Shown in pieces: positions 1 through 64,000 of a stretch of 64,000 nt of DNA (its first letter is position 1; each line of letters starts with the position of its first letter). A program made the translations under genes and the position numbers. Source of the DNA: Crystallibacter degradans. Its GTDB lineage: Bacteria; Actinomycetota; Actinomycetes; Actinomycetales; Micrococcaceae. The stretch lies in contig NZ_JABBCH010000007.1 in NCBI RefSeq assembly GCF_012952295.1, forward strand, positions 1 to 64,000, given 5' to 3'. The notes beneath the pieces are model-generated. The model searched no databases. It saw only the letters and a list, made by a program, of their open reading frames with translations, and was not told the DNA's origin.

Positions 1-12
1 AGTGAACAATGC

Positions 13-122
13 GGGCAAACCAGCGGCCACTACCGGGCAGTTTTCGTGGCCATACGCGGGCAGTCCCAGTGGCCGTCAGCGGGTAATTCCGTGGCCACCT
101 ATGGGCAGTTTTTCATGGCCGC
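13..122. repeat. five degenerate 22-23 bp tandem units
   Basis: Units begin at 13, 35, 58, 81 and 103. Each starts with GGGCA or GGGTA and carries a TGGCC or CGGCC core about 12 bases later (for example GGGCAGTTTTCGTGGCC). Spacing is 22-23 bp. Such arrays are reminiscent of the multiple transposase-binding repeats at IS21-type ends, but no istA or istB is visible, so this is probably the relic of an element end next to the transposase remnant. Confidence 0.6.
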
Positions 123-1006
123 TTACAAACGTGCCGCGGAAAGGTTCCAAGTTGCCGTGACGACCGCAGCCCGCTGGGCCAGCCGCTACCGCTGCCATGA
201 CGAAGCCGGCATGGCCGACCGTTCCAGCTGCCCGCACCGGTCACCGAACCGGGTACCTATGAAGCGGAAACGCCGGATTATCAGCGTCCGGGTGAACCTG
301 CGTTGGGGTCCGGACCGGATCGGCTACTGCCTCGGAATCCACCCTCCACTGCCCACCGCGTGCTTTCGCGCTATGCGCTGGCGAGACTCAAATAGCAGGA
401 CCGGGCCAACGGCCGCTCCGTCCGCCGCTACGAACACGAACATCCCGGCGATCTGGTCCATGTCGATATCAAGAAGCAGGGACGCATCCCCGACGGCGGC
501 GGGCACCAGGTCCTGGGCAGGGCAGCGGGAAAACGCAACATCACCGGCACCGAAGCCAACGCCGGCCCTGCTACATGTTCCTGCCCAACGCCATCGATAA
601 CTACTTCAGGCTGGCCTATACCGAGGTCCTGCCCGATGAGAAGAAGGAAACCGCAGCAGGATTCTGGGAACGCGCCAACGCCTACTTTGAATCCTGCGGC
701 ATCACCATCAAGCGTGTCCTGACCGACAACGGTGCCTGTTACCGCTCCCACGTCTTCAAAGACGCCCTCGGCAGCGACATCAAGCACAAGCACACCCGCC
801 CCTACCGTCCCCAGACCAACGGCAAAGTCGAACGCTTCAACCGCACCATGCACGAGGTATGGGCCTACACGAAGCCTTACGCTTCAGAAGCCGAGCGTGT
901 TGCAGCGTTCCCGGCCTGGCTCCATGACTGCAATCACTGACGAGGCCCACACCTCTTCAAAGGTCAGACACCCGCCAGCCGCGTACCCAACCTCTCTGGG
1001 GATTGA
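115..1006 (+). pseudogene. decayed IS481-family transposase
   Basis: Pieces of an IS481-type DDE transposase can be followed through three frames. The N-terminal helix-turn-helix part (ARWASRYR, then GMADRSS) and RWGPDRIGY lie in one frame to about 340. PGDLVHVDIKKQGRIPDGGG follows in a second frame near 450-500. The catalytic core resumes in a third frame from 575, with AIDNYFRLAYTEVL, LTDNGACYRS and RPYRPQTNGKVERFNR. A stop at 938-940 interrupts the C-terminus, and SRVPNLSG continues to a TGA at 1004-1006. At least two frameshifts and one nonsense change mean it cannot make an intact transposase. It marks the left edge of the accessory catabolic locus. Confidence 0.85.
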
Positions 1007-1008
1007 AC

Positions 1009-1785
1009 CTATCCCAGAGTGCCGGCCTTGAGCGCTGCAGCCTTAACTGCTTCCAAGACTTCCGTCTTGGTCTCCACGAACCGTGGCGAAGGGACGGACA
1101 CAGTAAAGGCGCCGATCACGGATCCACTAACCCAAATGGGGGCCGCGATGCAGTCAACGCCTAAAGCAAATTCCTGGTTGTCGTACGCAACCCCCTCTTC
1201 AGCAACTCGCTGCAGCTCTTCCGTGAAGGCCTTTCGGGAAGTGATCGTGTTGGGAGTGAGCCTGTCGAAAGACAGGCTGTCCAGCACAGCAGCACGGAAG
1301 TCCTCAGGAGCAAACGCCAGCAAGACCTTACCGCTGGCACGGGAATGCAGATGATCGGCATAACCGACTGCCAGGTTTCCCACCCGCACAGCGTGTGCTC
1401 CCTCGATCGTTTCGAGTACCCTGATTTGCTGGTGGCTCCAAGCGCTAAGATACGCTGTCTCGCCCGTGGTACGCGCGAGGTCACGCAATACCAGACTGAA
1501 ATGTTCCGGCACCACGTCCGTTGCGGCCACACTCTGGGCAATTACCGCAGCCGCAGGTCCCAGATGGTACTTTTTGGCCGTGTCTTTGAAAAGCATGCCT
1601 TCACGGGCCATGGTGTTGAGCAGGTGGTAAGCGGTTGGTACGGACAGCCCGAATCGTTCAGCGGCTTCCTTGGCAAGCAGCCCATTGGAGGACTGTGCGA
1701 CAGCCAGCAGCATCTTGAGTGCGCGCGAAACTGACTGAATGGTTGTGCCGCCGGACTTGTCAGCGACCTCTTTTGATTTCAACAT
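1009..1785 (-). CDS. IclR-family transcriptional regulator
   Basis: This is a 258-residue IclR regulator. It has an N-terminal winged helix (IQSVSRALKMLLAV, then AAERFGLSVPTAYHLLNTM, roughly residues 15-70) and a C-terminal effector domain with HSRASGKVLLAF and CIAAPIW typical of the family. I chose the ATG at 1785 because AGGTGG lies 8 nt upstream; the GTG at 1797 falls inside that Shine-Dalgarno region. It is the last gene of the leftward operon, 25 nt after the SDR stop, so it probably controls this operon and the divergent permease operon in response to a pathway metabolite. Candidate operators are the ATTTCA/TGAAAT repeats near 6.6 and 7.8 kb. The effector is unknown. Confidence 0.93.
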   Translation of the reverse strand: MLKSKEVADKSGGTTIQSVSRALKMLLAVAQSSNGLLAKEAAERFGLSVPTAYHLLNTMAREGMLFKDTAKKYHLGPAAAVIAQSVAATDVVPEHFSLVLRDLARTTGETAYLSAWSHQQIRVLETIEGAHAVRVGNLAVGYADHLHSRASGKVLLAFAPEDFRAAVLDSLSFDRLTPNTITSRKAFTEELQRVAEEGVAYDNQEFALGVDCIAAPIWVSGSVIGAFTVSVPSPRFVETKTEVLEAVKAAALKAGTLG

Positions 1786-1810
1786 GACTTTTCCCACCTG
1801 CCCGGAGCCG

Positions 1811-2620
1811 TTAGACGGTGCCGCGGCCTACGAAATTGCTGCCGTCCGCTCGTCGTCCGACATCCCCAGCCGTGACGACCGCTTCGTGGCCACCGTCAGC
1901 GAAGATCAGCTGCCCGTTAACAAACCCGTTTTCGGCACTGGTTAGCCAGACCAGGAGGGCGGCTATGTCGTCTACCTTACCAATGCCCTTGAGGGGCTGA
2001 GGGTTCCGTTGGAGGGCATCAGTAATCTGATCCGGTGTTCCCAAGTAGTAAGACGTCATGGGGGAAGCTGTCATGCCTGGTCCTACCGCGTTGAGTGCTA
2101 TTCCGGCGCCCGCCCACTCCGATGTTACCGCCGCGGTACGGATCCACTTAGCGATCGCTCGTTTGCCGCCGGCATAGGCGAGGGCCGGGGATCCTTCGCA
2201 GGCTCTTGTAGCGGCGTTCAGGTCACCGTCCATGCAGCGGTCAACGATTTCGTCCAGGTTTGCCGAGAGTGCGGCGATGGAGGAGAGGACAACGGCGCGC
2301 GGGTTTGTGCCGTTTGCCAACAGCGGACGCAACGTTTCGAGGGTTCCTACTGCTCCGGCATAGTTGATGTTCAGAATGGCTTCCGGGCCGAGGGTGGAGG
2401 CCCCGACACCGGCTGACGCGATGACTCCGTCGATGGCTCCGCCGGTCATTGACCGGACGGTGTGTGCCATGGCGTTAATGCCGTCTTTGGTCGAGAGGTC
2501 AACGACGACATCGGCGTTGTTCAGGTCGACGCCGATGACGCTGTGTCCTCCAGCGGAGAGCAGTTTGGCGGTAGCAGCCCCGATGCCGGAGGCACTTCCG
2601 GTTACGACGTAGGTGCGCAT
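1811..2620 (-). CDS. short-chain dehydrogenase/reductase (SDR)
   Basis: This is a 269-residue classical SDR. The Rossmann motif is TGSASGIG near the N-terminus, followed by ASAG and SSIAAL strands. The catalytic tyrosine/lysine is YAGGK rather than the usual YxxxK with serine, and an AVGPGMT segment follows. The insertion between SSIAALSA and YAGGK (about 30 residues with DRCMDGDLNAATRACEG) resembles 3-alpha-hydroxysteroid dehydrogenase-like SDRs. The ATG at 2618-2620 is preceded by GGAAAA. It lies between a dehydratase gene and iclR in the leftward operon, so it likely oxidises or reduces a hydroxy-acid intermediate with NAD(P). Substrate cannot be assigned. Confidence 0.88.
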   Translation of the reverse strand: MRTYVVTGSASGIGAATAKLLSAGGHSVIGVDLNNADVVVDLSTKDGINAMAHTVRSMTGGAIDGVIASAGVGASTLGPEAILNINYAGAVGTLETLRPLLANGTNPRAVVLSSIAALSANLDEIVDRCMDGDLNAATRACEGSPALAYAGGKRAIAKWIRTAAVTSEWAGAGIALNAVGPGMTASPMTSYYLGTPDQITDALQRNPQPLKGIGKVDDIAALLVWLTSAENGFVNGQLIFADGGHEAVVTAGDVGRRADGSNFVGRGTV

Positions 2621-2641
2621 GATTTTTCCAGTTCTGATCTG

Positions 2642-3781
2642 TTAGACGACATTGGCGTTTGAACCGTCCGGCCGCAGCCTCGGGTGCGTGAAGTTGCCAA
2701 AGAATCCAAGATAGCTTTCCTCGGTCAGGAGTTCCGGTTCCAAGGTGACGCCCAGCCCGATGCCTTCGGGGGCCTGCATGTAACCGCCGTCGCGCACGAG
2801 GGTGGTCGTGAGGGCGGGATGGATGTTGGAGTCCTCGTCGGTTTCGACATATTCCTGCAGCACGACGTTTGGCGTGGCCAGATCGAAATGGACTGACGCT
2901 GCGGTGAGGACCGGGCCAAGAAAGTTGTGTGTGACGATCGCGGAGTGGTGCGCTTCGCCCAATGCGGCGATCTTGCGCAACCCGGTGAAGCCTCCCGCGA
3001 GCCCTGGATCCGGACGCAGATACTGGGGTCCTCCCTGCTCCAACAACTCGGCAAACTCCCAGATGGTGTGCAGCCGTTCGCCGTTGGCCATGGGAACCTG
3101 GGTTCGCCGGGCGAGTTCCGCCTGGGTGCTGATGCTGTCGATTTGAATGGCGTCTTCAACGAAGAGTGGCCGGAATTGTCCCAAGCTTTCGATGATGGGC
3201 ATGGCCTCAAGCGGGGTCAGCTTACGATGCAGTTCGAGGAGGATATCGATGTCGGGTCCGACCGCGGACCGGACCTGACTGACGAGCTCAATACAGTCAT
3301 GGTGAGTTCTTGCTGCGCTGTTGCGGTGATATCCGGGAAGGAAGGGATCAAACTTCACCGCCGTGTAGGCTCTCGCTGCCGCGTCTTTCACTGCATCGAG
3401 CATGCTGTCCGGAGTTTCCGGTGTCAGCAGCAGACGGCACAGTCGGACCTGGTCTCGGTACGCTCCTCCCAGCAACTCAAAGACCGGGGCCTGACGGAAC
3501 TGGGATGCAATGTCCCACAGTGCAATGTCGATTGCACTGACTGCTGCAGAGAGCACTGCCCCGCGGAACGGTCCCATGCGGTACAGGTGCTGGTGGTGTC
3601 TTTCAATCCGCAGCGGGTCCTCACCCTGCAGATAATCGCGGAACTGGTCCATCATGGCGTGAACTGAGGAGGGATAGGCCCAGCAGGCGGATTGACCAAG
3701 TCCCACGAGACCTGTGTCCGTGTGTACGGTGATGAAATGCATCCCCCCGGCGACGTGGGAGCGTATGTCTTCGATCTTCAC
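2642..3781 (-). CDS. enolase-superfamily dehydratase (mandelate racemase/D-galactonate dehydratase type)
   Basis: This 379-residue member of the mandelate racemase/muconate lactonising group has an N-terminal capping domain and a TIM barrel. Visible catalytic features are KFDPF (K143), metal ligands in LLELH (E183), FVEDA (E209) and NGER (E235), and a histidine in VTHN (H285). The pattern is closest to D-galactonate/D-mannonate dehydratases of sugar-acid pathways, which remove water to give a 2-keto-3-deoxy acid with Mg2+. The GTG start overlaps the E1 stop codon as GTGA, showing translational coupling. It is the second such enzyme in the operon, so one may act as a racemase or on a different acid. 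Confidence 0.88.
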   Translation of the reverse strand: MKIEDIRSHVAGGMHFITVHTDTGLVGLGQSACWAYPSSVHAMMDQFRDYLQGEDPLRIERHHQHLYRMGPFRGAVLSAAVSAIDIALWDIASQFRQAPVFELLGGAYRDQVRLCRLLLTPETPDSMLDAVKDAAARAYTAVKFDPFLPGYHRNSAARTHHDCIELVSQVRSAVGPDIDILLELHRKLTPLEAMPIIESLGQFRPLFVEDAIQIDSISTQAELARRTQVPMANGERLHTIWEFAELLEQGGPQYLRPDPGLAGGFTGLRKIAALGEAHHSAIVTHNFLGPVLTAASVHFDLATPNVVLQEYVETDEDSNIHPALTTTLVRDGGYMQAPEGIGLGVTLEPELLTEESYLGFFGNFTHPRLRPDGSNANVV

Positions 3782-5769
3782 AGGGCGCCGACTTTTGCTG
3801 CGCCGAGCAGGTTCCTTGCGGCGGCGATAATTGAATCCGTGCCGGGCAGGACGGCGTCTTGGAGGGCCGGCGCGCTGGGTATCCGTACGTCTGCCGTGCC
3901 GATGCGTGAGACTGGCGCAGAGAGCTCGGCGAAATGGCGTTCAGTAATTCCTGCTGCCACCTCCGCACCGAACCCGCCCGTTCGGTGCGCTTCGTGGACT
4001 ACGAGCACATGGCCGCCGGCTTCGGCCACGGCTCGGGCAATGGAGGATTCATCCAGTGGCCGCAGCCAGCGCAAATCGAGAACGGTGGTATCGATGCCTT
4101 CTGCTGCCAGTTGCTCCGCGGCTGCGTTCGCCTTCGTGACCATGTCGCCCCAGGTGATGATCGCCAAATCAGAACCGTGACGGTGGAAACGGGCGCCAGC
4201 AGCGGTCTGTGTCGGTGCATCGGTGTCTACCATGCCCTTGACCTGGTAAAGGGAACGGGCCTCGACGAGCACAGTGGGGTCCTCATCCGCTATGGCGGCA
4301 CGGGTCATGGCATAGGCATCCTGGGCCGTGGCCGGGAGTCCTACCTTGATTCCCGGGATGTGGGCGAGGATCGCCTCAATGCTCTGGGAATGCTGTGCAC
4401 AGGATCCGGGTGTGGCACCCTGCTGCATCCGGATGGTCAAAGGAGCGCTGAGCCGTGACTGGTTGATGTACCTCACGTTCGAAGCCTGATTGATGATCTG
4501 GTCCAGTGCGACAAAGACGAAGTCCGCCCACATGATTTCGACAACGGGGCGCATGCCTTCCATGGCGGCGCCCACGGCTGAACCCAGGATGGCGGACTCG
4601 GCGATAGGCGTGTCAAACACCCGCTCTTCGCCGAACTTTTTCTGCAGTCCGCGGCTGACGCCAAAGATTCCGCCCGCAAATCCGACGTCCTCCCCATAGA
4701 CCAGCAATTCCGGCCGGTTTTCCAGCTCGGTGCTCAGCGCCTGGTTGATTGCACGCTGGTAGGTCATTTCCCTGGCGGTCTCGGGCAATTGTTTCGGGAC
4801 GGCGACTGGTTCCGGGCTGGGGGCATAGAGATGTTCATAAACCGACAGCTTGTCAGGCCCGGGCATGGCCAGTGTCTGATCGGTAATGTCGTCGATCAGC
4901 CGGGAGACCTGCTCCTCAACTGCCGCGAGTTCAGTCTCGGTGGTGCCTGCGTCGATGAGTTTGCGGCGGAGACGGGGGAGAGGATCAGCTGCGGTCGCAG
5001 AGGCCTGGTCTTCCTTGCTCCGGTAGTGCTGGATGTCCCGGTTGTAGTGCCCGCTAAGCCGGGCCGTTTTGCACTCCAGCAGAACCGGCCCTTCGCCCCG
5101 AGTGCAGACTTCGATGGCGGCAGCGACCGCGTCATGTACGGCTTCAGGGTCATTTCCGTCCACCACATGGGACTGGATTCCCAGGCCTTCGCCGCGTGAG
5201 GCGAGATCTTTGTTGCGGGTCGTGGCGTCCTTGGTCGTCATTTCCGCCCAGCCGTTGTTTTCACAGATAAAGATGATCGGAAGATTTTTCGCGGCCGCGA
5301 AAATCATCCCCTCGGTCGTGCCTCCCTGGTTCATGGCCCCATCACCGATGGAGGAAATGACCACGCGGTCCTCTCCGCGGGACTTAGCTGCCAGGGCAAC
5401 GCCTGCCCCAATGGGTATTCCCGCTCCGACGATCGAATTTTCTCCGATAAATCCGTTCGCCGGGTCGCTGAGCAATGGCGATCCTGCCCGTCCGCCATTG
5501 GTTCCGCCGGTGCGCTGCGCGATCTCGGCCAAGATGGCCAGAGGATCGCTTCCGGCTGCCAGTGCCCAACCATGGCCGCGGTAGGTGGACAGAATTCGGT
5601 CCTGGGGACGCAACGCGGCGGCTGTCCCTACGGGTATGGCTTCCTGGCCTAGGCACAAGTGAACCGATCCGGCGACCTCGCCTTCTAAGGAGATCTTTTG
5701 CACCCGCTCCTCGAGCTGGCGGATGGTCAACATCTGGCGGTACGTGTCGAACAGATTCAGGGTACTCAT
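3778..5769 (-). CDS. fused alpha/beta E1 component of a thiamine-dependent 2-oxoacid dehydrogenase
   Basis: This is a 663-residue fusion of the two E1 subunits that are usually separate. Residues 1-about 320 are E1 alpha with the ThDP motif GDGAMNQ (142-148) and NNGWA near 171. Residues about 335-663 are E1 beta with LVYGEDVGFAGG, the Pyr-domain GAAMEGMRPVVEIMWADF region, and the C-terminal transketolase domain (VLVVHEAHRTGGFGAE). The family decarboxylates a 2-oxoacid (pyruvate, branched-chain or acetoin type) and passes the acyl group to a lipoyl E2. No E2 or E3 gene is in the window, so it must use a partner elsewhere or act as a simple decarboxylase/ligase. AAGGAAA precedes the ATG. Confidence 0.92.
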   Translation of the reverse strand: MSTLNLFDTYRQMLTIRQLEERVQKISLEGEVAGSVHLCLGQEAIPVGTAAALRPQDRILSTYRGHGWALAAGSDPLAILAEIAQRTGGTNGGRAGSPLLSDPANGFIGENSIVGAGIPIGAGVALAAKSRGEDRVVISSIGDGAMNQGGTTEGMIFAAAKNLPIIFICENNGWAEMTTKDATTRNKDLASRGEGLGIQSHVVDGNDPEAVHDAVAAAIEVCTRGEGPVLLECKTARLSGHYNRDIQHYRSKEDQASATAADPLPRLRRKLIDAGTTETELAAVEEQVSRLIDDITDQTLAMPGPDKLSVYEHLYAPSPEPVAVPKQLPETAREMTYQRAINQALSTELENRPELLVYGEDVGFAGGIFGVSRGLQKKFGEERVFDTPIAESAILGSAVGAAMEGMRPVVEIMWADFVFVALDQIINQASNVRYINQSRLSAPLTIRMQQGATPGSCAQHSQSIEAILAHIPGIKVGLPATAQDAYAMTRAAIADEDPTVLVEARSLYQVKGMVDTDAPTQTAAGARFHRHGSDLAIITWGDMVTKANAAAEQLAAEGIDTTVLDLRWLRPLDESSIARAVAEAGGHVLVVHEAHRTGGFGAEVAAGITERHFAELSAPVSRIGTADVRIPSAPALQDAVLPGTDSIIAAARNLLGAAKVGAL

Positions 5770-5805
5770 AAGTGTTTCCTTACGTGATGCAGATCCGGTA
5801 CAGGA

Positions 5806-6537
5806 TCAGCTGATGAAGGTGCCGCCGTTGATGGCTATCGTTTGACCGGTGACGTAGGAACTCTCGTCGCTGATCAGGAAGCCGATGGTGTGGGCTACCT
5901 CTTCGGCAGAGCCCATCCTTCCCAGAGGAATGCCCGCAAGCAGCTTCTCGTGCCGCTCGGGACCATAACCCTGGATCATGGGCGTATCGATAATTCCCGG
6001 GGCAACAGCGTTGACCCGTACACCTTGGGGGGCGAGCTGGTGGGCCAAACTCATCGTCAGTCCTATGACACCGGCTTTGGATGCTACGTAGGCAGGAGAG
6101 CTGAATGTAGAAGCCGTTCGGCCAGCGGTGGAAGCGACATTCACGATGCTCCCACCGTGCTGCGTGAACACCGGTTCCACTGCCTTGCAGAGGTTGTAGG
6201 TTCCGGTCAGGTTCACGCCGATCACCCGGTCCCAATCAGTTCGGCTGACATCACGGATCCCGCCCAGGTGAACGATTCCGGCCGAATTCACCAGACCCTT
6301 CAGTTCGCCCAGATCCTGGGCCGTGGCGACAGCTGCGTCCACGCTGGCGGGGTCCGAAACATCGAGGCCTACGGCGATGCTCTGACCACCGGCGGCGCGG
6401 ATTTCGGATGCAACCGACCGGCACGCCGCCACATCAAGGTCCGCTATGACAACTGCATGTCCGCGCTGGGCCAGAAAATGGGCCGTAGCGCGGCCAATAC
6501 CTCCTGCGGCTCCCGTAAGCAAAACCGTTCCTTGCAT
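5806..6537 (-). CDS. SDR oxidoreductase, FabG-like
   Basis: This is a 243-residue classical SDR with TGAAGGIGRA (NAD(P) binding), NSAGI, and the catalytic set S (NVASTAG), YVASK, then VNAVAPGIIDTPM. The C-terminus YVTGQTIAINGG is the standard substrate-side end of FabG-like enzymes. It starts with ATG at 6535-6537. It sits between the first dehydratase and the E1 fusion gene, 36 nt upstream of the E1 start. It probably oxidises the keto-deoxy product or the starting hydroxy acid. Two repeats of TATTTCAAATG lie just upstream and suggest a second regulatory input within the operon. Confidence 0.9.
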   Translation of the reverse strand: MQGTVLLTGAAGGIGRATAHFLAQRGHAVVIADLDVAACRSVASEIRAAGGQSIAVGLDVSDPASVDAAVATAQDLGELKGLVNSAGIVHLGGIRDVSRTDWDRVIGVNLTGTYNLCKAVEPVFTQHGGSIVNVASTAGRTASTFSSPAYVASKAGVIGLTMSLAHQLAPQGVRVNAVAPGIIDTPMIQGYGPERHEKLLAGIPLGRMGSAEEVAHTIGFLISDESSYVTGQTIAINGGTFIS

Positions 6538-6580
6538 AGCGGCACTCCGTGTTCTCTAGGGTATGAAAAAGCATAAGGGG

Positions 6581-6618
6581 TATTTCAAATGGAATCAATA
6601 TATTTCAAATGATGAAAT
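6581..6618. promoter_or_regulatory. candidate IclR operator inside the operon
   Basis: TATTTCAAATG occurs exactly twice, at 6581-6591 and 6601-6611, two helical turns apart. The second copy forms an inverted repeat ATTTCA-5-TGAAAT (6602-6618). It overlaps the stop codon of the dehydratase gene and lies upstream of the SDR at 6537. Related half-sites occur in the divergent promoter (TGAAAGTTTCA at 7822-7832). Binding by the local IclR protein is inference. Confidence 0.5.
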
Positions 6619-7744
6619 TTAGCTGTTCGGTTGAGTACTTTTGGACGGCTTCCCAGTCGAGTGGAAAGTCGAGCCCCGGGTTTGTCGATGAGTGCCATCC
6701 CCCCTGCCGGATCGGCATTGGCTCAGACAGCAGCAGGCTTATAGGTTCAGCACCTACGTATTCAGGAATGATTTCCAATGCGCGGACCGAATCGGACGTT
6801 CCGGCCAGGGGTGCATGGAGGTGAGGCCAGACATGCGGCAGCACCATCCGCCCGGCTTCGCCTGCGGCGGCCAGTCCCGCCGCGGCGGCACTGAATCCAC
6901 CTACGGTGGTTGCGTCAATTCGCAAGTATTGGACGCCACCGTTGAGTAGATCGGCATAGTTCGACGGAGTAATTAGGTCCTCGCCTGCGGCCAAAGGCAA
7001 GGGCACGCTGCCTGCCGCAGATGCCACTTCACGGATTTCAAAGCTGGGAACCGGGTCCTCCACGAACAACAGATTGAGGTCCTCAAGATGTCGCGCATGC
7101 GCGGCATAGCTGCCAGCGTCGGTGAACACGCCATGGAAATCTACGGCCAGCTCGACGCCGGGCGGCAGCACGTCGCGGACCGCCCGAAGAGCGCGGGCAT
7201 CCTCAGCCGGATCCGTTCCCTGGGCCATGTACTTGATGATCCTGTAACCTTCATCGACATACCGACGGACCTCGTCCAGAATCTGCCCCTCGGGCCGGCG
7301 GTCCGGGAAGTATCCGGCAACGGCCATCAGCGGCACATCGGCGCCCTCCGAACCTCCCGCCGGCGAAAGGGCGTCAACCAGCGGCTTTGATTGCGCCGCC
7401 GCTTTGATGTCCCACAGGGCTATGTCAACCAGCGACGCGGCCCGCACCAATGCCGCCCAGCCCGGTGAGAAGCGGCGCCGGTATTCGTGGTGCACGGTCA
7501 TCGGATCAGCTCCCAGTCCGGGCAGCTGCCGGAGCATTTCCGCCACTGCCTGCAGCAGCGGCGTGTTGCGGCCATACCCAACGGCCCTACCAATAAGGCC
7601 ATCATTAGACTCAAGGCGCACGACGACATAGTCCCGGGTGTTATAGCTGATGGGTCCAAGGTGAAGGGGAAACGGCAGGGGCAGGGGGCAAATCCATGCG
7701 TCGGCCTTCACGATGTGCCGCTCAGTGACAGGTAAATCGGTCAT
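6605..7744 (-). CDS. enolase-superfamily protein (mandelate racemase/muconate lactonising type)
   Basis: This is a 379-residue protein when started at the ATG of 7742-7744. A TTG at 7795 would add 17 residues but has no support, while AGGGGA lies upstream of the ATG. It has the N-terminal capping domain (PLPLPFPLHLGPISYNTRDYV type) and barrel motifs IIKYM, VDFHG, FVEDP, AGEDL and LPHVWPH, which supply the general base, three acidic metal ligands and the catalytic histidine. It is first in the leftward operon, next to the divergent permease gene. Its sequence differs from the dehydratase at 2642, so the two probably act on different acids or in series. The exact reaction (racemisation versus dehydration) is not determinable here. 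Confidence 0.88.
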   Translation of the reverse strand: MTDLPVTERHIVKADAWICPLPLPFPLHLGPISYNTRDYVVVRLESNDGLIGRAVGYGRNTPLLQAVAEMLRQLPGLGADPMTVHHEYRRRFSPGWAALVRAASLVDIALWDIKAAAQSKPLVDALSPAGGSEGADVPLMAVAGYFPDRRPEGQILDEVRRYVDEGYRIIKYMAQGTDPAEDARALRAVRDVLPPGVELAVDFHGVFTDAGSYAAHARHLEDLNLLFVEDPVPSFEIREVASAAGSVPLPLAAGEDLITPSNYADLLNGGVQYLRIDATTVGGFSAAAAGLAAAGEAGRMVLPHVWPHLHAPLAGTSDSVRALEIIPEYVGAEPISLLLSEPMPIRQGGWHSSTNPGLDFPLDWEAVQKYSTEQLNFII

Positions 7745-7902
7745 TTCAAACGGGTCCCCTTGTGTGTCGAGAGTATTTCGGCGAAGCAGTGACAACTTCG
7801 TTTGTTATGAGGTAGATTACATGAAAGTTTCACATAGCCGTATGAAATTTTACTATCTGAAATAACTTCCTGGCAGCTCCTCCTACGAAATCGGAGAACC
7901 AC
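7745..7902. promoter_or_regulatory. divergent promoter region of the two catabolic operons
   Basis: This 158-bp AT-rich gap separates the leftward dehydratase operon from the rightward permease operon. It contains the palindrome TGAAAGTTTCA (7822-7832), then TATGAAATTT (7841-7850) and CTGAAAT (7857-7863), all built on the same TGAAA/TTTCA half-site as the repeats at 6.6 kb. A shared IclR-controlled switch is the simplest reading. The transcription starts are not visible with certainty. Confidence 0.5.
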
Positions 7903-9270
7903 ATGTCGTCGACTACACGCAAGGGCGCGGGTGCAACGAAGCTATCCGCGACTGATCGCAGGATCTTTGCCCGGCTCATGCCAATACTGATTGCCGCATA
8001 CATTATTTCTTTCCTGGACCGGACCAATATCGGTATGGCCAAGGATCGCCTGGAAATTGATCTCGGGATTACGGCTGCAGCCTATGGCCTCGGCGCGGGT
8101 CTCTTTTTCGTTGCCTATGCACTCATGGAGATCCCTAGCAACCTGATCATGCACAAAGTGGGAGCCAGAATCTGGATCACCCGAATCATGATCACCTGGG
8201 GCATCATTTCAGGCGGCATGGCCTTCGTGCAGAACGACGTCCAGTTCTACATCATGCGGATCCTGCTCGGCGCCGCCGAGGCCGGCCTGTTCCCCGGAGT
8301 GCTGCTGTATCTCACCTACTGGTTTGGACGTGACGTCCGGACCAGGGCAATGGCCTACTTCCTGGTAGGAGCGTGCGCGGCCAGTGTCCTGGGAGGCCCG
8401 CTCGGCGGGCTCTTGCTCCAGATGGACGGAATCGGCGGATACCACGGCTGGCAGTGGATGTTCGTCGTAGAGGCTCTCCCCGCCGTGCTCCTGGCATTCG
8501 TCGTCTGGAAGGTACTGCCGGACCGTCCAAGCGATGCCAAATGGCTCACAGCCGCGGAGGCCGCGGAAATCGAAACCCGACTGGCAAAGGAACAGGCCGA
8601 CGGAACCGCCCACTCCGGCACCCATTCTTTCGGGGCAATTTTCAAAGACCGAGCAATCATGCTTGTCATCTACATCTACCTGGCACATCAGATCGCAGTC
8701 TATTCAGTAACCTATTTCCTTCCCAGCGTGATCGCTGCCAACGGTGTCGCATCACCGGTCCTCATCGGACTTCTGGCGGGCATCCCGTGGTTCTTCGGGG
8801 CCGTCGGGGCAATCTTCATCTCGCCACTGGCGTCGAACCCGGTGCGTTCCCGCAAACTGCTGACCGGCGGGCTCATCCTCATGATTTCCGGACTGGCGAT
8901 CGGGGCTCTGGGCGGTTCCGTTGTTGGCCTTATCGGATTCGGACTCTCCGGACTGGCTTGGTTTGTCGTACAACCCATCCTCTTCAATGTCACCGGCACC
9001 CGCCTGTCTGGCATAACGCTGGCCGCTGGGCTGGCGCTCATGAACACCATAGGAATCACCGGCGGTTTCTTCGGTCCCTCCGTCATGGGCGCCACAGAAC
9101 AAGCCACGGGAAACCCGCTCTCCGGACTCTGGTTTGCTGTCGGACTGCTGGTACTTGGGCTGCTATCGGTTCCCCTGATCAACCTCAAGAATTCGGGGGA
9201 CGTCGCCAGAGAAGCTACGGCTGCAGCTGAAGCTGAAACTGCGGCCAAGCGTGCCGAACTGAGTAAGTAG
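7903..9270 (+). CDS. MFS transporter, anion:cation symporter (phthalate/sugar-acid permease) type
   Basis: This is a 455-residue major facilitator protein with about 12 hydrophobic segments. The N-terminal region IISFLDRTNIGMAKDRLEIDL and the following GLFFVAYALMEIPSNLIMHKVGAR are hallmarks of the ACS family (phthalate, tartrate, galactarate and hexuronate permeases), which import carboxylates with protons or other cations. The C-terminus is cytoplasmic and alanine/glutamate rich. GGAG precedes the ATG by 5 nt. It is the first gene of the rightward operon facing the dehydratase operon, so it probably imports the acid that those enzymes degrade. Regulation by the adjacent IclR protein through the 7.75-7.9 kb region is likely. 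Confidence 0.92.
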   Translation: MSSTTRKGAGATKLSATDRRIFARLMPILIAAYIISFLDRTNIGMAKDRLEIDLGITAAAYGLGAGLFFVAYALMEIPSNLIMHKVGARIWITRIMITWGIISGGMAFVQNDVQFYIMRILLGAAEAGLFPGVLLYLTYWFGRDVRTRAMAYFLVGACAASVLGGPLGGLLLQMDGIGGYHGWQWMFVVEALPAVLLAFVVWKVLPDRPSDAKWLTAAEAAEIETRLAKEQADGTAHSGTHSFGAIFKDRAIMLVIYIYLAHQIAVYSVTYFLPSVIAANGVASPVLIGLLAGIPWFFGAVGAIFISPLASNPVRSRKLLTGGLILMISGLAIGALGGSVVGLIGFGLSGLAWFVVQPILFNVTGTRLSGITLAAGLALMNTIGITGGFFGPSVMGATEQATGNPLSGLWFAVGLLVLGLLSVPLINLKNSGDVAREATAAAEAETAAKRAELSK

Positions 9271-9280
9271 GGATACCCAG

Positions 9281-9565
9281 ATGGCCCTATATTCGGTCCG
9301 CTATGCCTACGGGGCAGACTTGGAAAAGCGCCTTTCCTTCAGGGCCGAACACCGGACCTTCCTCAAAACCCTTTACGAACAGGGCATCATTCTGGCTTGC
9401 GGTCCATTTACCGATGATGCTGACCCCGGCGGCCAGTTATTGATCCGCGCCGATTCCGCGGCCACCGCACTTGAACTGCTCGGTGGGGATCCCTACCTGG
9501 CAAACCAGGTAGTTGATGAAGTGGAGGTCCGCGAATGGACCACCGTTTATTCACTTTGGGACTAG
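9281..9565 (+). CDS. YciI-like small protein
   Basis: This is a 94-residue protein with the dimeric alpha+beta barrel signature of the YciI family: an opening strand LYSVRYAY, AEHRTFLKTLYEQGIILACGPF, then LLIRADSAATALELL and a C-terminal EVREWTTVY strand. Family members act on small cyclic or lactone-like molecules in aromatic and sugar-acid pathways (the muconolactone isomerase-like fold), often as isomerases or dehydrochlorinases. It follows the permease by 10 nt in the rightward operon. A role such as lactone isomerisation is inference from fold and context only. Confidence 0.82.
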   Translation: MALYSVRYAYGADLEKRLSFRAEHRTFLKTLYEQGIILACGPFTDDADPGGQLLIRADSAATALELLGGDPYLANQVVDEVEVREWTTVYSLWD

Positions 9566-9581
9566 ACCGGAACAACACTAC

Positions 9582-9614
9582 TGCTGGGATCGATTTGCTG
9601 ACTCGATCCCAGCA
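9582..9614 (+). promoter_or_regulatory. perfect intercistronic hairpin
   Basis: TGCTGGGATCGA (9582-9593) pairs perfectly with TCGATCCCAGCA (9603-9614) across a 9-nt loop. It sits in the 70-nt gap between the YciI-like gene and the next SDR. There is no T tract after it, so it is more likely an mRNA-stability or processing element than a terminator. Confidence 0.6.
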
Positions 9615-9635
9615 CGTCAAAGCGATTAGGAGCAC

Positions 9636-10406
9636 ATGATGGACTTCCGGGGTAAAAAGGTCTTAGTCACCGCCGGGACAGGCGGAATAGGACTGGCTAC
9701 CGCCATCAAGTTCCGTTCACATGGAGCAGCAGTCGCTATCACGGGCCGAAACGCCGAGACACTGAACGCGGTGGCCTCGGGTCACGGCCTTAGGGGCCAC
9801 GTCAGTGACGCTTCGGACGAAGAGAGTGTTCGCCAACTACGCAGCGAAATCGAGGAAAGCTTGGGGGGTCTTGACGTGTTAGTCAATAATGCGGGCATAG
9901 CCGGCCCTACCGGCCTGGTTGATTCTCTTGATCTCGAAGACTGGGAAGAGACGCTGAAAGTCAACCTCACCAGTCAATTCCTGCACGTCAAGCACTTTGT
10001 GAAAATGCTCCGTTGTTCTGGAACTCCATCGATCATCAATATCTCCTCCGCTGCTGGCCAGCATGCGTTCCCTGGCAGGGCGGCCTACGCTTCGTCTAAA
10101 TGGGCAGTTATCGGATTCACGAAGACTGTAGCCGCCGAGCTAGGAGAAGACGGTATCCGGGTCAACGCCGTGTGTCCGGGGCCGATTGACGGTCCCCGCA
10201 TGCGTGCCGTCATGGAGGCGAAGGCGGCAATGCTGGCCCAACCAATAGCGGAGATCAATATGGAGCAGAACCGTGTGTCATCGCTGGGCCGGATGTCCAC
10301 TGCAGAAGACGTGGCCAACATGGTTCTATTTACCGCAAGCTCCTTGGCCGGGAGCGTGACAGGCCAGGCACTGTCTGTGGACGGTCATATCGAAAAACTT
10401 TACTGA
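9636..10406 (+). CDS. SDR oxidoreductase
   Basis: This is a 256-residue classical SDR. It shows VTAGTGGIGLATA for cofactor binding, NNAGIAGP, serine in NISSAAG, YASSK, then VNAVCPGPIDGPRM. The extended segment after PGPIDGPRMRAVMEAKA and the end SVTGQALSVDGH are typical of hydroxy-acid or polyol dehydrogenases of catabolic gene sets. Two ATGs are adjacent; AGGAG lies 3 nt before the first and 6 nt before the second, so the start may be 9639. It is the third gene of the rightward operon and provides a third dehydrogenase for the locus. Substrate not assignable. Confidence 0.9.
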   Translation: MMDFRGKKVLVTAGTGGIGLATAIKFRSHGAAVAITGRNAETLNAVASGHGLRGHVSDASDEESVRQLRSEIEESLGGLDVLVNNAGIAGPTGLVDSLDLEDWEETLKVNLTSQFLHVKHFVKMLRCSGTPSIINISSAAGQHAFPGRAAYASSKWAVIGFTKTVAAELGEDGIRVNAVCPGPIDGPRMRAVMEAKAAMLAQPIAEINMEQNRVSSLGRMSTAEDVANMVLFTASSLAGSVTGQALSVDGHIEKLY

Positions 10407-10428
10407 CAGATCAGGAGGACCCCAAGAA

Positions 10429-10896
10429 ATGTGCAGCGTTTCATCCATTTTTCACACGGGCATCACGGTTACAAATCTAGAGAAATCCATTCAGTTCTAT
10501 ACCGAGGGACTCGGCTTGGAATTGCGGCATCGCCAAACCCAAGACAACGCCTACACCCGTTCCCTCGTCGGCTATCCCAACGCACTGCTGCACATAGCCC
10601 AGCTGAGGTTCCCGGGCGAAAGGCAGCCGCCCAGCGGACACCACATCGAACTGGTCGAATATGAACGGCCGAAGGGCGAGACCGGTGCGGTCCCTCATAA
10701 CCATGCCGGCACTATGCACCTAGCCTTTGCCGTTGACGGAATCCACCAAATTGCCGAGCGGCTAGTACAACTGGGTGGCCGCCTGATATCAGAGCCCGTC
10801 CCCATCACCGCCGGAATCAACAACGGAGGCTACGCTTTGTACTTGCATGACCCAGACGGCGTTGTCTTAGAGCTGCTGCAACAGCCGGTGAAATGA
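10429..10896 (+). CDS. VOC (glyoxalase/bleomycin-resistance fold) family protein
   Basis: This is a 155-residue vicinal-oxygen-chelate protein. The N-terminal half begins IFHTGITVTNLEKSIQFYTEGLGLEL with the first metal-ligand histidine. The second half has HLAFAVDGIHQIAERL and ends YLHDPDGVVLELLQQ with the closing glutamate. This pattern fits methylmalonyl-CoA epimerase, glyoxalase or lactoylglutathione-type metal enzymes. AGGAGG lies 10 nt before the ATG. It is the last gene of the rightward operon, 22 nt after the SDR, and probably handles an epimerisable or oxidisable intermediate. The specific reaction is unknown. Confidence 0.88.
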   Translation: MCSVSSIFHTGITVTNLEKSIQFYTEGLGLELRHRQTQDNAYTRSLVGYPNALLHIAQLRFPGERQPPSGHHIELVEYERPKGETGAVPHNHAGTMHLAFAVDGIHQIAERLVQLGGRLISEPVPITAGINNGGYALYLHDPDGVVLELLQQPVK

Positions 10897-11173
10897 CCCC
10901 CTTTGGGGTTGCTGGCGCTGCAATACTTTCTGGTAGCCACACAGTCTGACCGACTTCGGGCTACTAGGTGCCGTGAGTGCCAATAACGGCGCTTCTGTCG
11001 CTTTGGAACCCTTCATATCGTGATATGCAAGGCGACCTCCAATCATTGAAAACGACTGATAACTCCAGTCAATCTCAATGAATGCCCTAGATGACGGGGC
11101 GCTTCCGTTCCCGACATCGTCTCGCAGGTATGTAGCCGACACTCCGCGCCTCACTGTGCATTCGAGAGCACAT

Positions 11174-11191
11174 ATGCGCCGTTATCGGTGT
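11174..11191 (+). repeat. 18-bp motif, copy 1
   Basis: ATGCGCCGTTATCGGTGT. It differs at one base from the copies at 14301 and 15122. The centre CGCCG-TTAT-CGGCG is an interrupted palindrome in the other copies, like a small recombinase crossover site. It lies exactly where the GC-rich block begins. Confidence 0.7.
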
Positions 11192-11198
11192 CAGGCCG

Positions 11199-11578
11199 AT
11201 GTTGCACAACCTTCAAGGGTCTCTGTTCCGGGATAAGCGCTTGCGGGTTAGCGGATCAGATGGCGAAGCTGGAGGCCTGTCAGCTCTGGTCAGTCGCTGC
11301 CGGGCGATGTGTCTCGTCCTCCTGCCGGTGGCGACGGTCCTCGCGGGCCTTTGGATGCCCGCCTTCGTGCTCGTCGCGGGCCTCCACTAGGCCCTCGATG
11401 CGGACGGCAGCGTGTGGCTCGGCATCGGCAAGTGGCTGGCGCTATCCGTGGGCCTCGCCGGGGCCGCCTTTGGGCTCTTCCTGTCCGTCCGTCCGCTGGG
11501 TCGCTCGTCTCGTCGGCGACTGGAAGGGCCACGGGATGTCGAAGTGGCTTTGCTGGAAGAGGTAAACGCCCCTGCAGA
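11199..11578 (+). pseudogene. broken fragment of a small membrane protein
   Basis: One reading frame encodes two hydrophobic stretches (LVLLPVATVLAGLWMPAFVLV, then WLALSVGLAGAAFGLFLSV followed by the basic run RSSRRR). It is interrupted by an in-frame TAG at 11388-11390 between them. Frame and composition continue smoothly on both sides of the stop, as expected for a nonsense-mutated two-helix protein. I do not recognise the family. It may instead be the tail of a larger gene left behind by recombination. Confidence 0.4.
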
Positions 11579-11612
11579 GAACCCCGTGGTCGATCGTGAC
11601 CACGGGGTTCTT
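11579..11612 (+). terminator. strong hairpin terminator
   Basis: GAACCCCGTGGTC (11579-11591) pairs perfectly with GACCACGGGGTTC (11598-11610) over a 6-nt loop and is followed by TTCTT. It ends just before the convergent oxidoreductase gene and could serve both strands. Confidence 0.7.
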
Positions 11613-11637
11613 CTTGAGGGACGTGGATCGCCTGCTG

Positions 11638-12588
11638 CTACTCCCTCGTGATGACGATCTTGCCCGCGGTCCGGCCGGTCTCGCCGAGTCGGTGCGCGTC
11701 GGCGATCCTGCCGAGGGGGAAGGTCTCGGCGATCGTGGCGCGGAGCTGACCGGCCTCTGCCAGCTCGGCGATTGAGCCCAGGTCAGCGCGGGAGGAGTCG
11801 ACGAGCATCCGCACGGCGCGGACGCCCAGCCGCTCCGCTTCGCGGTAGAAGTCGTAGGAGCCCACGGGCAGGATCGAGACGACGATGCCGCCGGGGCGGA
11901 GGGTGCGCAGGGAACGCGTGGAGGTGTCGCCGCCGATGGTGTCGAGGACCGCGTCGACGTCCTTCGCGACCTCGGCGAAGTCCTGGGTGCGGTAGTCGAT
12001 CGCTTCGTCGATGCCCAGGCCGCGCAGGAAGTCGTGCTTGGCCGCGCTGGCGGTGCCGATCACGTACGCTCCGCGGGCCTTGGCGATCTGGACGGCGATG
12101 TGCCCCACGCCGCCGCCGGCCGCGTGGACCAGCACGCGCTGCCCGGGCTGCAGATCCGCGTTCTCGATGAGCGCCTGCCACGCCGTCAGGGAGACCAGCG
12201 GCAGGGCCGCTGCCTGGACGTGGTCGAGCGCGGCGGGCTTCTTCGTGAAGACCCGTGCGGGCGCTGCGACGTACTCCGCGTGTGAGCCGTGACCGAACGG
12301 GTAGGACAGCATTCCGAACACCTCGTCGCCCGGCTGGAAGCGGGCGACGCCGACGCCGACGGCCTCCACTAACCCCGAGACATCCCATCCAAGGACGAAC
12401 GGCGGGTCGCCGAGGAACCCTCCGTTGGCGCGGTGCTTCCAGTCGGTGGGGTTGAGGCTCGCCGCGTGCACGCGCACGAGGACCTCGTTGGTCCGCGGCT
12501 CGGGGCGAGGGATGTCGACAACCTCGAGGACCTCGGGCCCTCCGAGCGAGTTCTGAATGGCGGCTTGCATCGTGGGTTTCAGGTTCAT
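11638..12588 (-). CDS. NADP-dependent MDR oxidoreductase (quinone oxidoreductase-like)
   Basis: This is a 316-residue medium-chain reductase without the structural zinc cysteines. The GroES-like domain (VRVHAASLNPTDWKHR, then GWDVSGLVEAVG) is followed by the Rossmann domain (VLVHAAGGGVGHIAVQIAKARG). It likely reduces quinones or activated double bonds with NADPH. The ATG at 12586-12588 begins MNLKPTMQAAIQ; an upstream in-frame start at 12639 would add basic residues and run into the divergent promoter. It is divergent from a GlxA-type regulator, the usual arrangement for regulator and target. Base composition is clearly GC-richer than the catabolic locus to the left. Confidence 0.9.
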   Translation of the reverse strand: MNLKPTMQAAIQNSLGGPEVLEVVDIPRPEPRTNEVLVRVHAASLNPTDWKHRANGGFLGDPPFVLGWDVSGLVEAVGVGVARFQPGDEVFGMLSYPFGHGSHAEYVAAPARVFTKKPAALDHVQAAALPLVSLTAWQALIENADLQPGQRVLVHAAGGGVGHIAVQIAKARGAYVIGTASAAKHDFLRGLGIDEAIDYRTQDFAEVAKDVDAVLDTIGGDTSTRSLRTLRPGGIVVSILPVGSYDFYREAERLGVRAVRMLVDSSRADLGSIAELAEAGQLRATIAETFPLGRIADAHRLGETGRTAGKIVITRE

Positions 12589-12646
12589 GATCACCACGAT
12601 GCCGGTTCGCCGACGTCGCCGAAATGGCAAGAAAGACACATTTCGA

Positions 12647-12652
12647 TAGAAT
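12647..12652 (+). promoter_or_regulatory. -10 box of a probable leaderless promoter
   Basis: TAGAAT ends 6 nt before the ATG at 12659, which would place transcription start at or near the start codon. No Shine-Dalgarno is present. Leaderless mRNAs with this spacing are common in Actinobacteria. Confidence 0.6.
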
Positions 12653-12658
12653 CATGCC

Positions 12659-13615
12659 ATGACAATGAGGAGACAGCCGCAGCGCGTCGCGGTGCTCGCG
12701 CTCGACGGGGTCTATCCCTTCGAACTCGGCATCCCCAGCCGGATCTTCGAGGCGGTCGGGGGGCTGTACGACGTGTCCACGTGCAGCGTCGACGGGGAGC
12801 CGGTGCGCAGTGCGTCCGACTTCACCATCGGCGTCGAGCACGGCCCCGAACTCCTGGAGACCGCCGACATCGTGGTGATCAGTTCGATCTCGACGCCAGC
12901 TATCCCCGTGGAGCTGCCCGAGGACGTCGCCGCGGCGCTGAAGCGCATCGCCCCGCAGGCGCGCGTCGTCTCGATCTGCACGGGCGCGTTCATCCTGGCC
13001 GCTGCTGGGATGCTGGACGACCGCCGGGCGACCACGCACTGGCAGCTCACCGATCTCTTCCGCCGACGCTTCCCGCACGTCGAACTGGCCCCCGAGGTCC
13101 TCTTCATCGACGACGGGCCGATCCTCACTTCGGCGGGAGCGGCTTCCGGCGTGGACGCATGCCTCCACGTCGTGCGCATGGACCACGGCAGCGAGGTGGC
13201 CAACACGGTCGCGCGCCGCTGCGTCGTCCCGCCGTTCCGCGACGGCGGCCAGGCGCAGTACATCGAGCGGCCCTTGCCGGAGCTCGGGAGCATCGGCACG
13301 GCCCACGCCAGAGACTGGGCACTGGGGCACCTCCGCGATCCCCTCGACCTCAGCACGCTGGCGCGCGTCGCGGGGATGAGTCCGAGGACGTTCTCGCGCC
13401 GGTTCACTGTCGAGGTCGGGGTCAGTCCCGGCAAATGGCTCGTCGGCCAGCGGGTCGCCCAGGCGCAGCGGCTGCTGGAGAGCAGCGACCTCCCGATCGA
13501 CCGGGTCGCCGAAGAGGTCGGATTCGCCACCGGCGCGTCCCTGCGCCAGCACTTCCATGCCGCAATGGGCGTGACGCCCACCGGCTACCGCCAGACCTTC
13601 CACGGCTCCGCTTGA
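12659..13615 (+). CDS. GlxA-type transcriptional regulator (DJ-1/PfpI domain plus AraC helix-turn-helix)
   Basis: This is a 318-residue regulator. Residues 1-about 190 form a class-I glutamine-amidotransferase-like DJ-1/PfpI domain with the nucleophile-elbow cysteine in SICTGAFILAAAG. The last 100 residues carry two AraC-type helix-turn-helices (LARVAGMSPRTFSRRF and IDRVAEEVGFATGASLRQHF). Family members sense small metabolites or reactive compounds through the first domain and activate neighbouring genes. It is divergent from the quinone-oxidoreductase-like gene, its most likely target. Both genes share a distinctly high GC content and lie between two copies of the 18-bp motif, suggesting acquisition as one block. 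Confidence 0.93.
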   Translation: MTMRRQPQRVAVLALDGVYPFELGIPSRIFEAVGGLYDVSTCSVDGEPVRSASDFTIGVEHGPELLETADIVVISSISTPAIPVELPEDVAAALKRIAPQARVVSICTGAFILAAAGMLDDRRATTHWQLTDLFRRRFPHVELAPEVLFIDDGPILTSAGAASGVDACLHVVRMDHGSEVANTVARRCVVPPFRDGGQAQYIERPLPELGSIGTAHARDWALGHLRDPLDLSTLARVAGMSPRTFSRRFTVEVGVSPGKWLVGQRVAQAQRLLESSDLPIDRVAEEVGFATGASLRQHFHAAMGVTPTGYRQTFHGSA

Positions 13616-13772
13616 CCGCTTGGCCGCGAAGACCTCGATGCCTGCTCCGCGCACCATCGACGGTAAGGGCGCTGCGCCCGCGGCAGCCTGACATGCCGGC
13701 GTCATAAATCGAAGATGCGCTAGGACATCTCGATGTCAGGGACTTAGATGACTGGCGTGCGTTCCCTGGTAT

Positions 13773-14221
13773 TCAGCCTTTGTCTGTCGCCGGGGCAACG
13801 ATTTTTTCGTTGCCCCGGAGTTCGGCCAGGTGGTCGTTCGTGCAGAGGTCTGAGGGGGTGACTTTTGCGGTGTCGAGGCCGAGGTACTCTCCGGCCAGGT
13901 GGATGACGTGTTCGGCTCCTTGGTCGCTCATGGCACCCAGGCCGAGGTCGCCCAGCTCGTCGCTGGCCAGGATGGAGCAGACGGCTTCGACGCCGGCCTT
14001 TGAGGCCTCCGGTCCCATTTCGGTGAATCGGAGATGAAGAACGCGCGGGTGGCGTTCCAATGGTCGCTGAGCAGGCCGGAGATTTTGGCTTGACCTGTTG
14101 CGGCTACGACCTCGACATCGCCTGCGGCGAGTCCGGTTCCGAAGTGAATCGGGCACAAAAATAATCTTCGGGAGCCTGGCGAGATCCGGCAAGAACCGCG
14201 CCACTGCAGGCAACTGGACAA
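13773..14221 (-). pseudogene. frame-disrupted remnant of an unrecognised protein
   Basis: On the minus strand a plausible protein sequence runs FGTGLAAGDVEVVAATGQ then KISGLLSDHWNATRAFF in one frame. It continues in another frame as MGPEASKAGVEAVCSILASD, ending at 13773 with EIVAPATDKG. The change of frame near 14025-14040 implies a frameshift. The 3' end contains the hairpin at 13790-13818. I do not recognise the family. It lies in the debris between the GlxA block and the SRPBCC gene and is probably not functional. Confidence 0.4.
13790..13818. terminator. 12-bp perfect hairpin with T loop
   Basis: CCGGGGCAACGA (13790-13801) pairs with TCGTTGCCCCGG (13807-13818) around five T residues. It lacks a clear downstream T tract, so termination is only presumed. 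It overlaps the 3' end of the broken frame at 13773-14221. Confidence 0.45.
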
Positions 14222-14290
14222 TGCCGGACGACGACGGCGCGGGGAGCGTCTGCAAGTGCGTCGAATTCGCGGTCAATACGATTCGCCGGA
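14205..14290 (+). repeat. left copy of a diverged inverted repeat
   Basis: Positions 14230-14290 resemble the reverse complement of 25800-25860 (GTCGAATTCGC, two changes, TCAAT, one change, CGATTCG, then CGG; also GGCGCGGGG upstream). A shorter match TGCAG-CAA continues outward to 14205. By eye about three quarters of positions agree over 60 bp. The pair faces inward around the defence-like cluster and the resolvase gene. Confidence 0.6.
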
Positions 14291-14300
14291 CGTCCGACGT

Positions 14301-14318
14301 ATGCGCCGTTATCGGCGT
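14301..14318 (+). repeat. 18-bp motif, copy 2
   Basis: ATGCGCCGTTATCGGCGT, identical to the copy at 15122 and one base from that at 11174. It lies 10 nt inside the left inverted repeat. The CGCCG-TTAT-CGGCG centre resembles a resolvase crossover site. Confidence 0.75.
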
Positions 14319-14416
14319 TTACACGATTTCTCCGGCCGGGCCTGGTCCTTCTGCCGCACGGCATATCGATCGATAGGGGTTGGAGCGGTGGAGGTGCGTT
14401 TCCGGCAATTTGTTGC

Positions 14417-14929
14417 TTATGGGTCCGGAACAGTATGCGGGGGCCTCTGCCATCGCGTTTCGGCGATTAGCTTGACACGCTGGAGGGTGGAGTTGAGGGT
14501 CTGCCAGTGTTGCTCCTCGATTTGCCGCAAGGCGGACCTGTAAGGGCGGGTGAGCGTGAAGCTGCTGCGCATTTCCAGCCGGGTGCCGACCGTCGTACTT
14601 CTGAGAAAAAAGCTGGTCCGTGCGGAGTTGTCTTCCCCTCCCACGGTCCGCGTAATCGCGTACTCACCTGGGACTTCGTCGACTATTTCGATGGCCTGAA
14701 CCTGTTCACGGCCATCGCGCCGATATATGAACCCCTGTATTTCTCCAATTCCAATAGGGGTTCCGGGGACATGAAAGCTCCGAATCATGGTGGGATCGAA
14801 AAGGACAGCATTCTCGGCAGGTTTGAAGAGATTCCACACTTCCTGCTGAGGTACCGCAATATCCACTGACGCGGATACTTCCCGCAGTTCTTCCCAAGAC
14901 CCAGCTTTGCCTTCACGTCGTCTCATCAC
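14417..14929 (-). CDS. SRPBCC-superfamily protein (polyketide cyclase/ligand-binding fold)
   Basis: This is a 170-residue protein with the START/Bet v1-like pattern: ASVDIAVPQQEVWNLFKPAENAVLF, a central PGTPIGIGEIQGFIY, then EVPGEYAITRTVGG and a long C-terminal helix (RSALRQIEEQHWQTLNSTLQRVKLI). Such proteins bind hydrophobic ligands or act as cyclases and dehydratases. It stands alone, bounded by two copies of the 18-bp motif, with no clear operon partner. An MMRRREG start is used; a shorter version is possible. No specific substrate can be proposed. Confidence 0.8.
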   Translation of the reverse strand: MMRRREGKAGSWEELREVSASVDIAVPQQEVWNLFKPAENAVLFDPTMIRSFHVPGTPIGIGEIQGFIYRRDGREQVQAIEIVDEVPGEYAITRTVGGEDNSARTSFFLRSTTVGTRLEMRSSFTLTRPYRSALRQIEEQHWQTLNSTLQRVKLIAETRWQRPPHTVPDP

Positions 14930-15171
14930 TGCTGGAGTATTACAGAAGCGACCATTTGCTATCCATCAAAGATGGCCCTTTGGATTTCCGACGCTGCCGA
15001 ACCATGCAAGATATGCCCCTGTCTACAACAATTCAGCGCCGGGCCTTTATCCTTCAGCGGGACGGAGATGCGGTGCCACTGCTGGAAGGGGTTGAAGCTG
15101 CCGGGGCGGGGCCACTGTCAGATGCGCCGTTATCGGCGTCTTCCAATGCAGCTGCACAGATGGAGGGTCTT
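14930..15171. other. intergenic stretch with the third 18-bp motif
   Basis: No gene is supported. The only notable element is the motif at 15122-15139. The region may include the promoter of the leftward SRPBCC gene. It lies at the 3' side of the HEPN gene, which ends at 15172. Confidence 0.5.
15122..15139 (+). repeat. 18-bp motif, copy 3
   Basis: ATGCGCCGTTATCGGCGT, identical to copy 2 and in the same orientation 821 bp to its right. It lies 33 bp from the end of the HEPN gene, at the left border of the lower-GC defence-like cluster. Confidence 0.75.
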
Positions 15172-16824
15172 TCATTTCAATAGACGGAAGATCTCCCTAG
15201 CACCGTCTTGGCCAAGCATCGCAATCTCATTGCGCGCCCGGGAAGCTAATGCAAGCGGCGGGACGGGTAATCGGACGTATTGCGCGTGCACGTGCACCAC
15301 TCTGTCGACCCCTGCAGCTACCAGCTTAGGCGCAGATCGAATCGCCGATGCGAGCGAGACGGAGTCAAATTTAGCGGCATGCATAACAAAGTTTCTCTGG
15401 TAGTACAGACGTCGGAAGACATCCTTGAAGTACCCTTCAATACGTGCAATGGTCCCAGCTGGATCCGCATCGATTTGAAGAACGCGCTCCGCGGACGCTC
15501 TATCTTCGAGGTGAAGGAACATGTTACTGCCATGCTCCTTCAGACTATCGAGTAACGTGCGGGCCTTGTCTGACCCTTGGGCTTTTTCAAGAGATTGTTT
15601 TAGACCGCTGTCTAAGATTTCCTGACGTATTTCCTTGCGAAGAAGATCCTCCAATTCAGCGCGAGGGAAACTGCATGCAACAACAGCTGCCAATCCGTCC
15701 GCAGCATCGATGCCAGCCGCCCCAGGGTGACCCAGCAGACCTTCGACAGCAGCCCACAGCATAGCTACCGATGCAACTGAAGAAAGATCTCTCACTGAAG
15801 ATAAGAGTCCCAACGCGTTATCTAGCTGAGCATCGAGAGTGTCAGTGTAGAGACTGTGCCGATCCAATGAAGGAACGATCATGGGCTTGGTCCCGAAATA
15901 GAAGTCTCGAAGTTTTTTGTTTGTGCGATCAAGGACGATAGGACTGAACCCGAGCGCTCTGGTGACACCACGACCCACCGTCGCCCGCTGTTCGATCTTC
16001 ATCAGTCGCTCATGAAGTTTTGAAGTTGCCGCGTGTGGATCTCTCGCTTGAAAGCTGAGTTCTATAACTGCTGCTGAATCTTGCGAGACAATCCTATGGA
16101 AGACGTTGGCTTTGGGGCCAGCATTGGGAATTTTAGAAGCTTCTTCACGGAACTCATCAATGTCCAAAAGCAAGTTTTGAAGGCTAGCTACCTCACGGGC
16201 ACGGTTTCCGGATTGAATAGGTACTGCGAATGAATAGGTATTTTCAGGTTCGCGGCACATTTCGTGACCGCGCAGAATGACCGTTTCAAGGGCCTTTGCG
16301 GTCGTGGTCGCAAGAGTAGCCTTGAGAAAACCATGTAGGTGTTTTCCATCAAATCCGTCGTCCAACATGTGCGTCAGTACTAGCCTGGCTGTCTGTTCGA
16401 CAGTTCCAGATGTGAGCTCAGCAGTAGCGACGTGAGTATTCCAACGGCTTAGATAATCACGGCTGGCCCTTAGCGCGAGCTCTTCAATTTCTGTAGTCAG
16501 CACGATTCCGGCAGATTTAGGAAGTGTCTTTTTTGGCGGCGCCAGTAGCTCCAACTTTTGCGCCAGGAGGTCCCGTACGGCTTGAGCTCCGATTCCTACA
16601 TCCGCGGACACCTGGCTTCGACAGCGCTCCGAAACGTACTCGAGAGCGTGAGAAGAGTTGATGGCGCCACTCCATGTAGCTTGTGCACACTCAAGGACTT
16701 CGCGAACTGACTGAATTGTTCCTAACTGCCAGAGCGATCGATTCCAAGGCGAGCGGACGTCGATTAGTTCGATCATCCTCAGGACGACCGTCTCTTGGAG
16801 GGTGTTTTGTTGTGCGACGTTCAT
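15172..16824 (-). CDS. HEPN-motif protein associated with the TerB/ATPase/helicase operon
   Basis: This is a 550-residue, mostly helical protein of no family I can name with certainty. The C-terminal quarter resembles Apea-like HEPN domains: an acidic helix with WAAVEGLL (357-364), a variable helical insert, and YYQRNFVMHA, giving the R-x4-H HEPN motif at R477/H482. HEPN proteins with this motif are often metal-independent RNases used as effectors in abortive infection and toxin systems. The N-terminal 350 residues show no recognised motif and may sense or regulate. GAGGA lies about 10 nt before the ATG. It is downstream of, and in the same direction as, the helicase gene, separated by a hairpin. 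Codon use and GC are lower than in host core genes. The effector role is inference. Confidence 0.75.
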   Translation of the reverse strand: MNVAQQNTLQETVVLRMIELIDVRSPWNRSLWQLGTIQSVREVLECAQATWSGAINSSHALEYVSERCRSQVSADVGIGAQAVRDLLAQKLELLAPPKKTLPKSAGIVLTTEIEELALRASRDYLSRWNTHVATAELTSGTVEQTARLVLTHMLDDGFDGKHLHGFLKATLATTTAKALETVILRGHEMCREPENTYSFAVPIQSGNRAREVASLQNLLLDIDEFREEASKIPNAGPKANVFHRIVSQDSAAVIELSFQARDPHAATSKLHERLMKIEQRATVGRGVTRALGFSPIVLDRTNKKLRDFYFGTKPMIVPSLDRHSLYTDTLDAQLDNALGLLSSVRDLSSVASVAMLWAAVEGLLGHPGAAGIDAADGLAAVVACSFPRAELEDLLRKEIRQEILDSGLKQSLEKAQGSDKARTLLDSLKEHGSNMFLHLEDRASAERVLQIDADPAGTIARIEGYFKDVFRRLYYQRNFVMHAAKFDSVSLASAIRSAPKLVAAGVDRVVHVHAQYVRLPVPPLALASRARNEIAMLGQDGAREIFRLLK

Positions 16825-16866
16825 CCTATATAGTCCTCACTAAGGCCATTGCCTAAAGATCTGACA

Positions 16867-16898
16867 GACGGGAGCCGCCCTTTGGGGCCGCTCCCGTC
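16867..16898. terminator. hairpin between helicase and HEPN genes
   Basis: GACGGGAGC (16867-16875) pairs with GCTCCCGTC (16890-16898), and an inner GCCC/GGGC stem extends it. A TTTA follows on the plus strand and no clean T tract on the minus strand. It may attenuate read-through from the helicase operon into the HEPN gene. Confidence 0.55.
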
Positions 16899-16994
16899 TT
16901 TACCTAACTGACTCAGCTGCATTCAGCCTATCCACGATTCACGAGTGTGTTCTGTTGCGGAGAACCAGTACTAGGTTGGATGACCCATGTGAGG

Positions 16995-19910
16995 TCAAAA
17001 CGGTGCTTCAGTAGGCATGCCTCTGCCGGAGGGCGAGTGCGACACCGGAAAAGGAAGAGCGGCGAAAAGATCCGAACCGCCAAGTTCGTTGCTTCTTGCC
17101 AAGTAGGCCATTAATACCTGTGCCGTTGCTGTCGCATCGGCCAGTGCGGTATGTGCCTCTCCTGCTTCTATGTTCAGTCTTTTGCAGATTTCGGCAAGCG
17201 TGGCGGGCTGGCCCGGATCGAATTGCTTGCTTAGCTGCATGGTGCACAGTGTGGGCCAAGAGGGGGCCTGCACTCCGGCGCGTTCGAATTCGCTGGTTAG
17301 GAAGCTGATATCGAAAGCAGCGTTATGGGCTACTACCACGGCTCCAGCTAGCTGTTGGGCGATTTCGTCCAGCACATCGGCAAATCGAGGAGCGGAAACA
17401 ACATCGTCAGGGTGGATTCCATGGATATGGACTGGTCCGGTCGATTGATCCGGATTGATTAGCGTTGACCAGGTGCTGTCGATGACCCCTGCCGCGTCGA
17501 GCCGGACGATCGCGATTTCCACGATCCGATTTTTTTGTGCGGAGAATCCTGTTGTCTCGACATCCACGACGGCGAAAGGCGCCGTACCACGTTCAATCGA
17601 GGGGTTGTAAAGAGGGAAGTACATACTCTCCGGGACAGGAACTGCTGAACTCTCAGGGTGGGCGCCAGACGCTTCAGCGAGGCGTCGAAGTACCGGCCAG
17701 GTCGTGTCGACGTCGAGGGAACTTGCCGCGTAGGACAGGGTGAGCAGGTCATCGTCCAGATACATGTCATGCTTGTCCCTGCTTTTCACAGCGACGTTTT
17801 TTGCCAGAGCGGCTGGTTCTGGTGTTTCCGACCCTGCGAGTTGCCTTAGCAGGCTGCCCAATTGTTGAGGTGATGTCTTCCGCAGATTCAAAGCCACGCC
17901 ATCGAGACTTACGTCGAGATCAGATGCCGTGAGCAGAACATGCAGGGTGTTCATGATCCGGTCACCGGCCCAGGGGAAGAGGATCGTGTCCTCGCCCCAT
18001 GTAATTAGCGGTTGCTTTGCCAGATTCATTCTCTTGTATGCGGCCCTTCCCTCGGACAGCAGGGTTTGTGCGCTGTGGTCGAGGTAGGCGGGAACATCGT
18101 CTTCTTCATATAGACGACGCATCCGCTGGCGTATGCCGTCGGCGATCACAGCGCCACCGCCGGAAAAGGCCGGAGGTCTTCCGCCACGGGCTTGGGCGAG
18201 GTCAATTACTTTGTTGGCTGCGTCTACGTGCAGGACGCGCCAGCGCCGCCCGGCGAAAATCAGAAGATTTCCTTCGATAACGGGGTGGTCGATAGGGATG
18301 GATCCAAGGGTGCGCCCGGAGGTGATGAGGCGGTACTCCTCAGTGGATTGGAAGGCGCTGTAGAAGCTGTAGTGATTGATGAGCCGCTCGCCAACGCTCC
18401 CTGGAAGTAGTGTTCCATCCGAGGCCTGCATGAGGAGGTCTTCCTCGCCCAGTCTCCGAAGCAGTCTGACGAACATGGGCCGGTCGACGTGGTTGAAAGG
18501 TCCCGCCTCGCAAAGGGCGCTGTAAATTTCAGCCGCAGTTGCGCCTCCGTGCTGGGCTATCACGGACAGCACTTGTTGGATCAGCGTTGAGAGGTGTAGC
18601 CCATTGGTGTTCGGCGGTTCGTACCATCTTTCAAGCAGCAACTCTACGGTCGCCACGATCTCGAACGTCTGGGCACGGAGCTGGTCCACGGGAGGTGTCC
18701 GGTGATCCACGGTATCCTCCGAAACATATAGCCGGAGCGTGGCGGCGCCTCCCCGCCGTCCTGAGCGGCCGAGTCGTTGCCTAAGCGCCGAAACGCTGCC
18801 GGGGGACCCTATCTGGGCGACCGTGTCGGCCGTTCCGATGTCAATGCCCATTTCAAGTGTCGACGTGCAGACCGCGGTGGCGGGCGTCCCCGGAACCCGG
18901 AGCCGGGACTCAACGTCCTCGCGGAATTCCTTGGACAGATTCCCATGGTGGGGGAAGAATTCATTGGCTACGCGGTTGCGATCGCTGATTTGTTTGAGGA
19001 GGTCAGCGTAGGTCTCTACGTTGGCGCGTGAATTTGCGAAGACCAGATTGTCCTGACCGCGAAGATTCCGGAAGAGGTGTTCCGCGATGGCTTTTTTGTC
19101 AACACCAGCATCACATTCTTCCTCAGCGGCCGCATGGGCCGGGTCGGGGCTGGAGCCGATGTAGCCGCGCAGCTGCATGCGCAATTCTGCTTTGTCATCG
19201 CTGTCTTCACCGATCAGGTGAACAGAGGCTCCCTGTTTTGGGCGCAGGAACTCCGCCGCGACGGACAGGTCGGCCAACGTGGCTGAGAGTCCGATGCGCG
19301 GGATTCTACGCCGGAGAGCGAGTTCAACCCGGTGCAGCAGGGATTGGAGTTGTGCTCCCCGTTCGGTTCCGATGAAGGAGTGCATCTCGTCGATCACAAT
19401 GTACTGAAGCCCGTTCAGTATCCCCGGAAGGCGGGTTCCTTGGGTGATGAACATGGCTTCGAGGGACTCCGGCGTGATAAGCAGCAGGCCGTCAGGTGTT
19501 TCCCGCAGGGCCCTGCGGGCGCCCCCGGTAACGTCGCCGTGGCGGCGGTGTACCGGGATGTTGATGCTTTCGGCCAGACTTCCAAGCCGCTCGTATTGGT
19601 CGTTGATCAAGGCTTTCAGCGGTGAGAGGTAAAGTGCCTTGACGCCGGACGGCAGCGGGCCGTTGTCCTGTTGCTGGGCTAACGCGGACAGGATTGGTAG
19701 CCACGCCGCTTCGGTTTTGCCGCTGGCGGTGGCGGCACTGATGATGACGTCGGTGTCCCCCCGCAGGATGGGATCCACTGCTTCCGCCTGGGTTGAGCGC
19801 AGCTGTTGCCACTTCTGGGCCCAGATCCAAGCCTGGATGTGCTTGTGCAGGCGTGCGAACGCAGTTGCAGGAGCGTTCACTTCGTCAGAGTTTGAAGACC
19901 GAAAGATCAT
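16995..19910 (-). CDS. Lhr-like superfamily-II helicase fused to a C-terminal DEDDh exonuclease
   Basis: This is a 971-residue protein from the ATG at 19908-19910 (ATGs at 19922 and 20006 are possible; the latter adds a Pro-rich leader that only mirrors the overlapping gene). The helicase part has Walker A ATASGKTEA (60-68), TPESLEAMF, DEMH (174-177), SAT (209-211), STLEMGIDIG and QRLGRSGRRG, the arrangement of Lhr-type helicases and BREX type 2 BrxHI. A winged-helix and Lhr-like middle follows. The last 190 residues are a DnaQ-type exonuclease: DVET (D783, E785), HNAAFD (D867) and HTALAD (H920, D925), a full DEDDh set. It should unwind and degrade 3' ends. Its 5' end overlaps the ATPase gene by 26 nt. 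Third gene of the TerB-ATPase-helicase operon. Confidence 0.9.
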   Translation of the reverse strand: MIFRSSNSDEVNAPATAFARLHKHIQAWIWAQKWQQLRSTQAEAVDPILRGDTDVIISAATASGKTEAAWLPILSALAQQQDNGPLPSGVKALYLSPLKALINDQYERLGSLAESINIPVHRRHGDVTGGARRALRETPDGLLLITPESLEAMFITQGTRLPGILNGLQYIVIDEMHSFIGTERGAQLQSLLHRVELALRRRIPRIGLSATLADLSVAAEFLRPKQGASVHLIGEDSDDKAELRMQLRGYIGSSPDPAHAAAEEECDAGVDKKAIAEHLFRNLRGQDNLVFANSRANVETYADLLKQISDRNRVANEFFPHHGNLSKEFREDVESRLRVPGTPATAVCTSTLEMGIDIGTADTVAQIGSPGSVSALRQRLGRSGRRGGAATLRLYVSEDTVDHRTPPVDQLRAQTFEIVATVELLLERWYEPPNTNGLHLSTLIQQVLSVIAQHGGATAAEIYSALCEAGPFNHVDRPMFVRLLRRLGEEDLLMQASDGTLLPGSVGERLINHYSFYSAFQSTEEYRLITSGRTLGSIPIDHPVIEGNLLIFAGRRWRVLHVDAANKVIDLAQARGGRPPAFSGGGAVIADGIRQRMRRLYEEDDVPAYLDHSAQTLLSEGRAAYKRMNLAKQPLITWGEDTILFPWAGDRIMNTLHVLLTASDLDVSLDGVALNLRKTSPQQLGSLLRQLAGSETPEPAALAKNVAVKSRDKHDMYLDDDLLTLSYAASSLDVDTTWPVLRRLAEASGAHPESSAVPVPESMYFPLYNPSIERGTAPFAVVDVETTGFSAQKNRIVEIAIVRLDAAGVIDSTWSTLINPDQSTGPVHIHGIHPDDVVSAPRFADVLDEIAQQLAGAVVVAHNAAFDISFLTSEFERAGVQAPSWPTLCTMQLSKQFDPGQPATLAEICKRLNIEAGEAHTALADATATAQVLMAYLARSNELGGSDLFAALPFPVSHSPSGRGMPTEAPF

Positions 19911-21297
19911 CGTCGCCGGCATCGTTCGGGGGATTCGGAATCTGGGTCTGGACGCCGGCGGATCCGGTTGCGGGTGGCTCTGCGACGTTCCGGGCTGCCG
20001 ATTCACCGCCGTGGTCAGGGAGCTTCAGCGGTGCGAGATCCGGGTTCGATTCTCGCTCGAGCGTGACGCCGGAAAGCAGGTCCTGCCACCTTTGTTCGGG
20101 GTTCTGCTCCAGCACTGCCAGAAGGTCCAGGAAGCCCTTGATCGTGTTGCGGGGCGTCCGGAAATAAGCGTCTCCAATGCGTTCGGCACAGTGGTTCATA
20201 TACTCAGCGATACCCTCGTCGCTGATGAGATATGCTGATTCGTCCCCGGCAGCCTGCACATGTCTGAGCTTGGTGAGCAAGACATAGAAGTCTTCCGGCG
20301 TCAGGCTGGCCAGGCGCAGCACTGGTCCCGAGTAGTCCACGAGTCCATCGACCGCGTAGCTGTTCTCTTCCAAGCGTGATTGCAGAGCAGCGTATGAATA
20401 GAGTCCACGGCGCGGATCGAGGAGGAAATCGGGGGTCCCGCCAAATATGAACCCCAGCCCCGACGCTGATCCCTGGGTCGAGTCATTCAGGATCCTCAGG
20501 ATCTGCTCGTAGTTCGAATTGCGGGCCTGGCTGTTTGCCAGTTTGTAAAGATTCACCATCTCGTCCAAGCAAATGAGGATCCCGCCGAAGCCGGCAAGAC
20601 GGACGAACCGTGCCAGGAGCTTGAGCTGGTCGTAGAAATTGGCGTCGTCCACGATGGTTCGCACGCCCAGAGCGATGCGCGCGTCGGTTCGGGTGGTAAA
20701 TTCTCCGCGCAGCCATCGGACGGCGTCCGACTTGAGCTGTTCGTTACCGCTGTCGTGTCCCTGCCAGTACTTGGCGACGACTTCTGCGAAGTCATAACCG
20801 CCGGTGAGTTCGGAGAGCTCGTCCAGGTTCCGGCGGAGGATATCTTCTACGGCCTCGCCGGAGGTGCGGGATTCGGTCAGTGCATGGGTGACGAAGCGCT
20901 CGACAACGCTGGACATTGCTCCGCCGTCGGGTTTGGCACGGGTGGACATGTTCCGCATCAGCTCCGAATACAGGCTCCGGGCCTGCCCGCCGGTGGCGTG
21001 CAGACGCCGATCAGGGGACAAATCGGCGTGGACCGTGACGAGCTTTTGTTGGAGGGCGATGGAGCGGACAACGTGAAGGAAGAAGGTTTTGCCTGATCCG
21101 TAGTCGCCGATGATGAAGCGGCTTCCGGAGCCACCGTCATTGATACGGCTGATATCTGAGAGCAGGGCCTGGACTTCGTTGGCCCGTCCTACCTGGACAT
21201 GCTGCTGGCCCAGCCGTGGGACCACACCGGCGCGCAGGGACTGAAGGAGCGAGTCGCGTTCACGAGGCCGGATGGTGGCGAGCGAAGACGTGGTCAT
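19885..21297 (-). CDS. BrxD/DUF2791-like P-loop ATPase
   Basis: This is a 470-residue STAND/ORC-like ATPase. GSRFIIGDYGSGKTFFLHVV contains Walker A (64-71) and LICLDEMVNL gives Walker B (D245, E246); IFGGTPDFL follows like a sensor motif. This set matches the DUF2791/BrxD group of BREX type 2 and related DNA-processing systems, where the ATPase is paired with an Lhr-like helicase. The ATG overlaps the TerB-protein stop as ATGA, and the 3' end overlaps the helicase gene, so the three products are made in coupled amounts. The tail (about 60 residues, Pro/Gly/Asp rich) is likely disordered. Probably an NTP-driven loader or switch for the helicase. Confidence 0.88.
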   Translation of the reverse strand: MTTSSLATIRPRERDSLLQSLRAGVVPRLGQQHVQVGRANEVQALLSDISRINDGGSGSRFIIGDYGSGKTFFLHVVRSIALQQKLVTVHADLSPDRRLHATGGQARSLYSELMRNMSTRAKPDGGAMSSVVERFVTHALTESRTSGEAVEDILRRNLDELSELTGGYDFAEVVAKYWQGHDSGNEQLKSDAVRWLRGEFTTRTDARIALGVRTIVDDANFYDQLKLLARFVRLAGFGGILICLDEMVNLYKLANSQARNSNYEQILRILNDSTQGSASGLGFIFGGTPDFLLDPRRGLYSYAALQSRLEENSYAVDGLVDYSGPVLRLASLTPEDFYVLLTKLRHVQAAGDESAYLISDEGIAEYMNHCAERIGDAYFRTPRNTIKGFLDLLAVLEQNPEQRWQDLLSGVTLERESNPDLAPLKLPDHGGESAARNVAEPPATGSAGVQTQIPNPPNDAGDDDLSVFKL

Positions 21298-24200
21298 GAA
21301 AGAAGCTCCTGTAGGGCATAGGCGTTGACTGTTAAGGTTTCCTCGCCTTCGATGAGGGGCTCGTCGGAGGCTTCAAATGCTGCTTCATTCAGGGTGTCCA
21401 AGGCGCCCTCAGGAAGGAGGCCGTGCAGGGCGGCCAGATCCTGAAATTCATTCCAGCCGAGTTGTTCCATCCCTACCAAGGCATGCACGACCATCGAATG
21501 TGCCGGGTCGAGACCGCCAACTGCGTCGGCCGGCGAGAACTGCTCTTGCGCAACTCCAGGCTCGGATTCTTCCGGTGCTTCTATGTTGGCTGTGGGCTCT
21601 TGCTTTTGTAGGTCTTCGTCGAAGATTCGTATCAGTAGATGAGATACCGCAGCGGTCTCTGCCATTTTTGCCTGGATGACCGTGGGGTCCAGGGCAAACC
21701 CGCTCCCGGTCTTGGCTGGGGAGGCGACGGAACCTGCCGGGCGCGGAGGTATCGGGTAGCCGGCATCCGCCTCTCCTGCCGGGCGAACCGTCACGGGCTG
21801 CGTCGCTGGGCTTGATCCGGCAGCCATCACGGCATGGATTTTGCTTGAAACCGTTGAGCTATCGAGGCCGAGCAGCTTATAGATCTTCTGCAAAGTGGTG
21901 ACCTCAGCAGGCGCAATATGTCCGTCGGCAGCAGCCAAGGTGACAAGCATGTCCGCCAGCGATGCCCTTTGGGTATCCGTGAGACCGGTGAGGCGTTTGG
22001 TAAGGCCCGTCAGTTTCACCTCTGTCGCCCCAAGCCACTGCAGATGTGCTTGCAGGCGGGTTCGTTCAGGAACTGTCAGCTGCAGGGATGATTCCAGATG
22101 GGCCGTAAGATGATCCAGCTCCGCGGGAGCGACATGTCCGTCCGCGGCGGTTACAGCCGCTGCCAAATGCACCATCGTTAATGCGGTGCTGTAGGCCGGC
22201 GTCGGTGAGTGCGGGCTGCCGGGCTGACTGCGGAACAGGAAAACAGGAGCCTCGGCCGCAATCGTGGGGCCCCCGAACCGGACATCAGGCTCCATACCTG
22301 CACCAAGGCTGGCCAATAGTGTGGCCAGGTTTACCGTGTCCGGTTTGCTGAGCTTGTCGGCACTCCCGGAAGGCCAGTGGTCAAAGAGCTCCGCCCCGGA
22401 AAGCAGCGCAGTATCGGATGCCGCAAGTTTTCCCGACACCCAGTCCCGGAAATCACGGACCGCTCCCGTGTCTTCGGCGATCAGGTCCGGCGGTAGTAGT
22501 GCAGCGGCTGCCAGGGTTCCACCCCTGTCCGGGTTACGCCCCAGCCACCGGCTGTAAGAGTCCAATTCTGCCGTAACTTCCTCAAACAGCGCGGAGAGTT
22601 TCTTGACCGGTGCCTGCTGCGCAAACACATCCGGTATGTGACTCATGGTCAAGTCCACCGAACCAATTTGGGAGCTCGCCGTCCGGTAGTTGAGTTTCAT
22701 CCTGGATTTTCCCGGCCTGACTGTAAAACCTTCCGCGTATTTCTGTCTGTATCTGATGTGGAACAAGCGCGTAAATTCCTGCGGGCAGCGGGTGACCGGA
22801 GTTCTAACCGTTATCTCGGGATGGAACCACGCCCATGCAAGCGCCCACTCTGCCGGGACCGGCGTACCATCGGCGGCAAGATCGCCCAGCTGGACCTTAA
22901 GACCGATGGGAACGAGCCATCGAGACTCCGTCAACGCCGGAGGTTGGGCAGGAGCTGCAGTCGGCGCCTGCAGCATAAGGAAGTCGATAGCATCAAGGAA
23001 CTGGGACGCATAGCTGGAGAATGAGCCGCTGCTATCGCCGTATAAGCGGAGCAGGTCAACCATCTCGGCGCGGATCTGTACAAGTTCTCCTGCCAGCTCC
23101 GGCTGGGCCGCGATATCGACAAGGACGCGCCGTTCGAGCCCGTACATAAATAAGAAGACATAGCCGATCGGGATGTCCGGGATCCTTCGCCCCTGGGCGA
23201 GCCAGCCGAGGTAGGCGGCTCTTCCCGCTGCGGTAATTTCCGCGTAAGACGGCCAATAGCCCAGGCACTGCCCGGACCAGTCCGGGTTTTGCAAGTCGAT
23301 GCGAAGCGAAGGATTGATGAGTGAAGGCTCGGTGCCGCCGCGAGGCGACGAGAGCGTTCTGCCGGCATAGACCATCCCGGGCACCCGGAGCTCCCGGTCA
23401 ACCTGAACCGACTCGTTTTGCCCGTACCACCGCGCCTTGTCCAAGGAGCCAGCTTTGGGTCGCGGTGCCCCACCTGCAGGTGCGCTGCCCTTAACGTCTT
23501 CTTGCCTGCCCGACACCGTGGAATCCAGCGGCATCGATTGAGAACCGGGATACAGAGCCGCCGGCGGCGTGACTGGCATCGTGTCCCCGCCGGCACGGCC
23601 TCGTTCGGGGAGGGCTGAGCGGCCCCGCAATTGCGCAGCGAAATCCTTGGCTGAATCCGTCTGCGACAGTTGAAGAATCCAGCGGAAACCCGAGGACGTC
23701 GTCAGCAGAACGTCCATATATCTCATGACGGGCAGAACGGGATTGTTCTTGAAACGGCGATCCGGCCCGCCTTGCTTGTTCACGTACTGCCAGGTCGTGC
23801 CAACCTGAATGCCATCCGAAGGAACAGCTCCGGGAGACTCAATAAATTCGATGTCCCGCTCAAGAACCTGCAAGGCGTCGTAGCCGAAGTCAGTGAACAT
23901 CCCCTTTTCGGCGACCAGAATGCGGTCAGGCAGAAAGTAGATCGAGGAGTGACCTGAGGTTACCCCTGGCACCGCGATGTTAGTGACCAGCTCCTTGGGG
24001 CCTTGATCGGAGAACGAGGCGCCCGCCCTCCGAACCAGTGATCCGGCACCCGCGTTAACCTTCTGCTGGTGGCCCCCGTTGAGAGACCCTGATTCATTCA
24101 CCCGCCAAAGCCCCTTCGACTGTGCCACATACTGCCCGGCATCAACGAGAGACTGAAAGCGTTGCGCATATTCGTCGTCGACGTCATAAAAAACGACTGC

Positions 24201-24674
24201 CGAATTCCGTGCCCGGTCTGACAGGACAGCCCACCAAACCAGCGGTACTCCTAGAAGGAATACAAAGAAACCAAAGGGCATCGTCACCAACCCCAGCAGA
24301 AGAATTGCAAGTACGACCCAACGGGTCAGCGGCTTCCGCCTCGAGGCGCCATTAAGCTGTGACACGAGGTCATCCGAGGACGTTGGCAGGAGCGTCTGGA
24401 TGCTGGCCCCTGTCTGATCTTCAAAAATGACGTCGGACGATGTTGAAGCCGGTGGGGCAAGGTGTGCGGAATCGTAACGGTCATATGCCGGAGATTGCCC
24501 TTTGCCGAGACTGGCCTGATAGTAGACGCCGCCGGCGCCCATACGAACAAGGTTCCCGCGGGGACCCGATCCGATACGGAAACCGGGAACCCCGGCGCTC
24601 ACGCCTACTCCTGACCCGGTCAAATTGAATCTAAACGGGCCAGCCTTCAGGCTCTTCCGAACATAAAACCCCAC
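21294..24674 (-). CDS. DUF4236-transmembrane-TerB_N/TerB/TerB_C protein
   Basis: This is a 1126-residue multidomain protein with a GTG start. Residues 1-about 52 are a DUF4236 head (GFYVRKSLKAGPFRFNL, GVPGFRIGSGPRGN). Residues 119-151 are strongly hydrophobic (one or two membrane passes). A PH-like or globular region follows to about 345, then a disordered linker. From about 415, WYGQNESV to IGYVFLFMYGLERRVL (503-517) is TerB_N. Two TerB-like acidic helical repeats follow (VTAADGHVAPAELDHL and LAAADGHIAPAEVTTL, metal-binding DGH motifs). The C-terminal 150 residues fit TerB_C. TerB modules bind divalent metal at the membrane in tellurite/phage-stress systems. First gene of the leftward operon; probably the membrane-linked sensor for the ATPase and helicase. 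Confidence 0.88.
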   Translation of the reverse strand: MGFYVRKSLKAGPFRFNLTGSGVGVSAGVPGFRIGSGPRGNLVRMGAGGVYYQASLGKGQSPAYDRYDSAHLAPPASTSSDVIFEDQTGASIQTLLPTSSDDLVSQLNGASRRKPLTRWVVLAILLLGLVTMPFGFFVFLLGVPLVWWAVLSDRARNSAVVFYDVDDEYAQRFQSLVDAGQYVAQSKGLWRVNESGSLNGGHQQKVNAGAGSLVRRAGASFSDQGPKELVTNIAVPGVTSGHSSIYFLPDRILVAEKGMFTDFGYDALQVLERDIEFIESPGAVPSDGIQVGTTWQYVNKQGGPDRRFKNNPVLPVMRYMDVLLTTSSGFRWILQLSQTDSAKDFAAQLRGRSALPERGRAGGDTMPVTPPAALYPGSQSMPLDSTVSGRQEDVKGSAPAGGAPRPKAGSLDKARWYGQNESVQVDRELRVPGMVYAGRTLSSPRGGTEPSLINPSLRIDLQNPDWSGQCLGYWPSYAEITAAGRAAYLGWLAQGRRIPDIPIGYVFLFMYGLERRVLVDIAAQPELAGELVQIRAEMVDLLRLYGDSSGSFSSYASQFLDAIDFLMLQAPTAAPAQPPALTESRWLVPIGLKVQLGDLAADGTPVPAEWALAWAWFHPEITVRTPVTRCPQEFTRLFHIRYRQKYAEGFTVRPGKSRMKLNYRTASSQIGSVDLTMSHIPDVFAQQAPVKKLSALFEEVTAELDSYSRWLGRNPDRGGTLAAAALLPPDLIAEDTGAVRDFRDWVSGKLAASDTALLSGAELFDHWPSGSADKLSKPDTVNLATLLASLGAGMEPDVRFGGPTIAAEAPVFLFRSQPGSPHSPTPAYSTALTMVHLAAAVTAADGHVAPAELDHLTAHLESSLQLTVPERTRLQAHLQWLGATEVKLTGLTKRLTGLTDTQRASLADMLVTLAAADGHIAPAEVTTLQKIYKLLGLDSSTVSSKIHAVMAAGSSPATQPVTVRPAGEADAGYPIPPRPAGSVASPAKTGSGFALDPTVIQAKMAETAAVSHLLIRIFDEDLQKQEPTANIEAPEESEPGVAQEQFSPADAVGGLDPAHSMVVHALVGMEQLGWNEFQDLAALHGLLPEGALDTLNEAAFEASDEPLIEGEETLTVNAYALQELLS

Positions 24675-25115
24675 TATTGCCCCCCAGTGTAGATAGCACT
24701 GGTACGACCTCCCGATCGAACCGAGGTGCCATATTGTCGACGCCAGCTGAGACTCTTCTTCAACTGGGCGCGCGATCGGTCAGCGGGCGAAGAAAAGGAA
24801 GCAGTCGCAGTTGTAGGCAGACGATGAAACCTTTTCCCAGCATACGATCTTTCCCCTCGATTCGGACCAACAGCCGGCTGCCCATACGGACGGTGGTCAA
24901 TGCGCGATGAGGTTCTTGCGTCTCAGCTAGGGGTCACTTTTGAGGCAAGGTGTTCGTCCTAGGAAAGGATCGTTTATCTGGACGGGACCGACGTCGGACT
25001 TCCCAGCCAATCAGTCCCCGTATTCGCGGGACATGCTACGTCTCATCAATATGTCTCACCGCTGCTATTCTCAACAAACAAATTAGTCAGTCTTTGATGA
25101 AACCAGGAAAGCTGC
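24675..25115. other. divergent intergenic region between the TerB operon and the resolvase gene
   Basis: No gene is supported in these 441 bp. It must hold the promoter of the leftward TerB operon and that of the resolvase. GTCTCA occurs three times (24920, 25040, 25053), the last as ATGTCTCACC, reminiscent of Tn3-type resolvase half-sites that begin TGTCY. A palindrome ACCGACGTCGG-like element lies near 24986. These could form a res site, but the match is weak. Confidence 0.4.
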
Positions 25116-25694
25116 ATGGGAAACATCGGATATGCCCGGGTCAGCACCGTTGACCAAAACGTCGACCTGCAGCATGAAGCCCTAAAGGCTGCGGGTTGCA
25201 GACGGATCTTCACCGACCATGGCGTGAGCGGAACGCGCTCTAGCCGGCCCGAACTTGACCGGATGCTTGACCACTTACGCGAAGGCGACGAGGTGGTCGT
25301 TTGGAAGCTTGACAGGCTGGGCCGCAACACGAGAAACCTGCTGGCCTTGATCGATGAGCTGGAGGGCCGGGGCGTGCACTTCAGATCACTGACCGAGGGC
25401 ATTACAACCGCAGGGGCCATGGGTCGAGCCATGCTCACCGTCATGTCCGCGTTTGCCCAACTGGAACGCGACCAGTTGTCCGAGCGGACCCGGGCAGGAA
25501 TGACCGCGGCCGCCGCCCACGGACGAAGGGCCGGACGGCGGGAAATCACCGCTGATGCCAAGGTCAGGCGAGTCCTCGAGCTGAAGGCCCAAGGCCTCAA
25601 GCCCGCTGACATCGGCAAGATCATCGGCGCCAGCCGCGCCACTGTCTACCGCTACCTGAGCCTGGACCTGGACCTGAACCTGGAAACAGCCTAA
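25116..25694 (+). CDS. Tn3-type serine resolvase/invertase
   Basis: This is a 192-residue small serine recombinase of complete length. It has the nucleophile region IGYARVSTVDQN, VVWKLDRLGRN, the long E helix (MLTVMSAFAQLERDQLSERTRAGM) and a C-terminal helix-turn-helix (GLKPADIGKIIGASRATVYRYL). It cuts and rejoins DNA at a res-type site through a 5'-phosphoserine bond. AGGAAAG lies upstream of the ATG. No Tn3 transposase is in the window, so it is an orphan. It sits at the right edge of the defence-like cluster, near the right inverted repeat and before a core gene, and probably mobilised or rearranged this region. Confidence 0.93.
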   Translation: MGNIGYARVSTVDQNVDLQHEALKAAGCRRIFTDHGVSGTRSSRPELDRMLDHLREGDEVVVWKLDRLGRNTRNLLALIDELEGRGVHFRSLTEGITTAGAMGRAMLTVMSAFAQLERDQLSERTRAGMTAAAAHGRRAGRREITADAKVRRVLELKAQGLKPADIGKIIGASRATVYRYLSLDLDLNLETA

Positions 25695-25733
25695 CGGTGA
25701 GAGTTCCCGCGACTGGTTTTTCGCGGGTCACCG
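25695..25733 (+). terminator. two-tier hairpin after the resolvase gene
   Basis: CCCGCGA (25706-25712) pairs with TCGCGGG (25721-25727) over a T-rich loop. The outer arms CGGTGA (25695-25700) and TCACCG (25728-25733) also pair. It begins right after the TAA of the resolvase gene. Confidence 0.6.
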
Positions 25734-25799
25734 CTCTGGATTTCGTACCCGTAGGCACGAATAGTTCGGAACCGAATATGCACGCTTACCAGTAAGAAA

Positions 25800-25885
25800 C
25801 CGACGAATCGCATTGAGGGCGAATTCGACGGATTGGTGCACTCTTCCCCCGCGCCATCGACAATGGCGGCACTTGCTGCACCGTC
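25800..25885 (-). repeat. right copy of the diverged inverted repeat
   Basis: Read on the minus strand from 25860 to 25800 it aligns with 14230-14290 (shared GGCGCGGGG, GTCGAATTCGC and CGATTCG blocks). The surrounding 25734-26035 holds no supported gene. Weak coding similarity (VEFALNAIRR versus VEFAVNTIRR) suggests that both copies may be ends of the same decayed gene or element. Confidence 0.6.
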
Positions 25886-26035
25886 CGTAAAAGCAAACCC
25901 ACCCGACTGACTTCATCACTTGTCACGCCGCCGGGCTGCTCGGATGCTCCTCTGCCGCAATTCAGCGGTCACAAAACGGGGTTCGACTGGTACGTTGGCT
26001 CCATAGATGCCGCAAGCTGATGGAAGAGGACAACG

Positions 26036-27724
26036 ATGTCTGCAGCCTCCCCCTTGACCGATCTTGAAATTGCCCGCCGGGCCACGCTGAAGCCCATCAT
26101 GGATATAGCTCTGGCAGCCGGTATCCGGCGCGAGGCCGTGGAACTGTACGGCAACTACAAGGCCAAGATCGACCCGTCCAAGTTGGCCGAGGACCAGGCG
26201 GAGCCGCGCGGGCGGGTGGTGCTGGTCAGTGCCATGTCGCCCACGCCGGCAGGGGAGGGCAAGTCAACGGTGACCGTAGGTTTGGGCGATGCACTGGCCA
26301 AGGCCGGACACAAGACAATGATCGCGTTGCGCGAACCGTCCCTGGGGCCGATCCTCGGGATGAAAGGCGGCGCCACCGGCGGCGGATACTCCCAGGTGCT
26401 GCCGATGGACGATATCAATCTCCATTTCACCGGCGACTTCCACGCCATCACTTCGGCGAACAACGCGCTGATGGCACTGGTCGATAACCACATTTATCAA
26501 GGCAACGCTCTCGGCATCGACCCGCGGCGCATCCCCTTCAAGCGCGTCGTCGACATGAATGACCGCACGCTGCGGCAGATCGTCGTCGGGCTTGGCGGTC
26601 CGGCCCAGGGCGTGCCGCGCGAGGACGGCTTCGACATCACGGTGGCCTCCGAAGTCATGGCGGTGTTCTGCCTGTCCACCGACCTGAAGGACCTGAAACG
26701 GCGGCTTGCCCGCATCACCTTCGGCTACACCTACGATAAGAAGCCCGTCACCGCGGGGGACCTCGGCGCCGAAGGTGCCATGGCGATGCTGCTCAAGGAT
26801 GCCGTCAAGCCAAACCTCGTGCAGACCATCGCCGGGACGCCCGCGCTAGTCCACGGCGGGCCGTTTGCCAACATCGCCCACGGCTGCAACTCCGTCATCG
26901 CCACGCAGACTGCCCGGCGGCTGGCCGACATCGTCGTCACCGAGGCCGGTTTCGGCTCGGACCTCGGCGCCGAAAAGTTCATGGACATCAAGGCGAGGGC
27001 TGCCGGTTTTGCGCCGTCGGCCATCGTTGTCGTCGCTACTGTCCGCGCGCTCAAAATGCATGGCGGTGTGGCCAAAGAAAACCTGTCGACGCCGGATACC
27101 GCGGCCCTGCAGGAGGGGCTGGTGAACCTGGAGCGCCACGTGGACAACGCCGCGAAATTCGGCGTGACACCCGTCGTCGCGATCAATAAGTTCACTACGG
27201 ACTCGCAGGCGGAACTGGACGCGATTCTCCAGTGGTGCCGGCGGAAGGGCGTCGAGGCGGCCGTAGCTGACGTCTGGGCCGAAGGCGGCGGCGGAACCGG
27301 CGGCGACGAACTGGCAGCCAAGGTTGCACGTGCCGTTGATGCGCCGCAGAATTTCTCGCAGCTCTACGACCTGGACCTCGCCGTCGAAAAAAAGATCGAG
27401 ACCATCGCCCAGCAGATCTACGGCGCCGACCACGTGGAATTTGCCATCCCGGCCAAGCGTCGGCTCGCGGAGATCGAGGCCAACGGCTGGGGCCGGCTGC
27501 CGGTCTGCATGGCGAAGACCCAGTACTCCTTCACCGACGATCCGACCCGGCTCGGGGCCCCGTCCGGCTTCACCATCACCGTCCGCGACTTGATTCCCAA
27601 GACCGGCGCCGGCTTTATAGTTGCGCTGACCGGCGCGGTCATGACCATGCCTGGCCTGCCCCCGCAGCCGGCCGCGATGCGGATGGACGTGAACGACGAC
27701 GGCGAAATCACCGGGCTCTTCTAG
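26036..27724 (+). CDS. fhs: formate-tetrahydrofolate ligase
   Basis: This is a 562-residue cytosolic enzyme that makes 10-formyl-THF from formate, THF and ATP (EC 6.3.4.3), feeding one-carbon metabolism. Visible family motifs are the P-loop-like [68 protein letters not shown] and [12 protein letters not shown]-like [15 protein letters not shown] near the C-terminus. Length is normal. AGAGGA precedes the ATG. It is monocistronic and of host-like composition, so it probably marks the right-hand return to core chromosome after the accessory mosaic. Confidence 0.98.
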
Positions 27725-27776
27725 GCAAGTCCGGACGACGGAGGGTGGTGGCGGCGGATCAGGCGCCTCCGGGTCA

Positions 27777-27842
27777 GCGAAGCCGAAGTTGGGCGGGAAG
27801 ACCCGTGCTGCTCAGGCGAAGCCGAAGATGGGCGGGAAGACC
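27777..27842 (+). repeat. 27-bp direct repeat at the 3' end of the permease-prefix gene
   Basis: Copies at 27777-27803 and 27816-27842 differ at one base. The second lies in the last codons of the leftward membrane-protein gene (its PPIFGFA end), and the first lies beyond its stop. It is a local duplication of the gene's 3' end. Confidence 0.75.
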
Positions 27843-29164
27843 AGGATGACGACGGCGGCCCACGCGCCGTAGATGGGCAGGTAGCGGGTTTGCCAGCGCT
27901 CGAGCGCACCGAACGGGCGGCGCCCGCGCAGGAATCCGACGGTGAGCCAGGCCGCCCGGAGCAGGTGCACCAGCAGCAACAGGTTCAGGCCGAGCGCGGC
28001 GATCTTGTTGGGGCTGAACCCGAACTCGGCGATGCGGGTCAGCATCGCGGTCAGCATCACCGCGTCGACCGCGAGGGCCGCGATGACGAGGACCAGCTGC
28101 AGGGCGTCGAACAGGCCCGGCTGCGCGAGCGAGTCGCGGGCCGAAATGGCGTAGAGCAGCAGGCACAGGACCAGCACGAGGATCGCGTCCATGAGGATGA
28201 GCAGCTCGCGGTCGACGTCGACAAGGCCGCCGGTAGCGGTGAAGACGGCCAGCAGGGTCAGCAGCATGACGATGGTCAGCGGCGTGAAGACGCGGGTGAG
28301 GACGGGCGCGATGTTCTCGACGACGTTCTGCTTGGCTTCGACGAGCCACGCGGCGACGACAAGCGCCCCGGGGACGGCGAATGGCATGATCCAGTCCTCC
28401 ATCACCGGTTCGAGGTCGATGCCCACGACGCTGAGGGCGCCGAAGGTGAGCCCCACCAGGACGGCGCCGCCGAGGGCCAGGAGCGTGAAGTAGATGGCGA
28501 GTTCACCGGTGAACCGGACGAAGTCCATCCGCCGGTTGTCCGAGCGCCACCTGCCTCCGACGTACGCGACGCCGGCCAGCAGCCACAGGACCACCGGGGC
28601 GTGCAGGATGGCGAGCACCTCGGTGGAACCGCCCGAGACAAACGGGTAGACATTGAGCACCACCGCCAGCGCGGCAAAGGGGGTAAGCAGCATCGCCGCC
28701 ACGGAGGCGGTGAGCCGGCGCTTCCACGCGAAGTAGGCACCGAGGAACGGGAAGACGAGCAGTCCGAGGTTTCGCGCCAGCACGGCTTCGTCGTCCAGCC
28801 AGATCGTCCCGACCTTGACCGCCAGGCCTGCTCCCACGGCAAGTGCAAGCACGACCGCGAGCTCGCGCCACGGGGGAGTGCCTGCGCCGTCGCGATTTTC
28901 TGGCACCAGTACCAGCTGCTTCCACAGCCGGTCGGAGTGCTCGCGGGCGAACTCGCGCGAGACGGCGTCGAGGTTGCCCAGGCGCTTGATCGCGACGAGG
29001 AACGCCTCCTCATCGTCAAGCCCGGTGGCCTGTCGGTCGGCAATCTGCTCGCGCAGATGGTCCTCAAGTTCGTCGATGTCGGCGGGGGAGATCGCCTGGC
29101 GACGCTGGACGTACCCGCGCCACCGGCCGATCTGGGCTTCGAGTTCGGCGTGCGCTTCCATCAT
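27812..29164 (-). CDS. membrane protein with permease-prefix domain
   Basis: This is a 450-residue protein. The N-terminal 75 residues form the soluble permease-prefix domain (LEAQIGRWRGYVQRRQAISPADIDELEDHLREQI, then AFLVAIKRLGN), followed by about ten hydrophobic segments separated by short charged loops, like DUF4153-type membrane proteins. The start is the ATG at 29162-29164, which overlaps the PadR stop as ATGA; the longer upstream frame merely shadows the PadR gene. Pairing of a PadR regulator with a permease-prefix protein is a recurrent actinobacterial arrangement, usually for envelope stress or drug-responsive transport. Its transported substrate, if any, is unknown. Confidence 0.85.
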   Translation of the reverse strand: MMEAHAELEAQIGRWRGYVQRRQAISPADIDELEDHLREQIADRQATGLDDEEAFLVAIKRLGNLDAVSREFAREHSDRLWKQLVLVPENRDGAGTPPWRELAVVLALAVGAGLAVKVGTIWLDDEAVLARNLGLLVFPFLGAYFAWKRRLTASVAAMLLTPFAALAVVLNVYPFVSGGSTEVLAILHAPVVLWLLAGVAYVGGRWRSDNRRMDFVRFTGELAIYFTLLALGGAVLVGLTFGALSVVGIDLEPVMEDWIMPFAVPGALVVAAWLVEAKQNVVENIAPVLTRVFTPLTIVMLLTLLAVFTATGGLVDVDRELLILMDAILVLVLCLLLYAISARDSLAQPGLFDALQLVLVIAALAVDAVMLTAMLTRIAEFGFSPNKIAALGLNLLLLVHLLRAAWLTVGFLRGRRPFGALERWQTRYLPIYGAWAAVVILVFPPIFGFA

Positions 29165-29523
29165 GCCCACCCTTCGATCACGGCGGGCGGTCGCTGGGCG
29201 CTCTGCCACACCTGCCGCAGGGCGTCCGCCACGACCGTCCACTGCTCCTGCCGGTCCGCGAGGGCATCCCGACCCGTCGGGGTGATCGCGTAGTGCTTGC
29301 GCCGTCGTCCGGCTTCGGAGGTGCCCCAGGACGACGACACGTAGCCGAGCCGCTCGAGCCGGTGGAGCAGCGGGTAGAGCATCCCGTCGGTCCACTGCAT
29401 GCCGCCGCCGGACAGCTCGCTCACGCGCTTGATGATCGCGTAGCCGTACAGATCGCCCTCCGACAGAATCCCCAGCACGAGCGGGGTGGCCGAAGCGGCG
29501 ACCAGGTCCTTATCGATGCGCAC
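29161..29523 (-). CDS. PadR-family transcriptional regulator
   Basis: This is a 120-residue PadR regulator. It has the winged helix (VLGILSEGDLYGYAIIKRVSELSGGGMQWTDGMLYPLLHRLE, with the family's GxLYPLLHRLE signature), the wing YVSSSWGTSEAGRRRKHYAITPTGR and a short C-terminal dimer helix. The GTG start follows GGGAGG by 5 nt. It is the first gene of a two-gene operon with the permease-prefix protein and probably represses it. The perfect 9-bp inverted repeat directly upstream (29535-29577) is the likely autoregulatory operator. Confidence 0.95.
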   Translation of the reverse strand: MRIDKDLVAASATPLVLGILSEGDLYGYAIIKRVSELSGGGMQWTDGMLYPLLHRLERLGYVSSSWGTSEAGRRRKHYAITPTGRDALADRQEQWTVVADALRQVWQSAQRPPAVIEGWA

Positions 29524-29534
29524 GTGCGCCTCCC

Positions 29535-29577
29535 ATACCTAGATCTACAATGCATCAACCATAGCAGTTCTAGGTAT
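29535..29577. promoter_or_regulatory. inverted repeat, candidate PadR operator
   Basis: ATACCTAGA (29535-29543) and TCTAGGTAT (29569-29577) form a perfect 9-bp inverted repeat, centres about 34 bp apart, spanning the promoter of the PadR operon. Spacing near three helical turns suits a dimeric or looped repressor. Confidence 0.65.
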
Positions 29578-29628
29578 AGCTGCCGGGTTTCGGCGCGGCG
29601 GGTTTGAGGCGGGCTCGGCCTCGCAAGT

Positions 29629-31236
29629 TCAGCGGTTGAGCAGCTTGTGCAGCAGCACGGCCACATGCAGGGACGTGCGCGATTCAGCATCGTCCAGCCG
29701 GACGCCGAGCTGGGTTTCGAGCTTGGCCAGGCGGGCGTAGAGGGTGGGCCTGCTGAGGTAGCCGGTCCGGGCGAGCTGCGCCTTGTTGCCACCGCTTTCC
29801 AGGTACCGCTCCAGCAGGTCGAGCCCGGCGCCGTCGTCGTTCGCCAGGAGTTCGCCCAGTTCCGATTCCACGAACGTCTGCACGCGCTGGTCCTCGTGCA
29901 GCAGCCAGAGCAGGCCGCGCAGGCGGACGTCGCCGGAGCGGTAGAAGCGTTTGGCGCCCTTGGTGAGCGTGCTGGCGGCCTCGGCGACCTGCGCGGCTTC
30001 GTCCAGCCCCGCGGCGGCGGCGGCCAGCAATTCGGCACGGCCACGGCCCACGCCGACGGTCCAGCCCAGCTCGCCGGAGGACTCGGCGGCCTCGCCGGAG
30101 ATCCGTTCCAGCATCGGATCGGCCAGCTGCTTGGCGGGCACCGGCAGCAGTAGCGCGATTGATCCGGCCTGCAGGCTGGCGGCCAGGGCGGTGGTGCGGG
30201 AGGTCGCCATCACCCGGTGCAACAGGTCCAGCAGGGCCCGTTCGCGCCGTTGCGTGCCGATGGGTTCCTCGCCGGGAATGCGGTCCAGCCGGAAGACCAC
30301 CGGCACGTAGAGCGGCGCCGGCTGCAGGCCCATGGCGGCGCTGCGGGCCAGTGCCTCGGACTCGGTCAGGGAGCCGGGCCGGCGGAGTTCGTGCACCAGG
30401 CCGGCGCGCGCCTGGTGGGCGAGTTCCAGCTGGTCGCGCTCCGCCATCCGGTTGATCGAGAGCGCCTGGCCGGCGCGCTCGAGCACCATGGCGGATTCGG
30501 CGTCGTCGTCGTTATTTTCCTCCAGGACGGGAACGACCAGGCGGCCCCACCGATGCCCCCGGATCCCCACGGGCGTCTGCAGCCAGCGCTCGCTGCCGGA
30601 GCGGACGGTCTCCTCCCGGTAGTGCACCAGCCGCGATCGGGCTTCCCAGTCGCGCAGCACCTCCATGGTGGGCAGGCCGGCGGCGTCGAAGGCCAGAACC
30701 AGGTGGGAAGCGTCTTCGAGCACCACCGGCGCGCCGAGCAGCTCCGCGGTGCGGGCGACAATCTCCTCCGGACCGGCGCTTTCGAGGCTGAGCTGGGTGA
30801 AGACCTCGTGCACGCGGCGGGCCTTTTCCACCTGCTCCAGCTGCGTGGCGACCAGCTTGCGGTGCACCACTTCGGTCACCTCAACGAACCGCACCTTCCG
30901 GCTGAGCAAGACCACGGGAAGGCCGACGTCGCGGGCGGCTTCGCGCAGGGCCTGCGCGGCCTGCTGCCGCGCGCTGGTGATTTCGACGACGACGCCGGCG
31001 GCTCCCGCGGCCTCGAGCCCGCGGAGGAATTCCGCCGCCTCGTGGGCGGAGTCCTCGAAGGCCAGGCCCGTAGTCAGCACCAGCTCCCCGCCTTCGAGCA
31101 GGCCGGAGAGCTCCTTCAGCTCGGCGACGTGGACCCAGCGGACTGCTTCGCCGAGCCTTTCCGCGCCGGCAAGGATTTCCGGTTCCCCGGCCTTGACCAC
31201 GGGCAACTGCAGGACGTCGGCAACCGTAAGCACCAT
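29629..31236 (-). CDS. PucR-family transcriptional regulator
   Basis: This is a 535-residue regulator with the PucR N-terminal ligand domain (MVLTVADVLQLPVV, AERLGEAVRWVHVAEL, GELVLTTGLAF, residues 1-125), a central GGDEF-like region, and a C-terminal helix-turn-helix (SGGNKAQLARTGYLSRPTLYARLAKLE). PucR proteins activate purine, GABA or beta-alanine catabolism. It is divergent from mmsA and the omega-aminotransferase gene, so it most likely controls them. The palindrome TACACAGTGTA begins 2 bp upstream of its ATG, suggesting that it also regulates itself. Confidence 0.93.
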   Translation of the reverse strand: MVLTVADVLQLPVVKAGEPEILAGAERLGEAVRWVHVAELKELSGLLEGGELVLTTGLAFEDSAHEAAEFLRGLEAAGAAGVVVEITSARQQAAQALREAARDVGLPVVLLSRKVRFVEVTEVVHRKLVATQLEQVEKARRVHEVFTQLSLESAGPEEIVARTAELLGAPVVLEDASHLVLAFDAAGLPTMEVLRDWEARSRLVHYREETVRSGSERWLQTPVGIRGHRWGRLVVPVLEENNDDDAESAMVLERAGQALSINRMAERDQLELAHQARAGLVHELRRPGSLTESEALARSAAMGLQPAPLYVPVVFRLDRIPGEEPIGTQRRERALLDLLHRVMATSRTTALAASLQAGSIALLLPVPAKQLADPMLERISGEAAESSGELGWTVGVGRGRAELLAAAAAGLDEAAQVAEAASTLTKGAKRFYRSGDVRLRGLLWLLHEDQRVQTFVESELGELLANDDGAGLDLLERYLESGGNKAQLARTGYLSRPTLYARLAKLETQLGVRLDDAESRTSLHVAVLLHKLLNR

Positions 31237-31237
31237 T

Positions 31238-31277
31238 TACACAGTGTATAGCTCGAAGGAGAACGGATTACACAGTG
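31238..31277. promoter_or_regulatory. paired TTACACAGTG sites, candidate PucR operator
   Basis: TTACACAGTG occurs at 31237-31246 and again at 31268-31277, 31 bp (three turns) apart. The first extends to the perfect palindrome TACACAGTGTA (31238-31248). They lie between the divergent PucR and mmsA genes. Confidence 0.65.
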
Positions 31278-31368
31278 CTTCTTCCGTGGGAGCGTCCCGT
31301 GGGGGGAGGATGGAAACCACGACGCCGGCGCTTGCCCGGGCACGCCCAAACACGTACTAAGGAGTCCC

Positions 31369-32862
31369 ATGAAGACCATTCAGCACTGGATCAACGGCGC
31401 CGAGACCGCGCCGAACACCGGATCGCGCGTCTCCGACGTGACCAACCCCGCCACCGGCAAGGTGACCTCGAAGGTGGCTCTGGCCAGCGCCAGCACCGTG
31501 AACGATGCGGTTGCCGCGGCGACGGCGGCGTTCCCGCTCTGGCGCGACACCTCGCTGGCCAAGCGTGTGCAGATCCTCTTCCGCTTCCGCGAACTGCTGA
31601 ACGCCCGCAAGCCCGAACTGGCCGCGATCATCACCGCCGAGCACGGCAAGGTCCTCGACGACGCCCTCGGCGAGATCTCCCGCGGCCAGGAGGTTGTGGA
31701 GTTCGCCTGCGGCATCCCGCACCTGCTCAAGGGCGGCTACACCGAGAACGCCTCCACCAAGGTGGATGTCCACTCCGTCCGCCAGCCCGTGGGCCCGGCC
31801 GCGATCATCTCCCCGTTCAACTTCCCGGCCATGGTCCCGATGTGGTTCTTCCCGGTGGCGATCGCCGCCGGCAACACCGTGATCCTCAAGCCCAGCGAGA
31901 AGGACCCGACGGCGGCGAACTGGATGGCCGAACTGTGGAAGGAAGCAGGCCTGCCGGACGGCGTCTTCAACGTGGTCCACGGTGACAAGGAAGCCGTGGA
32001 CACCCTGCTGCAGCACCAGGACGTTAAGTCCGTGTCCTTCGTCGGCTCCACGCCCATCGCGCAGTACGTCTACCAGCAGGGCACCGCCACCGGAAAGCGC
32101 GTGCAGGCTTTGGGCGGCGCGAAGAACCACATGCTGGTTCTGCCGGATGCCGACCTGGACCTGGCCGCCGACGCCGCGGTCAACGCCGGCTACGGTGCCG
32201 CGGGTGAGCGCTGCATGGCCATCTCCGCCATCGTCGCCGTCGAGTCCATTGCGGACGAACTCGTCGCCAAGATCGCCGAACGCACCCGTACCTTGCGGAT
32301 CGGCGACGGCACCCGCGGCGCCGACATGGGCCCGCTGGTCACCGCCGCGCACCGCGAGAAGGTGGCCGGCTACATCGACGCCGGTGAGGCCGCCGGCGCC
32401 ACTATGGTCCTCGATGGCCGCAACGTGACCCCCGATGCCGAGGGCGATGGATTCTTCCTCGCCCCCACGCTGTTCGATAACGTCACGCCGGACATGTCCA
32501 TCTACACCGATGAGATCTTCGGCCCGGTACTCTCCGTGGTGCGCGTGCCCAGCTATGACGAGGGCCTGCAGCTCATCAACGCCAACCCGTACGGCAACGG
32601 CACCGCGATTTTCACGAACGACGGCGGGGCCGCCCGCCGCTTCGAGAACGAGATCGAGGTTGGCATGGTCGGCATCAACGTGCCCATCCCCGTGCCGATG
32701 GCGTACTACTCCTTCGGCGGCTGGAAGAACTCCCTCTTCGGCGACAGTCATGCCCACGGCGCCGAAGGCGTGCACTTCTTCACCCGCGGCAAGGTGGTCA
32801 CCTCCCGCTGGCTCGACCCGAGCCACGGCGGTATCAACCTTGGCTTCCCGCAGAACTCTTGA
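31369..32862 (+). CDS. mmsA: CoA-acylating methylmalonate/malonate-semialdehyde dehydrogenase
   Basis: This is a 497-residue aldehyde dehydrogenase. PAAIISPFNFPAMVPMWFFP and FVGSTPIAQYVY are the family's cofactor regions, GERCMAI contains the catalytic cysteine, and GGWKNSLFGD near the C-terminus is typical of MmsA/IolA. It converts malonate or methylmalonate semialdehyde plus CoA and NAD to acetyl- or propionyl-CoA, releasing CO2. AAGGAG precedes the ATG. It is cotranscribed with an omega-aminotransferase (27-nt gap), so the pair likely degrades beta-alanine or 3-aminoisobutyrate. Control by the divergent PucR protein is expected. Confidence 0.95.
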   Translation: MKTIQHWINGAETAPNTGSRVSDVTNPATGKVTSKVALASASTVNDAVAAATAAFPLWRDTSLAKRVQILFRFRELLNARKPELAAIITAEHGKVLDDALGEISRGQEVVEFACGIPHLLKGGYTENASTKVDVHSVRQPVGPAAIISPFNFPAMVPMWFFPVAIAAGNTVILKPSEKDPTAANWMAELWKEAGLPDGVFNVVHGDKEAVDTLLQHQDVKSVSFVGSTPIAQYVYQQGTATGKRVQALGGAKNHMLVLPDADLDLAADAAVNAGYGAAGERCMAISAIVAVESIADELVAKIAERTRTLRIGDGTRGADMGPLVTAAHREKVAGYIDAGEAAGATMVLDGRNVTPDAEGDGFFLAPTLFDNVTPDMSIYTDEIFGPVLSVVRVPSYDEGLQLINANPYGNGTAIFTNDGGAARRFENEIEVGMVGINVPIPVPMAYYSFGGWKNSLFGDSHAHGAEGVHFFTRGKVVTSRWLDPSHGGINLGFPQNS

Positions 32863-32889
32863 CCCGGCGTCGTTGTTAAGGAGCGCAGC

Positions 32890-34260
32890 ATGAGCATCAC
32901 CACCGATTCCCCGCTCACCGAGGCGGAACTGGCCTCCGCAAAGCGGGCGTATGAGCTGGACCGCAAGCACGTGTTCCACTCCTGGTCCGCCCAGGAGCAG
33001 CTCAAGCCCATGGTCATCACGCGGGCGGACGGCAGTTACGTCTGGGACGGCGAGGGCAACAAGCTGCTGGATTTTTCCTCGCAGCTGGTCAACACCAACA
33101 TCGGCCACCAGCACCCCAAGGTGGTGGCGGCCATCCAGGAACAGGCCGGCAAGCTGTGTACGGTTGCGCCGCAGCACGCCAATGACGCGCGCTCCGAGGC
33201 CGCCCGGCTCATCGCCGAGCTCACGCCGGGGGACTTGAACCGGATCTTCTTCACCAACGGTGGTGCCGATGCGGTGGAGCACGCCATCCGCATGGCGCGG
33301 CTGCACACCGGCAAGTACAAGGTGCTCTCCGCGTACCGCTCCTACCACGGCGGCACCGCCCTGGCCGTGAACGTCACGGGCGACCCGCGGCGGATCCCCA
33401 ACGACTACGGCAACGCCGGCACAGTGCACTTCCATGCGCCGTTCCTCTACCGCAGCCAGTTCCACGCGGCCACCGAGGCGGAGGAATCCCAGCGCGCGCT
33501 GGAGCATCTGGAGACCACTATCCAGCTGGAGGGTGCGTCCAATATTGCCGCGATCATCCTCGAGTCCATCCCGGGCACCGCCGGCATTATGGTGCCGCCG
33601 CCGGGCTACCTGCAGGGTGTGCGGGAGCTGGCCACGAAGTACGGGATCATCTTCATCGCGGACGAGGTCATGTCCGGCTTTGGGCGCTCCGGCAAATGGT
33701 TCGCCATCGACCACTTCGACGTGGCGCCGGACCTGCTCACCTTCGCCAAGGGCGTGACCTCCGGGTACGTCCCACTGGGCGGCGTGGCCATCTCCGAGGA
33801 GATCTACTCCACCTTCGCGCAGCGGCCCTACCCGGGCGGGCTGACCTACTCCGGGCATCCGCTGGCTTCCGCGGCGGCCGTCGCCACGATCAATGCCATG
33901 CGCGATGAGTCGATGGTGGAGAACGCGGCCTCGCTCGGCGAAAGCGTGGTGGCGCCGGCACTGGCCCGCATGGCGGAACGGCACACCAGCATCGGCGAGG
34001 TCCGCGGCACCGGCATGTTCTGGGCGATCGAGCTGGTCAAGAACCCTGCCACCCGCGAGCCGTTGGCCCCGTACGGTGCGTCCAGCCCGGAGATGAACGA
34101 GCTGATCGGCGCGTGCAAGTCCCGCGGCTTGCTGCCGTTCGCCAACTTCAACCGGATCCACGTGGTGCCGCCGCTGAACATCACCGGAGAGGACCTCCAG
34201 GCAGGCCTGGCCATCCTCGACGAGGTGTTCGACCTCGCGGACGCCCACGTGCAGGGCTAA
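32890..34260 (+). CDS. class-III omega-aminotransferase (beta-alanine/GABA type)
   Basis: This is a 456-residue PLP enzyme. It begins with the family LDFSSQLVNTNIGHQHPKVV block, has FFTNGGADAVEHAIRMAR and YHGGTALA, the aspartate FIADEVMSGFGRSGKW, the Schiff-base lysine in FAKGVTSGYVPLGG, and YSGHPLA. It probably transfers the amino group of beta-alanine or a similar omega-amino acid to pyruvate or 2-oxoglutarate, giving a semialdehyde for the MmsA-type dehydrogenase encoded just upstream. AAGGAG precedes the ATG. The precise amino donor is inferred from the neighbour, not from residues. A strong terminator follows. Confidence 0.93.
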   Translation: MSITTDSPLTEAELASAKRAYELDRKHVFHSWSAQEQLKPMVITRADGSYVWDGEGNKLLDFSSQLVNTNIGHQHPKVVAAIQEQAGKLCTVAPQHANDARSEAARLIAELTPGDLNRIFFTNGGADAVEHAIRMARLHTGKYKVLSAYRSYHGGTALAVNVTGDPRRIPNDYGNAGTVHFHAPFLYRSQFHAATEAEESQRALEHLETTIQLEGASNIAAIILESIPGTAGIMVPPPGYLQGVRELATKYGIIFIADEVMSGFGRSGKWFAIDHFDVAPDLLTFAKGVTSGYVPLGGVAISEEIYSTFAQRPYPGGLTYSGHPLASAAAVATINAMRDESMVENAASLGESVVAPALARMAERHTSIGEVRGTGMFWAIELVKNPATREPLAPYGASSPEMNELIGACKSRGLLPFANFNRIHVVPPLNITGEDLQAGLAILDEVFDLADAHVQG

Positions 34261-34280
34261 CGCACCTGCAAACAAGACAA

Positions 34281-34319
34281 CGACGTCGGCACCTGGGCGG
34301 GTGCCGGCGTCGCTGTTTT
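34281..34319 (+). terminator. rho-independent terminator of the mmsA operon
   Basis: CGACGTCGGCACC (34281-34293) pairs with GGTGCCGGCGTCG (34300-34312) with one G-T pair over a 6-nt loop, followed by CTGTTTT. Confidence 0.85.
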
Positions 34320-34356
34320 GGTGTCGGTTCCGGGTTGGCGGCCCTGCGCGGCGGTG

Positions 34357-34842
34357 TTAGGCGACCGCCGCTTCCTCCACCGGCACCTTCCGGAACAGGC
34401 TCCTGAAGGTGAAGAACAGCGCTGCCGACGTCGCCAGGACCAGCAGGGAAGCGAAAGCCAGCGTGTCCGGCTGCTCGGAGAACAGCAGCGGGATCCGCCG
34501 GCCCGGCGCCAGGATGGCGAACACGAAGGCGATTACGGTCCCGAGGTAGCTGCCGATCATGTTGCCCCGGTGCGCCTGGATCTTCCCGCGGATGGCGCTG
34601 ACCAGGCCGAGGGTGACGGTCAGGAGGGTGAAGGCAGAGAGGCCGTGCAGCCAGGTGAAGCCGCCGTCCGTCTGGATCCAGAAGCTGCTGATGCACAGGT
34701 AGTACATGGCGCCGATCCAGGTGAAGCCGATGGCTTTGTGCACCCTGTCCTTGGCGCGGCGGAAGATGTTCATCGGGCCGAGCACCAGAACGTAGCCGGC
34801 CGCGATGGCGTGGGTGGCAATGAGCCAGTTCCAGGTTTCCAT
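34357..34842 (-). CDS. DUF2306 membrane protein
   Basis: This is a 161-residue integral membrane protein with four to five hydrophobic helices. WLIATHAIAAGYVLVLGPMNIFRR, KAIGFTWIGAMYYLCISSFWI, WLHGLSAFTLLTVTLGLVSAIRG and HRGNMIGSYLGTVIAFVFA fit the DUF2306 family, whose conserved histidines (in THA, HKA, HG, HRG) could hold haem or metal. Function of the family is not established. It is divergent from a MerR regulator, and a perfect 7+1+7 palindrome lies 9 bp before its start, so it is the probable MerR target. Confidence 0.82.
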   Translation of the reverse strand: METWNWLIATHAIAAGYVLVLGPMNIFRRAKDRVHKAIGFTWIGAMYYLCISSFWIQTDGGFTWLHGLSAFTLLTVTLGLVSAIRGKIQAHRGNMIGSYLGTVIAFVFAILAPGRRIPLLFSEQPDTLAFASLLVLATSAALFFTFRSLFRKVPVEEAAVA

Positions 34843-34850
34843 GGTTATAA

Positions 34851-34906
34851 GATAGTACTACTATCCACGGGTGTATACAGGATAGTTGCCGGCCGATTCG
34901 CTATCC
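34851..34906. promoter_or_regulatory. MerR-type operators between divergent genes
   Basis: GATAGTACTACTATC (34851-34865) is a perfect palindrome, and GGATAG (34880-34885) with CTATCC (34901-34906) forms a second inverted pair using the same GATAG half-site. Both lie in the 78-bp gap between the DUF2306 gene and the merR-type gene. Confidence 0.65.
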
Positions 34907-34920
34907 GTTAGGAGCCTCCT

Positions 34921-35613
34921 GTGCAGCTGAAAGAGTTGAGCCATGCCAGCGGGGTATCCGTTGCCAGCATCAAGTTCTACCTGCGCGAAGACCTGCTCCA
35001 GCCCGGGGAGCCAGGCAGCGCCAACCGCGCCGAGTACACGCAGGAGCACCTTGACCGGCTGGAACTGATCCGGCTGCTCCGGCAGGTGGTTGGCCTGGGT
35101 TTGGACAAGATCAAAACCCTCACGTCCGCCGTCGATAATCCCGAGGTGGACGTGCTCAACCTGCTCGGCCTGGCGCAGGCGACGGTGCTGGGCCTGCCGG
35201 CCGAGGCCGTTCCGGACCACCGCTGGACCACGGAGCTGATGTCCGGCGGCCGCTGGCTGGATGCTCCGTCTCCCGCGCGGAACTCGCTGAGCGAGCTGTT
35301 CGGCCAGATGGAGGAGCTCGGCATGGCCCCTGACGCCACGGTGCTTTCCGCCTACGCTGCCGCTGTGGATCAGGTGGCGGCCCTGGATATCGGCCATGTG
35401 GCGGAACAGTCCACGCGGGACCAGATGGTCCGGACCGTTGCCATGGGAACCTTTCTCTACAGCAAGTTGCTGCTGCGGATGCTCGCCCTGGCCCAGACCT
35501 CGCGGGCGATGCAGCGGTTTCCGGAGCGGCGGGCCGCCGGATCGGCAGGAACTGATTCCAATGATGGTCCAGCTAACGACGACGGCGGGGCCGCCGGCCG
35601 CTCCGGGGCCTAG
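34921..35613 (+). CDS. MerR-family transcriptional regulator
   Basis: This is a 230-residue regulator with the N-terminal MerR winged helix ([31 protein letters not shown], then [27 protein letters not shown]). A 140-residue helical C-terminal domain without an obvious cysteine metal site follows, so it probably senses an organic ligand. It starts at GTG with TTAGGAG upstream. It is divergent from the DUF2306 gene and shares palindromic GATAG sites with it. The TAG stop shares the CTAG at 35610-35613 with the stop of the convergent DUF1445 gene. Confidence 0.92.
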
Positions 35614-36449
35614 GGAACCAGGTAGTCGCTGTCGCGCGCGTCGGTAATGAGCATGTGCCCGGGCGCGTGGCCGATCGCAAGGGCGGGGCGTGACTCCATC
35701 ACCGCGGCCTGCGGCGTGACACCGCACGCCCAGAACACCGGAATGTGGCCCTGCGGAATCTGCACGGGATCGCCGAAGTCGGGCCTGCCCAGGTCGCCGA
35801 TGCCCAGCTCCGCAGGGTTTCCCACGTGCACGGGGGCGCCGTGTACGGCGGGGTAGCGGGACGTGATGCGCACGGCGTCGGCCACCCTTGAAGCGGGGAT
35901 GGGCCGCATCGAAACTACCAGCGGTCCTGATATCGATCCGGCCGGTTCGCAGCGCACGTTGGTCTTGTACATCGGCACGTTCACGTTCTGGTCGATGTGC
36001 GCCACCGGGATCCCGCCCTCGCGCAGCGCCGATTCAAACGTGAACGAGCAGCCCACGATGAACGTGACAAGGTCCTCGCGCCAGTACTCGCTGATGTCCG
36101 TCGGTTCGGCCACCCTCTGTCCGTCGAGGTAGACCGTATAGCGGGGCACGTCGGTGCGGATGTCCCCGCCCGCCAGCAGCGGCCCGGTGACCTCGCCGGC
36201 GTCGAGCACTCCCAGAATCGGACACGGCTTGGGGTTCCGCTGGGCGAAGAGCAGCACGTCGAAGGCAAACTCGCGCGGGACGATCATCAGGTTCGCCTGG
36301 GCATAGCCGCGTGACCAGCCGGCCGTCGGAACGGCCAGGCCCGAGCGGAACATCGCGCGCGCCTCCGCCGGGGCCAGGGCGCCCGGGTCCTCGGGCACGG
36401 AGACCGGATCCGCCATGTTCGCGTTCGCTACGTTCTGCATGTTCTCCAT
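35610..36449 (-). CDS. DUF1445 family protein, D-glutamate cyclase-like hydro-lyase
   Basis: This is a 279-residue protein of the DUF1445/UPF0317 family. Recognisable blocks are [59 protein letters not shown] and [12 protein letters not shown], ending APGHMLITD. Characterised relatives cyclise D-glutamate to 5-oxo-D-proline. It is cotranscribed downstream of an NRAMP-like transporter and divergent from the PxpABC-type operon, which fits a pathway through 5-oxoproline or a related lactam. The start at 36449 has alternatives at 36440 and 36416. Reaction assignment is by family and context. Confidence 0.85.
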
Positions 36450-36455
36450 GTTTCT

Positions 36456-37682
36456 CTAGCCCATAATTTCTACGAGGCCGGTTAGGGAATTCCACCCCAG
36501 GAACAGGGTCAAGAGCCAGGCCGTCACGCCCACAATCAGCAACCATTTCGGGTACGCATAGCCGTGCATCAGGTCCCGCCGGCGCCATGCCACCCAGAGC
36601 AGAACCCCGAAGCCGACCGGCAGGATCAGGCCGTTGAATGCGCCAGCAAAGATGAGCAGTTGCTGCGGCGCCTGGCCCAGGAACATGTAGACCACGGCAC
36701 AGAACGCGATAAAGGCGACGGTGATGAGATTGCGCTTGCGGTCCGACGTTCCCGTGTGCGTCACGAAGGAAACGGAGGTGTAGGCGGCGCCGATTACGGA
36801 GGTCAAAGCGGCGGCCCAGAGCACGATGCCGAACATGCGCATGCCGATTTCGCCGGCAGCCGCGCCGAAAGCCTCGGCCGCCATGTTGTTACTGGTCAGG
36901 GTCACCCCGCCGGCAACTACGCCGAGGATTGCCAGGAAGAGCAGTACGCGCATCACGCCGGTGACCAGGATTCCCAGGACCGAGCTGCGCGTAATTTCCC
37001 TGACATGCTCCACGCCAGTGGCCCCGGAGTCCAGCATACGGTGGGCGCCGGCGTAGGTGATGTAGCCGCCCACTGTGCCGCCGATGAGCGTGGTGATGAT
37101 CAGGAAGTCGACCTTTTCCGGCAGGAACGTATTCTTCAGCGCATCGCCCAGCGGCGGGGCGGCGACAATAGCTACGTACAGCATCAGCAGGATCATCACT
37201 GCGCCGAGCAGCACCACAATCCGGTCCAGAGCGTAGCCCGCCCATTTGGAGAGGAAGATCAGGATGGCGATAGCGGCCGAGATGGCGCCGCCGATCTTCG
37301 GGTCCAGTCCCATCATGGCGTTGACGCCCAGGCCGGTGCCCGCGATGTTGCCAATGTTGAAGACCAGGCCGCCAAGGAACACCAGACCGGCGAGGAACCA
37401 GCCGACCCCGGGAAGCACCTTGTTGCCGAGTTCCTGGGCGCGCATGCCGGAAATGCCGACCACGCGCCACACGTTCAGCTGGACGGCGATGTCCACGAGG
37501 ATGGAGAGCAGGATGGCGAAGGCGAACGCCGCGCCCAGCTGCACCGTGAAGACAGTGGTCTGGGTAATGAAGCCCGGGCCGATGGCGCTGGTGGCCATGA
37601 GGAACATGGCGCCCAGCAGCGCGGTGCGCTGGAGATTCGGCCGCACCTTGACCGGTTTCGTTTTTTCCATTGTCTTTCCCAT
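36456..37682 (-). CDS. NRAMP-family transporter
   Basis: This is a 408-residue membrane protein with about 11 helices. The first helix region is AIGPGFITQTTVFT in place of the metal-binding DPGN of true MntH proteins, so manganese transport is doubtful. Such divergent NRAMP members are regularly encoded beside LamB/YcsF, DUF1445 and 5-oxoprolinase-type genes and are thought to import the organic substrate. Start may be 37682 or the ATG at 37670. It is divergent from pxpA, and three copies of the palindrome ATTGTTGAACAAT-type operator lie between them, so both operons are probably co-regulated by the GntR protein at 42181. Confidence 0.88.
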   Translation of the reverse strand: MGKTMEKTKPVKVRPNLQRTALLGAMFLMATSAIGPGFITQTTVFTVQLGAAFAFAILLSILVDIAVQLNVWRVVGISGMRAQELGNKVLPGVGWFLAGLVFLGGLVFNIGNIAGTGLGVNAMMGLDPKIGGAISAAIAILIFLSKWAGYALDRIVVLLGAVMILLMLYVAIVAAPPLGDALKNTFLPEKVDFLIITTLIGGTVGGYITYAGAHRMLDSGATGVEHVREITRSSVLGILVTGVMRVLLFLAILGVVAGGVTLTSNNMAAEAFGAAAGEIGMRMFGIVLWAAALTSVIGAAYTSVSFVTHTGTSDRKRNLITVAFIAFCAVVYMFLGQAPQQLLIFAGAFNGLILPVGFGVLLWVAWRRRDLMHGYAYPKWLLIVGVTAWLLTLFLGWNSLTGLVEIMG

Positions 37683-37729
37683 CTGGATTGGTGACCACTG
37701 TCACAGAACGATGGGAAAGACACTACAGG

Positions 37730-37789
37730 TTGTTGAACAATCCACGCAAGAGATTGTTCAACAAACTTTCGGAGAATTGTTGAACAATC
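37730..37789. promoter_or_regulatory. three-copy GntR-type operator array
   Basis: TTGTTGAACAATC occurs at 37730-37742, inverted at 37752-37764, and at 37777-37789. The core ATTGTTGAACAAT is a perfect 6+1+6 palindrome in the third copy. The array fills the divergent promoter between the NRAMP and PxpA genes, matching FadR/GntR-type palindromes. Confidence 0.8.
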
Positions 37790-37841
37790 TGAAATTGTGA
37801 GGCATTCTTGATGGAAGAACCAACGAGACGGGTGTCACATC

Positions 37842-38600
37842 ATGGCTTTTATTGACTTGAACAGCGACGTCGGGGAATCCTTCGGCAACTGGCAGATGGG
37901 CGACGACGCCGCCATCTTCCGTTCCGTATCCAGCGCCAATGTCGCGTGCGGCTTCCACGCCGGTGATCCGAGCACCATCGCCCAGACCTGCCGGGATGCC
38001 GTGGCCGCCGGAGTGACCATCGGCGCCCACGTCGGCTACCGGGATCTGGCCGGTTTCGGCCGGCGGTTCCTGGACTGCACGCCGGGCGAACTGGCCGACG
38101 ATGTGCTCTACCAGCTGGGGGCGCTGCAGGCACTGGCCCGCGCGGCCGGCGCGGAAATCCGCTACGTGAAGCCGCACGGCGCGCTGTACAACACGATCGT
38201 CCACCACGAGGGGCACGCCCAGGCCGTGGTCGACGCCGTCCATTCCTTCGGGACCGACCTGCCGTTGCTGCTGCTGCCGGGTTCGCTGGCGCTGGCCAAG
38301 GCCGAGGCTGCAGGGCTTCGCGGTGTCGCCGAGGCCTTCGCCGACCGCGCCTACAACCCCGACGGCACGCTGGTCTCCCGTCGTGAAGCCGGCGCCGTGC
38401 TGCACGATCCGGAGGTCGTCGTCGCGAACATGGTCCGGCTGGCGCAGGACGGCGAGATCGTCGCCGTCGACGGTTCCGTTGTTAAGGTGCAGGCCGAGAG
38501 CATTTGCGTGCACGGGGACACCCCCGGCTCCGTGGCCATGGCCGCAGCCGTCCGCACCGGCTTGGAGGCCGCGGGAGTCGGCGTCCGGAGTTTCGCGTGA
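37842..38600 (+). CDS. pxpA: LamB/YcsF family, 5-oxoprolinase subunit A
   Basis: This is a 252-residue TIM-barrel-like protein with the family opening [63 protein letters not shown] and [23 protein letters not shown]. It forms the A subunit of the prokaryotic ATP-dependent 5-oxoprolinase with PxpB and PxpC. It is the first gene of the rightward operon. Its TGA overlaps the GTG start of the PxpB-PxpC fusion (GTGA), so subunits are translationally coupled. Confidence 0.94.
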
Positions 38601-40390
38601 GCGTCACCGGGCTCCGGTTCGCCGGCACGCGCGCCCTGCTCGTTGAGCTCTCGAGTCTCGACTCCGTGCTGGCCCTGCACGCACACCTGCTCGGCTCTCC
38701 GCTGCCTGGCCAAGTCGATGTGCTTGCCGCCGCGAGCACCGTGCTGATCAAATGCGACACCCGCGCCCACGCGCTCAAGGCGCGCGACGCCGTCGAACGT
38801 CTCGAACTCGGTGCCGCCCCCGCAGCATCGGGGGAAATCGTGGAAATTCCGGTAAATTACGCCGGCGAAGACCTCGCCGAGGTCGCGCGGCTCACCGGCC
38901 TCAGCCCCGAGGGCGTGGTCAATGCGCACACCGGGCAGCTGTGGACCGCGGCCTTTGGCGGCTTCGCCCCGGGCTTCGCCTACCTCGTGGGTGAAGACCA
39001 GGTGCTTGACGTGCCACGCCGGGATACCCCGCGCACCGCTGTGCCGGCCGGGGCCGTGGCGCTCGCCGGCGGTTATTCGGCGGTGTATCCGCGCAAGTCT
39101 CCCGGCGGCTGGCAGCTGATCGGGCATACCAGCACCGTGATGTGGGATCTTGACCGGGCCAATCCCGCCCTGATCCGGCCGCAGGACCGGGTCCGGTTTG
39201 TGCCCGCCCGCGAATCCATCGCTGCGCGCTCCGAAGCGGCCACGCTGCACACGGAGGACATGCAGGAAGAGCAGGGCGTTATGCAGCAACAGCCCGTGTC
39301 GCAATCAGCCGCCCAGTCCGCAGCCGAGCCTCAAGCCCCCCAGCAATCCGGCACCGCCGGTTCAGCCCTCCAAATAGTTTCCCCCGGCCTGCGGTCGCTG
39401 TTGCAGGATCTTGGCCGGCCCGGTCTGGGCGACCTCGGCGTGAGCGCGTCCGGTGCCGTGGACCAAACTGCCGCCCGCCAGGCCAACCGGCTGGTGGGCA
39501 ATGGCAGCGGGGCTGCCGTGATCGAGAATTTGTTCGGTTCGCTGGTGCTGCGTGCCCGCGGCGACCAGGTGCTGGCAGTCACCGGCGCCCGCGTTGAACT
39601 GACCATCAGTCCTTCCGGACGCCGGCCGCCCCAAGACGCGCCCTTCGCACTGCTCGACGGCGAAACACTGGCCCTCGGCCCCGCCAACACCGGTCTGCAG
39701 GCGTATATCGCCGTGCGTGGCGGCATCGAGGTGGAGCCGGTGCTTGGCAGCCGCTCCACGGACACGATGTCCGGGCTCGGACCCGCGCCGCTGGCGGCCG
39801 GTTCGGTGCTGCCGCTCGGCAGAACCTCCAACCGGCATGTGGTCGCTACGCCGGAGCCGTCCGCGCTGCGCGTTGCCCCCGGGGAAGCAGCCACGCTGCG
39901 CATCACGGCCGGACCCCGCGATGACTGGTTCGGGCCGGCCGGACTCAAGCGGCTCACAGGCCAGAAGTGGCTGGCCAGTTCCGCCTCGGACCGCATCGGC
40001 CTCCGCTTGGAACTCCCCGGCGATAGCGACGGCGAAAACGACACCGAAAACGACGGCGAGGGCGCTGGCGGCAGCGACGCCGGCAAGGGGGCCAACCGCT
40101 CCGCAACACCCGCGCCACTGGCACGCATTCTCGACGGGGAGCTCAAGAGCGAAGGCGTTGTCGCCGGCTCCCTGCAGGTTCCGCCCTCCGGGCTGCCGGT
40201 ACTCTTCCTCGCCGATCATCCGGTGACGGGCGGGTACCCGGTGATTGCCGCCGTCGTACCTGAGGATCTGCCGGTGGCGGCGCAGCTGCCGCCCGGAACC
40301 ACCATCCGCTTTGTCCTGGTCGACCCGGACACCCTGCAGCCGCCCGGCACTCCCGGCGCCACGACTTCCGAGGAAGGACCCCGTCCATGA
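38597..40390 (+). CDS. PxpB-PxpC fusion (allophanate-hydrolase subunit 1/2 or carboxyltransferase-like)
   Basis: This is a 597-residue fusion beginning at the GTG of 38597. Residues 1-about 210 are the subunit-1 (AHS1) domain with [31 protein letters not shown] and [14 protein letters not shown] Gln/Ala-rich linker follows. Residues about 245-597 are the AHS2 domain with [16 protein letters not shown]-like [39 protein letters not shown] and [12 protein letters not shown]. Within it an Asp/Glu/Gly-rich insert (about 40018-40119) looks disordered. Subunits are separate in E. coli. Together with PxpA it should hydrolyse 5-oxoproline. The adjoining biotin carboxylase gene suggests a carboxyltransferase-type variation as in urea amidolyase. 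It overlaps the next gene as ATGA. Confidence 0.92.
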
Positions 40391-42123
40391 AAAAGGTTCT
40401 GATTGCCAACCGCGGCGAGATCGCGGTGCGGGTTGCCCGCGCGTGCACCGATGCCGGGCTGGAGTCCGTGGCGGTGTACTCGGACCCGGATGCGGACGCG
40501 CTGCATGTGCGCCGGGCCGACGAGGCGTACTCGCTCGGCGGCCGCACCGGGGCCGAGACCTACCTGAACATTCCGAAGCTCATCGACGTCGCCCGCCGCT
40601 CCGGGGCCGACGCCGTGCACCCCGGCTACGGTTTCCTCTCCGAAAATGCCGAGTTCGCGCAGGCCGTCGGCGACGCGGGCCTGGCCTGGATCGGTCCGAC
40701 GCCGGAGGCCATCCGCGTGCTCGGCAACAAGGTCACGGCGCGCGAGATTGCCGTGCGTGCCGGTGCCCCGCTAGTGCCGGGCAGCGACGGGCCCGTTGCC
40801 AGCGCCGCGGAAGTGCTGGACTTTGCGGAGGAATACGGCCTGCCGGTGGCCATCAAAGCTGCCTTCGGCGGCGGCGGCCGCGGATTGAAGATCGCCCGCC
40901 GGATGGAGGACATCGAGGATGCGTTCGAATCCGCCGTCCGCGAGGCCACCGTCGCCTTCGGGCGCGGCGAATGCTTCGTCGAGCGGTTCCTGGACCGGCC
41001 CCGCCACGTCGAGGCGCAGGTGCTGGCCGACACGCACGGCAACGTCGTCGTCGTGGGCACCCGCGACTGCTCGCTGCAGCGGCGCAACCAGAAGCTGGTG
41101 GAGGAAGCCCCGGCACCGTTCCTGACCGATGGCCAGCGCCGGCAGATCCACGAGTCGGCCAAGGCGATCTGCCGCGAGGCCGGCTACCACGGCGCCGGAA
41201 CGGTCGAGTACCTGGTTGGCCAGGATGGCATCGTGTCCTTCCTCGAGGTCAACACCCGCCTGCAGGTGGAGCATCCGGTCACCGAGGAAACCACCGGCGT
41301 CGACCTGGTGCGCGAGCAGTTCCGCATCGCCGCGGGGGAGCCGCTGAGTCTCACCGAGGACCCGCAGCCCACCGGCCACGCCTTCGAATTCCGCCTCAAC
41401 GCCGAGGACCCCGCCCGCGGATTCCTGCCCGGGCCGGGCATGATCACCGCGTTCGAGCCACCCACCGGATCCGGCGTGCGCGTCGACTCGGGCGTGCGTT
41501 CCGGCTCGACCGTTCCGGGTGACTATGACTCGCTGATGGCCAAGCTGATTGTGCGCGGCGCCGACCGCGCCCAGGCTCTTCGCCGGGCCAAGGTGGCGCT
41601 GGACGAAATGGTGATTTCCGGCGTGCCCACGGTCCTGCCCTTCCACCGCGCGGTGGTCCGCGACGGCGACTTCACCAACAACGAGAAGTTCGGCGTCTAC
41701 ACCACCTGGATCGAAACCGAGTTCGCCGCGGTGCTGGCTGCCTCACCCGAAATCGCGGCGGCGGAGCAGGGCGGCGAGCGTGAAGAGTTGACCATCGACG
41801 TCGACGGCAAGGCCATGCGCATCGGCCTGCCCGCGCAACTGCTGCACTCGCTGCTGCACGGCGGCGGCTCCGCCACTCAAGCGCAACAGGACAACGACGA
41901 CGCCGTGGGCGCCGAGGTGCTCGTCGCCCCGATGGCCGGCAACCTGGTCAAGTGGTTGGCCGCCGACGGAGCCGAACTGGCCGCCGGGGATCCGGTCGCC
42001 GTGGTCGAGGCCATGAAAATGGAAACCACCATCTTCGCGCACCGTGCCGGTACATTGACGCGGGGCGGCCAGCAGCCGGGCACTCCCATCGCGCAGGGCG
42101 AGGAGCTGGCCCGCATTGGCTAG
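40387..42123 (+). CDS. biotin carboxylase with C-terminal biotin carrier domain
   Basis: This is a 578-residue protein. Residues 1-about 450 are a biotin carboxylase: [28 protein letters not shown], the ATP-grasp loop [30 protein letters not shown] and [15 protein letters not shown]. The last 70 residues are a biotinyl carrier domain with [10 protein letters not shown] carrying the biotinylated lysine. It charges biotin with CO2 using ATP and bicarbonate. The ATG overlaps the PxpB-PxpC stop as ATGA. No acyl-CoA carboxyltransferase is adjacent, so the AHS1-AHS2 fusion upstream is the likely acceptor partner, as in urea carboxylase. Confidence 0.93.
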
Positions 42124-42168
42124 GTCCCGCACTGCCGGACCAGGTTCATGCGCTCGCGGATAGGTCGG

Positions 42169-42174
42169 TAGATT
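42169..42174 (+). promoter_or_regulatory. -10 box, possible leaderless promoter for the GntR gene
   Basis: TAGATT ends 6 nt before the ATG at 42181, with no Shine-Dalgarno between. It could allow independent, leaderless expression of the regulator in addition to read-through from the operon. Confidence 0.45.
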
Positions 42175-42180
42175 GGTGGC

Positions 42181-42855
42181 ATGTCGTTGAACGCATCGCT
42201 GGCGGAAGAGTCCGCACGAGACCGGGCCGCCCACGCCCACACCGGGGCATGGCTGGCCGGGCTGCTGCGCGAGAGGATCGCCGAGGGACACCTGCTGCCT
42301 GGCTCGAAGCTGTCCGAACAGGCTCTGGCCGACGCCTTCGGGGTCTCCCGTAACACGCTGCGCGAAGCCTTCACCGTCCTGGCCGGCGAACAGGTCGTCA
42401 CCCGCATCCCCAACCGCGGCGTCCTGGTTGCCTCGCCGGGAGCCGAAGGTGTCCGGGAGATCTACCGCGTGCGGCGGATGGTGGAGCCCGCGGCCGTGCT
42501 TTGGGGACCCGAGCTCGACGTCGCCGCCCTGAAGGCGATCGTTGCCGATGCCCGTGCGGCGCTGGCCCGGGGATCGGTGCCAGAGATGGCCGATGCCAAC
42601 CAGCGCTTCCACGCCGAACTGGTCCGGGGAACCGGCAGCACGGACCTGCAGGAGTTGATGACCCGGGTGCTCGCCCGGATGCGCCTGGTCTTTCACTCGA
42701 TGCGCCATGCGCCCGACTTCCACAGCCACTACGTAGAGCTCAACGCCGGACTGGTGGACCTGCTGGCCGAAGGGCGCCGCGAGGAAGCCGCCGAGGCGCT
42801 GCGCGGCTACCTCGACCAGGCCGAAGCCGAACTGCTTGAGCACCTCGAAGCTTGA
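42181..42855 (+). CDS. GntR-family (FadR/FCD) transcriptional regulator
   Basis: This is a 224-residue regulator. The N-terminal winged helix is LLRERIAEGHLLPGSKLSEQALADAFGVSRNTLREAFTVLAGEQVV with the GntR PGSKLSE and VSRNTLREA signatures. The C-terminal FCD domain (YRVRRMVEPAAV, NQRFHAELVRGTGS, HSHYVELNAGLVDLLAEGRREEA) binds a carboxylate with a metal. It lies 57 nt after the biotin carboxylase gene, as the last gene of the PxpABC-type operon. It is the obvious candidate to bind the three ATTGTTGAACAAT sites at 37.73-37.79 kb and release them on a pathway metabolite. Confidence 0.95.
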   Translation: MSLNASLAEESARDRAAHAHTGAWLAGLLRERIAEGHLLPGSKLSEQALADAFGVSRNTLREAFTVLAGEQVVTRIPNRGVLVASPGAEGVREIYRVRRMVEPAAVLWGPELDVAALKAIVADARAALARGSVPEMADANQRFHAELVRGTGSTDLQELMTRVLARMRLVFHSMRHAPDFHSHYVELNAGLVDLLAEGRREEAAEALRGYLDQAEAELLEHLEA

Positions 42856-42880
42856 TATTCAGAAAACCCAGCGCAGCTGT

Positions 42881-43999
42881 CTAGAACACCCTGCGCAGCC
42901 AGGGGATTCTCAGGGCTGTGTAGGAGAGGATGAAGGCGCCGACGGTGGCCGCCGTGAACTTGAACGTCATGGTGGCCAGCGTAGGCTGCAGGTCTTCGCC
43001 CAGAACCTTGAAGGTTAGCCACGTCAGGATCAGGTAGTGGCTCAGGAAGACACCGAACGCCGCATTAAACATCGCCAGAATGAACCGCGCCAGCCGCGGG
43101 GCGGGCCGCCAGTCCTTGAGCAGGTGGAACACGGACGTGAAGATGCACAGCGCCGCCAGCGTCACGCCGAGCCCGATATAACTGGACGGCGTGATGACGT
43201 TCAGCACCGGCGTCGAATCCTGGTTGATCCAGTGCCAGATGTTGAAGATCGAAAGTACGACGGCGGCGCCTCCTAGCATCGCCGCGGTGCGTTTGCTGAT
43301 TCTCACCTGGGCGAGGACCCAGCCGGCCATGAAGTAGCCCAGGTAGGGGAACCACTGGGTGAGCATGTTCCAGGGGTACTGCCATCCGAGTCCGGCCTGG
43401 ATGCTGGCGGCTTGGGCCATGAAGAGAAGCAGAATCACACCCAGCACAACCGCCGTCGTTATTTTGGCGGTTCGCAGGCTGATGCTGTGGAGGTAGCGGG
43501 CCAGGGGAGGGGCCGCGAGGTACAGGCCGAGGATCAGCCACAGGAAATACAGGTGCGGATAGACCGAGGTGTTGAAGACGTCGGCGAGGGTTTCGGCCGG
43601 GTTTAACTCGCGTCCGAGGATTATCCAGTTGCCCACGAAGATGTAGGCCAGGTGCCAGAAGATCAGCGCGGGCACGAGCCGGAGGGCGCGCTTGCGGTAG
43701 AAGTCGCCGGCGCCGGTCGTGTGGGCGCGCGGAGCCAGGGTGAGTGTGCCGGAGATGATCACGAAGACCGGGACCACCCAGATGAACGCGATGTCGATAA
43801 CCGCCGCCGGGATCCAGTCCCGCTGGTTGCGGGCGCTATCGTCCCCGGCCAGTTCGCCGAAGGAATGAATGGCGACGACGCCAACAATGCTGACGATGCG
43901 CAAAAGATCTAGTGCGTAATTGCGCGCCCTGGTGGGCGTCGCTGCCGGGGCCGGCTCCGTGGATTCCGGCTGGCCGACAGGCTGGACGGGTTCGGCCAT
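42881..43999 (-). CDS. acyltransferase-3 family membrane protein
   Basis: This is a 372-residue integral membrane protein with about ten helices, from the ATG at 43997-43999 (the frame is open further upstream, but that part overlaps the divergent DUF427 gene). It opens RARNYALDLLRIVSIVGVVAIHS, with the catalytic-type histidine of acyltransferase-3 proteins, and has FFWLILGLYLAAP-like and MFNAAFGVFLSHYLILTWL segments. These enzymes acylate surface polysaccharides or membrane-linked sugars. Its neighbours give no specific substrate. It is convergent with the GntR gene and divergent from the DUF427 gene. Confidence 0.88.
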   Translation of the reverse strand: MAEPVQPVGQPESTEPAPAATPTRARNYALDLLRIVSIVGVVAIHSFGELAGDDSARNQRDWIPAAVIDIAFIWVVPVFVIISGTLTLAPRAHTTGAGDFYRKRALRLVPALIFWHLAYIFVGNWIILGRELNPAETLADVFNTSVYPHLYFLWLILGLYLAAPPLARYLHSISLRTAKITTAVVLGVILLLFMAQAASIQAGLGWQYPWNMLTQWFPYLGYFMAGWVLAQVRISKRTAAMLGGAAVVLSIFNIWHWINQDSTPVLNVITPSSYIGLGVTLAALCIFTSVFHLLKDWRPAPRLARFILAMFNAAFGVFLSHYLILTWLTFKVLGEDLQPTLATMTFKFTAATVGAFILSYTALRIPWLRRVF

Positions 44000-44037
44000 A
44001 GGCCCCAATCTACCAAGACCGGTGTGGCGCTCAGCAG

Positions 44038-44043
44038 TAAAAT
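44038..44043 (+). promoter_or_regulatory. -10 box of a probable leaderless promoter (DUF427 gene)
   Basis: TAAAAT ends 5 nt before the ATG at 44049 and no Shine-Dalgarno lies between, so transcription probably starts at the A of the start codon. Confidence 0.55.
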
Positions 44044-44048
44044 GCAGC

Positions 44049-44801
44049 ATGGACATACCAGAGCCTTTTGTAGAGCCAACCCAGCGCCGGATCCGGGTCC
44101 GGCTGGGCAATGAACTGGTCGCGGAAAGCACCCGCGCGCAGTTGTTGGTGCAGTACGGGCCGGGCGCACTGCCTACCTACTACTTGCCCCGGGAAGACGT
44201 TGTTCCGGGCGCGCTGATCGACGAAGTGCCCGGAACCGGTGCTGGAGCCGGCGCCGGAAGCCGCTGGACCGTTCAGGCCGGGCGGAAGCGAGCAGAGAGG
44301 GCCGCCTGGTCCAACGGGGAACCGACCGGGGAGTTCGCCGCTCTGGCTGACCACGTTACTTTTTCCTGGCGACAGCTGGATTGGTACGAGGAGGACGAGC
44401 AGGTTTTCGTGCATGCACGCGATCCGTATAAGCGGGTGGACACCTTGCACAGTTCGCGGCGCGTGCAGGTTTTCATCGGCGGCGAAGAGATTGCTAACAG
44501 CATCCGGCCGCTGCTGCTGTTCGAGACGCATCTGCCCACGCGCTACTATGTGCCGTTCGAGGATGTGCGTACCGAGCTGCTGGAGCCGAGCACCAAGACC
44601 ACCACCTGCCCGTACAAGGGCCGCGCCCGCTACTGGTCGGTCCGAGCGGGTGGTCAGCTTGAGCGGGACATTGTGTGGAGCTACGCCGAACCAATCCGCG
44701 AGAATCCGAAGATCCGAGGGCTGCTCAGTTTTTACAATGAGCGGGTGGATCTGGTGGTCGACGGCGAACGGCTCGAGCGTCCCGTTACGCCGTTTTCGTG
44801 A
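44049..44801 (+). CDS. DUF427 tandem-domain protein
   Basis: This is a 250-residue protein with two copies of the DUF427 beta fold. The first (RRIRVRLGNELVAESTRAQLLVQYGPGALPTYYLPREDV) continues less conserved to about residue 125. The second is complete (VQVFIGGEEIANSIRPLLLFETHLPTRYYVPFEDV, then TTTCPYKGRARYWSVRAGG and WSYAEPI). Family proteins are small, cytosolic and of unknown function; the TxCPYKG motif may bind a ligand. The start is the ATG next to TAAAAT. It is monocistronic and converges on ino1 through a shared terminator. Confidence 0.88.
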   Translation: MDIPEPFVEPTQRRIRVRLGNELVAESTRAQLLVQYGPGALPTYYLPREDVVPGALIDEVPGTGAGAGAGSRWTVQAGRKRAERAAWSNGEPTGEFAALADHVTFSWRQLDWYEEDEQVFVHARDPYKRVDTLHSSRRVQVFIGGEEIANSIRPLLLFETHLPTRYYVPFEDVRTELLEPSTKTTTCPYKGRARYWSVRAGGQLERDIVWSYAEPIRENPKIRGLLSFYNERVDLVVDGERLERPVTPFS

Positions 44802-44900
44802 CCTCGCGGTAGGCAGCAAAGCACGGAGGCTGGCAGGGAGGCAGTAAGCGGGTGGGCACAGACAAGCGGGTAATCCGGCAAGTAAGGGCAGGAAACGGCG

Positions 44901-44935
44901 AAGGCCCGGACCGCCGTGGCGGGTCCGGACCTTCG
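44901..44935. terminator. bidirectional hairpin between DUF427 and ino1
   Basis: GAAGG-C-CCGGACC (44901-44913) pairs with GGTCCGG-A-CCTTC (44923-44935), one C/A mismatch, 9-nt loop. It lies between two convergent genes and can serve both. Confidence 0.75.
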
Positions 44936-44994
44936 AAATGCCCTTAGGGCTGGAAGCGAGGGGCTGAAAGTACCCTCAGATACGAGGTGCCTGG

Positions 44995-46080
44995 TTAGCG
45001 TTCGATGTCGCCGCGGATGAAGGCTTCGACCTTGTCGCGGGCGATGTCGTCGTTGTACTGCTCGGGCGGGGACTTCATGAAGTAGCTCGACGCCGACAGG
45101 ATCGGCCCGCCCACCCCACGGTCCAGGGCGATCTTCGCCGCGCGCACGGCGTCGATGATCACGCCGGCGGAGTTCGGCGAGTCCCAGACCTCGAGCTTGT
45201 ATTCCAGCGACACCGGGGCGTCGCCGAAGTTGCGTCCCTCCAGCCGGACGAAAGCCCACTTGCGGTCATCAAGCCACGCCACGTAGTCGGACGGGCCGAT
45301 GTGCACATCGTCCGCGCGCAGCTCGGCCTCGACGTTGGAGGTCACGGCCTGGGTCTTGGAGATCTTCTTCGACTCCAGCCGGTCCCGCTCGAGCATGTTC
45401 TTGAAGTCCATGTTGCCGCCGACGTTCAGCTGGTACGTTCTATCCAAAGTCACGCCGCGGTCTTCGAACAGCTTCGCCATCACCCGGTGCGTGATGGTCG
45501 CGCCGATCTGGCTCTTGATGTCATCGCCGACAATCGGGACACCGGCGGCGGTGAACTTATCCGCCCACTCCTTGGTGCCCGCAATGAACACCGGCAGCGC
45601 GTTGACGAAGCCCACGCCGGCGTCGATCGCGCACTGGGCGTAGAACTTCGCCGCGGCCTCGGAACCGACCGGCAGGTAGCAGACCATCACGTCGACCTTG
45701 GCCGCGCGCAGCTCCGCCACAATGTCCACGGGCTCGTCCGGGGCCTCGACGATGGTTTCGCGGTAGTACTTGCCCAGGCCGTCCAGGGTGTGGCCGCGCT
45801 GCACCGTCACGCCCGTGGCCGGGACATCGGCGATCTTGATCGTGTTGTTCTCGCTCGCACCGATGGCGTCCGCCAGGTCCAGCCCGACCTTCTTGCTGTC
45901 CACATCAAACGCGGCAACGAACTCGACGTCGTTCACGTGGTACTTGCCGAACTGCACATGCATCAGGCCGGGAATGGTCGAATCCGGATCCGCGTCCCGG
46001 TAGTACTGGACGCCCTGCACCAGCGAGGCCGCACAGTTACCAACGCCAACGATCGCGACCCTGATGGGGTTCTCTGCCAC
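44995..46080 (-). CDS. ino1: inositol-3-phosphate synthase
   Basis: This is a 361-residue actinobacterial-type enzyme that cyclises glucose 6-phosphate to inositol 3-phosphate, feeding phosphatidylinositol and mycothiol synthesis. It shows [19 protein letters not shown] (NAD site), [38 protein letters not shown], the [15 protein letters not shown] block and [17 protein letters not shown]. The GTG start is preceded by AAGGAG. Length and motifs are normal for Actinobacteria. It appears monocistronic, with a 200-bp upstream region ahead of the tandem repeat of the next gene. Confidence 0.97.
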
Positions 46081-46229
46081 GGTTCTCCTTCAAAAAATAC
46101 AAATCTGTTAGCCGCCACGCCGAGGGCGGGCAACTTGCCTATTCTACTTTGTTACTCAACCATCGGCCGCGACGTAACATTCCTGTGACGGGCAGCGAGT
46201 TTTAGGCCGGTGGGTGAGCGGCCCGATTC

Positions 46230-46295
46230 GGGATCAGCTGGGGCGGGATCAGCCGCCCCGGATCAGCCGCCCCGGGTCGGCCGGCGCGGGATCAG
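46230..46295 (+). repeat. short tandem repeat, 14-15 bp period
   Basis: Units begin at 46230, 46245, 46260, 46274 and 46288, based on GGGATCAGCCGCCCC with decay in the first, fourth and fifth. It lies immediately beyond the 3' end of the DUF6766 gene. Confidence 0.65.
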
Positions 46296-46969
46296 TTGCT
46301 CGCGCCGGTGGAATCATGCGGCATGCCCACCGCCTTGGACTCCGGCGAGGCGCGCTGGCGCAGGTAGACCGCGAGGATCACCATGGACCATACCGCGAGA
46401 AATTCGGATTGCCAGTTCTGCAGGGTGCGGTTCCAGAATTCGGGCGAGCCCAAATACTCCGTCCACGTGCCCGGGTCCTGGAGATTGGCCAGCTGGCTCT
46501 CGGCGAAGGCGCTGAACCCGGCAACGGACTGGACCAGCCAGGAAGCAACGAAGATCGCGCCCATCACCAGCCCCAGCGAGTTGGCGAACACCGCGGTCCG
46601 CCAGCCTCCCGCCTTGGCCCACTTGGGCGAATCCGGCTTGGCGAACTGGCCCACCAGTTGCTCCTTGTCCGACTGCTGCCCGCGCTTTTCAATCTCCTTG
46701 GATTCCGGCGAGCCCTTCTGCACCAGCCAGACTGCCAGCACAATAAGCAGCGTGAATTGCAAGTACTCGGACTGCCAGTTCTCCGCGACGTCAACCACAA
46801 AACTGGAGGACGTGACGTACTGCAGGAGACCGATCTCGTCCAGCTTCGAGGCCACCTGCTGCTCGTTGTAGTAGGCCAGTCCGGAGAATGCCTGCCCCAC
46901 GAGAGAAAACAGGAACAGCAGGCCGAAGCCGATGCTCAGTCCATTGGTGATGAAGGGGTTGTGCTTCAT
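46292..46969 (-). CDS. DUF6766-type membrane protein
   Basis: This is a 225-residue protein with about four transmembrane helices in two similar halves: each has NWQSE(Y/F)L followed by a helix ending in QKGSPESK or QRASPESK. The first half begins NGLSIGFGLLFLFSLVGQAFSGLAYYNEQ. It starts at the ATG of 46969, which overlaps the stop of a 27-residue peptide gene as ATGA. I recall this as DUF6766, a family of unknown function common in Actinobacteria and Rhizobia. It is the third gene of an operon with a lipoprotein and a mini-membrane peptide, suggesting an envelope complex. Confidence 0.8.
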   Translation of the reverse strand: MKHNPFITNGLSIGFGLLFLFSLVGQAFSGLAYYNEQQVASKLDEIGLLQYVTSSSFVVDVAENWQSEYLQFTLLIVLAVWLVQKGSPESKEIEKRGQQSDKEQLVGQFAKPDSPKWAKAGGWRTAVFANSLGLVMGAIFVASWLVQSVAGFSAFAESQLANLQDPGTWTEYLGSPEFWNRTLQNWQSEFLAVWSMVILAVYLRQRASPESKAVGMPHDSTGASN

Positions 46970-47049
46970 CGGGCCATCACGCCGATCACGAACATGTACA
47001 GCAGGCCCGCGGCGATGACGCCCAGGCAGAGCCAGAATGCCCAACGCAT
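46966..47049 (-). CDS. 27-residue single-helix membrane peptide
   Basis: A 28-codon gene (start ATG 47047-47049, stop 46966-46968) encodes MRWAFWLCLG, then a hydrophobic stretch ending VIGVMAR. It has one predicted transmembrane helix. It begins 1 nt after the lipoprotein stop and its TGA overlaps the ATG of the DUF6766 gene. This tight packing argues that it is translated. Its function may be as a small subunit of the neighbouring membrane protein; this is inference. Confidence 0.65.
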   Translation of the reverse strand: MRWAFWLCLGVIAAGLLYMFVIGVMAR

Positions 47050-47050
47050 G

Positions 47051-47476
47051 TCAGTTCCCCTCCACTTCGCAGTCGTACGGCCGTTCGCCTTGCCGCGTGC
47101 AGCCGGCCGCGGTGACTTTCCAGGTGTCGCCGGAGCGGGTCAGGAAAACCGTGTCCTGGTCCATCAGCACTTGTGCATTGGTACCGTAGGCCTTGCTCTC
47201 GGTCACCTCAGACGCGCCGGGGATGACCAGCTGCAGCAGTTCGTCCGCGCACGCCCCGGCGGCGCCGTCTTCCAGATCCTCCACGGCGGACGGGGCGAGG
47301 AGGTTGCAGGCCGTTGCGCCATCACCGGTGGCAACGGCCGAATGGAACTCCTGCGCCGTCGTCGTTGCCTCTTCAGTGCCCGGGTTCAGGCTCGTGCAGC
47401 CGGTCAGGGCCAATATTCCAAGAACGACGGCGGCACTCACCACGGGTGCGCGGGTGCAGGATCTGCGCCTCACCAT
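47051..47476 (-). CDS. small secreted lipoprotein
   Basis: This is a 141-residue protein with a signal peptide (basic MVRRRSCTRAP, hydrophobic VVSAAVVLGILA) and the lipobox LTGC near residue 27, so it should be lipid-anchored on the outer face of the membrane. The mature part begins with a linker (SLNPGTEEATTTAQEF) and has a NTF2-like, DUF4878-type pattern of about 100 residues with two cysteine pairs. Function unknown. It is first in a three-gene operon with the mini-peptide and the DUF6766 protein. Confidence 0.82.
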   Translation of the reverse strand: MVRRRSCTRAPVVSAAVVLGILALTGCTSLNPGTEEATTTAQEFHSAVATGDGATACNLLAPSAVEDLEDGAAGACADELLQLVIPGASEVTESKAYGTNAQVLMDQDTVFLTRSGDTWKVTAAGCTRQGERPYDCEVEGN

Positions 47477-47519
47477 CTCCTAAGCCTCCTTATGGTTTCT
47501 GAGCTCACCGTACCAAGCC

Positions 47520-47912
47520 TTAGGACTTGCGGGGCAAAGCGGTCCTCGCCTCCGGATGGTTAGTGTCTTCGGCGGACCGTTTCTGCCAAGGCCAACGCCC
47601 CGTGATCTCCAGCTCCAGGGAGAAACTGAGGAAGGTCCGGATCAGGACAATGATGGCGAGCACTCCTACGGATTGAAAGGTAGGGCTGACGGCTACGGTG
47701 CGGATGATGTCTGCAGCTACCAGCAGTTCGAGACCAAGCAGAATAGAGCGTCCCAGTCGGCGCCGGTAGGTTTCATAGACTGTGTGCCGTTCGCCGCGGA
47801 GCCAGTTCGCCGCTGCCAGCGCCGTGGAAACCACCGCTCCCAGAACGATGGCGACTACACCCGCGGCGTCCACCGCCTTTCCCACGGTCTCCATAATCTG
47901 CTGGAACTCCAT
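47520..47912 (-). CDS. DUF1622 membrane protein
   Basis: This is a 130-residue protein with three predicted helices (VVAIVLGAVVSTALAAANWL, SILLGLELLVAADIIRTVAV, VGVLAIIVLIRTFLSFSLELE). The YETYRRRLGRSILLGLELLVAADII block is the DUF1622 signature. Function of the family is unknown. AAGGAGG lies 5 nt before the ATG. It begins 14 nt after the topoisomerase IB gene ends, on the same strand, so the two are cotranscribed. Confidence 0.9.
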   Translation of the reverse strand: MEFQQIMETVGKAVDAAGVVAIVLGAVVSTALAAANWLRGERHTVYETYRRRLGRSILLGLELLVAADIIRTVAVSPTFQSVGVLAIIVLIRTFLSFSLELEITGRWPWQKRSAEDTNHPEARTALPRKS

Positions 47913-47925
47913 GCTTCCTCCTTCG

Positions 47926-48930
47926 TCAGGTCACCAGCTCACGCAGGGACCGTTCGGCGGCGCGGTAGGTGTTGGCGTCGATCGTTTCGCCGTTCATGAA
48001 CCGGTCGATGACACGCGGGTCCACGTAGGACTTGCGGGCGATGGTGGCGGTGTTGCCCAGGTGTTCGGCGACCTCGCGCATGGCAGCGGCCACGGCTTTC
48101 TTCCGGGCGGTGGGGCTGCTGCGCTCCGGCGCGTGGGCCGCCAGGGCGATGGCGGCAGCCACGGTGCCCTGCCAGGTCCTGAAGTCCTTGGCGGTGAAGT
48201 CCTCCCCGCATTGTTCGCGGATGAAGTCGTTCAGGCCCGCGCTGCTGATGGGCGTGAATTCGCCGTCGTCGTTGAGATAGCCCAGAACCTGCTCGTCCGG
48301 TCCGCGGTTCTTGAGCAGAGGTTTCAGGGCCTCGGCCAGGTCCGGATCCTCGATGCTGCCCGTCCACTGCTGGCCGCTCTTGGCGGGAAAATCCAGTTCG
48401 ACGACGGATCCGCGGACCCGCATATGCCGGATCTGGATAGTAGTCACGCCGAAGGAGCCGTTGGTCTGCGCATATTCCTCGTTGCCGATCCGCAGCCCCG
48501 CTTCCTCGATCAGGCGGAAGGCTGCAGCGTAGGCACGCTGTTCGGAGGGTCCTTCCGAGCGCAGAATGCGGGTGATGGCGGGGCGCGCTTTGGGCAGGGT
48601 TTCGCCGAAGTCCAGGGCTCGGTCGAACTTCTCGCGGTCCTTCAGCTCCCGCCAGCGGGGGTGGTAGATGTATTGCCTCCGGCCGGCGTCGTCAATTCCT
48701 GTTGCCTGGATGTGGCCGTTGGCGACAGGGCTGATCCAGACGTCGCGCCAAGCGGGCGGGATGGCCAGCTGGTTGATCCGCTCCACCGTTTCCGCGTCAG
48801 TGATCTTGCTGCCGTCCGCCGTCCGGTAACTGAAGCCTTTGCCGTGGCGGCGGCGGCTGATCCCCGGGCCGTTGCAGTTGATGCGCCGCAGCCGGGGTTT
48901 GCGGGCAGGCTTCTGCTGCTGAAGCGTCAC
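47926..48930 (-). CDS. DNA topoisomerase IB (poxvirus/bacterial type)
   Basis: This is a 334-residue enzyme that relaxes supercoils through a 3'-phosphotyrosine bond. The N-terminal region GPGISRRRHGKGFSYRTADG and RINQLAIPPAWRDVWISP is typical. In the catalytic domain EDFTAKDFRTWQGTVAAA holds active-site residues and RKSYVDPRVI the nucleophilic tyrosine. I chose the GTG at 48930 because AAAGGAG lies 5 nt upstream; a GTG at 48954 is less supported. It is cotranscribed with DUF1622 and divergent from the large catalase, suggesting a stress-related pair. Confidence 0.95.
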   Translation of the reverse strand: MTLQQQKPARKPRLRRINCNGPGISRRRHGKGFSYRTADGSKITDAETVERINQLAIPPAWRDVWISPVANGHIQATGIDDAGRRQYIYHPRWRELKDREKFDRALDFGETLPKARPAITRILRSEGPSEQRAYAAAFRLIEEAGLRIGNEEYAQTNGSFGVTTIQIRHMRVRGSVVELDFPAKSGQQWTGSIEDPDLAEALKPLLKNRGPDEQVLGYLNDDGEFTPISSAGLNDFIREQCGEDFTAKDFRTWQGTVAAAIALAAHAPERSSPTARKKAVAAAMREVAEHLGNTATIARKSYVDPRVIDRFMNGETIDANTYRAAERSLRELVT

Positions 48931-49074
48931 TGCGGCTCCTTTCTGATTTGGCACTATGTGCGGCCTGAAGCCGCTTCTCCACCATATTATTCAGCTTGCT
49001 TACTATTTTTAGTAGGGTGGGCCAAAGAGCCCTGAAACAGCAGGGCTGCAACTTCAACGAATTGGAGTACCAGC

Positions 49075-51309
49075 ATGGCTGAGAAGAGCACGCCCGAGAG
49101 CAGCACGCCCGCCAATGACGTGCCCATCCCCGGAGCTCCCTCGGTGGAGCCGCCGGCAGTGGAAGAACGGACCGAACCGCAGAGCCCGTTGCCGCCGAAG
49201 CCGGACCAGGATGCACCGGAAATGGTCTCCCCGACCGGGACGCCCACGGGAGCGCAGAAGAGCGCCAACAGCCAGAGCGGCGCCTATCTGACCACAGCCC
49301 AGGGTGTCCGGCTGTACGATACGGACCATTCCCTGAAGGCCGGACCGCGCGGCCCCAGCCTGCTGCAGGACCACCACCTGCGCGAAAAGATCATGCACTT
49401 CGACCACGAGCGGATTCCGGAGCGCGTAGTCCACGCCCGTGGTGCCGGGGCGCATGGCGTCTTCGTCGCCAACGGCGCGGCCGCCGGAGTGACGAAGGCC
49501 GGCTTCCTGGCCGCCGGCGTCGAGACCCCCGTTTTCACCCGCTTCTCCACCGTTGTCGGCTCCCGCGGATCGGCGGACACCGTGCGGGATACCCGTGGAT
49601 TTGCCACCAAGTTCTATACGGACGAGGGCACTTTCGACCTGGTGGGCAACAACATTCCGGTCTTCTTTATCCAGGACGGCCTCAAGTTCCCGGACGTGGT
49701 CCACGCGGCCAAGCCCCATCCCGACCGGGAGATCCCGCAGGCCCAGAGCGCCCATGACACGTTCTGGGACTTCGTCTCGCTGCACACTGAGGCCCAGGCA
49801 CACACCATCTGGTTCATGGCGGACCGGGGAATTCCCCGCTCGTTCCGTACCATGGAGGGTTTCGGTGTGCACACGTTCCGACTGCAGAACGCCGCGGGCG
49901 AGACCACGCTAGTCAAGTTCCACTGGAAGCCGAAGCAGGGCATCCATTCGCTGGTCTGGGAAGAAGCGCTGATGATCAACGGGGCGGATCCGGACTTCCA
50001 CCGCCGCGACCTTGCGGATGCGATCGAGGCCGGCGCCTTCCCGGAGTGGGAGCTTGGCATCCAGACCTTCCCGGACACCCCGGACGAGATGTTCGAGGGC
50101 ATCGACCTGCTGGATCCCACCAAGATTGTGCCCGAAGAGCTGGCCCCGGTGCAGATCATCGGCACGCTGACGCTGAACGCCAACCCCACCAACTTCTTCG
50201 CCGAAACCGAGCAGGTCGCCTTCCACCCGGGCCACCTGGTGCCAGGCATCGACGTCACCAACGATCCACTGCTGCAGGCGAGGCTGTTCTCCTACCTGGA
50301 TACCCAGCTCACCCGGCTTGGCGGGCCGAACTTCGCGCAGATCCCGATCAACCGCCCGCACGCTCCGGTGAATGACATGTTCCGGGACGGCATGCACCAG
50401 ACCGCGGTGCACGGCGGCGTGGCGCCCTACCGGCCGAATTCGCTCGACGGCGGCTGCCCCTTCCTGGCCGGCGAGGACATGAGCGCCTACATCGAGGTGC
50501 CGCAGGAACTGCCGGCCGCGGCGAAAGTCCGCGAAGCCCCGGCGTCGTTCGAGGACCACTTCAGCCAGGCCCGGCTGTTCTTCAAGTCGCTGACGCCGGT
50601 GGAGCAGGAGCACGTTGTGCAGGCGTACACCTTTGAGCTCGGCAAGTGCTACGAGGAGAACATCCGGATCCGCCAGCTGCAGGCCTTGGCAAATATCGAC
50701 GGCGATCTGTGCGCCAAGGTGGCCGAGGGCCTGGGCCTGCCGGCGCCGGCGCCGACCCGCACGCTGGAAGACGACGTGCAGCCGAGCCCCGCGCTGTCCC
50801 AGCTGGGCAAGTCCTGGCCGCTGGCCGGCCGGGTAGTAGGCATTATCGCCGACGACAACAGCGACCAGGACGCCCTCGCTACGGCACGCCAAGTCATCCA
50901 CGCCGCCGGCATGGTCCCGCTGATCATCGCGCCCAAGGGTGGCAAGTTGTCAGGAGGACTGACAGTGCAGCGGACCTACCTGACGGCACGGTCGGTGGAG
51001 TTCGACGCCATCCTCGTGGCCGGTTCAGCGGCGCCCGGGGCGGATGCGGCAGCCGGACGGGATGCGAAGGCGGCGGATCCGACCGGACATCCGGCGGTGG
51101 ATCCACGGGTCAGCCTGATGCTGGCCGAGGCGTACCGCCATGCCAAGGCTATCGGCGGCTGGGACCACGTTGCCCACGCCCTTGCCGCAGCCGGCATCCC
51201 CGAGGAAGCGCCCGGCGTCGTTATTGGAAATGGTCCGGCGGTGCTGGAGGGGATTGCCGAGCTGCTCGCGAAGCACCGGGTCTGGGAGCGCTTCCCGGTC
51301 TCCGCTTAA
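49075..51309 (+). CDS. katE: large-subunit catalase (KatE/HPII type)
   Basis: This is a 744-residue haem catalase with a C-terminal flavodoxin/DJ-1-like extension. A long Pro/Glu-rich N-terminal leader precedes FDHERIPERVVHARGAGAHG (catalytic histidine). FFIQDGLKFPDVVHAAKP supplies the distal asparagine region and LFSYLDTQLTRLG the proximal tyrosine. The extension from about residue 600 (VVGIIADDNSDQDALATARQVI) is the domain found only in HPII-type enzymes. It decomposes hydrogen peroxide in the cytosol, usually in stationary phase. GGAG precedes the ATG. Length is normal for large catalases. Confidence 0.96.
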   Translation: MAEKSTPESSTPANDVPIPGAPSVEPPAVEERTEPQSPLPPKPDQDAPEMVSPTGTPTGAQKSANSQSGAYLTTAQGVRLYDTDHSLKAGPRGPSLLQDHHLREKIMHFDHERIPERVVHARGAGAHGVFVANGAAAGVTKAGFLAAGVETPVFTRFSTVVGSRGSADTVRDTRGFATKFYTDEGTFDLVGNNIPVFFIQDGLKFPDVVHAAKPHPDREIPQAQSAHDTFWDFVSLHTEAQAHTIWFMADRGIPRSFRTMEGFGVHTFRLQNAAGETTLVKFHWKPKQGIHSLVWEEALMINGADPDFHRRDLADAIEAGAFPEWELGIQTFPDTPDEMFEGIDLLDPTKIVPEELAPVQIIGTLTLNANPTNFFAETEQVAFHPGHLVPGIDVTNDPLLQARLFSYLDTQLTRLGGPNFAQIPINRPHAPVNDMFRDGMHQTAVHGGVAPYRPNSLDGGCPFLAGEDMSAYIEVPQELPAAAKVREAPASFEDHFSQARLFFKSLTPVEQEHVVQAYTFELGKCYEENIRIRQLQALANIDGDLCAKVAEGLGLPAPAPTRTLEDDVQPSPALSQLGKSWPLAGRVVGIIADDNSDQDALATARQVIHAAGMVPLIIAPKGGKLSGGLTVQRTYLTARSVEFDAILVAGSAAPGADAAAGRDAKAADPTGHPAVDPRVSLMLAEAYRHAKAIGGWDHVAHALAAAGIPEEAPGVVIGNGPAVLEGIAELLAKHRVWERFPVSA

Positions 51310-51320
51310 CTCCGCAGCAA

Positions 51321-51356
51321 CTCCCGCCGGGGCGGCTTCGGCTGCGCCGGCGGGAG
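51321..51356. terminator. bidirectional terminator after the catalase
   Basis: CTCCCGCCGG (51321-51330) pairs perfectly with CCGGCGGGAG (51347-51356), followed by ATTG. It lies between the catalase gene and the convergent polysaccharide operon. Confidence 0.75.
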
Positions 51357-51366
51357 ATTGCTGGTC

Positions 51367-52686
51367 TCAGGCGGGTTGCTGGCCGGAAGGTTGGGCGGAG
51401 TTTCCCGCAGCCTGTTCCGACTGGACGTTGCGCAGTTTGCGGATCAGCTTCAGCGCCGGCATCGGGAGCGCGGTGCGGAGCCGCAGCCGCCAGCGGCGTT
51501 TTTTGGCGGCGGCGAGCCGGTCCGGGTCCACGGTCAGTTTCCCGGCGCGCGCCCGGCCCGCGTAGGTCGCCAGCAGATCCGCCAGCGGAACGGTCTGGCG
51601 GTGGAAGTAGTTGTCCCGCAGCCAGGTAGCCTCCGGATGGAAGAAGTGCCCGGCCTTCAGATCGGCCAGCGTACCCAGCAGTCCCGAACCCACGAACACC
51701 CGGTTCAGCATGTCTTCGTTGACGCCGAAATCGGACAGGATCAGCACCGGCAGGCCGGCGTCGATCGCTTCCAGGGCGGCCGTGGAACTGACCGTGACCA
51801 TGGCGGTGCCGGGAACCAACTGCTCGGCCATGGAGCCGGTACAGAATTCCAGTTCGTGGCCGGCCACGGCACGGGAGGCGACCAGTTCGCCCCACAACGT
51901 ATCGAACGGGTACTGCTCCAGATGCGTCTGCGGTTCGCCGGCCCAGGCCCGCAGTTTCACCCGGACGCGGTAGCCGCTGCGGCGCGACAGTGCCGCCAGC
52001 GCCTGCAGGATGGCGACGCGCTCGTCCTTCAGGACGGGGACTTTTGCCTGTGGGGCGAAGACCACCTGGGTCAGCGGTACCTCCACCGGTTCCGGCCGCG
52101 CGGGTGATTTCAGGAAGGGGAGCCGGGACACCAGGACGCGCTGTTCGAGTCCCAGCTGATCGGCCAGGTCACTGAACGCGCGGCACTCGGCGTGGCTGTG
52201 GGTGATGAACGCGTCGCCCAGCGCGCGGAACTGCAGCGCCTTCTCGGTGGCGGGGAAGGCCACGCCGGGCAGACCCGACACCAGGGCCGGGCGCGGGGTG
52301 AGCCGGCTGGCGTGCAGGTAGACCTCTTCGGCCACGGGTCCGGTGGCAGCAGCAAGTACGACGTCGGCACCCGCCAAGGCGGTGCGCAAGCCTGAGGCGG
52401 GAATCACCGGCGTCGTGATTCCGGCGCAGAAGGTGCCGGCCACTGCCGCGGCGGTCTGCTCCCGCGTCGGGGCGATGGGCGAGCGGACCAGCAGGACCTC
52501 CCGTTCCCATTCCGGGCCGAGGGCCTCGAGCGTGGCGCAGGCGAACTTTAGGTAGGAATCGCTGTCCGCCACAGCGACGATTTTGTGCCGGGCCCGGCGT
52601 GGCTGTCCGGGCACGGCGCCGGCCGCGGTGTAGGCCATGCCGCCCGGCGGGTTGCTGCCAAGACCGCCGGACCGGATGCCGCTCAT
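51367..52686 (-). CDS. DUF6716-type putative glycosyltransferase
   Basis: This is a 439-residue cytosolic protein opening, after a 30-residue leader, with HKIVAVADSDSYLKFACATLEAL, which I associate with the DUF6716 family of putative glycosyltransferases in actinobacterial surface-polymer clusters. A GT-B-like core is suggested by VTVSSTAALEAIDAGLPVLIL, resembling nucleotide-sugar-binding segments. A basic C-terminus follows. Its ATG overlaps the stop of the upstream gene (ATGA). It is the last gene of the nonulosonic-acid operon and probably adds or links the polymer. Biochemical activity is unproven. Confidence 0.75.
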   Translation of the reverse strand: MSGIRSGGLGSNPPGGMAYTAAGAVPGQPRRARHKIVAVADSDSYLKFACATLEALGPEWEREVLLVRSPIAPTREQTAAAVAGTFCAGITTPVIPASGLRTALAGADVVLAAATGPVAEEVYLHASRLTPRPALVSGLPGVAFPATEKALQFRALGDAFITHSHAECRAFSDLADQLGLEQRVLVSRLPFLKSPARPEPVEVPLTQVVFAPQAKVPVLKDERVAILQALAALSRRSGYRVRVKLRAWAGEPQTHLEQYPFDTLWGELVASRAVAGHELEFCTGSMAEQLVPGTAMVTVSSTAALEAIDAGLPVLILSDFGVNEDMLNRVFVGSGLLGTLADLKAGHFFHPEATWLRDNYFHRQTVPLADLLATYAGRARAGKLTVDPDRLAAAKKRRWRLRLRTALPMPALKLIRKLRNVQSEQAAGNSAQPSGQQPA

Positions 52687-53714
52687 GCCGCACCCAAAAC
52701 GTCATCGAGGGAGCTGCTCAGATGCCGGCGCAGTTCCTGCGTGGTGCCCGGCATCCACCAGTCGGCCGGCACCGGTTGGCCCTTGAGCGGGACCGAGTTC
52801 GGAGCGAGGATCAGCCGCAGTGATGCGAGCACGGTGGATGGCAGGGCGCGCACGGTCTGGTTGGAGCGCAGTCCGCGCAGGCGCATTTCCACTGGGATGG
52901 TGTGCTTATTCACGGTGATTAGCGGGTGTTCTGCCAGGGCGTCCAGCACTTGGGGAGTTTCCCGGCGGTGCGGGAAGTAGCCTACGGGGCCGTCTTCGGT
53001 CAGGGACCGGACCCAGTCCACGTAGGGCTCGGCGCGGATCAGCCCGTCCGCCGGCATCGCCGAACCGACCACCACCGTGGGTTCGTAGATGGCCTCGGTG
53101 ACCGGCTGGGTGCCGAGCCACTCAAATTTGTGCCGCTCCAAGTGGCCGCCCAGAGTCCGGAATTTTGCTTCCAGCGCCGGGGGGACGGGCAACGCGGTGA
53201 ATACCAGGAGCCGGCCCTGCCCGGCGAGCCGCCGCAGCGCCCACCAGCTCGCCAGGCCCAGAGCCTTCCGCGAGGCACGGGCGGTGGCGCGCGGCCGGAT
53301 CAACGGAGTCGGCCGGTCCCGCACCAGGGTGGCCAGCAGCTTCAGGGTGGCGAGACCGTCGTCGAGGATGACAACCTCTTTGGTGCCGGCGCCGCGCAGC
53401 AGTTCGGTCTGGACCTTGCCCGAGTAGGCATCGCCGATCACCCAGCGGTCCAGCCCCGGTACCCGAAGCGGCGGGATGGTCGAGGTCGGCGCGGCGAAGT
53501 GCACTCCGGCTGGAACCTGTTCCATCAGTGAGGCCAGGGTGGCGTTCATGCCGATGGCGTCGCCGCGTGGATGAATGGTCGTTTCGCGGCCCAGCAGCCC
53601 GGCGCCGTGGGCTTCGACGGCGCTGAGCAGCTGCAGCGGGGACTCCGCCCAGACCGCTGCCCGGCCAAAGCGCGGCCGGGCCACTTGTTGCGAGGGAAGC
53701 ATGGCCTGTGTCAT
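52683..53714 (-). CDS. polymer glycosyltransferase-like protein (sialyltransferase-type context)
   Basis: This is a 343-residue protein without a signal peptide or membrane helix. AAVWAESPLQLLSAVEAHGAG near the N-terminus, EVVILDDGLATLKLL, and the C-terminal YFPHRRETPQV and ALPSTVLASLRLILAPNS look like the GT52/polysialyltransferase pattern (H-P-like and S-T/S motifs), but I cannot assign a family with confidence. It overlaps its neighbours on both sides as ATGA. The location between DUF6716 and a polysialyltransferase-like gene supports a role in building a nonulosonic-acid polymer. Confidence 0.65.
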   Translation of the reverse strand: MTQAMLPSQQVARPRFGRAAVWAESPLQLLSAVEAHGAGLLGRETTIHPRGDAIGMNATLASLMEQVPAGVHFAAPTSTIPPLRVPGLDRWVIGDAYSGKVQTELLRGAGTKEVVILDDGLATLKLLATLVRDRPTPLIRPRATARASRKALGLASWWALRRLAGQGRLLVFTALPVPPALEAKFRTLGGHLERHKFEWLGTQPVTEAIYEPTVVVGSAMPADGLIRAEPYVDWVRSLTEDGPVGYFPHRRETPQVLDALAEHPLITVNKHTIPVEMRLRGLRSNQTVRALPSTVLASLRLILAPNSVPLKGQPVPADWWMPGTTQELRRHLSSSLDDVLGAA

Positions 53715-55162
53715 TTGCCCAGTACGGTCAGGACGCGCTTGGCGGCCCGCCGTCCCACACGGCGGACCCGGCCCAGCGGCAGCAGGACCTGGCGCCCCGG
53801 CAGGGCGCCGGGCAGGCCCAGCTTGGTCAGCCGGCGGCGTTTGAAGTAGCGCATGTCGGACGTGTGCTGGGCCTGGTGCAGGAAGGCCACGGCGCTGACG
53901 CGGGCGACTTCCAGCGTCTCGGCCTGCATGCAGTAGGACACGGCTTCCACCAGCTGCTGCAGCGGCGCGGCCGGAACCATGGCCGTCGTATTCGGTGCAG
54001 CCTCAACGGCGGCGGGCGCAGTGTTCTCGCCCGGCGTCTGTTCGGTCGCAGCCTGCTCGGCCGGCGCTGCGTAGCCCTGCTCGAGGAGCGCGTCGATGAT
54101 GGTCACCGGGATGCGGTTGCTGTTCTGGTAGGGCGTCAGCCGCTCCAGCAGGATCTCGGTTCCCACAGCCGCGGCGTCGATCTTGAAGAGGTATTTGGCC
54201 GTCATCAGCGCGGTGGAGAAGCAGCTGACTACGAGCTCGGGCCGCAGCCGTTGCATGACCACTTCTGCCGGGCTGGTGGACGTCATGACCTTCAGGTCCA
54301 GGCCGAGTTCGACGGCGGCGGCCTGGATGGAGGTCACCGCGCCGGGGCCTGCGCTCGGATGGGGTTTGAAAATGCAGTGCCGGATGCCGCGGTCGGTTGC
54401 CTTCAGCAGCATGTCCCGGTGCAGCTCGATTTCCTCTTCGGTCGAGAGGATGCCGAGCTCGGAGAGGTACTGGCCCAGGATCAGCGCCGTGCCGCCGGCA
54501 GCCGGTTCGCCGTCGTGCGTGCTGGCCTCCGGGGTTCCTGCCAGCGCGGCCGGCCCCTCGGTTTCCTCGGGCAGGGCGCCGGCGAGTTCTTCCATGCCGC
54601 GGCGCAGGGCGGCGGCGTCGATCGGAACCAGTTGCGCGTTGTGCTCGCGCAGCAGCTGGGGGACCAGGCCGGGCACCAGATCCACGTACAGCAGCGAGTC
54701 CAGGCGCTGGGCCAGGTCCCGCGGCAGCCGGTTCCGGGTGGGGCCGTAGCTCATCAGGCCGTCGGAGTGGACGGAAATCGTGGCGCTGGCAAAAACACGG
54801 CAAAGCGCGACGGCGGGATTGACCTGGATGGACTCGACATAGAGGTGCAGCGGGCCGTCGCCGAGCTCCCACTTCCCGCGGAGCAGGCGCTCCCAGATGT
54901 CGAGTTCCTCGCCGCGGGGGTTGAACTGGCCGGGCCGGCGCGGCCAGAGCAACTCGCTCAGATCCACCGTCCGGTCGAAGCGGGAGGCCGCTTCGGTAAA
55001 GCCGGCGGACTCGTGGAACGGAACGGAAACTTCCGGTATCAGGGCACTGTTGGTCAGGACGAGGATACGTTCGGCGCCGCGCTCCGGGATGCGGCCGCTA
55101 TCGATGGCCGCTGCCAGCGAGATGCACTGGTACAGCGTTGAGACGACAAAAAGCTCTTTCAT
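53711..55162 (-). CDS. polysialyltransferase-family-like glycosyltransferase
   Basis: This is a 483-residue protein from the ATG at 55160-55162, which overlaps the GT2 stop. The N-terminus MKELFVVSTLYQCISLAAAIDSG and the central GLMSYGPTRNRL, HCIFKPHPSAGPGAVTSI and ELVVSCFSTALMTAKYLF (HP motif and SxxS/T segments) fit PF07388-type alpha-2,8-polysialyltransferases, which transfer sialic-acid-like units from CMP donors. Two Ala/Pro-rich acidic inserts interrupt the core. With NeuB and NeuA upstream it probably polymerises a CMP-activated nonulosonic acid. Confidence 0.82.
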   Translation of the reverse strand: MKELFVVSTLYQCISLAAAIDSGRIPERGAERILVLTNSALIPEVSVPFHESAGFTEAASRFDRTVDLSELLWPRRPGQFNPRGEELDIWERLLRGKWELGDGPLHLYVESIQVNPAVALCRVFASATISVHSDGLMSYGPTRNRLPRDLAQRLDSLLYVDLVPGLVPQLLREHNAQLVPIDAAALRRGMEELAGALPEETEGPAALAGTPEASTHDGEPAAGGTALILGQYLSELGILSTEEEIELHRDMLLKATDRGIRHCIFKPHPSAGPGAVTSIQAAAVELGLDLKVMTSTSPAEVVMQRLRPELVVSCFSTALMTAKYLFKIDAAAVGTEILLERLTPYQNSNRIPVTIIDALLEQGYAAPAEQAATEQTPGENTAPAAVEAAPNTTAMVPAAPLQQLVEAVSYCMQAETLEVARVSAVAFLHQAQHTSDMRYFKRRRLTKLGLPGALPGRQVLLPLGRVRRVGRRAAKRVLTVLGK

Positions 55163-56130
55163 GCGGCGCTCCGAAGTGCAGGTTTGATCAGCTGGCGGCG
55201 CTTGTGGTCGAGCAGCGCCAAGCTCTCCTCGGACACATGTTCCGGCAGGGTGTCCAGCGTAGCCCGGATGCCGGTGTGCAGCTCGCCCAGATAGTGCTTG
55301 TCCATCTGTTCGGCACGTTTGAGCTGGTGGCAGGCGATGGCCAGGAACTGGCGGGCCGCCTTGGGCCAGAAGCGCTCCGGCTCCGGGTCTTCGGCGACGA
55401 GGCGGAAGACCTCCTGGAAGCACGGCAGGAAGTCCAGCTGGCGGCGGTCGAAGACCTGGGTCAGCGAACTGGACACGCCGCGGCGGTAGAAGGCACCCAG
55501 CTGGGTGCTCACGGCATAGGACTCGGCCTTCAGGTGCAGCCGCCAGACCCAGGGCCGGTCTTCAGCGGTTTGCCGGCCGTCGAGGAAGTGGAGCATCCCC
55601 GCGTCCTTGAGTCCGCCGTCGAAAATCCCGAAGGGCGGGAAGGGGTAGTCCACCATCGTGGAGAGGTTGTACGGGGCAATATCGTCGCGCGGGTTCAGCC
55701 GGACCCCGCGGCGGGCCTGCGGGGCCTTGTGGATGGTGCGGATCCCGTTGGTGTGGCGGATGTGGTCCACGCGGAGGAAGTCCACGCCCAGCTGTTGGAT
55801 CTCCGTGGTGATCCTGGGCAGGTGGCCGGGGGCGTACCAGTCATCCGGATCCAGGAAGGTGATGTAGCGGCCGGTCGCCTCGTCCAGACCGTGGTTCCGG
55901 GCGGTGGCCACCCCGTGGGCGGTCTCGTTCCGGAGGATCTTCAGGCCGGGGAGCTGGCTGGTGAAGGCCGCTGCCAGCTCCCCGGTCCCGTCGGTGGAAC
56001 CATCATCGACGACGATAATCTCCATTACCGAGGGGTCATCGAACTGGCGCATCAGGCTGGTCATCGAATCGCGGATGAAAGGGGCCTGATCTTTCGCAGG
56101 AACGATGACACTCAGTAATGGCTTGTTCAT
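55159..56130 (-). CDS. family-2 glycosyltransferase
   Basis: This is a 323-residue GT-A enzyme. The N-terminus LLSVIVPAKDQAPFIRDSMTSLM, EIIVVDDGSTDGTGELAAAF, NHGLDEATGRYITFLDPDDWYAPGHL contains the nucleotide-sugar and metal (DxD as DPDD) motifs. It lacks membrane helices. It probably adds a non-sialic sugar or primes the polymer. It is 6 nt downstream of neuB and overlaps the next gene by ATGA. Confidence 0.93.
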   Translation of the reverse strand: MNKPLLSVIVPAKDQAPFIRDSMTSLMRQFDDPSVMEIIVVDDGSTDGTGELAAAFTSQLPGLKILRNETAHGVATARNHGLDEATGRYITFLDPDDWYAPGHLPRITTEIQQLGVDFLRVDHIRHTNGIRTIHKAPQARRGVRLNPRDDIAPYNLSTMVDYPFPPFGIFDGGLKDAGMLHFLDGRQTAEDRPWVWRLHLKAESYAVSTQLGAFYRRGVSSSLTQVFDRRQLDFLPCFQEVFRLVAEDPEPERFWPKAARQFLAIACHQLKRAEQMDKHYLGELHTGIRATLDTLPEHVSEESLALLDHKRRQLIKPALRSAA

Positions 56131-56136
56131 AGGTAC

Positions 56137-57051
56137 TTATGCATCCACTCGGCGCAGGCGGGACAGCGGGGCCAGCTCGCCCGGGAAGACCTGCTTGACG
56201 CCGTCGCCCATGGCATCTTCGAGGATGCGGATGTCGCGGACCAGCGCTTCGAGGCCCTTCGGCTCCAGCGAGGACGCCTGGTCCGAGCCCCACATGGTGC
56301 GGTCCAGGGTGATGTGGCGTTCCACGGTCACCGCGCCGAGGGCGACGGCGGCCAGGGAGATCTGCAGGCCGCGCTCGTGGCCCGAGTAGCCCACCGGCAC
56401 CTGGTAGCGCTCCTGCAGGGTGGTGATCATGCGCAGGTTGGCCTCTTCAGGGGGCAGCGGGTAGGTGGAAGTGGCGTGCATCAGGATCAGGTTATCGGTC
56501 CCGAGGGTTTCCACGGCCTTGTCGATCTGCTCGATGGTGGACATGCCGGTGGAGAGGATGATCGGCTTGCCGGTTTCGCGCAGGGCGGTGAGCAGCTCGA
56601 GGTCGGTGACGGAAGCGGAGGCAACCTTGTGGGTCAGCGCGCCGGCCTCCTCCATGAAGGCCACGGAGGGAACATCCCACGGCGAAGCGAAGCAGTGCAG
56701 GCCCTTGTCGGCAGCGTGCTGGATCAGCTTCTGGTAGATCGGCATGTCGAACTCGACGCGGTAGCGGTAGTCCAGGTAGGTCATTTCGCCCCACGGGGTG
56801 GAACGCATCTTGTCGCGCATGTCGGCCGGGGTGGAGATTTCCGGGGTGCGCTTCTGGAACTTCACGGCGTTGGCACCGGCGGCGGCGGCGACGTCGATCA
56901 GCTGCTTGGCGATCTCGATGTCGCCGTTGTGGTTGATGCCGATTTCGCCGATTACGTAGACGGGCTGGCCCGCGCCGACCTGAACGTCACCGATAGCGAC
57001 GGGTGCCGGAGCGCCGAGGGGAAGGTAGTTCTGGGTTGCTTCGGTAGTCAT
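56137..57051 (-). CDS. neuB: NeuB-type nonulosonic acid synthase
   Basis: This is a 304-residue TIM-barrel synthase that condenses phosphoenolpyruvate with a hexose (or hexosamine) to a nine-carbon acid. It opens VYVIGEIGINHNGDIEIAKQLIDVAAAAGANAVKFQKRTPE, then GLHCFASPWDVPSV, LILMHATSTYPLPPEEANLRMI, VGYSGHE and VERHITLDRTMWGSDQASSLEP. Unlike typical NeuB (about 345 residues), it ends after FPGELAPLSRLRRVDA and lacks the C-terminal SAF domain. Its ATG overlaps the NeuA stop (TGATG). Whether it makes Neu5Ac, Kdn or a derivative is not visible; no NeuC epimerase is present. Confidence 0.92.
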   Translation of the reverse strand: MTTEATQNYLPLGAPAPVAIGDVQVGAGQPVYVIGEIGINHNGDIEIAKQLIDVAAAAGANAVKFQKRTPEISTPADMRDKMRSTPWGEMTYLDYRYRVEFDMPIYQKLIQHAADKGLHCFASPWDVPSVAFMEEAGALTHKVASASVTDLELLTALRETGKPIILSTGMSTIEQIDKAVETLGTDNLILMHATSTYPLPPEEANLRMITTLQERYQVPVGYSGHERGLQISLAAVALGAVTVERHITLDRTMWGSDQASSLEPKGLEALVRDIRILEDAMGDGVKQVFPGELAPLSRLRRVDA

Positions 57052-58274
57052 CAGGAGGCTCTTTCTGTCATTTCTGCAATTGCGTTCCGGCTGCCGGTCG
57101 CGGCGGCCGTGTGGGCGGCGAGGACGAGTTCGCAGATTTCGCGGACCGCCCCTTCACCCCCGTTGTGCGACAGCACGATGCGCGCTGCCGCCTTGACCTC
57201 TGACCGGGCATCCGCCACGGCCACGGGCCAACCGACCTTGCCCATGGCGGGCAGGTCGTTGACGTCGTTGCCGACAAAGGCAACGCGTTCGGGGTCAAGT
57301 CCGCGTACAGCCATCCATTCGGAGACTGCTTCGGCCTTGTCCCTGACGTCCTGGACGACGTCGACGCCGAGCTTGTTGGCCCGGGCGGTCACCACCTGGT
57401 TTGTCTCGGTGGAGAGGATCAGTTGGGGCACTCCGGCCCTGCGCAGGCGGGCAATGCCCATGCCGTCGCCGCGGCTGACGCGGACGAACTCTTCGCCTTC
57501 GGAGTTGACGAAGGCGTGGTCGTCGGTGTGGACGCCGTCGAAATCCATCACGAGGGCATCGACGTCGACGGCGGTGGCTTCGGCGGGGGCAGCCATCGCC
57601 TGGACCAGCGCCAGGTCTTCGAGCGAGTCGATCTCGATGGCGTGTTCGGCGGGCACCACCTGCAGGTCCAGCCGGCCGAAGAAACGGTGCTTGCGCTCGG
57701 TGAAGCCCTCGGTGAGCATGGCGTAGAACGCGCCGGTCTCGCGGTACTGCGGTTCGCGGTCCTGGCGGCGGGGACGGAAGTCCGCGCTGTGGCCCACGGC
57801 GGTGACGGCGCCGCCGTCGTTCTTGGTCCAGAGGAAGTTGTGGTTTTCGGCGACCGAAAACGCCACGTCCGCCTCGCCGTCGAGAACCTTCCGGACCGCT
57901 TCGTTGAGGTCGGCCGGATCGATGAAGGGGGAGGTGCACTGCAGCAGTACGGTGACGACCGGCTTGGTGCCGAACTCCTGGTCGAGGGCGTCCAGGGCGT
58001 GCAGGACGGCGGATTCGCTGGTGGCCGTGTCGCCGGAGAGATCGGCGGGACGTTCGATGACACGGGCGCCGAAACGCTCGGCCTCGAACCGGATGTCGGC
58101 GGAGTCCGTACTAACGACGACGTCGGTGACCAGGGTTGTCTTGCGGGCGGCTTCCACGGCGCGGGCCACGAGGGAACGGCCGGAAACTGGCTTCAGGTTC
58201 TTGAACGGAATCCCTTTTGAACCGCCGCGGGCAGGGATCACAACCAGAACTTCTTGGGGATCGGTGGTGCTCAT
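57051..58274 (-). CDS. CMP-nonulosonate cytidylyltransferase fused to a HAD phosphatase
   Basis: This is a 407-residue fusion from the ATG at 58272-58274 (a GTG at 58283 would add three residues). Residues 1-about 225 are a NeuA-type cytidylyltransferase: VVIPARGGSKGIPFKNL, DVVVSTDSADIRFEAERFGA, LLQCTSPFIDPADLNEAV. Residues about 240-400 are a KdsC-like HAD phosphatase with LVMDFDGVHTDD, LILSTETNQVVTARA and VAFVGNDVNDLPAMGKVGWPVAVADA. The fused activities imply that a phosphorylated nonulosonate (for example Kdn 9-phosphate) is dephosphorylated and CMP-activated. It is the first gene of the leftward operon. Confidence 0.93.
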   Translation of the reverse strand: MSTTDPQEVLVVIPARGGSKGIPFKNLKPVSGRSLVARAVEAARKTTLVTDVVVSTDSADIRFEAERFGARVIERPADLSGDTATSESAVLHALDALDQEFGTKPVVTVLLQCTSPFIDPADLNEAVRKVLDGEADVAFSVAENHNFLWTKNDGGAVTAVGHSADFRPRRQDREPQYRETGAFYAMLTEGFTERKHRFFGRLDLQVVPAEHAIEIDSLEDLALVQAMAAPAEATAVDVDALVMDFDGVHTDDHAFVNSEGEEFVRVSRGDGMGIARLRRAGVPQLILSTETNQVVTARANKLGVDVVQDVRDKAEAVSEWMAVRGLDPERVAFVGNDVNDLPAMGKVGWPVAVADARSEVKAAARIVLSHNGGEGAVREICELVLAAHTAAATGSRNAIAEMTERAS

Positions 58275-58370
58275 TGAAGCCACCGTAGGGAGCCCGGGTG
58301 GCCGGACGGGGTGCCTAAGGTTAAGCGGAGGTTATCGATAGCCAACGTTTTGTTAACCAGGACCGGCCAG

Positions 58371-58376
58371 TACTGT
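58371..58376 (+). promoter_or_regulatory. -10 box, probable leaderless promoter for the GT87-type gene
   Basis: TACTGT ends 7 nt before the ATG at 58384 with no Shine-Dalgarno between. It lies in the 109-bp divergent gap with the neuA operon. Confidence 0.5.
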
Positions 58377-58383
58377 TGGTGCC

Positions 58384-59841
58384 ATGCCCCGGTTCCGCCC
58401 ATCGCGCCGCAGATTGCCGCTGCGCATTGTGGTGCCCAGCCGCAACGATCCGCTGCTGCGGCGGTTCACCGAGCTGATCGGCGGGCCGCTGGGACACCGG
58501 ACCGCCCCCGGGATTGTGGAGCCGGGCTTCTTTACGGTGGAACGCGTGCTGATTGTGCTCACCACGCTGGCGGCGCTGCTCTCCGTGCTGGTCAAGACGC
58601 CCTGCCGCGTGGCTGGCTGGGTGCTGCCGGACTATTTCTATATGGGCTGCTACTCGGACTGGCCCGTTCTGTTCGAAACCCGTGGGCTGGCGGAGGGCAT
58701 GTTCCCCTTCCTCACGCCGGGCGGTGTTTTCGAGTACCCGGTGCTGATGGGACTGCTGGCCGGAATCACGGCGCTGCTGGTTCCCGGCTCCGGGGTGTCG
58801 GCGGAACGCTCGCTGGCCTACTTCGACGTGAATGCGACGCTGGTGGCCGTGGTCTGGATCGTCACCGTGATTGCGACGGCGAGAATGAGCCACCGCCGGC
58901 CGTGGGATGCCGCGATGGTGGCGCTGGCGCCCGGGATCGTGGTGGCCGGGACCATTAACTGGGATCTCTGGGCGGCCATGCTGGCGGCGCTGGCCATGCT
59001 GTCCTTCGCACGCGGACGCCTGGTGCTGGCCGGGGTGTTCATCGGGCTGGGCACCGCCATGAAGATCTATCCGTTGCTGATCCTGGGCGCCGTGCTGCTG
59101 CTGGCCATCCGGACCGGGAAGTACCGGCCGCTGGCGGTCACGACCGCCGCCGCGGCGGGAACCTGGCTGGCCGTTAACCTGCCCTTCATGCTGGCCGACT
59201 TTGCCGGCTGGGCCTTCTTCCTGGGGTTCAGCCGCGACCGCGAGGCCGGCTACTCCTCGATCTGGTACGCCTACAACACCACGGTTCAGGGGCAAGGGCT
59301 ACCGCAGCTGGGCCCGGAGTTCATCAACCGGGCGTCGCTGGTGATGTTCCTGCTGGCCTGTATCGCGATCGCGCTGCTGGTGCTGTCCGCGCCGCGGCGC
59401 CCGCGGCTGGCGTCCATCGTGTTCCTGATCGTGGCGGCGCTGGTGCTGACCAACAAGGTGTATTCACCGCAGTTCGTGGTGTGGCTGATTCCGCTGGCGG
59501 CGCTCGCCTATCCGCGCTGGCGGGATTTTCTTATCTGGCAGTTCGTCGAACTGCTGCACTGGTGGGCGGTCTGGATGTATCTGGGGCAGTTCACCAGCGG
59601 CGGCGCGCCGGAGCACAACATCGACGGCGCCTACTACGTGCTGGCCGTGCTCGCGCATATAGCAGCAACGGCATACATCGGCTACAAGGTTGTGCGCTCC
59701 ATCCTGCATCCCGAGCACGATCCGGTCCGCCGGTTGGAGACCGACGATCCGCAGGGCGGTCCCTTTGACCGTTCCGGCGACGTGCTGGTGCTGGACAGCT
59801 ACGCTGTTCACAGATGGCGTGCACGGATAGGCAGCCGGTAG
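58384..59841 (+). CDS. GT87/DUF2029-type membrane mannosyltransferase
   Basis: This is a 485-residue integral membrane protein with about 10-11 helices. VLPDYFYMGCYSDWPVLFETRGLAEGMFPFL, VFEYPVLMGLLAGI and GLGTAMKIYPLLILGAVLLL are typical of the GT-C polyprenyl-phosphate-mannose-dependent mannosyltransferases of Actinobacteria (GT87/DUF2029). The first extracytoplasmic loop carries the acidic catalytic-type residues (DYF, EYPV). It is divergent from the nonulosonic-acid operon and may decorate the same envelope polymers. Sugar and acceptor are unknown. Confidence 0.88.
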   Translation: MPRFRPSRRRLPLRIVVPSRNDPLLRRFTELIGGPLGHRTAPGIVEPGFFTVERVLIVLTTLAALLSVLVKTPCRVAGWVLPDYFYMGCYSDWPVLFETRGLAEGMFPFLTPGGVFEYPVLMGLLAGITALLVPGSGVSAERSLAYFDVNATLVAVVWIVTVIATARMSHRRPWDAAMVALAPGIVVAGTINWDLWAAMLAALAMLSFARGRLVLAGVFIGLGTAMKIYPLLILGAVLLLAIRTGKYRPLAVTTAAAAGTWLAVNLPFMLADFAGWAFFLGFSRDREAGYSSIWYAYNTTVQGQGLPQLGPEFINRASLVMFLLACIAIALLVLSAPRRPRLASIVFLIVAALVLTNKVYSPQFVVWLIPLAALAYPRWRDFLIWQFVELLHWWAVWMYLGQFTSGGAPEHNIDGAYYVLAVLAHIAATAYIGYKVVRSILHPEHDPVRRLETDDPQGGPFDRSGDVLVLDSYAVHRWRARIGSR

Positions 59842-59862
59842 GCCGGCAGGAAGGCGGAGCAC

Positions 59863-61308
59863 ATGTCACTTCCCGATGCGGCCGTGGTGGGATCCGGGCC
59901 GAACGGCCTGGCGGCTGCGGTCATTCTGGCGCGGGCCGGACTCAAGGTCACGGTTTACGAGGGCGGCGCGACACCCGGCGGCGGTGCCCGCACGACCGAG
60001 CTGATGGAACCCGGGCACTGGCATGATGTTTGCTCCGCGGTACACCCGATGGCGGTGGCGGCGCCGTTCTTCCGGGAGTTCGGCTTGGCAGAGCGGATCG
60101 AGCTCATTACGCCGGACATCTCCTATTCGCACGTTATCGACGGCGCGAAAGCCGCCTTTGCCTACCGCGACCTGGACCGCACAGCCGACGCACTGGGCGC
60201 CGACGGAAACGCGTTCCGGTCGCTGATGGAACCGCTGGTCACCCATTCCCGCAACGTGCTGGACCTGACCATGAACCAGTTGCTCCGGCTGCCCCGCCAT
60301 CCGGTCTCGGCGCTGCAGTACGGACTGCGTTCGCTGGAGCAGGGGAGCCCCGCCTGGAATATGCGCTTCAAGGAATACCTCGCTCCGGCGCTGCTGTCCG
60401 GGGTGATGGCCCATACGCCCGGCGGCCTGCAGCGTCCGGTGGCTGCCGGAGCGGGGCTAATGCTCGGTTCGTTGGCGCACGCCGTGGGGTACCCGTTGCC
60501 CGTGGGTGGCTCGCAGGCCATCATCGACGAGCTGGTGCGCGACCTAAAGGACCACGGCGGCAATCTGGTCACCGGCCACAAGGTGAATTCCCTCGCCGAA
60601 CTGACCGATGCCCGCACCGTGCTGTTGGACACCTCGCCGCAGGAGCTGGTCCGGCTGGCCGGCGGACGCCTGCCCCGCGGCTATGCCAAGTCCTTGATCT
60701 CCTACCGGTACGGTCCGGGTGCCGGCAAGGTGGACTTCATTCTGTCCGAACCTGTTCCGTGGGCCAACGCCGAACTGGCCCGGGCCGGTACCGTCCACCT
60801 GGGTGGAACCCGCGAACAGGTTGCGGCATCGGAGAAGGACATCGCCCGCGGCCGGCACTCTGAAAAGCCCTTTGTGCTGGTCTCCCAGCCGAGCGTCTTC
60901 GATGCCACGAGGGCCCCGGGCGGACGGAATATCCTGTGGACCTACTGCCACGTGCCGCAGGGCTCCACCCGCGACATGACGGACGTGATCACCGCGCAGC
61001 TCGAGGCGGCCGCGCCGGGCTTTGCCGACGTCGTTGTTGCCTCGCACAGTATGTCCGCGGCGGAATACGAGCAGTACAACCCGAATTACGTCGGCGGGGA
61101 CTTCGGCACCGGCGCCGTGGACGTCACGCAGCTGCTGGCCCGGCCCGTGCTGAGCACCAAGCCGTGGAAGACGCCGCTGGACGGGGTGTACCTATGCTCG
61201 GCCGCGACGCCGCCGGGACCCGGCGTGCACGGGATGGCCGGATACCATGCGGCCCGCCTGGCGCTGAAGGATGACTTCGGGCTGCCGATGCCCGCGCTGG
61301 GGCGGTAG
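59863..61308 (+). CDS. CrtI-like FAD-dependent oxidoreductase
   Basis: This is a 481-residue flavoprotein of the phytoene-desaturase/amine-oxidase fold. The dinucleotide-binding opening is AAVVGSGPNGLAAAVILARAGLKVTVYEGGATPGGGARTTEL. VGYPLPVGGSQAIIDELV lies mid-protein and VYLCSAATPPGPGVHGMAGYHAAR is the C-terminal FAD-contact block. Members oxidise isoprenoids, lycopene precursors or amines. No carotenoid genes are adjacent, so the substrate is open. It starts at ATG 59863, 21 nt after the GT87 gene, likely in one transcript. GGAG precedes the start. Confidence 0.9.
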   Translation: MSLPDAAVVGSGPNGLAAAVILARAGLKVTVYEGGATPGGGARTTELMEPGHWHDVCSAVHPMAVAAPFFREFGLAERIELITPDISYSHVIDGAKAAFAYRDLDRTADALGADGNAFRSLMEPLVTHSRNVLDLTMNQLLRLPRHPVSALQYGLRSLEQGSPAWNMRFKEYLAPALLSGVMAHTPGGLQRPVAAGAGLMLGSLAHAVGYPLPVGGSQAIIDELVRDLKDHGGNLVTGHKVNSLAELTDARTVLLDTSPQELVRLAGGRLPRGYAKSLISYRYGPGAGKVDFILSEPVPWANAELARAGTVHLGGTREQVAASEKDIARGRHSEKPFVLVSQPSVFDATRAPGGRNILWTYCHVPQGSTRDMTDVITAQLEAAAPGFADVVVASHSMSAAEYEQYNPNYVGGDFGTGAVDVTQLLARPVLSTKPWKTPLDGVYLCSAATPPGPGVHGMAGYHAARLALKDDFGLPMPALGR

Positions 61309-61368
61309 CTGCCGAGCGGGTGGGTCGGGAGCCGGGCTGCCCGGCAGGCTCCATCGGAGCCGGAATGG

Positions 61369-62556
61369 TTAGTCCTGCAGGCCCGGCTCCTTTGCTGCTG
61401 GCAGCTCTTCTCCCGCCCGCCAGATCCTGTGCGGCCGCAGGTTCTGGTCCAGCAGGATCAGGTCCGCCGGCGAACCGACGGCGATAGTACCTGCACCATC
61501 GCCGTCCAGACCGGCCGCGCGGGCTGGTACCGAGGTGCCTGCGGCCACGGCCATCGGCAGCGGGATTCCGGCCGCAACGGCACGCCGCAGCGCTGCATCC
61601 ATCGTGAGCGTGCTGCCGGCGATGGGACCTTCGTGGGGCAGCCGGGCAACGCCGTCGTTCACTTCAACGGGGAGCGAACCAAGATGGTAGCTGCCGTCCC
61701 CGCAGCCTGCCGCCGCCATGGCGTCGGTGATCATGGCAACCCGGCCCGGAGCGGCTTGAAACGCCAGCCGGAGCATCGCGTCATCGACGTGGTGCCCGTC
61801 AGCGATCAGTTCCAGGGTGACGTGGGGTGAGTCGAACGCCGCGGCGACCGGGCCGGGCGCGCGGTGGTGCAGGCCGTTCATGGCGTTGAAGGCATGGGTG
61901 AGGATGCTGGCGCCGGCGTCGAAAGCAGCGCGGGCAGTGGCATAGTCCGCGTCCGTATGTCCGACGGCGACCCCCACCTTGTGGTCGACCAGTCGGCGGA
62001 TGGCGGCAAAACCGGGGTCCAGTTCCGGGGCGATGGTCACCTGCCGCAAAAAGCCGCCGCCGGCTTCGACAAGCCGGTCCACGGCTTCAACCGTGGGCGC
62101 CGCGAGGAAGCTTGGATTGTGGGCGCCGCAGTGGCTGGCCGCGAGGAATGGTCCCTCAAGGTGGAAGCCCTTCACCGTCGCGCTGGCCGCAGCGTCCGCC
62201 GCCAGCCGGCGGAGTGTGGCCTCCAAGACCTCGAGCGGGTTGGTGACCAGCGAGCCGAGGAGGGTGGTGGTGCCGTGGGCCAGGTGGGTGAGCGGGCCGC
62301 GGGAGGTGTCGCCGTCGTCAAACGAACCGCCGCCGCCGCCATGGCAGTGTATGTCCACGAACCCCGGCACCAGATAGGCACCGGCGGCGTCGACCTCCCG
62401 AATCCCTGCAACCCCCTGGCCGGCAACGGTTCCGGACCAACTGCCGGTTCCGGCGTCGGTAATTCGGCCGTCCTCAAGGAGCACCCAGGAACCGGCGACG
62501 ATCTTCCCATCGGCGATGCGGCGGGCGGAATGGATGACGGTGCGCATGGGCCTCAC
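61369..62556 (-). CDS. nagA: N-acetylglucosamine-6-phosphate deacetylase
   Basis: This is a 395-residue amidohydrolase that removes acetate from GlcNAc-6-phosphate in cell-wall recycling and chitin use. Metal ligands and motifs are VPGFVDIHCHGGGG, GFHLEGPFLAASHCGAHNP, VAVGHTDADY, THAFNAMNGLHHRAPGPVAAAF, LIADGHHVDDAML and MITDAMAAAGCGDG. The GTG start at 62556 has GGAG 4 nt upstream; the in-frame ATG at 62547 is an alternative. Normal length. No nagB or transporter is adjacent. Confidence 0.95.
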   Translation of the reverse strand: MRPMRTVIHSARRIADGKIVAGSWVLLEDGRITDAGTGSWSGTVAGQGVAGIREVDAAGAYLVPGFVDIHCHGGGGGSFDDGDTSRGPLTHLAHGTTTLLGSLVTNPLEVLEATLRRLAADAAASATVKGFHLEGPFLAASHCGAHNPSFLAAPTVEAVDRLVEAGGGFLRQVTIAPELDPGFAAIRRLVDHKVGVAVGHTDADYATARAAFDAGASILTHAFNAMNGLHHRAPGPVAAAFDSPHVTLELIADGHHVDDAMLRLAFQAAPGRVAMITDAMAAAGCGDGSYHLGSLPVEVNDGVARLPHEGPIAGSTLTMDAALRRAVAAGIPLPMAVAAGTSVPARAAGLDGDGAGTIAVGSPADLILLDQNLRPHRIWRAGEELPAAKEPGLQD

Positions 62557-62617
62557 TGTTCTCCGGGATCAGCACATCGGAAAGGACTGGCTTACCTCGA
62601 CAGTAGAGCGTCAGGTG

Positions 62618-63310
62618 CTAAACGGCGACTTGTTCCAGCGCAGTGAGTTTGCCGTCGCGCATGGTGGCGACCGCGTCGGTCAGCGGGATGTATTCGGTGT
62701 CGTGGGTGACCATCACCGTGGCCACCTTGAACTCCCGGGTCACCCGGACGAGCAGCCGGACAATCGCCTCGGAGCGTTCGTGGTCCAGCGCCGCCGTCGG
62801 CTCGTCCACCAGCAGCAGCTTCGGCTCACCCATCAGGGCGCGGGCAATGTTGACCCGCTGGCGCTGCCCGCCGGAAAGCTGGTGCGGGCGGCGCCGCGCG
62901 GAATCAGCGAGGCCCACCACGTCCAGCAGTTCCAGGGCCCGGGCCTTCGACTTCTTCGGCGACCCGCCGCGCAGGTGCTCCGCGATTTGCAGCTGCTCGA
63001 CGGCGGTCAGCGAGGCGAGCAGGTTGGGCTGCTGGAAGATGATGCCAATGGATTCACGCCTCAGGACGGCCGTTTCCCGCGCTGAGAGGGCCGTGGCATC
63101 GACGCCGTCGAGGAGGACGAGTCCCGACGTCGGCCGGATCAGCGTGGCGGCAACGGCGAGCAACGAGGACTTGCCGGAGCCCGAAGGGCCGGCGAGCGAG
63201 GTGATGGTGCCGGCCCTGGCGGACAGGTTGACGCTGTCCAGGGCAGTGACCGTGGAATCGCCGTCCGGGTACTCGAGGGTGGTGTTGACGAGGTTCAGTA
63301 CTGCAGTCAT
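62618..63310 (-). CDS. MacB-type ABC transporter ATP-binding protein
   Basis: This is a 230-residue ABC ATPase with Walker A PSGSGKSSLL, Q-loop IIFQQPNLLASLT, signature LSGGQRQRVNIARAL and Walker B LLLVDEPTAALD, with the switch histidine in MVTHDTEY. It belongs to the MacB/LolD group that powers FtsX-like permeases. AAAGGA precedes the ATG. It follows the truncated permease gene by 67 nt on the same strand, and the two should form one complex. Confidence 0.95.
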   Translation of the reverse strand: MTAVLNLVNTTLEYPDGDSTVTALDSVNLSARAGTITSLAGPSGSGKSSLLAVAATLIRPTSGLVLLDGVDATALSARETAVLRRESIGIIFQQPNLLASLTAVEQLQIAEHLRGGSPKKSKARALELLDVVGLADSARRRPHQLSGGQRQRVNIARALMGEPKLLLVDEPTAALDHERSEAIVRLLVRVTREFKVATVMVTHDTEYIPLTDAVATMRDGKLTALEQVAV

Positions 63311-63377
63311 GGCTGTTGTCCTTTAGCTGGAGAGTGCGGATTTCGAGAAGTGGCTGGGGCTCAGTTGCGCCGGAGGC

Positions 63378-64000
63378 TCAGTTGCCGCCGAGCGCGGTCA
63401 GGGGATCCACCTTGGTCACGCGGCGGACCGCGACGACGGCCCCGGCCATGCCCAGGAGCACGATGCCGGCGATTGGCAGCACTGTGCTGGCCGCGGTAAG
63501 CAGGAACGGCGCGGCCTGGGCAGCGAAGTAGCCGCCCAGAACGCCCACGCCACCACCGACGGCGGCCCCGGCAACCAGGACGATCGCGGCTTGGGTCAGG
63601 GCGTCGCGCAGCAGGTAGCCGTCCGAGCCGCCCATGGCCTTGAGCACCGCAATGTCCCGCGTGCGCTGGATGGTCCAGACGGTCAGGAAGGCGACAATCA
63701 CCAGCGCCGAGATCCCGTAGAGGAAGGCCTGCATCATCAGCAGCGAGCCGTTCTCGCTCTTGTACGAACCCAGTGCCTGGAACGAACCGGTCACGGAAGT
63801 GGTCACGGTACCGGCTGCCTCGTTGGCTGCCGTGGCGGCGGCTCCGGCCGCATCTCCGTCCGCCAGCTGCACCGCAACTGCGGTGGCGATCGGACCGTCG
63901 GCGGCCCCGCCGTCGTTAATATGGGCTATCTTCTGCCACTGCTCCAGCGAGGTCCAGACCACCGGCGTGTGGGAGTACCACTGGTCATCGACGACGGCGG
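63378..64000 (-). CDS. FtsX/MacB-type ABC permease, C-terminal part (cut by window edge)
   Basis: The frame is open to the end of the window (64000), so the 5' part of the gene is missing. The visible 200 residues start DDQWYSHTPVVWTSLEQW, then periplasmic-type sequence. The three helices of the FtsX domain follow (SLLMMQAFLYGISALVIVAFLTVWTI, ALTQAAIVLVAGAAVGGGVGVLGGY, VLPIAGIVLLGMAGAVVAVRRV) with the family's TRDIAVLKAMGGSDGYLLRD cytoplasmic coupling helix. It ends at 63378 and partners the ATPase at 62618. Substrate unknown. Confidence 0.92.
   Translation of the reverse strand, partial: AVVDDQWYSHTPVVWTSLEQWQKIAHINDGGAADGPIATAVAVQLADGDAAGAAATAANEAAGTVTTSVTGSFQALGSYKSENGSLLMMQAFLYGISALVIVAFLTVWTIQRTRDIAVLKAMGGSDGYLLRDALTQAAIVLVAGAAVGGGVGVLGGYFAAQAAPFLLTAASTVLPIAGIVLLGMAGAVVAVRRVTKVDPLTALGGN

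Follow-up and report, generated by a model that had tools for sequence, protein, structure and literature searches.

A Shango operon of Crystallibacter degradans whose SngC helicase bears a predicted C-terminal DEDDh exonuclease

The three-gene operon and its helicase

We analysed a window of 64,000 nt (the whole stretch, positions 1 to 64,000 on the forward strand of contig NZ_JABBCH010000007.1 of Crystallibacter degradans), in which three adjoining genes and their parts are located as follows:

21294..24674, minus strand: SngA, with DUF4236, TerB_N, TerB and TerB_C domains (SngA profile, E 9.7e-93)
19885..21297, minus strand: SngB, a BrxC/BrxD-type ATPase (PF10923, E 3.2e-150; SngB profile, E 2.9e-179)
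16995..20006, minus strand: SngC helicase-exonuclease fusion gene, an uninterrupted single ORF (1003 aa from a GTG start, or 971 aa if the ATG at 19910 is taken)
17688..19865, minus strand: SngC-type SF2 helicase part, residues 48-773 (PADLOC SngC, E 4.5e-277)
17571..17687, minus strand: helicase-exonuclease linker, about residues 774-812, predicted to be disordered
17112..17570, minus strand: predicted DEDDh 3'-5' exonuclease domain, residues 813-965 of the 1003-aa form (PF00929, AlphaFold, Foldseek)
17556..17564, minus strand: catalytic D815 and E817 (motif DVET), kept in nine of nine fused SngC
17310..17312, minus strand: catalytic D899 (motif HNAAFD), D in eight of nine fused SngC and E in Lentzea L023
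17136..17153, minus strand: catalytic H952 and D957 (motif HTALAD), kept in nine of nine fused SngC
17044..25004, minus strand: Shango cassette, the block common with plasmid pLDW-10 at 96% DNA identity (DNA comparison)

SngA is the first gene of the operon, the SngB ORF lies directly upstream of SngC and overlaps its start, and the order SngA-SngB-SngC is complete. Profile matches bear out an earlier, sequence-only reading of this DNA, in which genes for a DUF2791 (BrxC/D-type) ATPase and a TerB protein adjoin the helicase gene. The number, order and profile matches of the genes are those of Shango, including an SngA with TerB_N, TerB and TerB_C and an SngB of the BrxC/D-type; SngA here has in addition an N-terminal DUF4236. 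Since SngC is by far the closest profile to the helicase, the three genes are, judged by sequence, the complete known Shango anti-phage system.

The SngC profile scores 919.5 bits, as against 395.6 bits for BrxHI (PADLOC) and 229 bits for the ligase-associated DEXH helicase profile. Three models, which we take to be Lhr-type, stay far from their cut-offs (TIGR04121, 229 of 850 bits; PRK13767, 198 of 849; PRK09751, 115 of 1496). The helicase is thus neither Lhr nor BrxHI, and the class name "Lhr-like/BrxHI" of the sequence-only reading gives way to SngC of Shango (919 vs 396 vs 229 bits). We know of no exonuclease in the Lhr and BrxHI families. None of the BREX core genes (PglZ, PglX, BrxC, BrxL) was found among the six neighbouring proteins scanned at 15172-27724, and SngB, at 134 bits, stays short of the 350-bit cut-off of the BrxD equivalog. 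In structure, the SF2 core is nevertheless nearest to M. smegmatis Lhr (5v9x), then to MrfA (6znp), with RNA helicases such as Brr2 following (AlphaFold full-length model). The consulted part of PMC12278908 places SngC in a tree together with BrxHI, DruE and DpdJ, and Lhr is described in the abstract of PMC11323726 as a 3'-to-5' helicase. A DnaQ-DinG fusion helicase was also considered and rejected: the exonuclease is C-terminal here, and the DinG models match best over residues 809-975, that is, on the exonuclease.

Plasmid pLDW-10 is typed as conjugative; the block it has in common with the window is operon-limited, exonuclease included, and no further block matching the plasmid at E 1e-10 was found within the 18-kb stretch 12001-30000. 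At E 1e-60, SngC occurs in four of 295 genomes of the family. Near functional analogues that pair a helicase with a 3'-5' exonuclease act in repair (in the parts of PMC12345164 and PMC12458937 consulted), and the operon might likewise be a DNA-repair machine of host or plasmid, like MrfAB or exo-DinG, instead of a defence system. We hold this to be very improbable in view of the operon-bounded block in two genomes, the scattered occurrence of the operon, the wide margins by which all three genes match Shango models, and the restriction of phages by Shango in P. aeruginosa, which is modest, 10-100-fold, but affects many phages in strain PA14 (PMC10250203, in part). Phage protection by the operon described here is a prediction from this kinship.

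The exonuclease domain and its tether

The same one-frame fusion is found in the complete A. crystallopoietes plasmid pLDW-10, whose annotation has a gene of 971 aa at the equivalent place, and in seven other SngC proteins. Because one open, uninterrupted frame recurs in independent genomes, a frameshift or assembly artefact is ruled out. In the AlphaFold model, the pLDDT of the linker falls below 50 at residues 752-776 and 789-794 (971-aa numbering); as modelled, the exonuclease is attached to SngC by a flexible tether.

A domain search at the C-terminus of the SF2 helicase returned PF00929 (E 2.7e-29; 103 bits, cut-off 24), the PADLOC DEDDh model (E 9.4e-40) and NCBIfam PRK06063, "DEDDh family exonuclease" (E 1.8e-46, yet under the cut-off of that equivalog), E-values with which the match is not due to chance. 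Together with the AlphaFold fold, they establish the C-terminal DEDDh exonuclease of the sequence-only reading as a real and intact domain. The five residues named there, D783, E785, D867, H920 and D925 of the 971-aa form (D815, E817, D899, H952 and D957 of the 1003-aa form), are all present in the motifs DxE, HNxxFD and HxAxxD of DEDDh (DnaQ-like) exonucleases, and align with D, E, D, H and D of E. coli DNA polymerase III epsilon. The set is complete in eight of the nine fused SngC; in Lentzea L023, the exonuclease may be impaired by the E that replaces the third catalytic D. Over 60 aligned exonucleases, D815, E817, H952 and D957 never vary, and the conservation of D899 is 90% or more, a figure that is partly built in because many of the rows were gathered with a pattern demanding AHN..F[DE], which does not affect the other four residues. 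Some DEDDh domains are RNases, and either DNA or RNA would fit the sequence as a substrate.

The domain adopts an RNase-H-like fold (core pLDDT >90, pTM 0.83), and Foldseek matches it best with 8zef, the exonuclease of S. aureus DinG, and with 2gui/DNA polymerase III epsilon, at 1.5-1.7 A; AlphaFold and Foldseek thus find this fold over residues 780-950, the stretch on which the sequence-only reading had staked its claim. We predict from sequence and model a metal-dependent 3'-5' exonuclease. Foremost among its matches are enzymes of DNA (SaDinG, Pol III epsilon, PolC), and the helicase model lies nearest to Lhr and MrfA, both DNA helicases, though RNA helicases follow; it is improbable, therefore, that the exonuclease acts on RNA (phage transcripts, R-loops or primers) in place of DNA, even if the DEDDh enzymes RNase T and ERI-type exoribonucleases appear among the matches and the Pfam Rv2179c-like (exoribonuclease) family matches the domain at 30.8 bits (cut-off 27).

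Distribution and origins of the fusion

The PADLOC SngC model is 720 positions long. In Klebsiella and on some E. coli plasmids, SngC (2196 bp) stops after the helicase, whereas the protein described here continues for 230 further residues with the DEDDh exonuclease. In all, we compared 96 SngC rows (78 from genome contigs, 5 viral and 13 others, with L122 among them as a distant outgroup): nine have the exonuclease, in a sample biased towards likeness with the query, one has an ADP-ribosylglycohydrolase, and 86 are without an extra domain, ending at most 44 residues past the helicase match. Most of the surveyed relatives are thus without the exonuclease, as had been supposed, and Shango as such does not require it. 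The fusion occurs in three of the best 80 of 563 confirmed genome-contig stretches, which is not an unbiased frequency because these were ranked by likeness to the query. Four helicases under 250 bits (L002, L003, L004, L106) were left out, as were, before counting, the window itself (L001 and L009), L013 (same protein as L010), L102, L103 and L039 (99-100% identical to L101 or L038) and L029, in which the helicase match ends at position 624 of 731. Six of 702 plasmid records were opened for SngC, and a very different fused domain in the other plasmids could have been missed.

In the actinobacterial clade, the fusion is present in 7 of 13 members and absent from six, suggesting that it is easily lost or gained. 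L012 ends at the canonical point amid fused kin, and its 18-kb locus (L131) is without a match to the exonuclease part. Such patchiness, along with the D-to-E change in L023, would suit an exonuclease that is an optional end-trimming passenger with little effect on defence, aiding or regulating SngC in some hosts (product clearance, no re-annealing). We consider this rather unlikely, given the conservation of all five residues in eight of nine fused proteins, the recruitment of the domain in two phyla independently, and its dN/dS of 0.07-0.22, to be compared with 0.40-0.78 for the linker (0.65-0.78 against L010 and L011). Against L011, synonymous sites of the exonuclease are saturated (dS 2.9-3.9); the unsaturated pairs give 0.22 and 0.10. 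By these ratios, the exonuclease domain is under purifying selection.

A single origin of the exonuclease in all fused SngC is rejected (AU p = 2e-7), ruling out one ancient fusion; by this test, the domain entered SngC on two or more occasions, in Actinomycetota and in Rhodobacter, and came from different DEDDh subfamilies. When the seven actinobacterial exonucleases are taken by themselves, a single origin is not rejected (p = 0.36), and their fusion is compatible with one gain plus losses or with several gains. The tree comprised 43 exonucleases, 11 of 54 having been left out as near-copies or partial; duplicate loci, and matches that scored below 25 bits or were shorter than 120 aa, had been omitted at the gathering stage, and an alignment with apparently misaligned phage exonucleases was excluded from the analysis.

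Stand-alone exonucleases near ordinary SngC were sought with a 60-sequence profile in 100 loci (1.8 Mb, E <1e-6) and found in six (L129, L021, L014, L038, its near-copy L039, and L135). DEDDh enzymes are so common that this is about the background rate, and we claim no enrichment in these 100 loci of free exonucleases replacing the fusion. In L129, a free exonuclease ORF starts 0.65 kb downstream of SngC, and in L021, an ORF of 2032 aa, which matches the exonuclease weakly and contains helicase domains, starts 0.17 kb downstream; either could be chance.

Proposed action and significance

Two known pairings of helicase and exonuclease resemble the fusion. MrfAB likewise combines an SF2 DNA helicase with a 3'-5' exonuclease, and MrfA ranks second among the structural matches to the full-length model; it differs in belonging to a repair operon and to another helicase family (a Pfam search of the fusion protein gave no match to DUF1998). 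To our knowledge, MrfAB has no TerB or BrxD partner. According to the preprint PMC12458937, the 3'-5' exonuclease MrfB is the partner of MrfA, a 3'-5' helicase; fusions to homologues of MrfB/YprB occur in some YprA helicases, and C-terminal nuclease fusions are frequent in the family. DinG of S. aureus and B. subtilis also unites a DEDDh (DnaQ) exonuclease and an SF2 helicase in one polypeptide, but its exonuclease is N-terminal, that of SngC C-terminal; it is a DinG-type 5'-3' helicase of crosslink repair, for which SaDinG requires both exonuclease and helicase (PMC12345164, in part).

We lean, by a little, towards a Shango system whose SngC, with its tethered C-terminal DEDDh exonuclease, degrades the 3' DNA ends that the helicase exposes; the sequence-only reading's single polypeptide that "unwinds and degrades" is plausible by analogy with the helicase-exonuclease pairs of DNA repair. 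SngA, through its TerB domains, and the SngB ATPase would bring SngC to phage DNA or license it there, and SngC would move 3' to 5' along one strand, as do Lhr and MrfA, to which it is related in structure. The tethered exonuclease would take off the freed 3' end, and unwinding would irreversibly destroy one strand, or else the 3' primer ends needed in phage replication. In Shango systems without the exonuclease, the helicase would presumably act by itself or with the help of a nuclease, either one of the host or an unrecognised one in SngA.

A wider proposal, which we put forward tentatively and regard as somewhat doubtful, is that Shango forms a platform of sensor and motor in which the C-terminus of SngC serves as a slot for exchangeable effectors; DEDDh exonucleases of different subfamilies, and once an ADP-ribosylglycohydrolase, would have been plugged into it independently. 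In these lineages, phage replication would be killed by coupled unwinding and 3'-5' digestion, and the faster-changing exonuclease would be the diversifying arm in an arms race with phages.

Shango itself was already known; the novelty, as judged from the protein sequences, is a DEDDh exonuclease variant of SngC. No account of such a fusion was found in the literature searched, which did not include the founding Shango paper or a TerB survey. Likewise, the portions of the Shango literature examined hold no description of how the system stops phages. An exonuclease fused to SngC at least twice points to exposed 3' DNA ends as the product or target of SngC, and hints at how the poorly understood Shango may destroy phage DNA. 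The fusion also offers a system in which the contributions of helicase and nuclease could be separated by single point mutations.

The SngC fusion and its operon

The helicase–exonuclease gene lies behind two others on the same strand, and is followed by a fourth:

21294-24674, minus strand: SngA, upstream of SngC, with DUF4236, TerB_N, TerB and TerB_C domains (SngA model, E 9.7e-93)
19885-21297, minus strand: SngB, upstream of SngC, a BrxC/D-type ATPase (PF10923, E 3.2e-150; SngB model, E 2.9e-179)
16995-20006, minus strand: SngC helicase–exonuclease, one uninterrupted ORF; a GTG start gives 1003 aa, the ATG start at 19910 gives 971 aa
15172-16824, minus strand: a 550-aa protein, 170 bp downstream of SngC

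Residue numbers refer to the 1003-aa form; subtracting 32 gives those of the 971-aa form, which is the length annotated for the relative on plasmid pLDW-10 of A. crystallopoietes (a 2913-base CDS). The helicase part, residues 48-773, aligns with 4-717 of the 720 positions of the PADLOC SngC model (E 4.5e-277). The sequence-only reading had called this helicase Lhr-like, a label we withdraw: Lhr-type models stayed far under their cut-offs. BrxHI was outscored by SngC by 524 bits. Its profile matches identify the complete operon (TerB protein, ATPase and helicase) as the three-gene Shango system, which in P. aeruginosa restricts phages (excerpt of PMC10250203); a published tree groups SngC with BrxHI, DruE and DpdJ (excerpt of PMC12278908).

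At E 0.001, neither Pfam, PADLOC nor NCBIfam gave a match to the downstream 550-aa protein. Relatives at 25-28% identity occur in 17 plasmid records, mostly actinobacterial, and three of them, among the 15 matches listed, are annotated “integrase”. The RNFVMH stretch that ends the protein is reminiscent of HEPN domains. Among the loci scanned, it adjoins Shango only in the window's own genome.

The C-terminal exonuclease

RNase_T (PF00929) aligns with residues 813-965 over its full extent (positions 2-164 of 164; E 2.7e-29); the best PADLOC match of the exonuclease part is PDC-S48, via the N-terminal part of that model (E 1.1e-68). The five catalytic residues proposed earlier are all present (D815, E817, D899, H952 and D957) and align to the equivalent residues of E. 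coli DNA polymerase III epsilon. In a 60-sequence exonuclease alignment, the columns D16, E18, H153 and D158 are invariant and D100 is conserved in at least 90%, the latter weighing less because its motif was built into the search pattern that retrieved many of the rows.

Structure prediction gave the domain the RNase-H-like fold of DEDDh exonucleases. The exonuclease-only model, built with these 60 sequences, has a mean pLDDT of 87 and a pTM of 0.83, with ten-residue block means of 90-98 across residues 11-170; its top Foldseek matches are S. aureus DinG with ssDNA (8zef, 1.7 Å) and Pol III epsilon (2gui, 1.5 Å). In the full-length model (971-aa numbering), the helicase is mostly confident to about residue 750, and the linker falls below pLDDT 50 at 752-776 and 789-794; the exonuclease is at lower confidence, which is to be expected from an alignment with just four fused rows. 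The closest structures to this model are M. smegmatis Lhr (5v9x) and MrfA (6znp). Alignment and fold together would place the five residues in the geometry of a DEDDh active site.

Some relatives depart from this arrangement. In the fused exonuclease of Lentzea (L023), E replaces the third catalytic D, at D899 (motif HNLPFE), which speaks against full activity there and possibly makes it a weakened enzyme. Two other fused SngC proteins (L107 and L019) continue for some 110-140 residues beyond the exonuclease, in a region that has no Pfam match and resembles a TerB-like bundle by eye; a TerB match below threshold also precedes the BRCT domain of a plasmid exonuclease (L124).

Occurrence and origin of the fusion

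Our survey of how often the fusion occurs found the exonuclease in nine of 96 SngC rows, copies removed; 86 rows terminate no more than 44 residues past the helicase match. One carries an ADP-ribosylglycohydrolase domain instead (PF03747, E 5e-74): in a Silanimonas MAG (L045, 10001-14185), the SngC frame stays open through some 300 unassigned residues and this domain, a second kind of C-terminal fusion, seen once.

Among the best 80 SngC loci of 563 confirmed stretches in genome contigs, three are fused (Nocardioides L019, Lentzea L023 and Rhodobacter capsulatus L076). None of eight loci on viral contigs has the exonuclease, one of the eight (L106) being a distant helicase. In plasmids, 702 records match the fusion protein at E 1e-40 and three cover at least 80% of it (A. 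crystallopoietes, Nonomuraea gerenzanensis and Rhodobacter xanthinilyticus), all with the exonuclease; three further records, of the six inspected among the 702, lack it. SngC occurs in four of 295 family genomes (E 1e-60; three fused), in five of 297 order genomes (E 1e-80; two fused, and one of the unfused, G700, distant) and in two of 396 phylum genomes (E 1e-100; both fused), the window being counted among the fused each time. The Klebsiella-type SngC (2196 bp) is found whole in E. coli, where 688 of 5426 genomes have a DNA match to it, over at least 80% of its length in 449.

On the helicase tree, fused proteins stand at two places: seven in a 13-row actinobacterial group and two, from Rhodobacter, in an alphaproteobacterial group, with a minimum of five changes by a quick method. 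In the tree of exonucleases, the domains from Rhodobacter group with stand-alone enzymes carried by Rhodobacterales plasmids (53-60% identity, 13 other plasmid records, which we take to belong to that order); at the two such loci inspected (L127 and L128), no Shango adjoins the stand-alone gene. The actinobacterial domains fall mostly with actinobacterial stand-alone enzymes (group support 94/96, just short of full). A single grouping of all nine fused exonucleases is rejected (AU p = 2.1e-7), whereas that of the seven actinobacterial ones is not (p = 0.36). These trees imply at least two acquisitions of the exonuclease, and do not distinguish gain from loss within Actinomycetota. L012, an actinobacterial SngC nested among fused kin, has the canonical end, with no match to the exonuclease in its locus.

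Exonuclease-like genes also occur beside unfused SngC. At L129, the ORF of a free-standing DEDDh exonuclease (10722-12023) starts 0.65 kb downstream of an actinobacterial SngC and belongs, like the Rhodobacter fusions, to the “DVETAN” group of the exonuclease tree. In Amycolatopsis (L021, 12434-18529), the ORF directly downstream of SngC encodes 2032 aa, with an N-terminal stretch that weakly matches the exonuclease, a helicase C domain of DinG type (Helicase_C_2) and another DEAD helicase, RecQ-like by eye.

Selection, mobility and mode of action

Between the window and A. crystallopoietes, dN/dS is 0.14 for the helicase, 0.22 for the exonuclease and 0.78 for the linker; the two Rhodobacter proteins give 0.103, 0.097 and 0.40, and comparison with a further SngC (L011) 0.129, 0.089 and 0.65, with the synonymous sites of the exonuclease saturated. 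By these ratios, both lineages maintain a functional exonuclease and constrain the linker loosely. Synonymous divergence is higher in the exonuclease than in the helicase, at 0.22 vs. 0.053 for the window and A. crystallopoietes and 1.04 vs. 0.35 for the Rhodobacter pair (Fisher p = 4e-6 and 5e-9, on rounded counts). Such an excess is suggestive of recombination at the gene's 3′ end, although substitution may instead run faster in this region.

The window and pLDW-10 share about 96% DNA identity over 25004-17044, and no further block matches within the stretch compared; the operon, exonuclease included, therefore looks like a cassette. A serine resolvase gene (25116-25694, plus strand) lies just past the edge of the shared block, and a recombinase gene is also found near Shango on pLDW-10, a possible clue to the way in which the cassette moves.

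We infer that the SngC helicase would translocate 3′ to 5′, as Lhr does (excerpt of PMC11323726), and that the exonuclease would follow, chewing back the trailing 3′ end of the strand it runs along, which may be DNA or RNA; sensing or loading might, as a guess, fall to the TerB protein and the ATPase. Precedents for a helicase–exonuclease architecture exist in other helicase families, with a like logic: MrfA-MrfB pairs a 3′-5′ helicase with a 3′-5′ exonuclease, sometimes fused (excerpt of preprint PMC12458937), and exo-DinG requires both activities for crosslink repair (excerpt of PMC12345164). The excerpts of open-access literature searched, the original Shango paper not among them, hold no description of a SngC–exonuclease fusion. 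Shango is already known, and the exonuclease-armed helicase is a variant of it; the fusion provides an entry point to a system for which the consulted excerpts give no mechanism.
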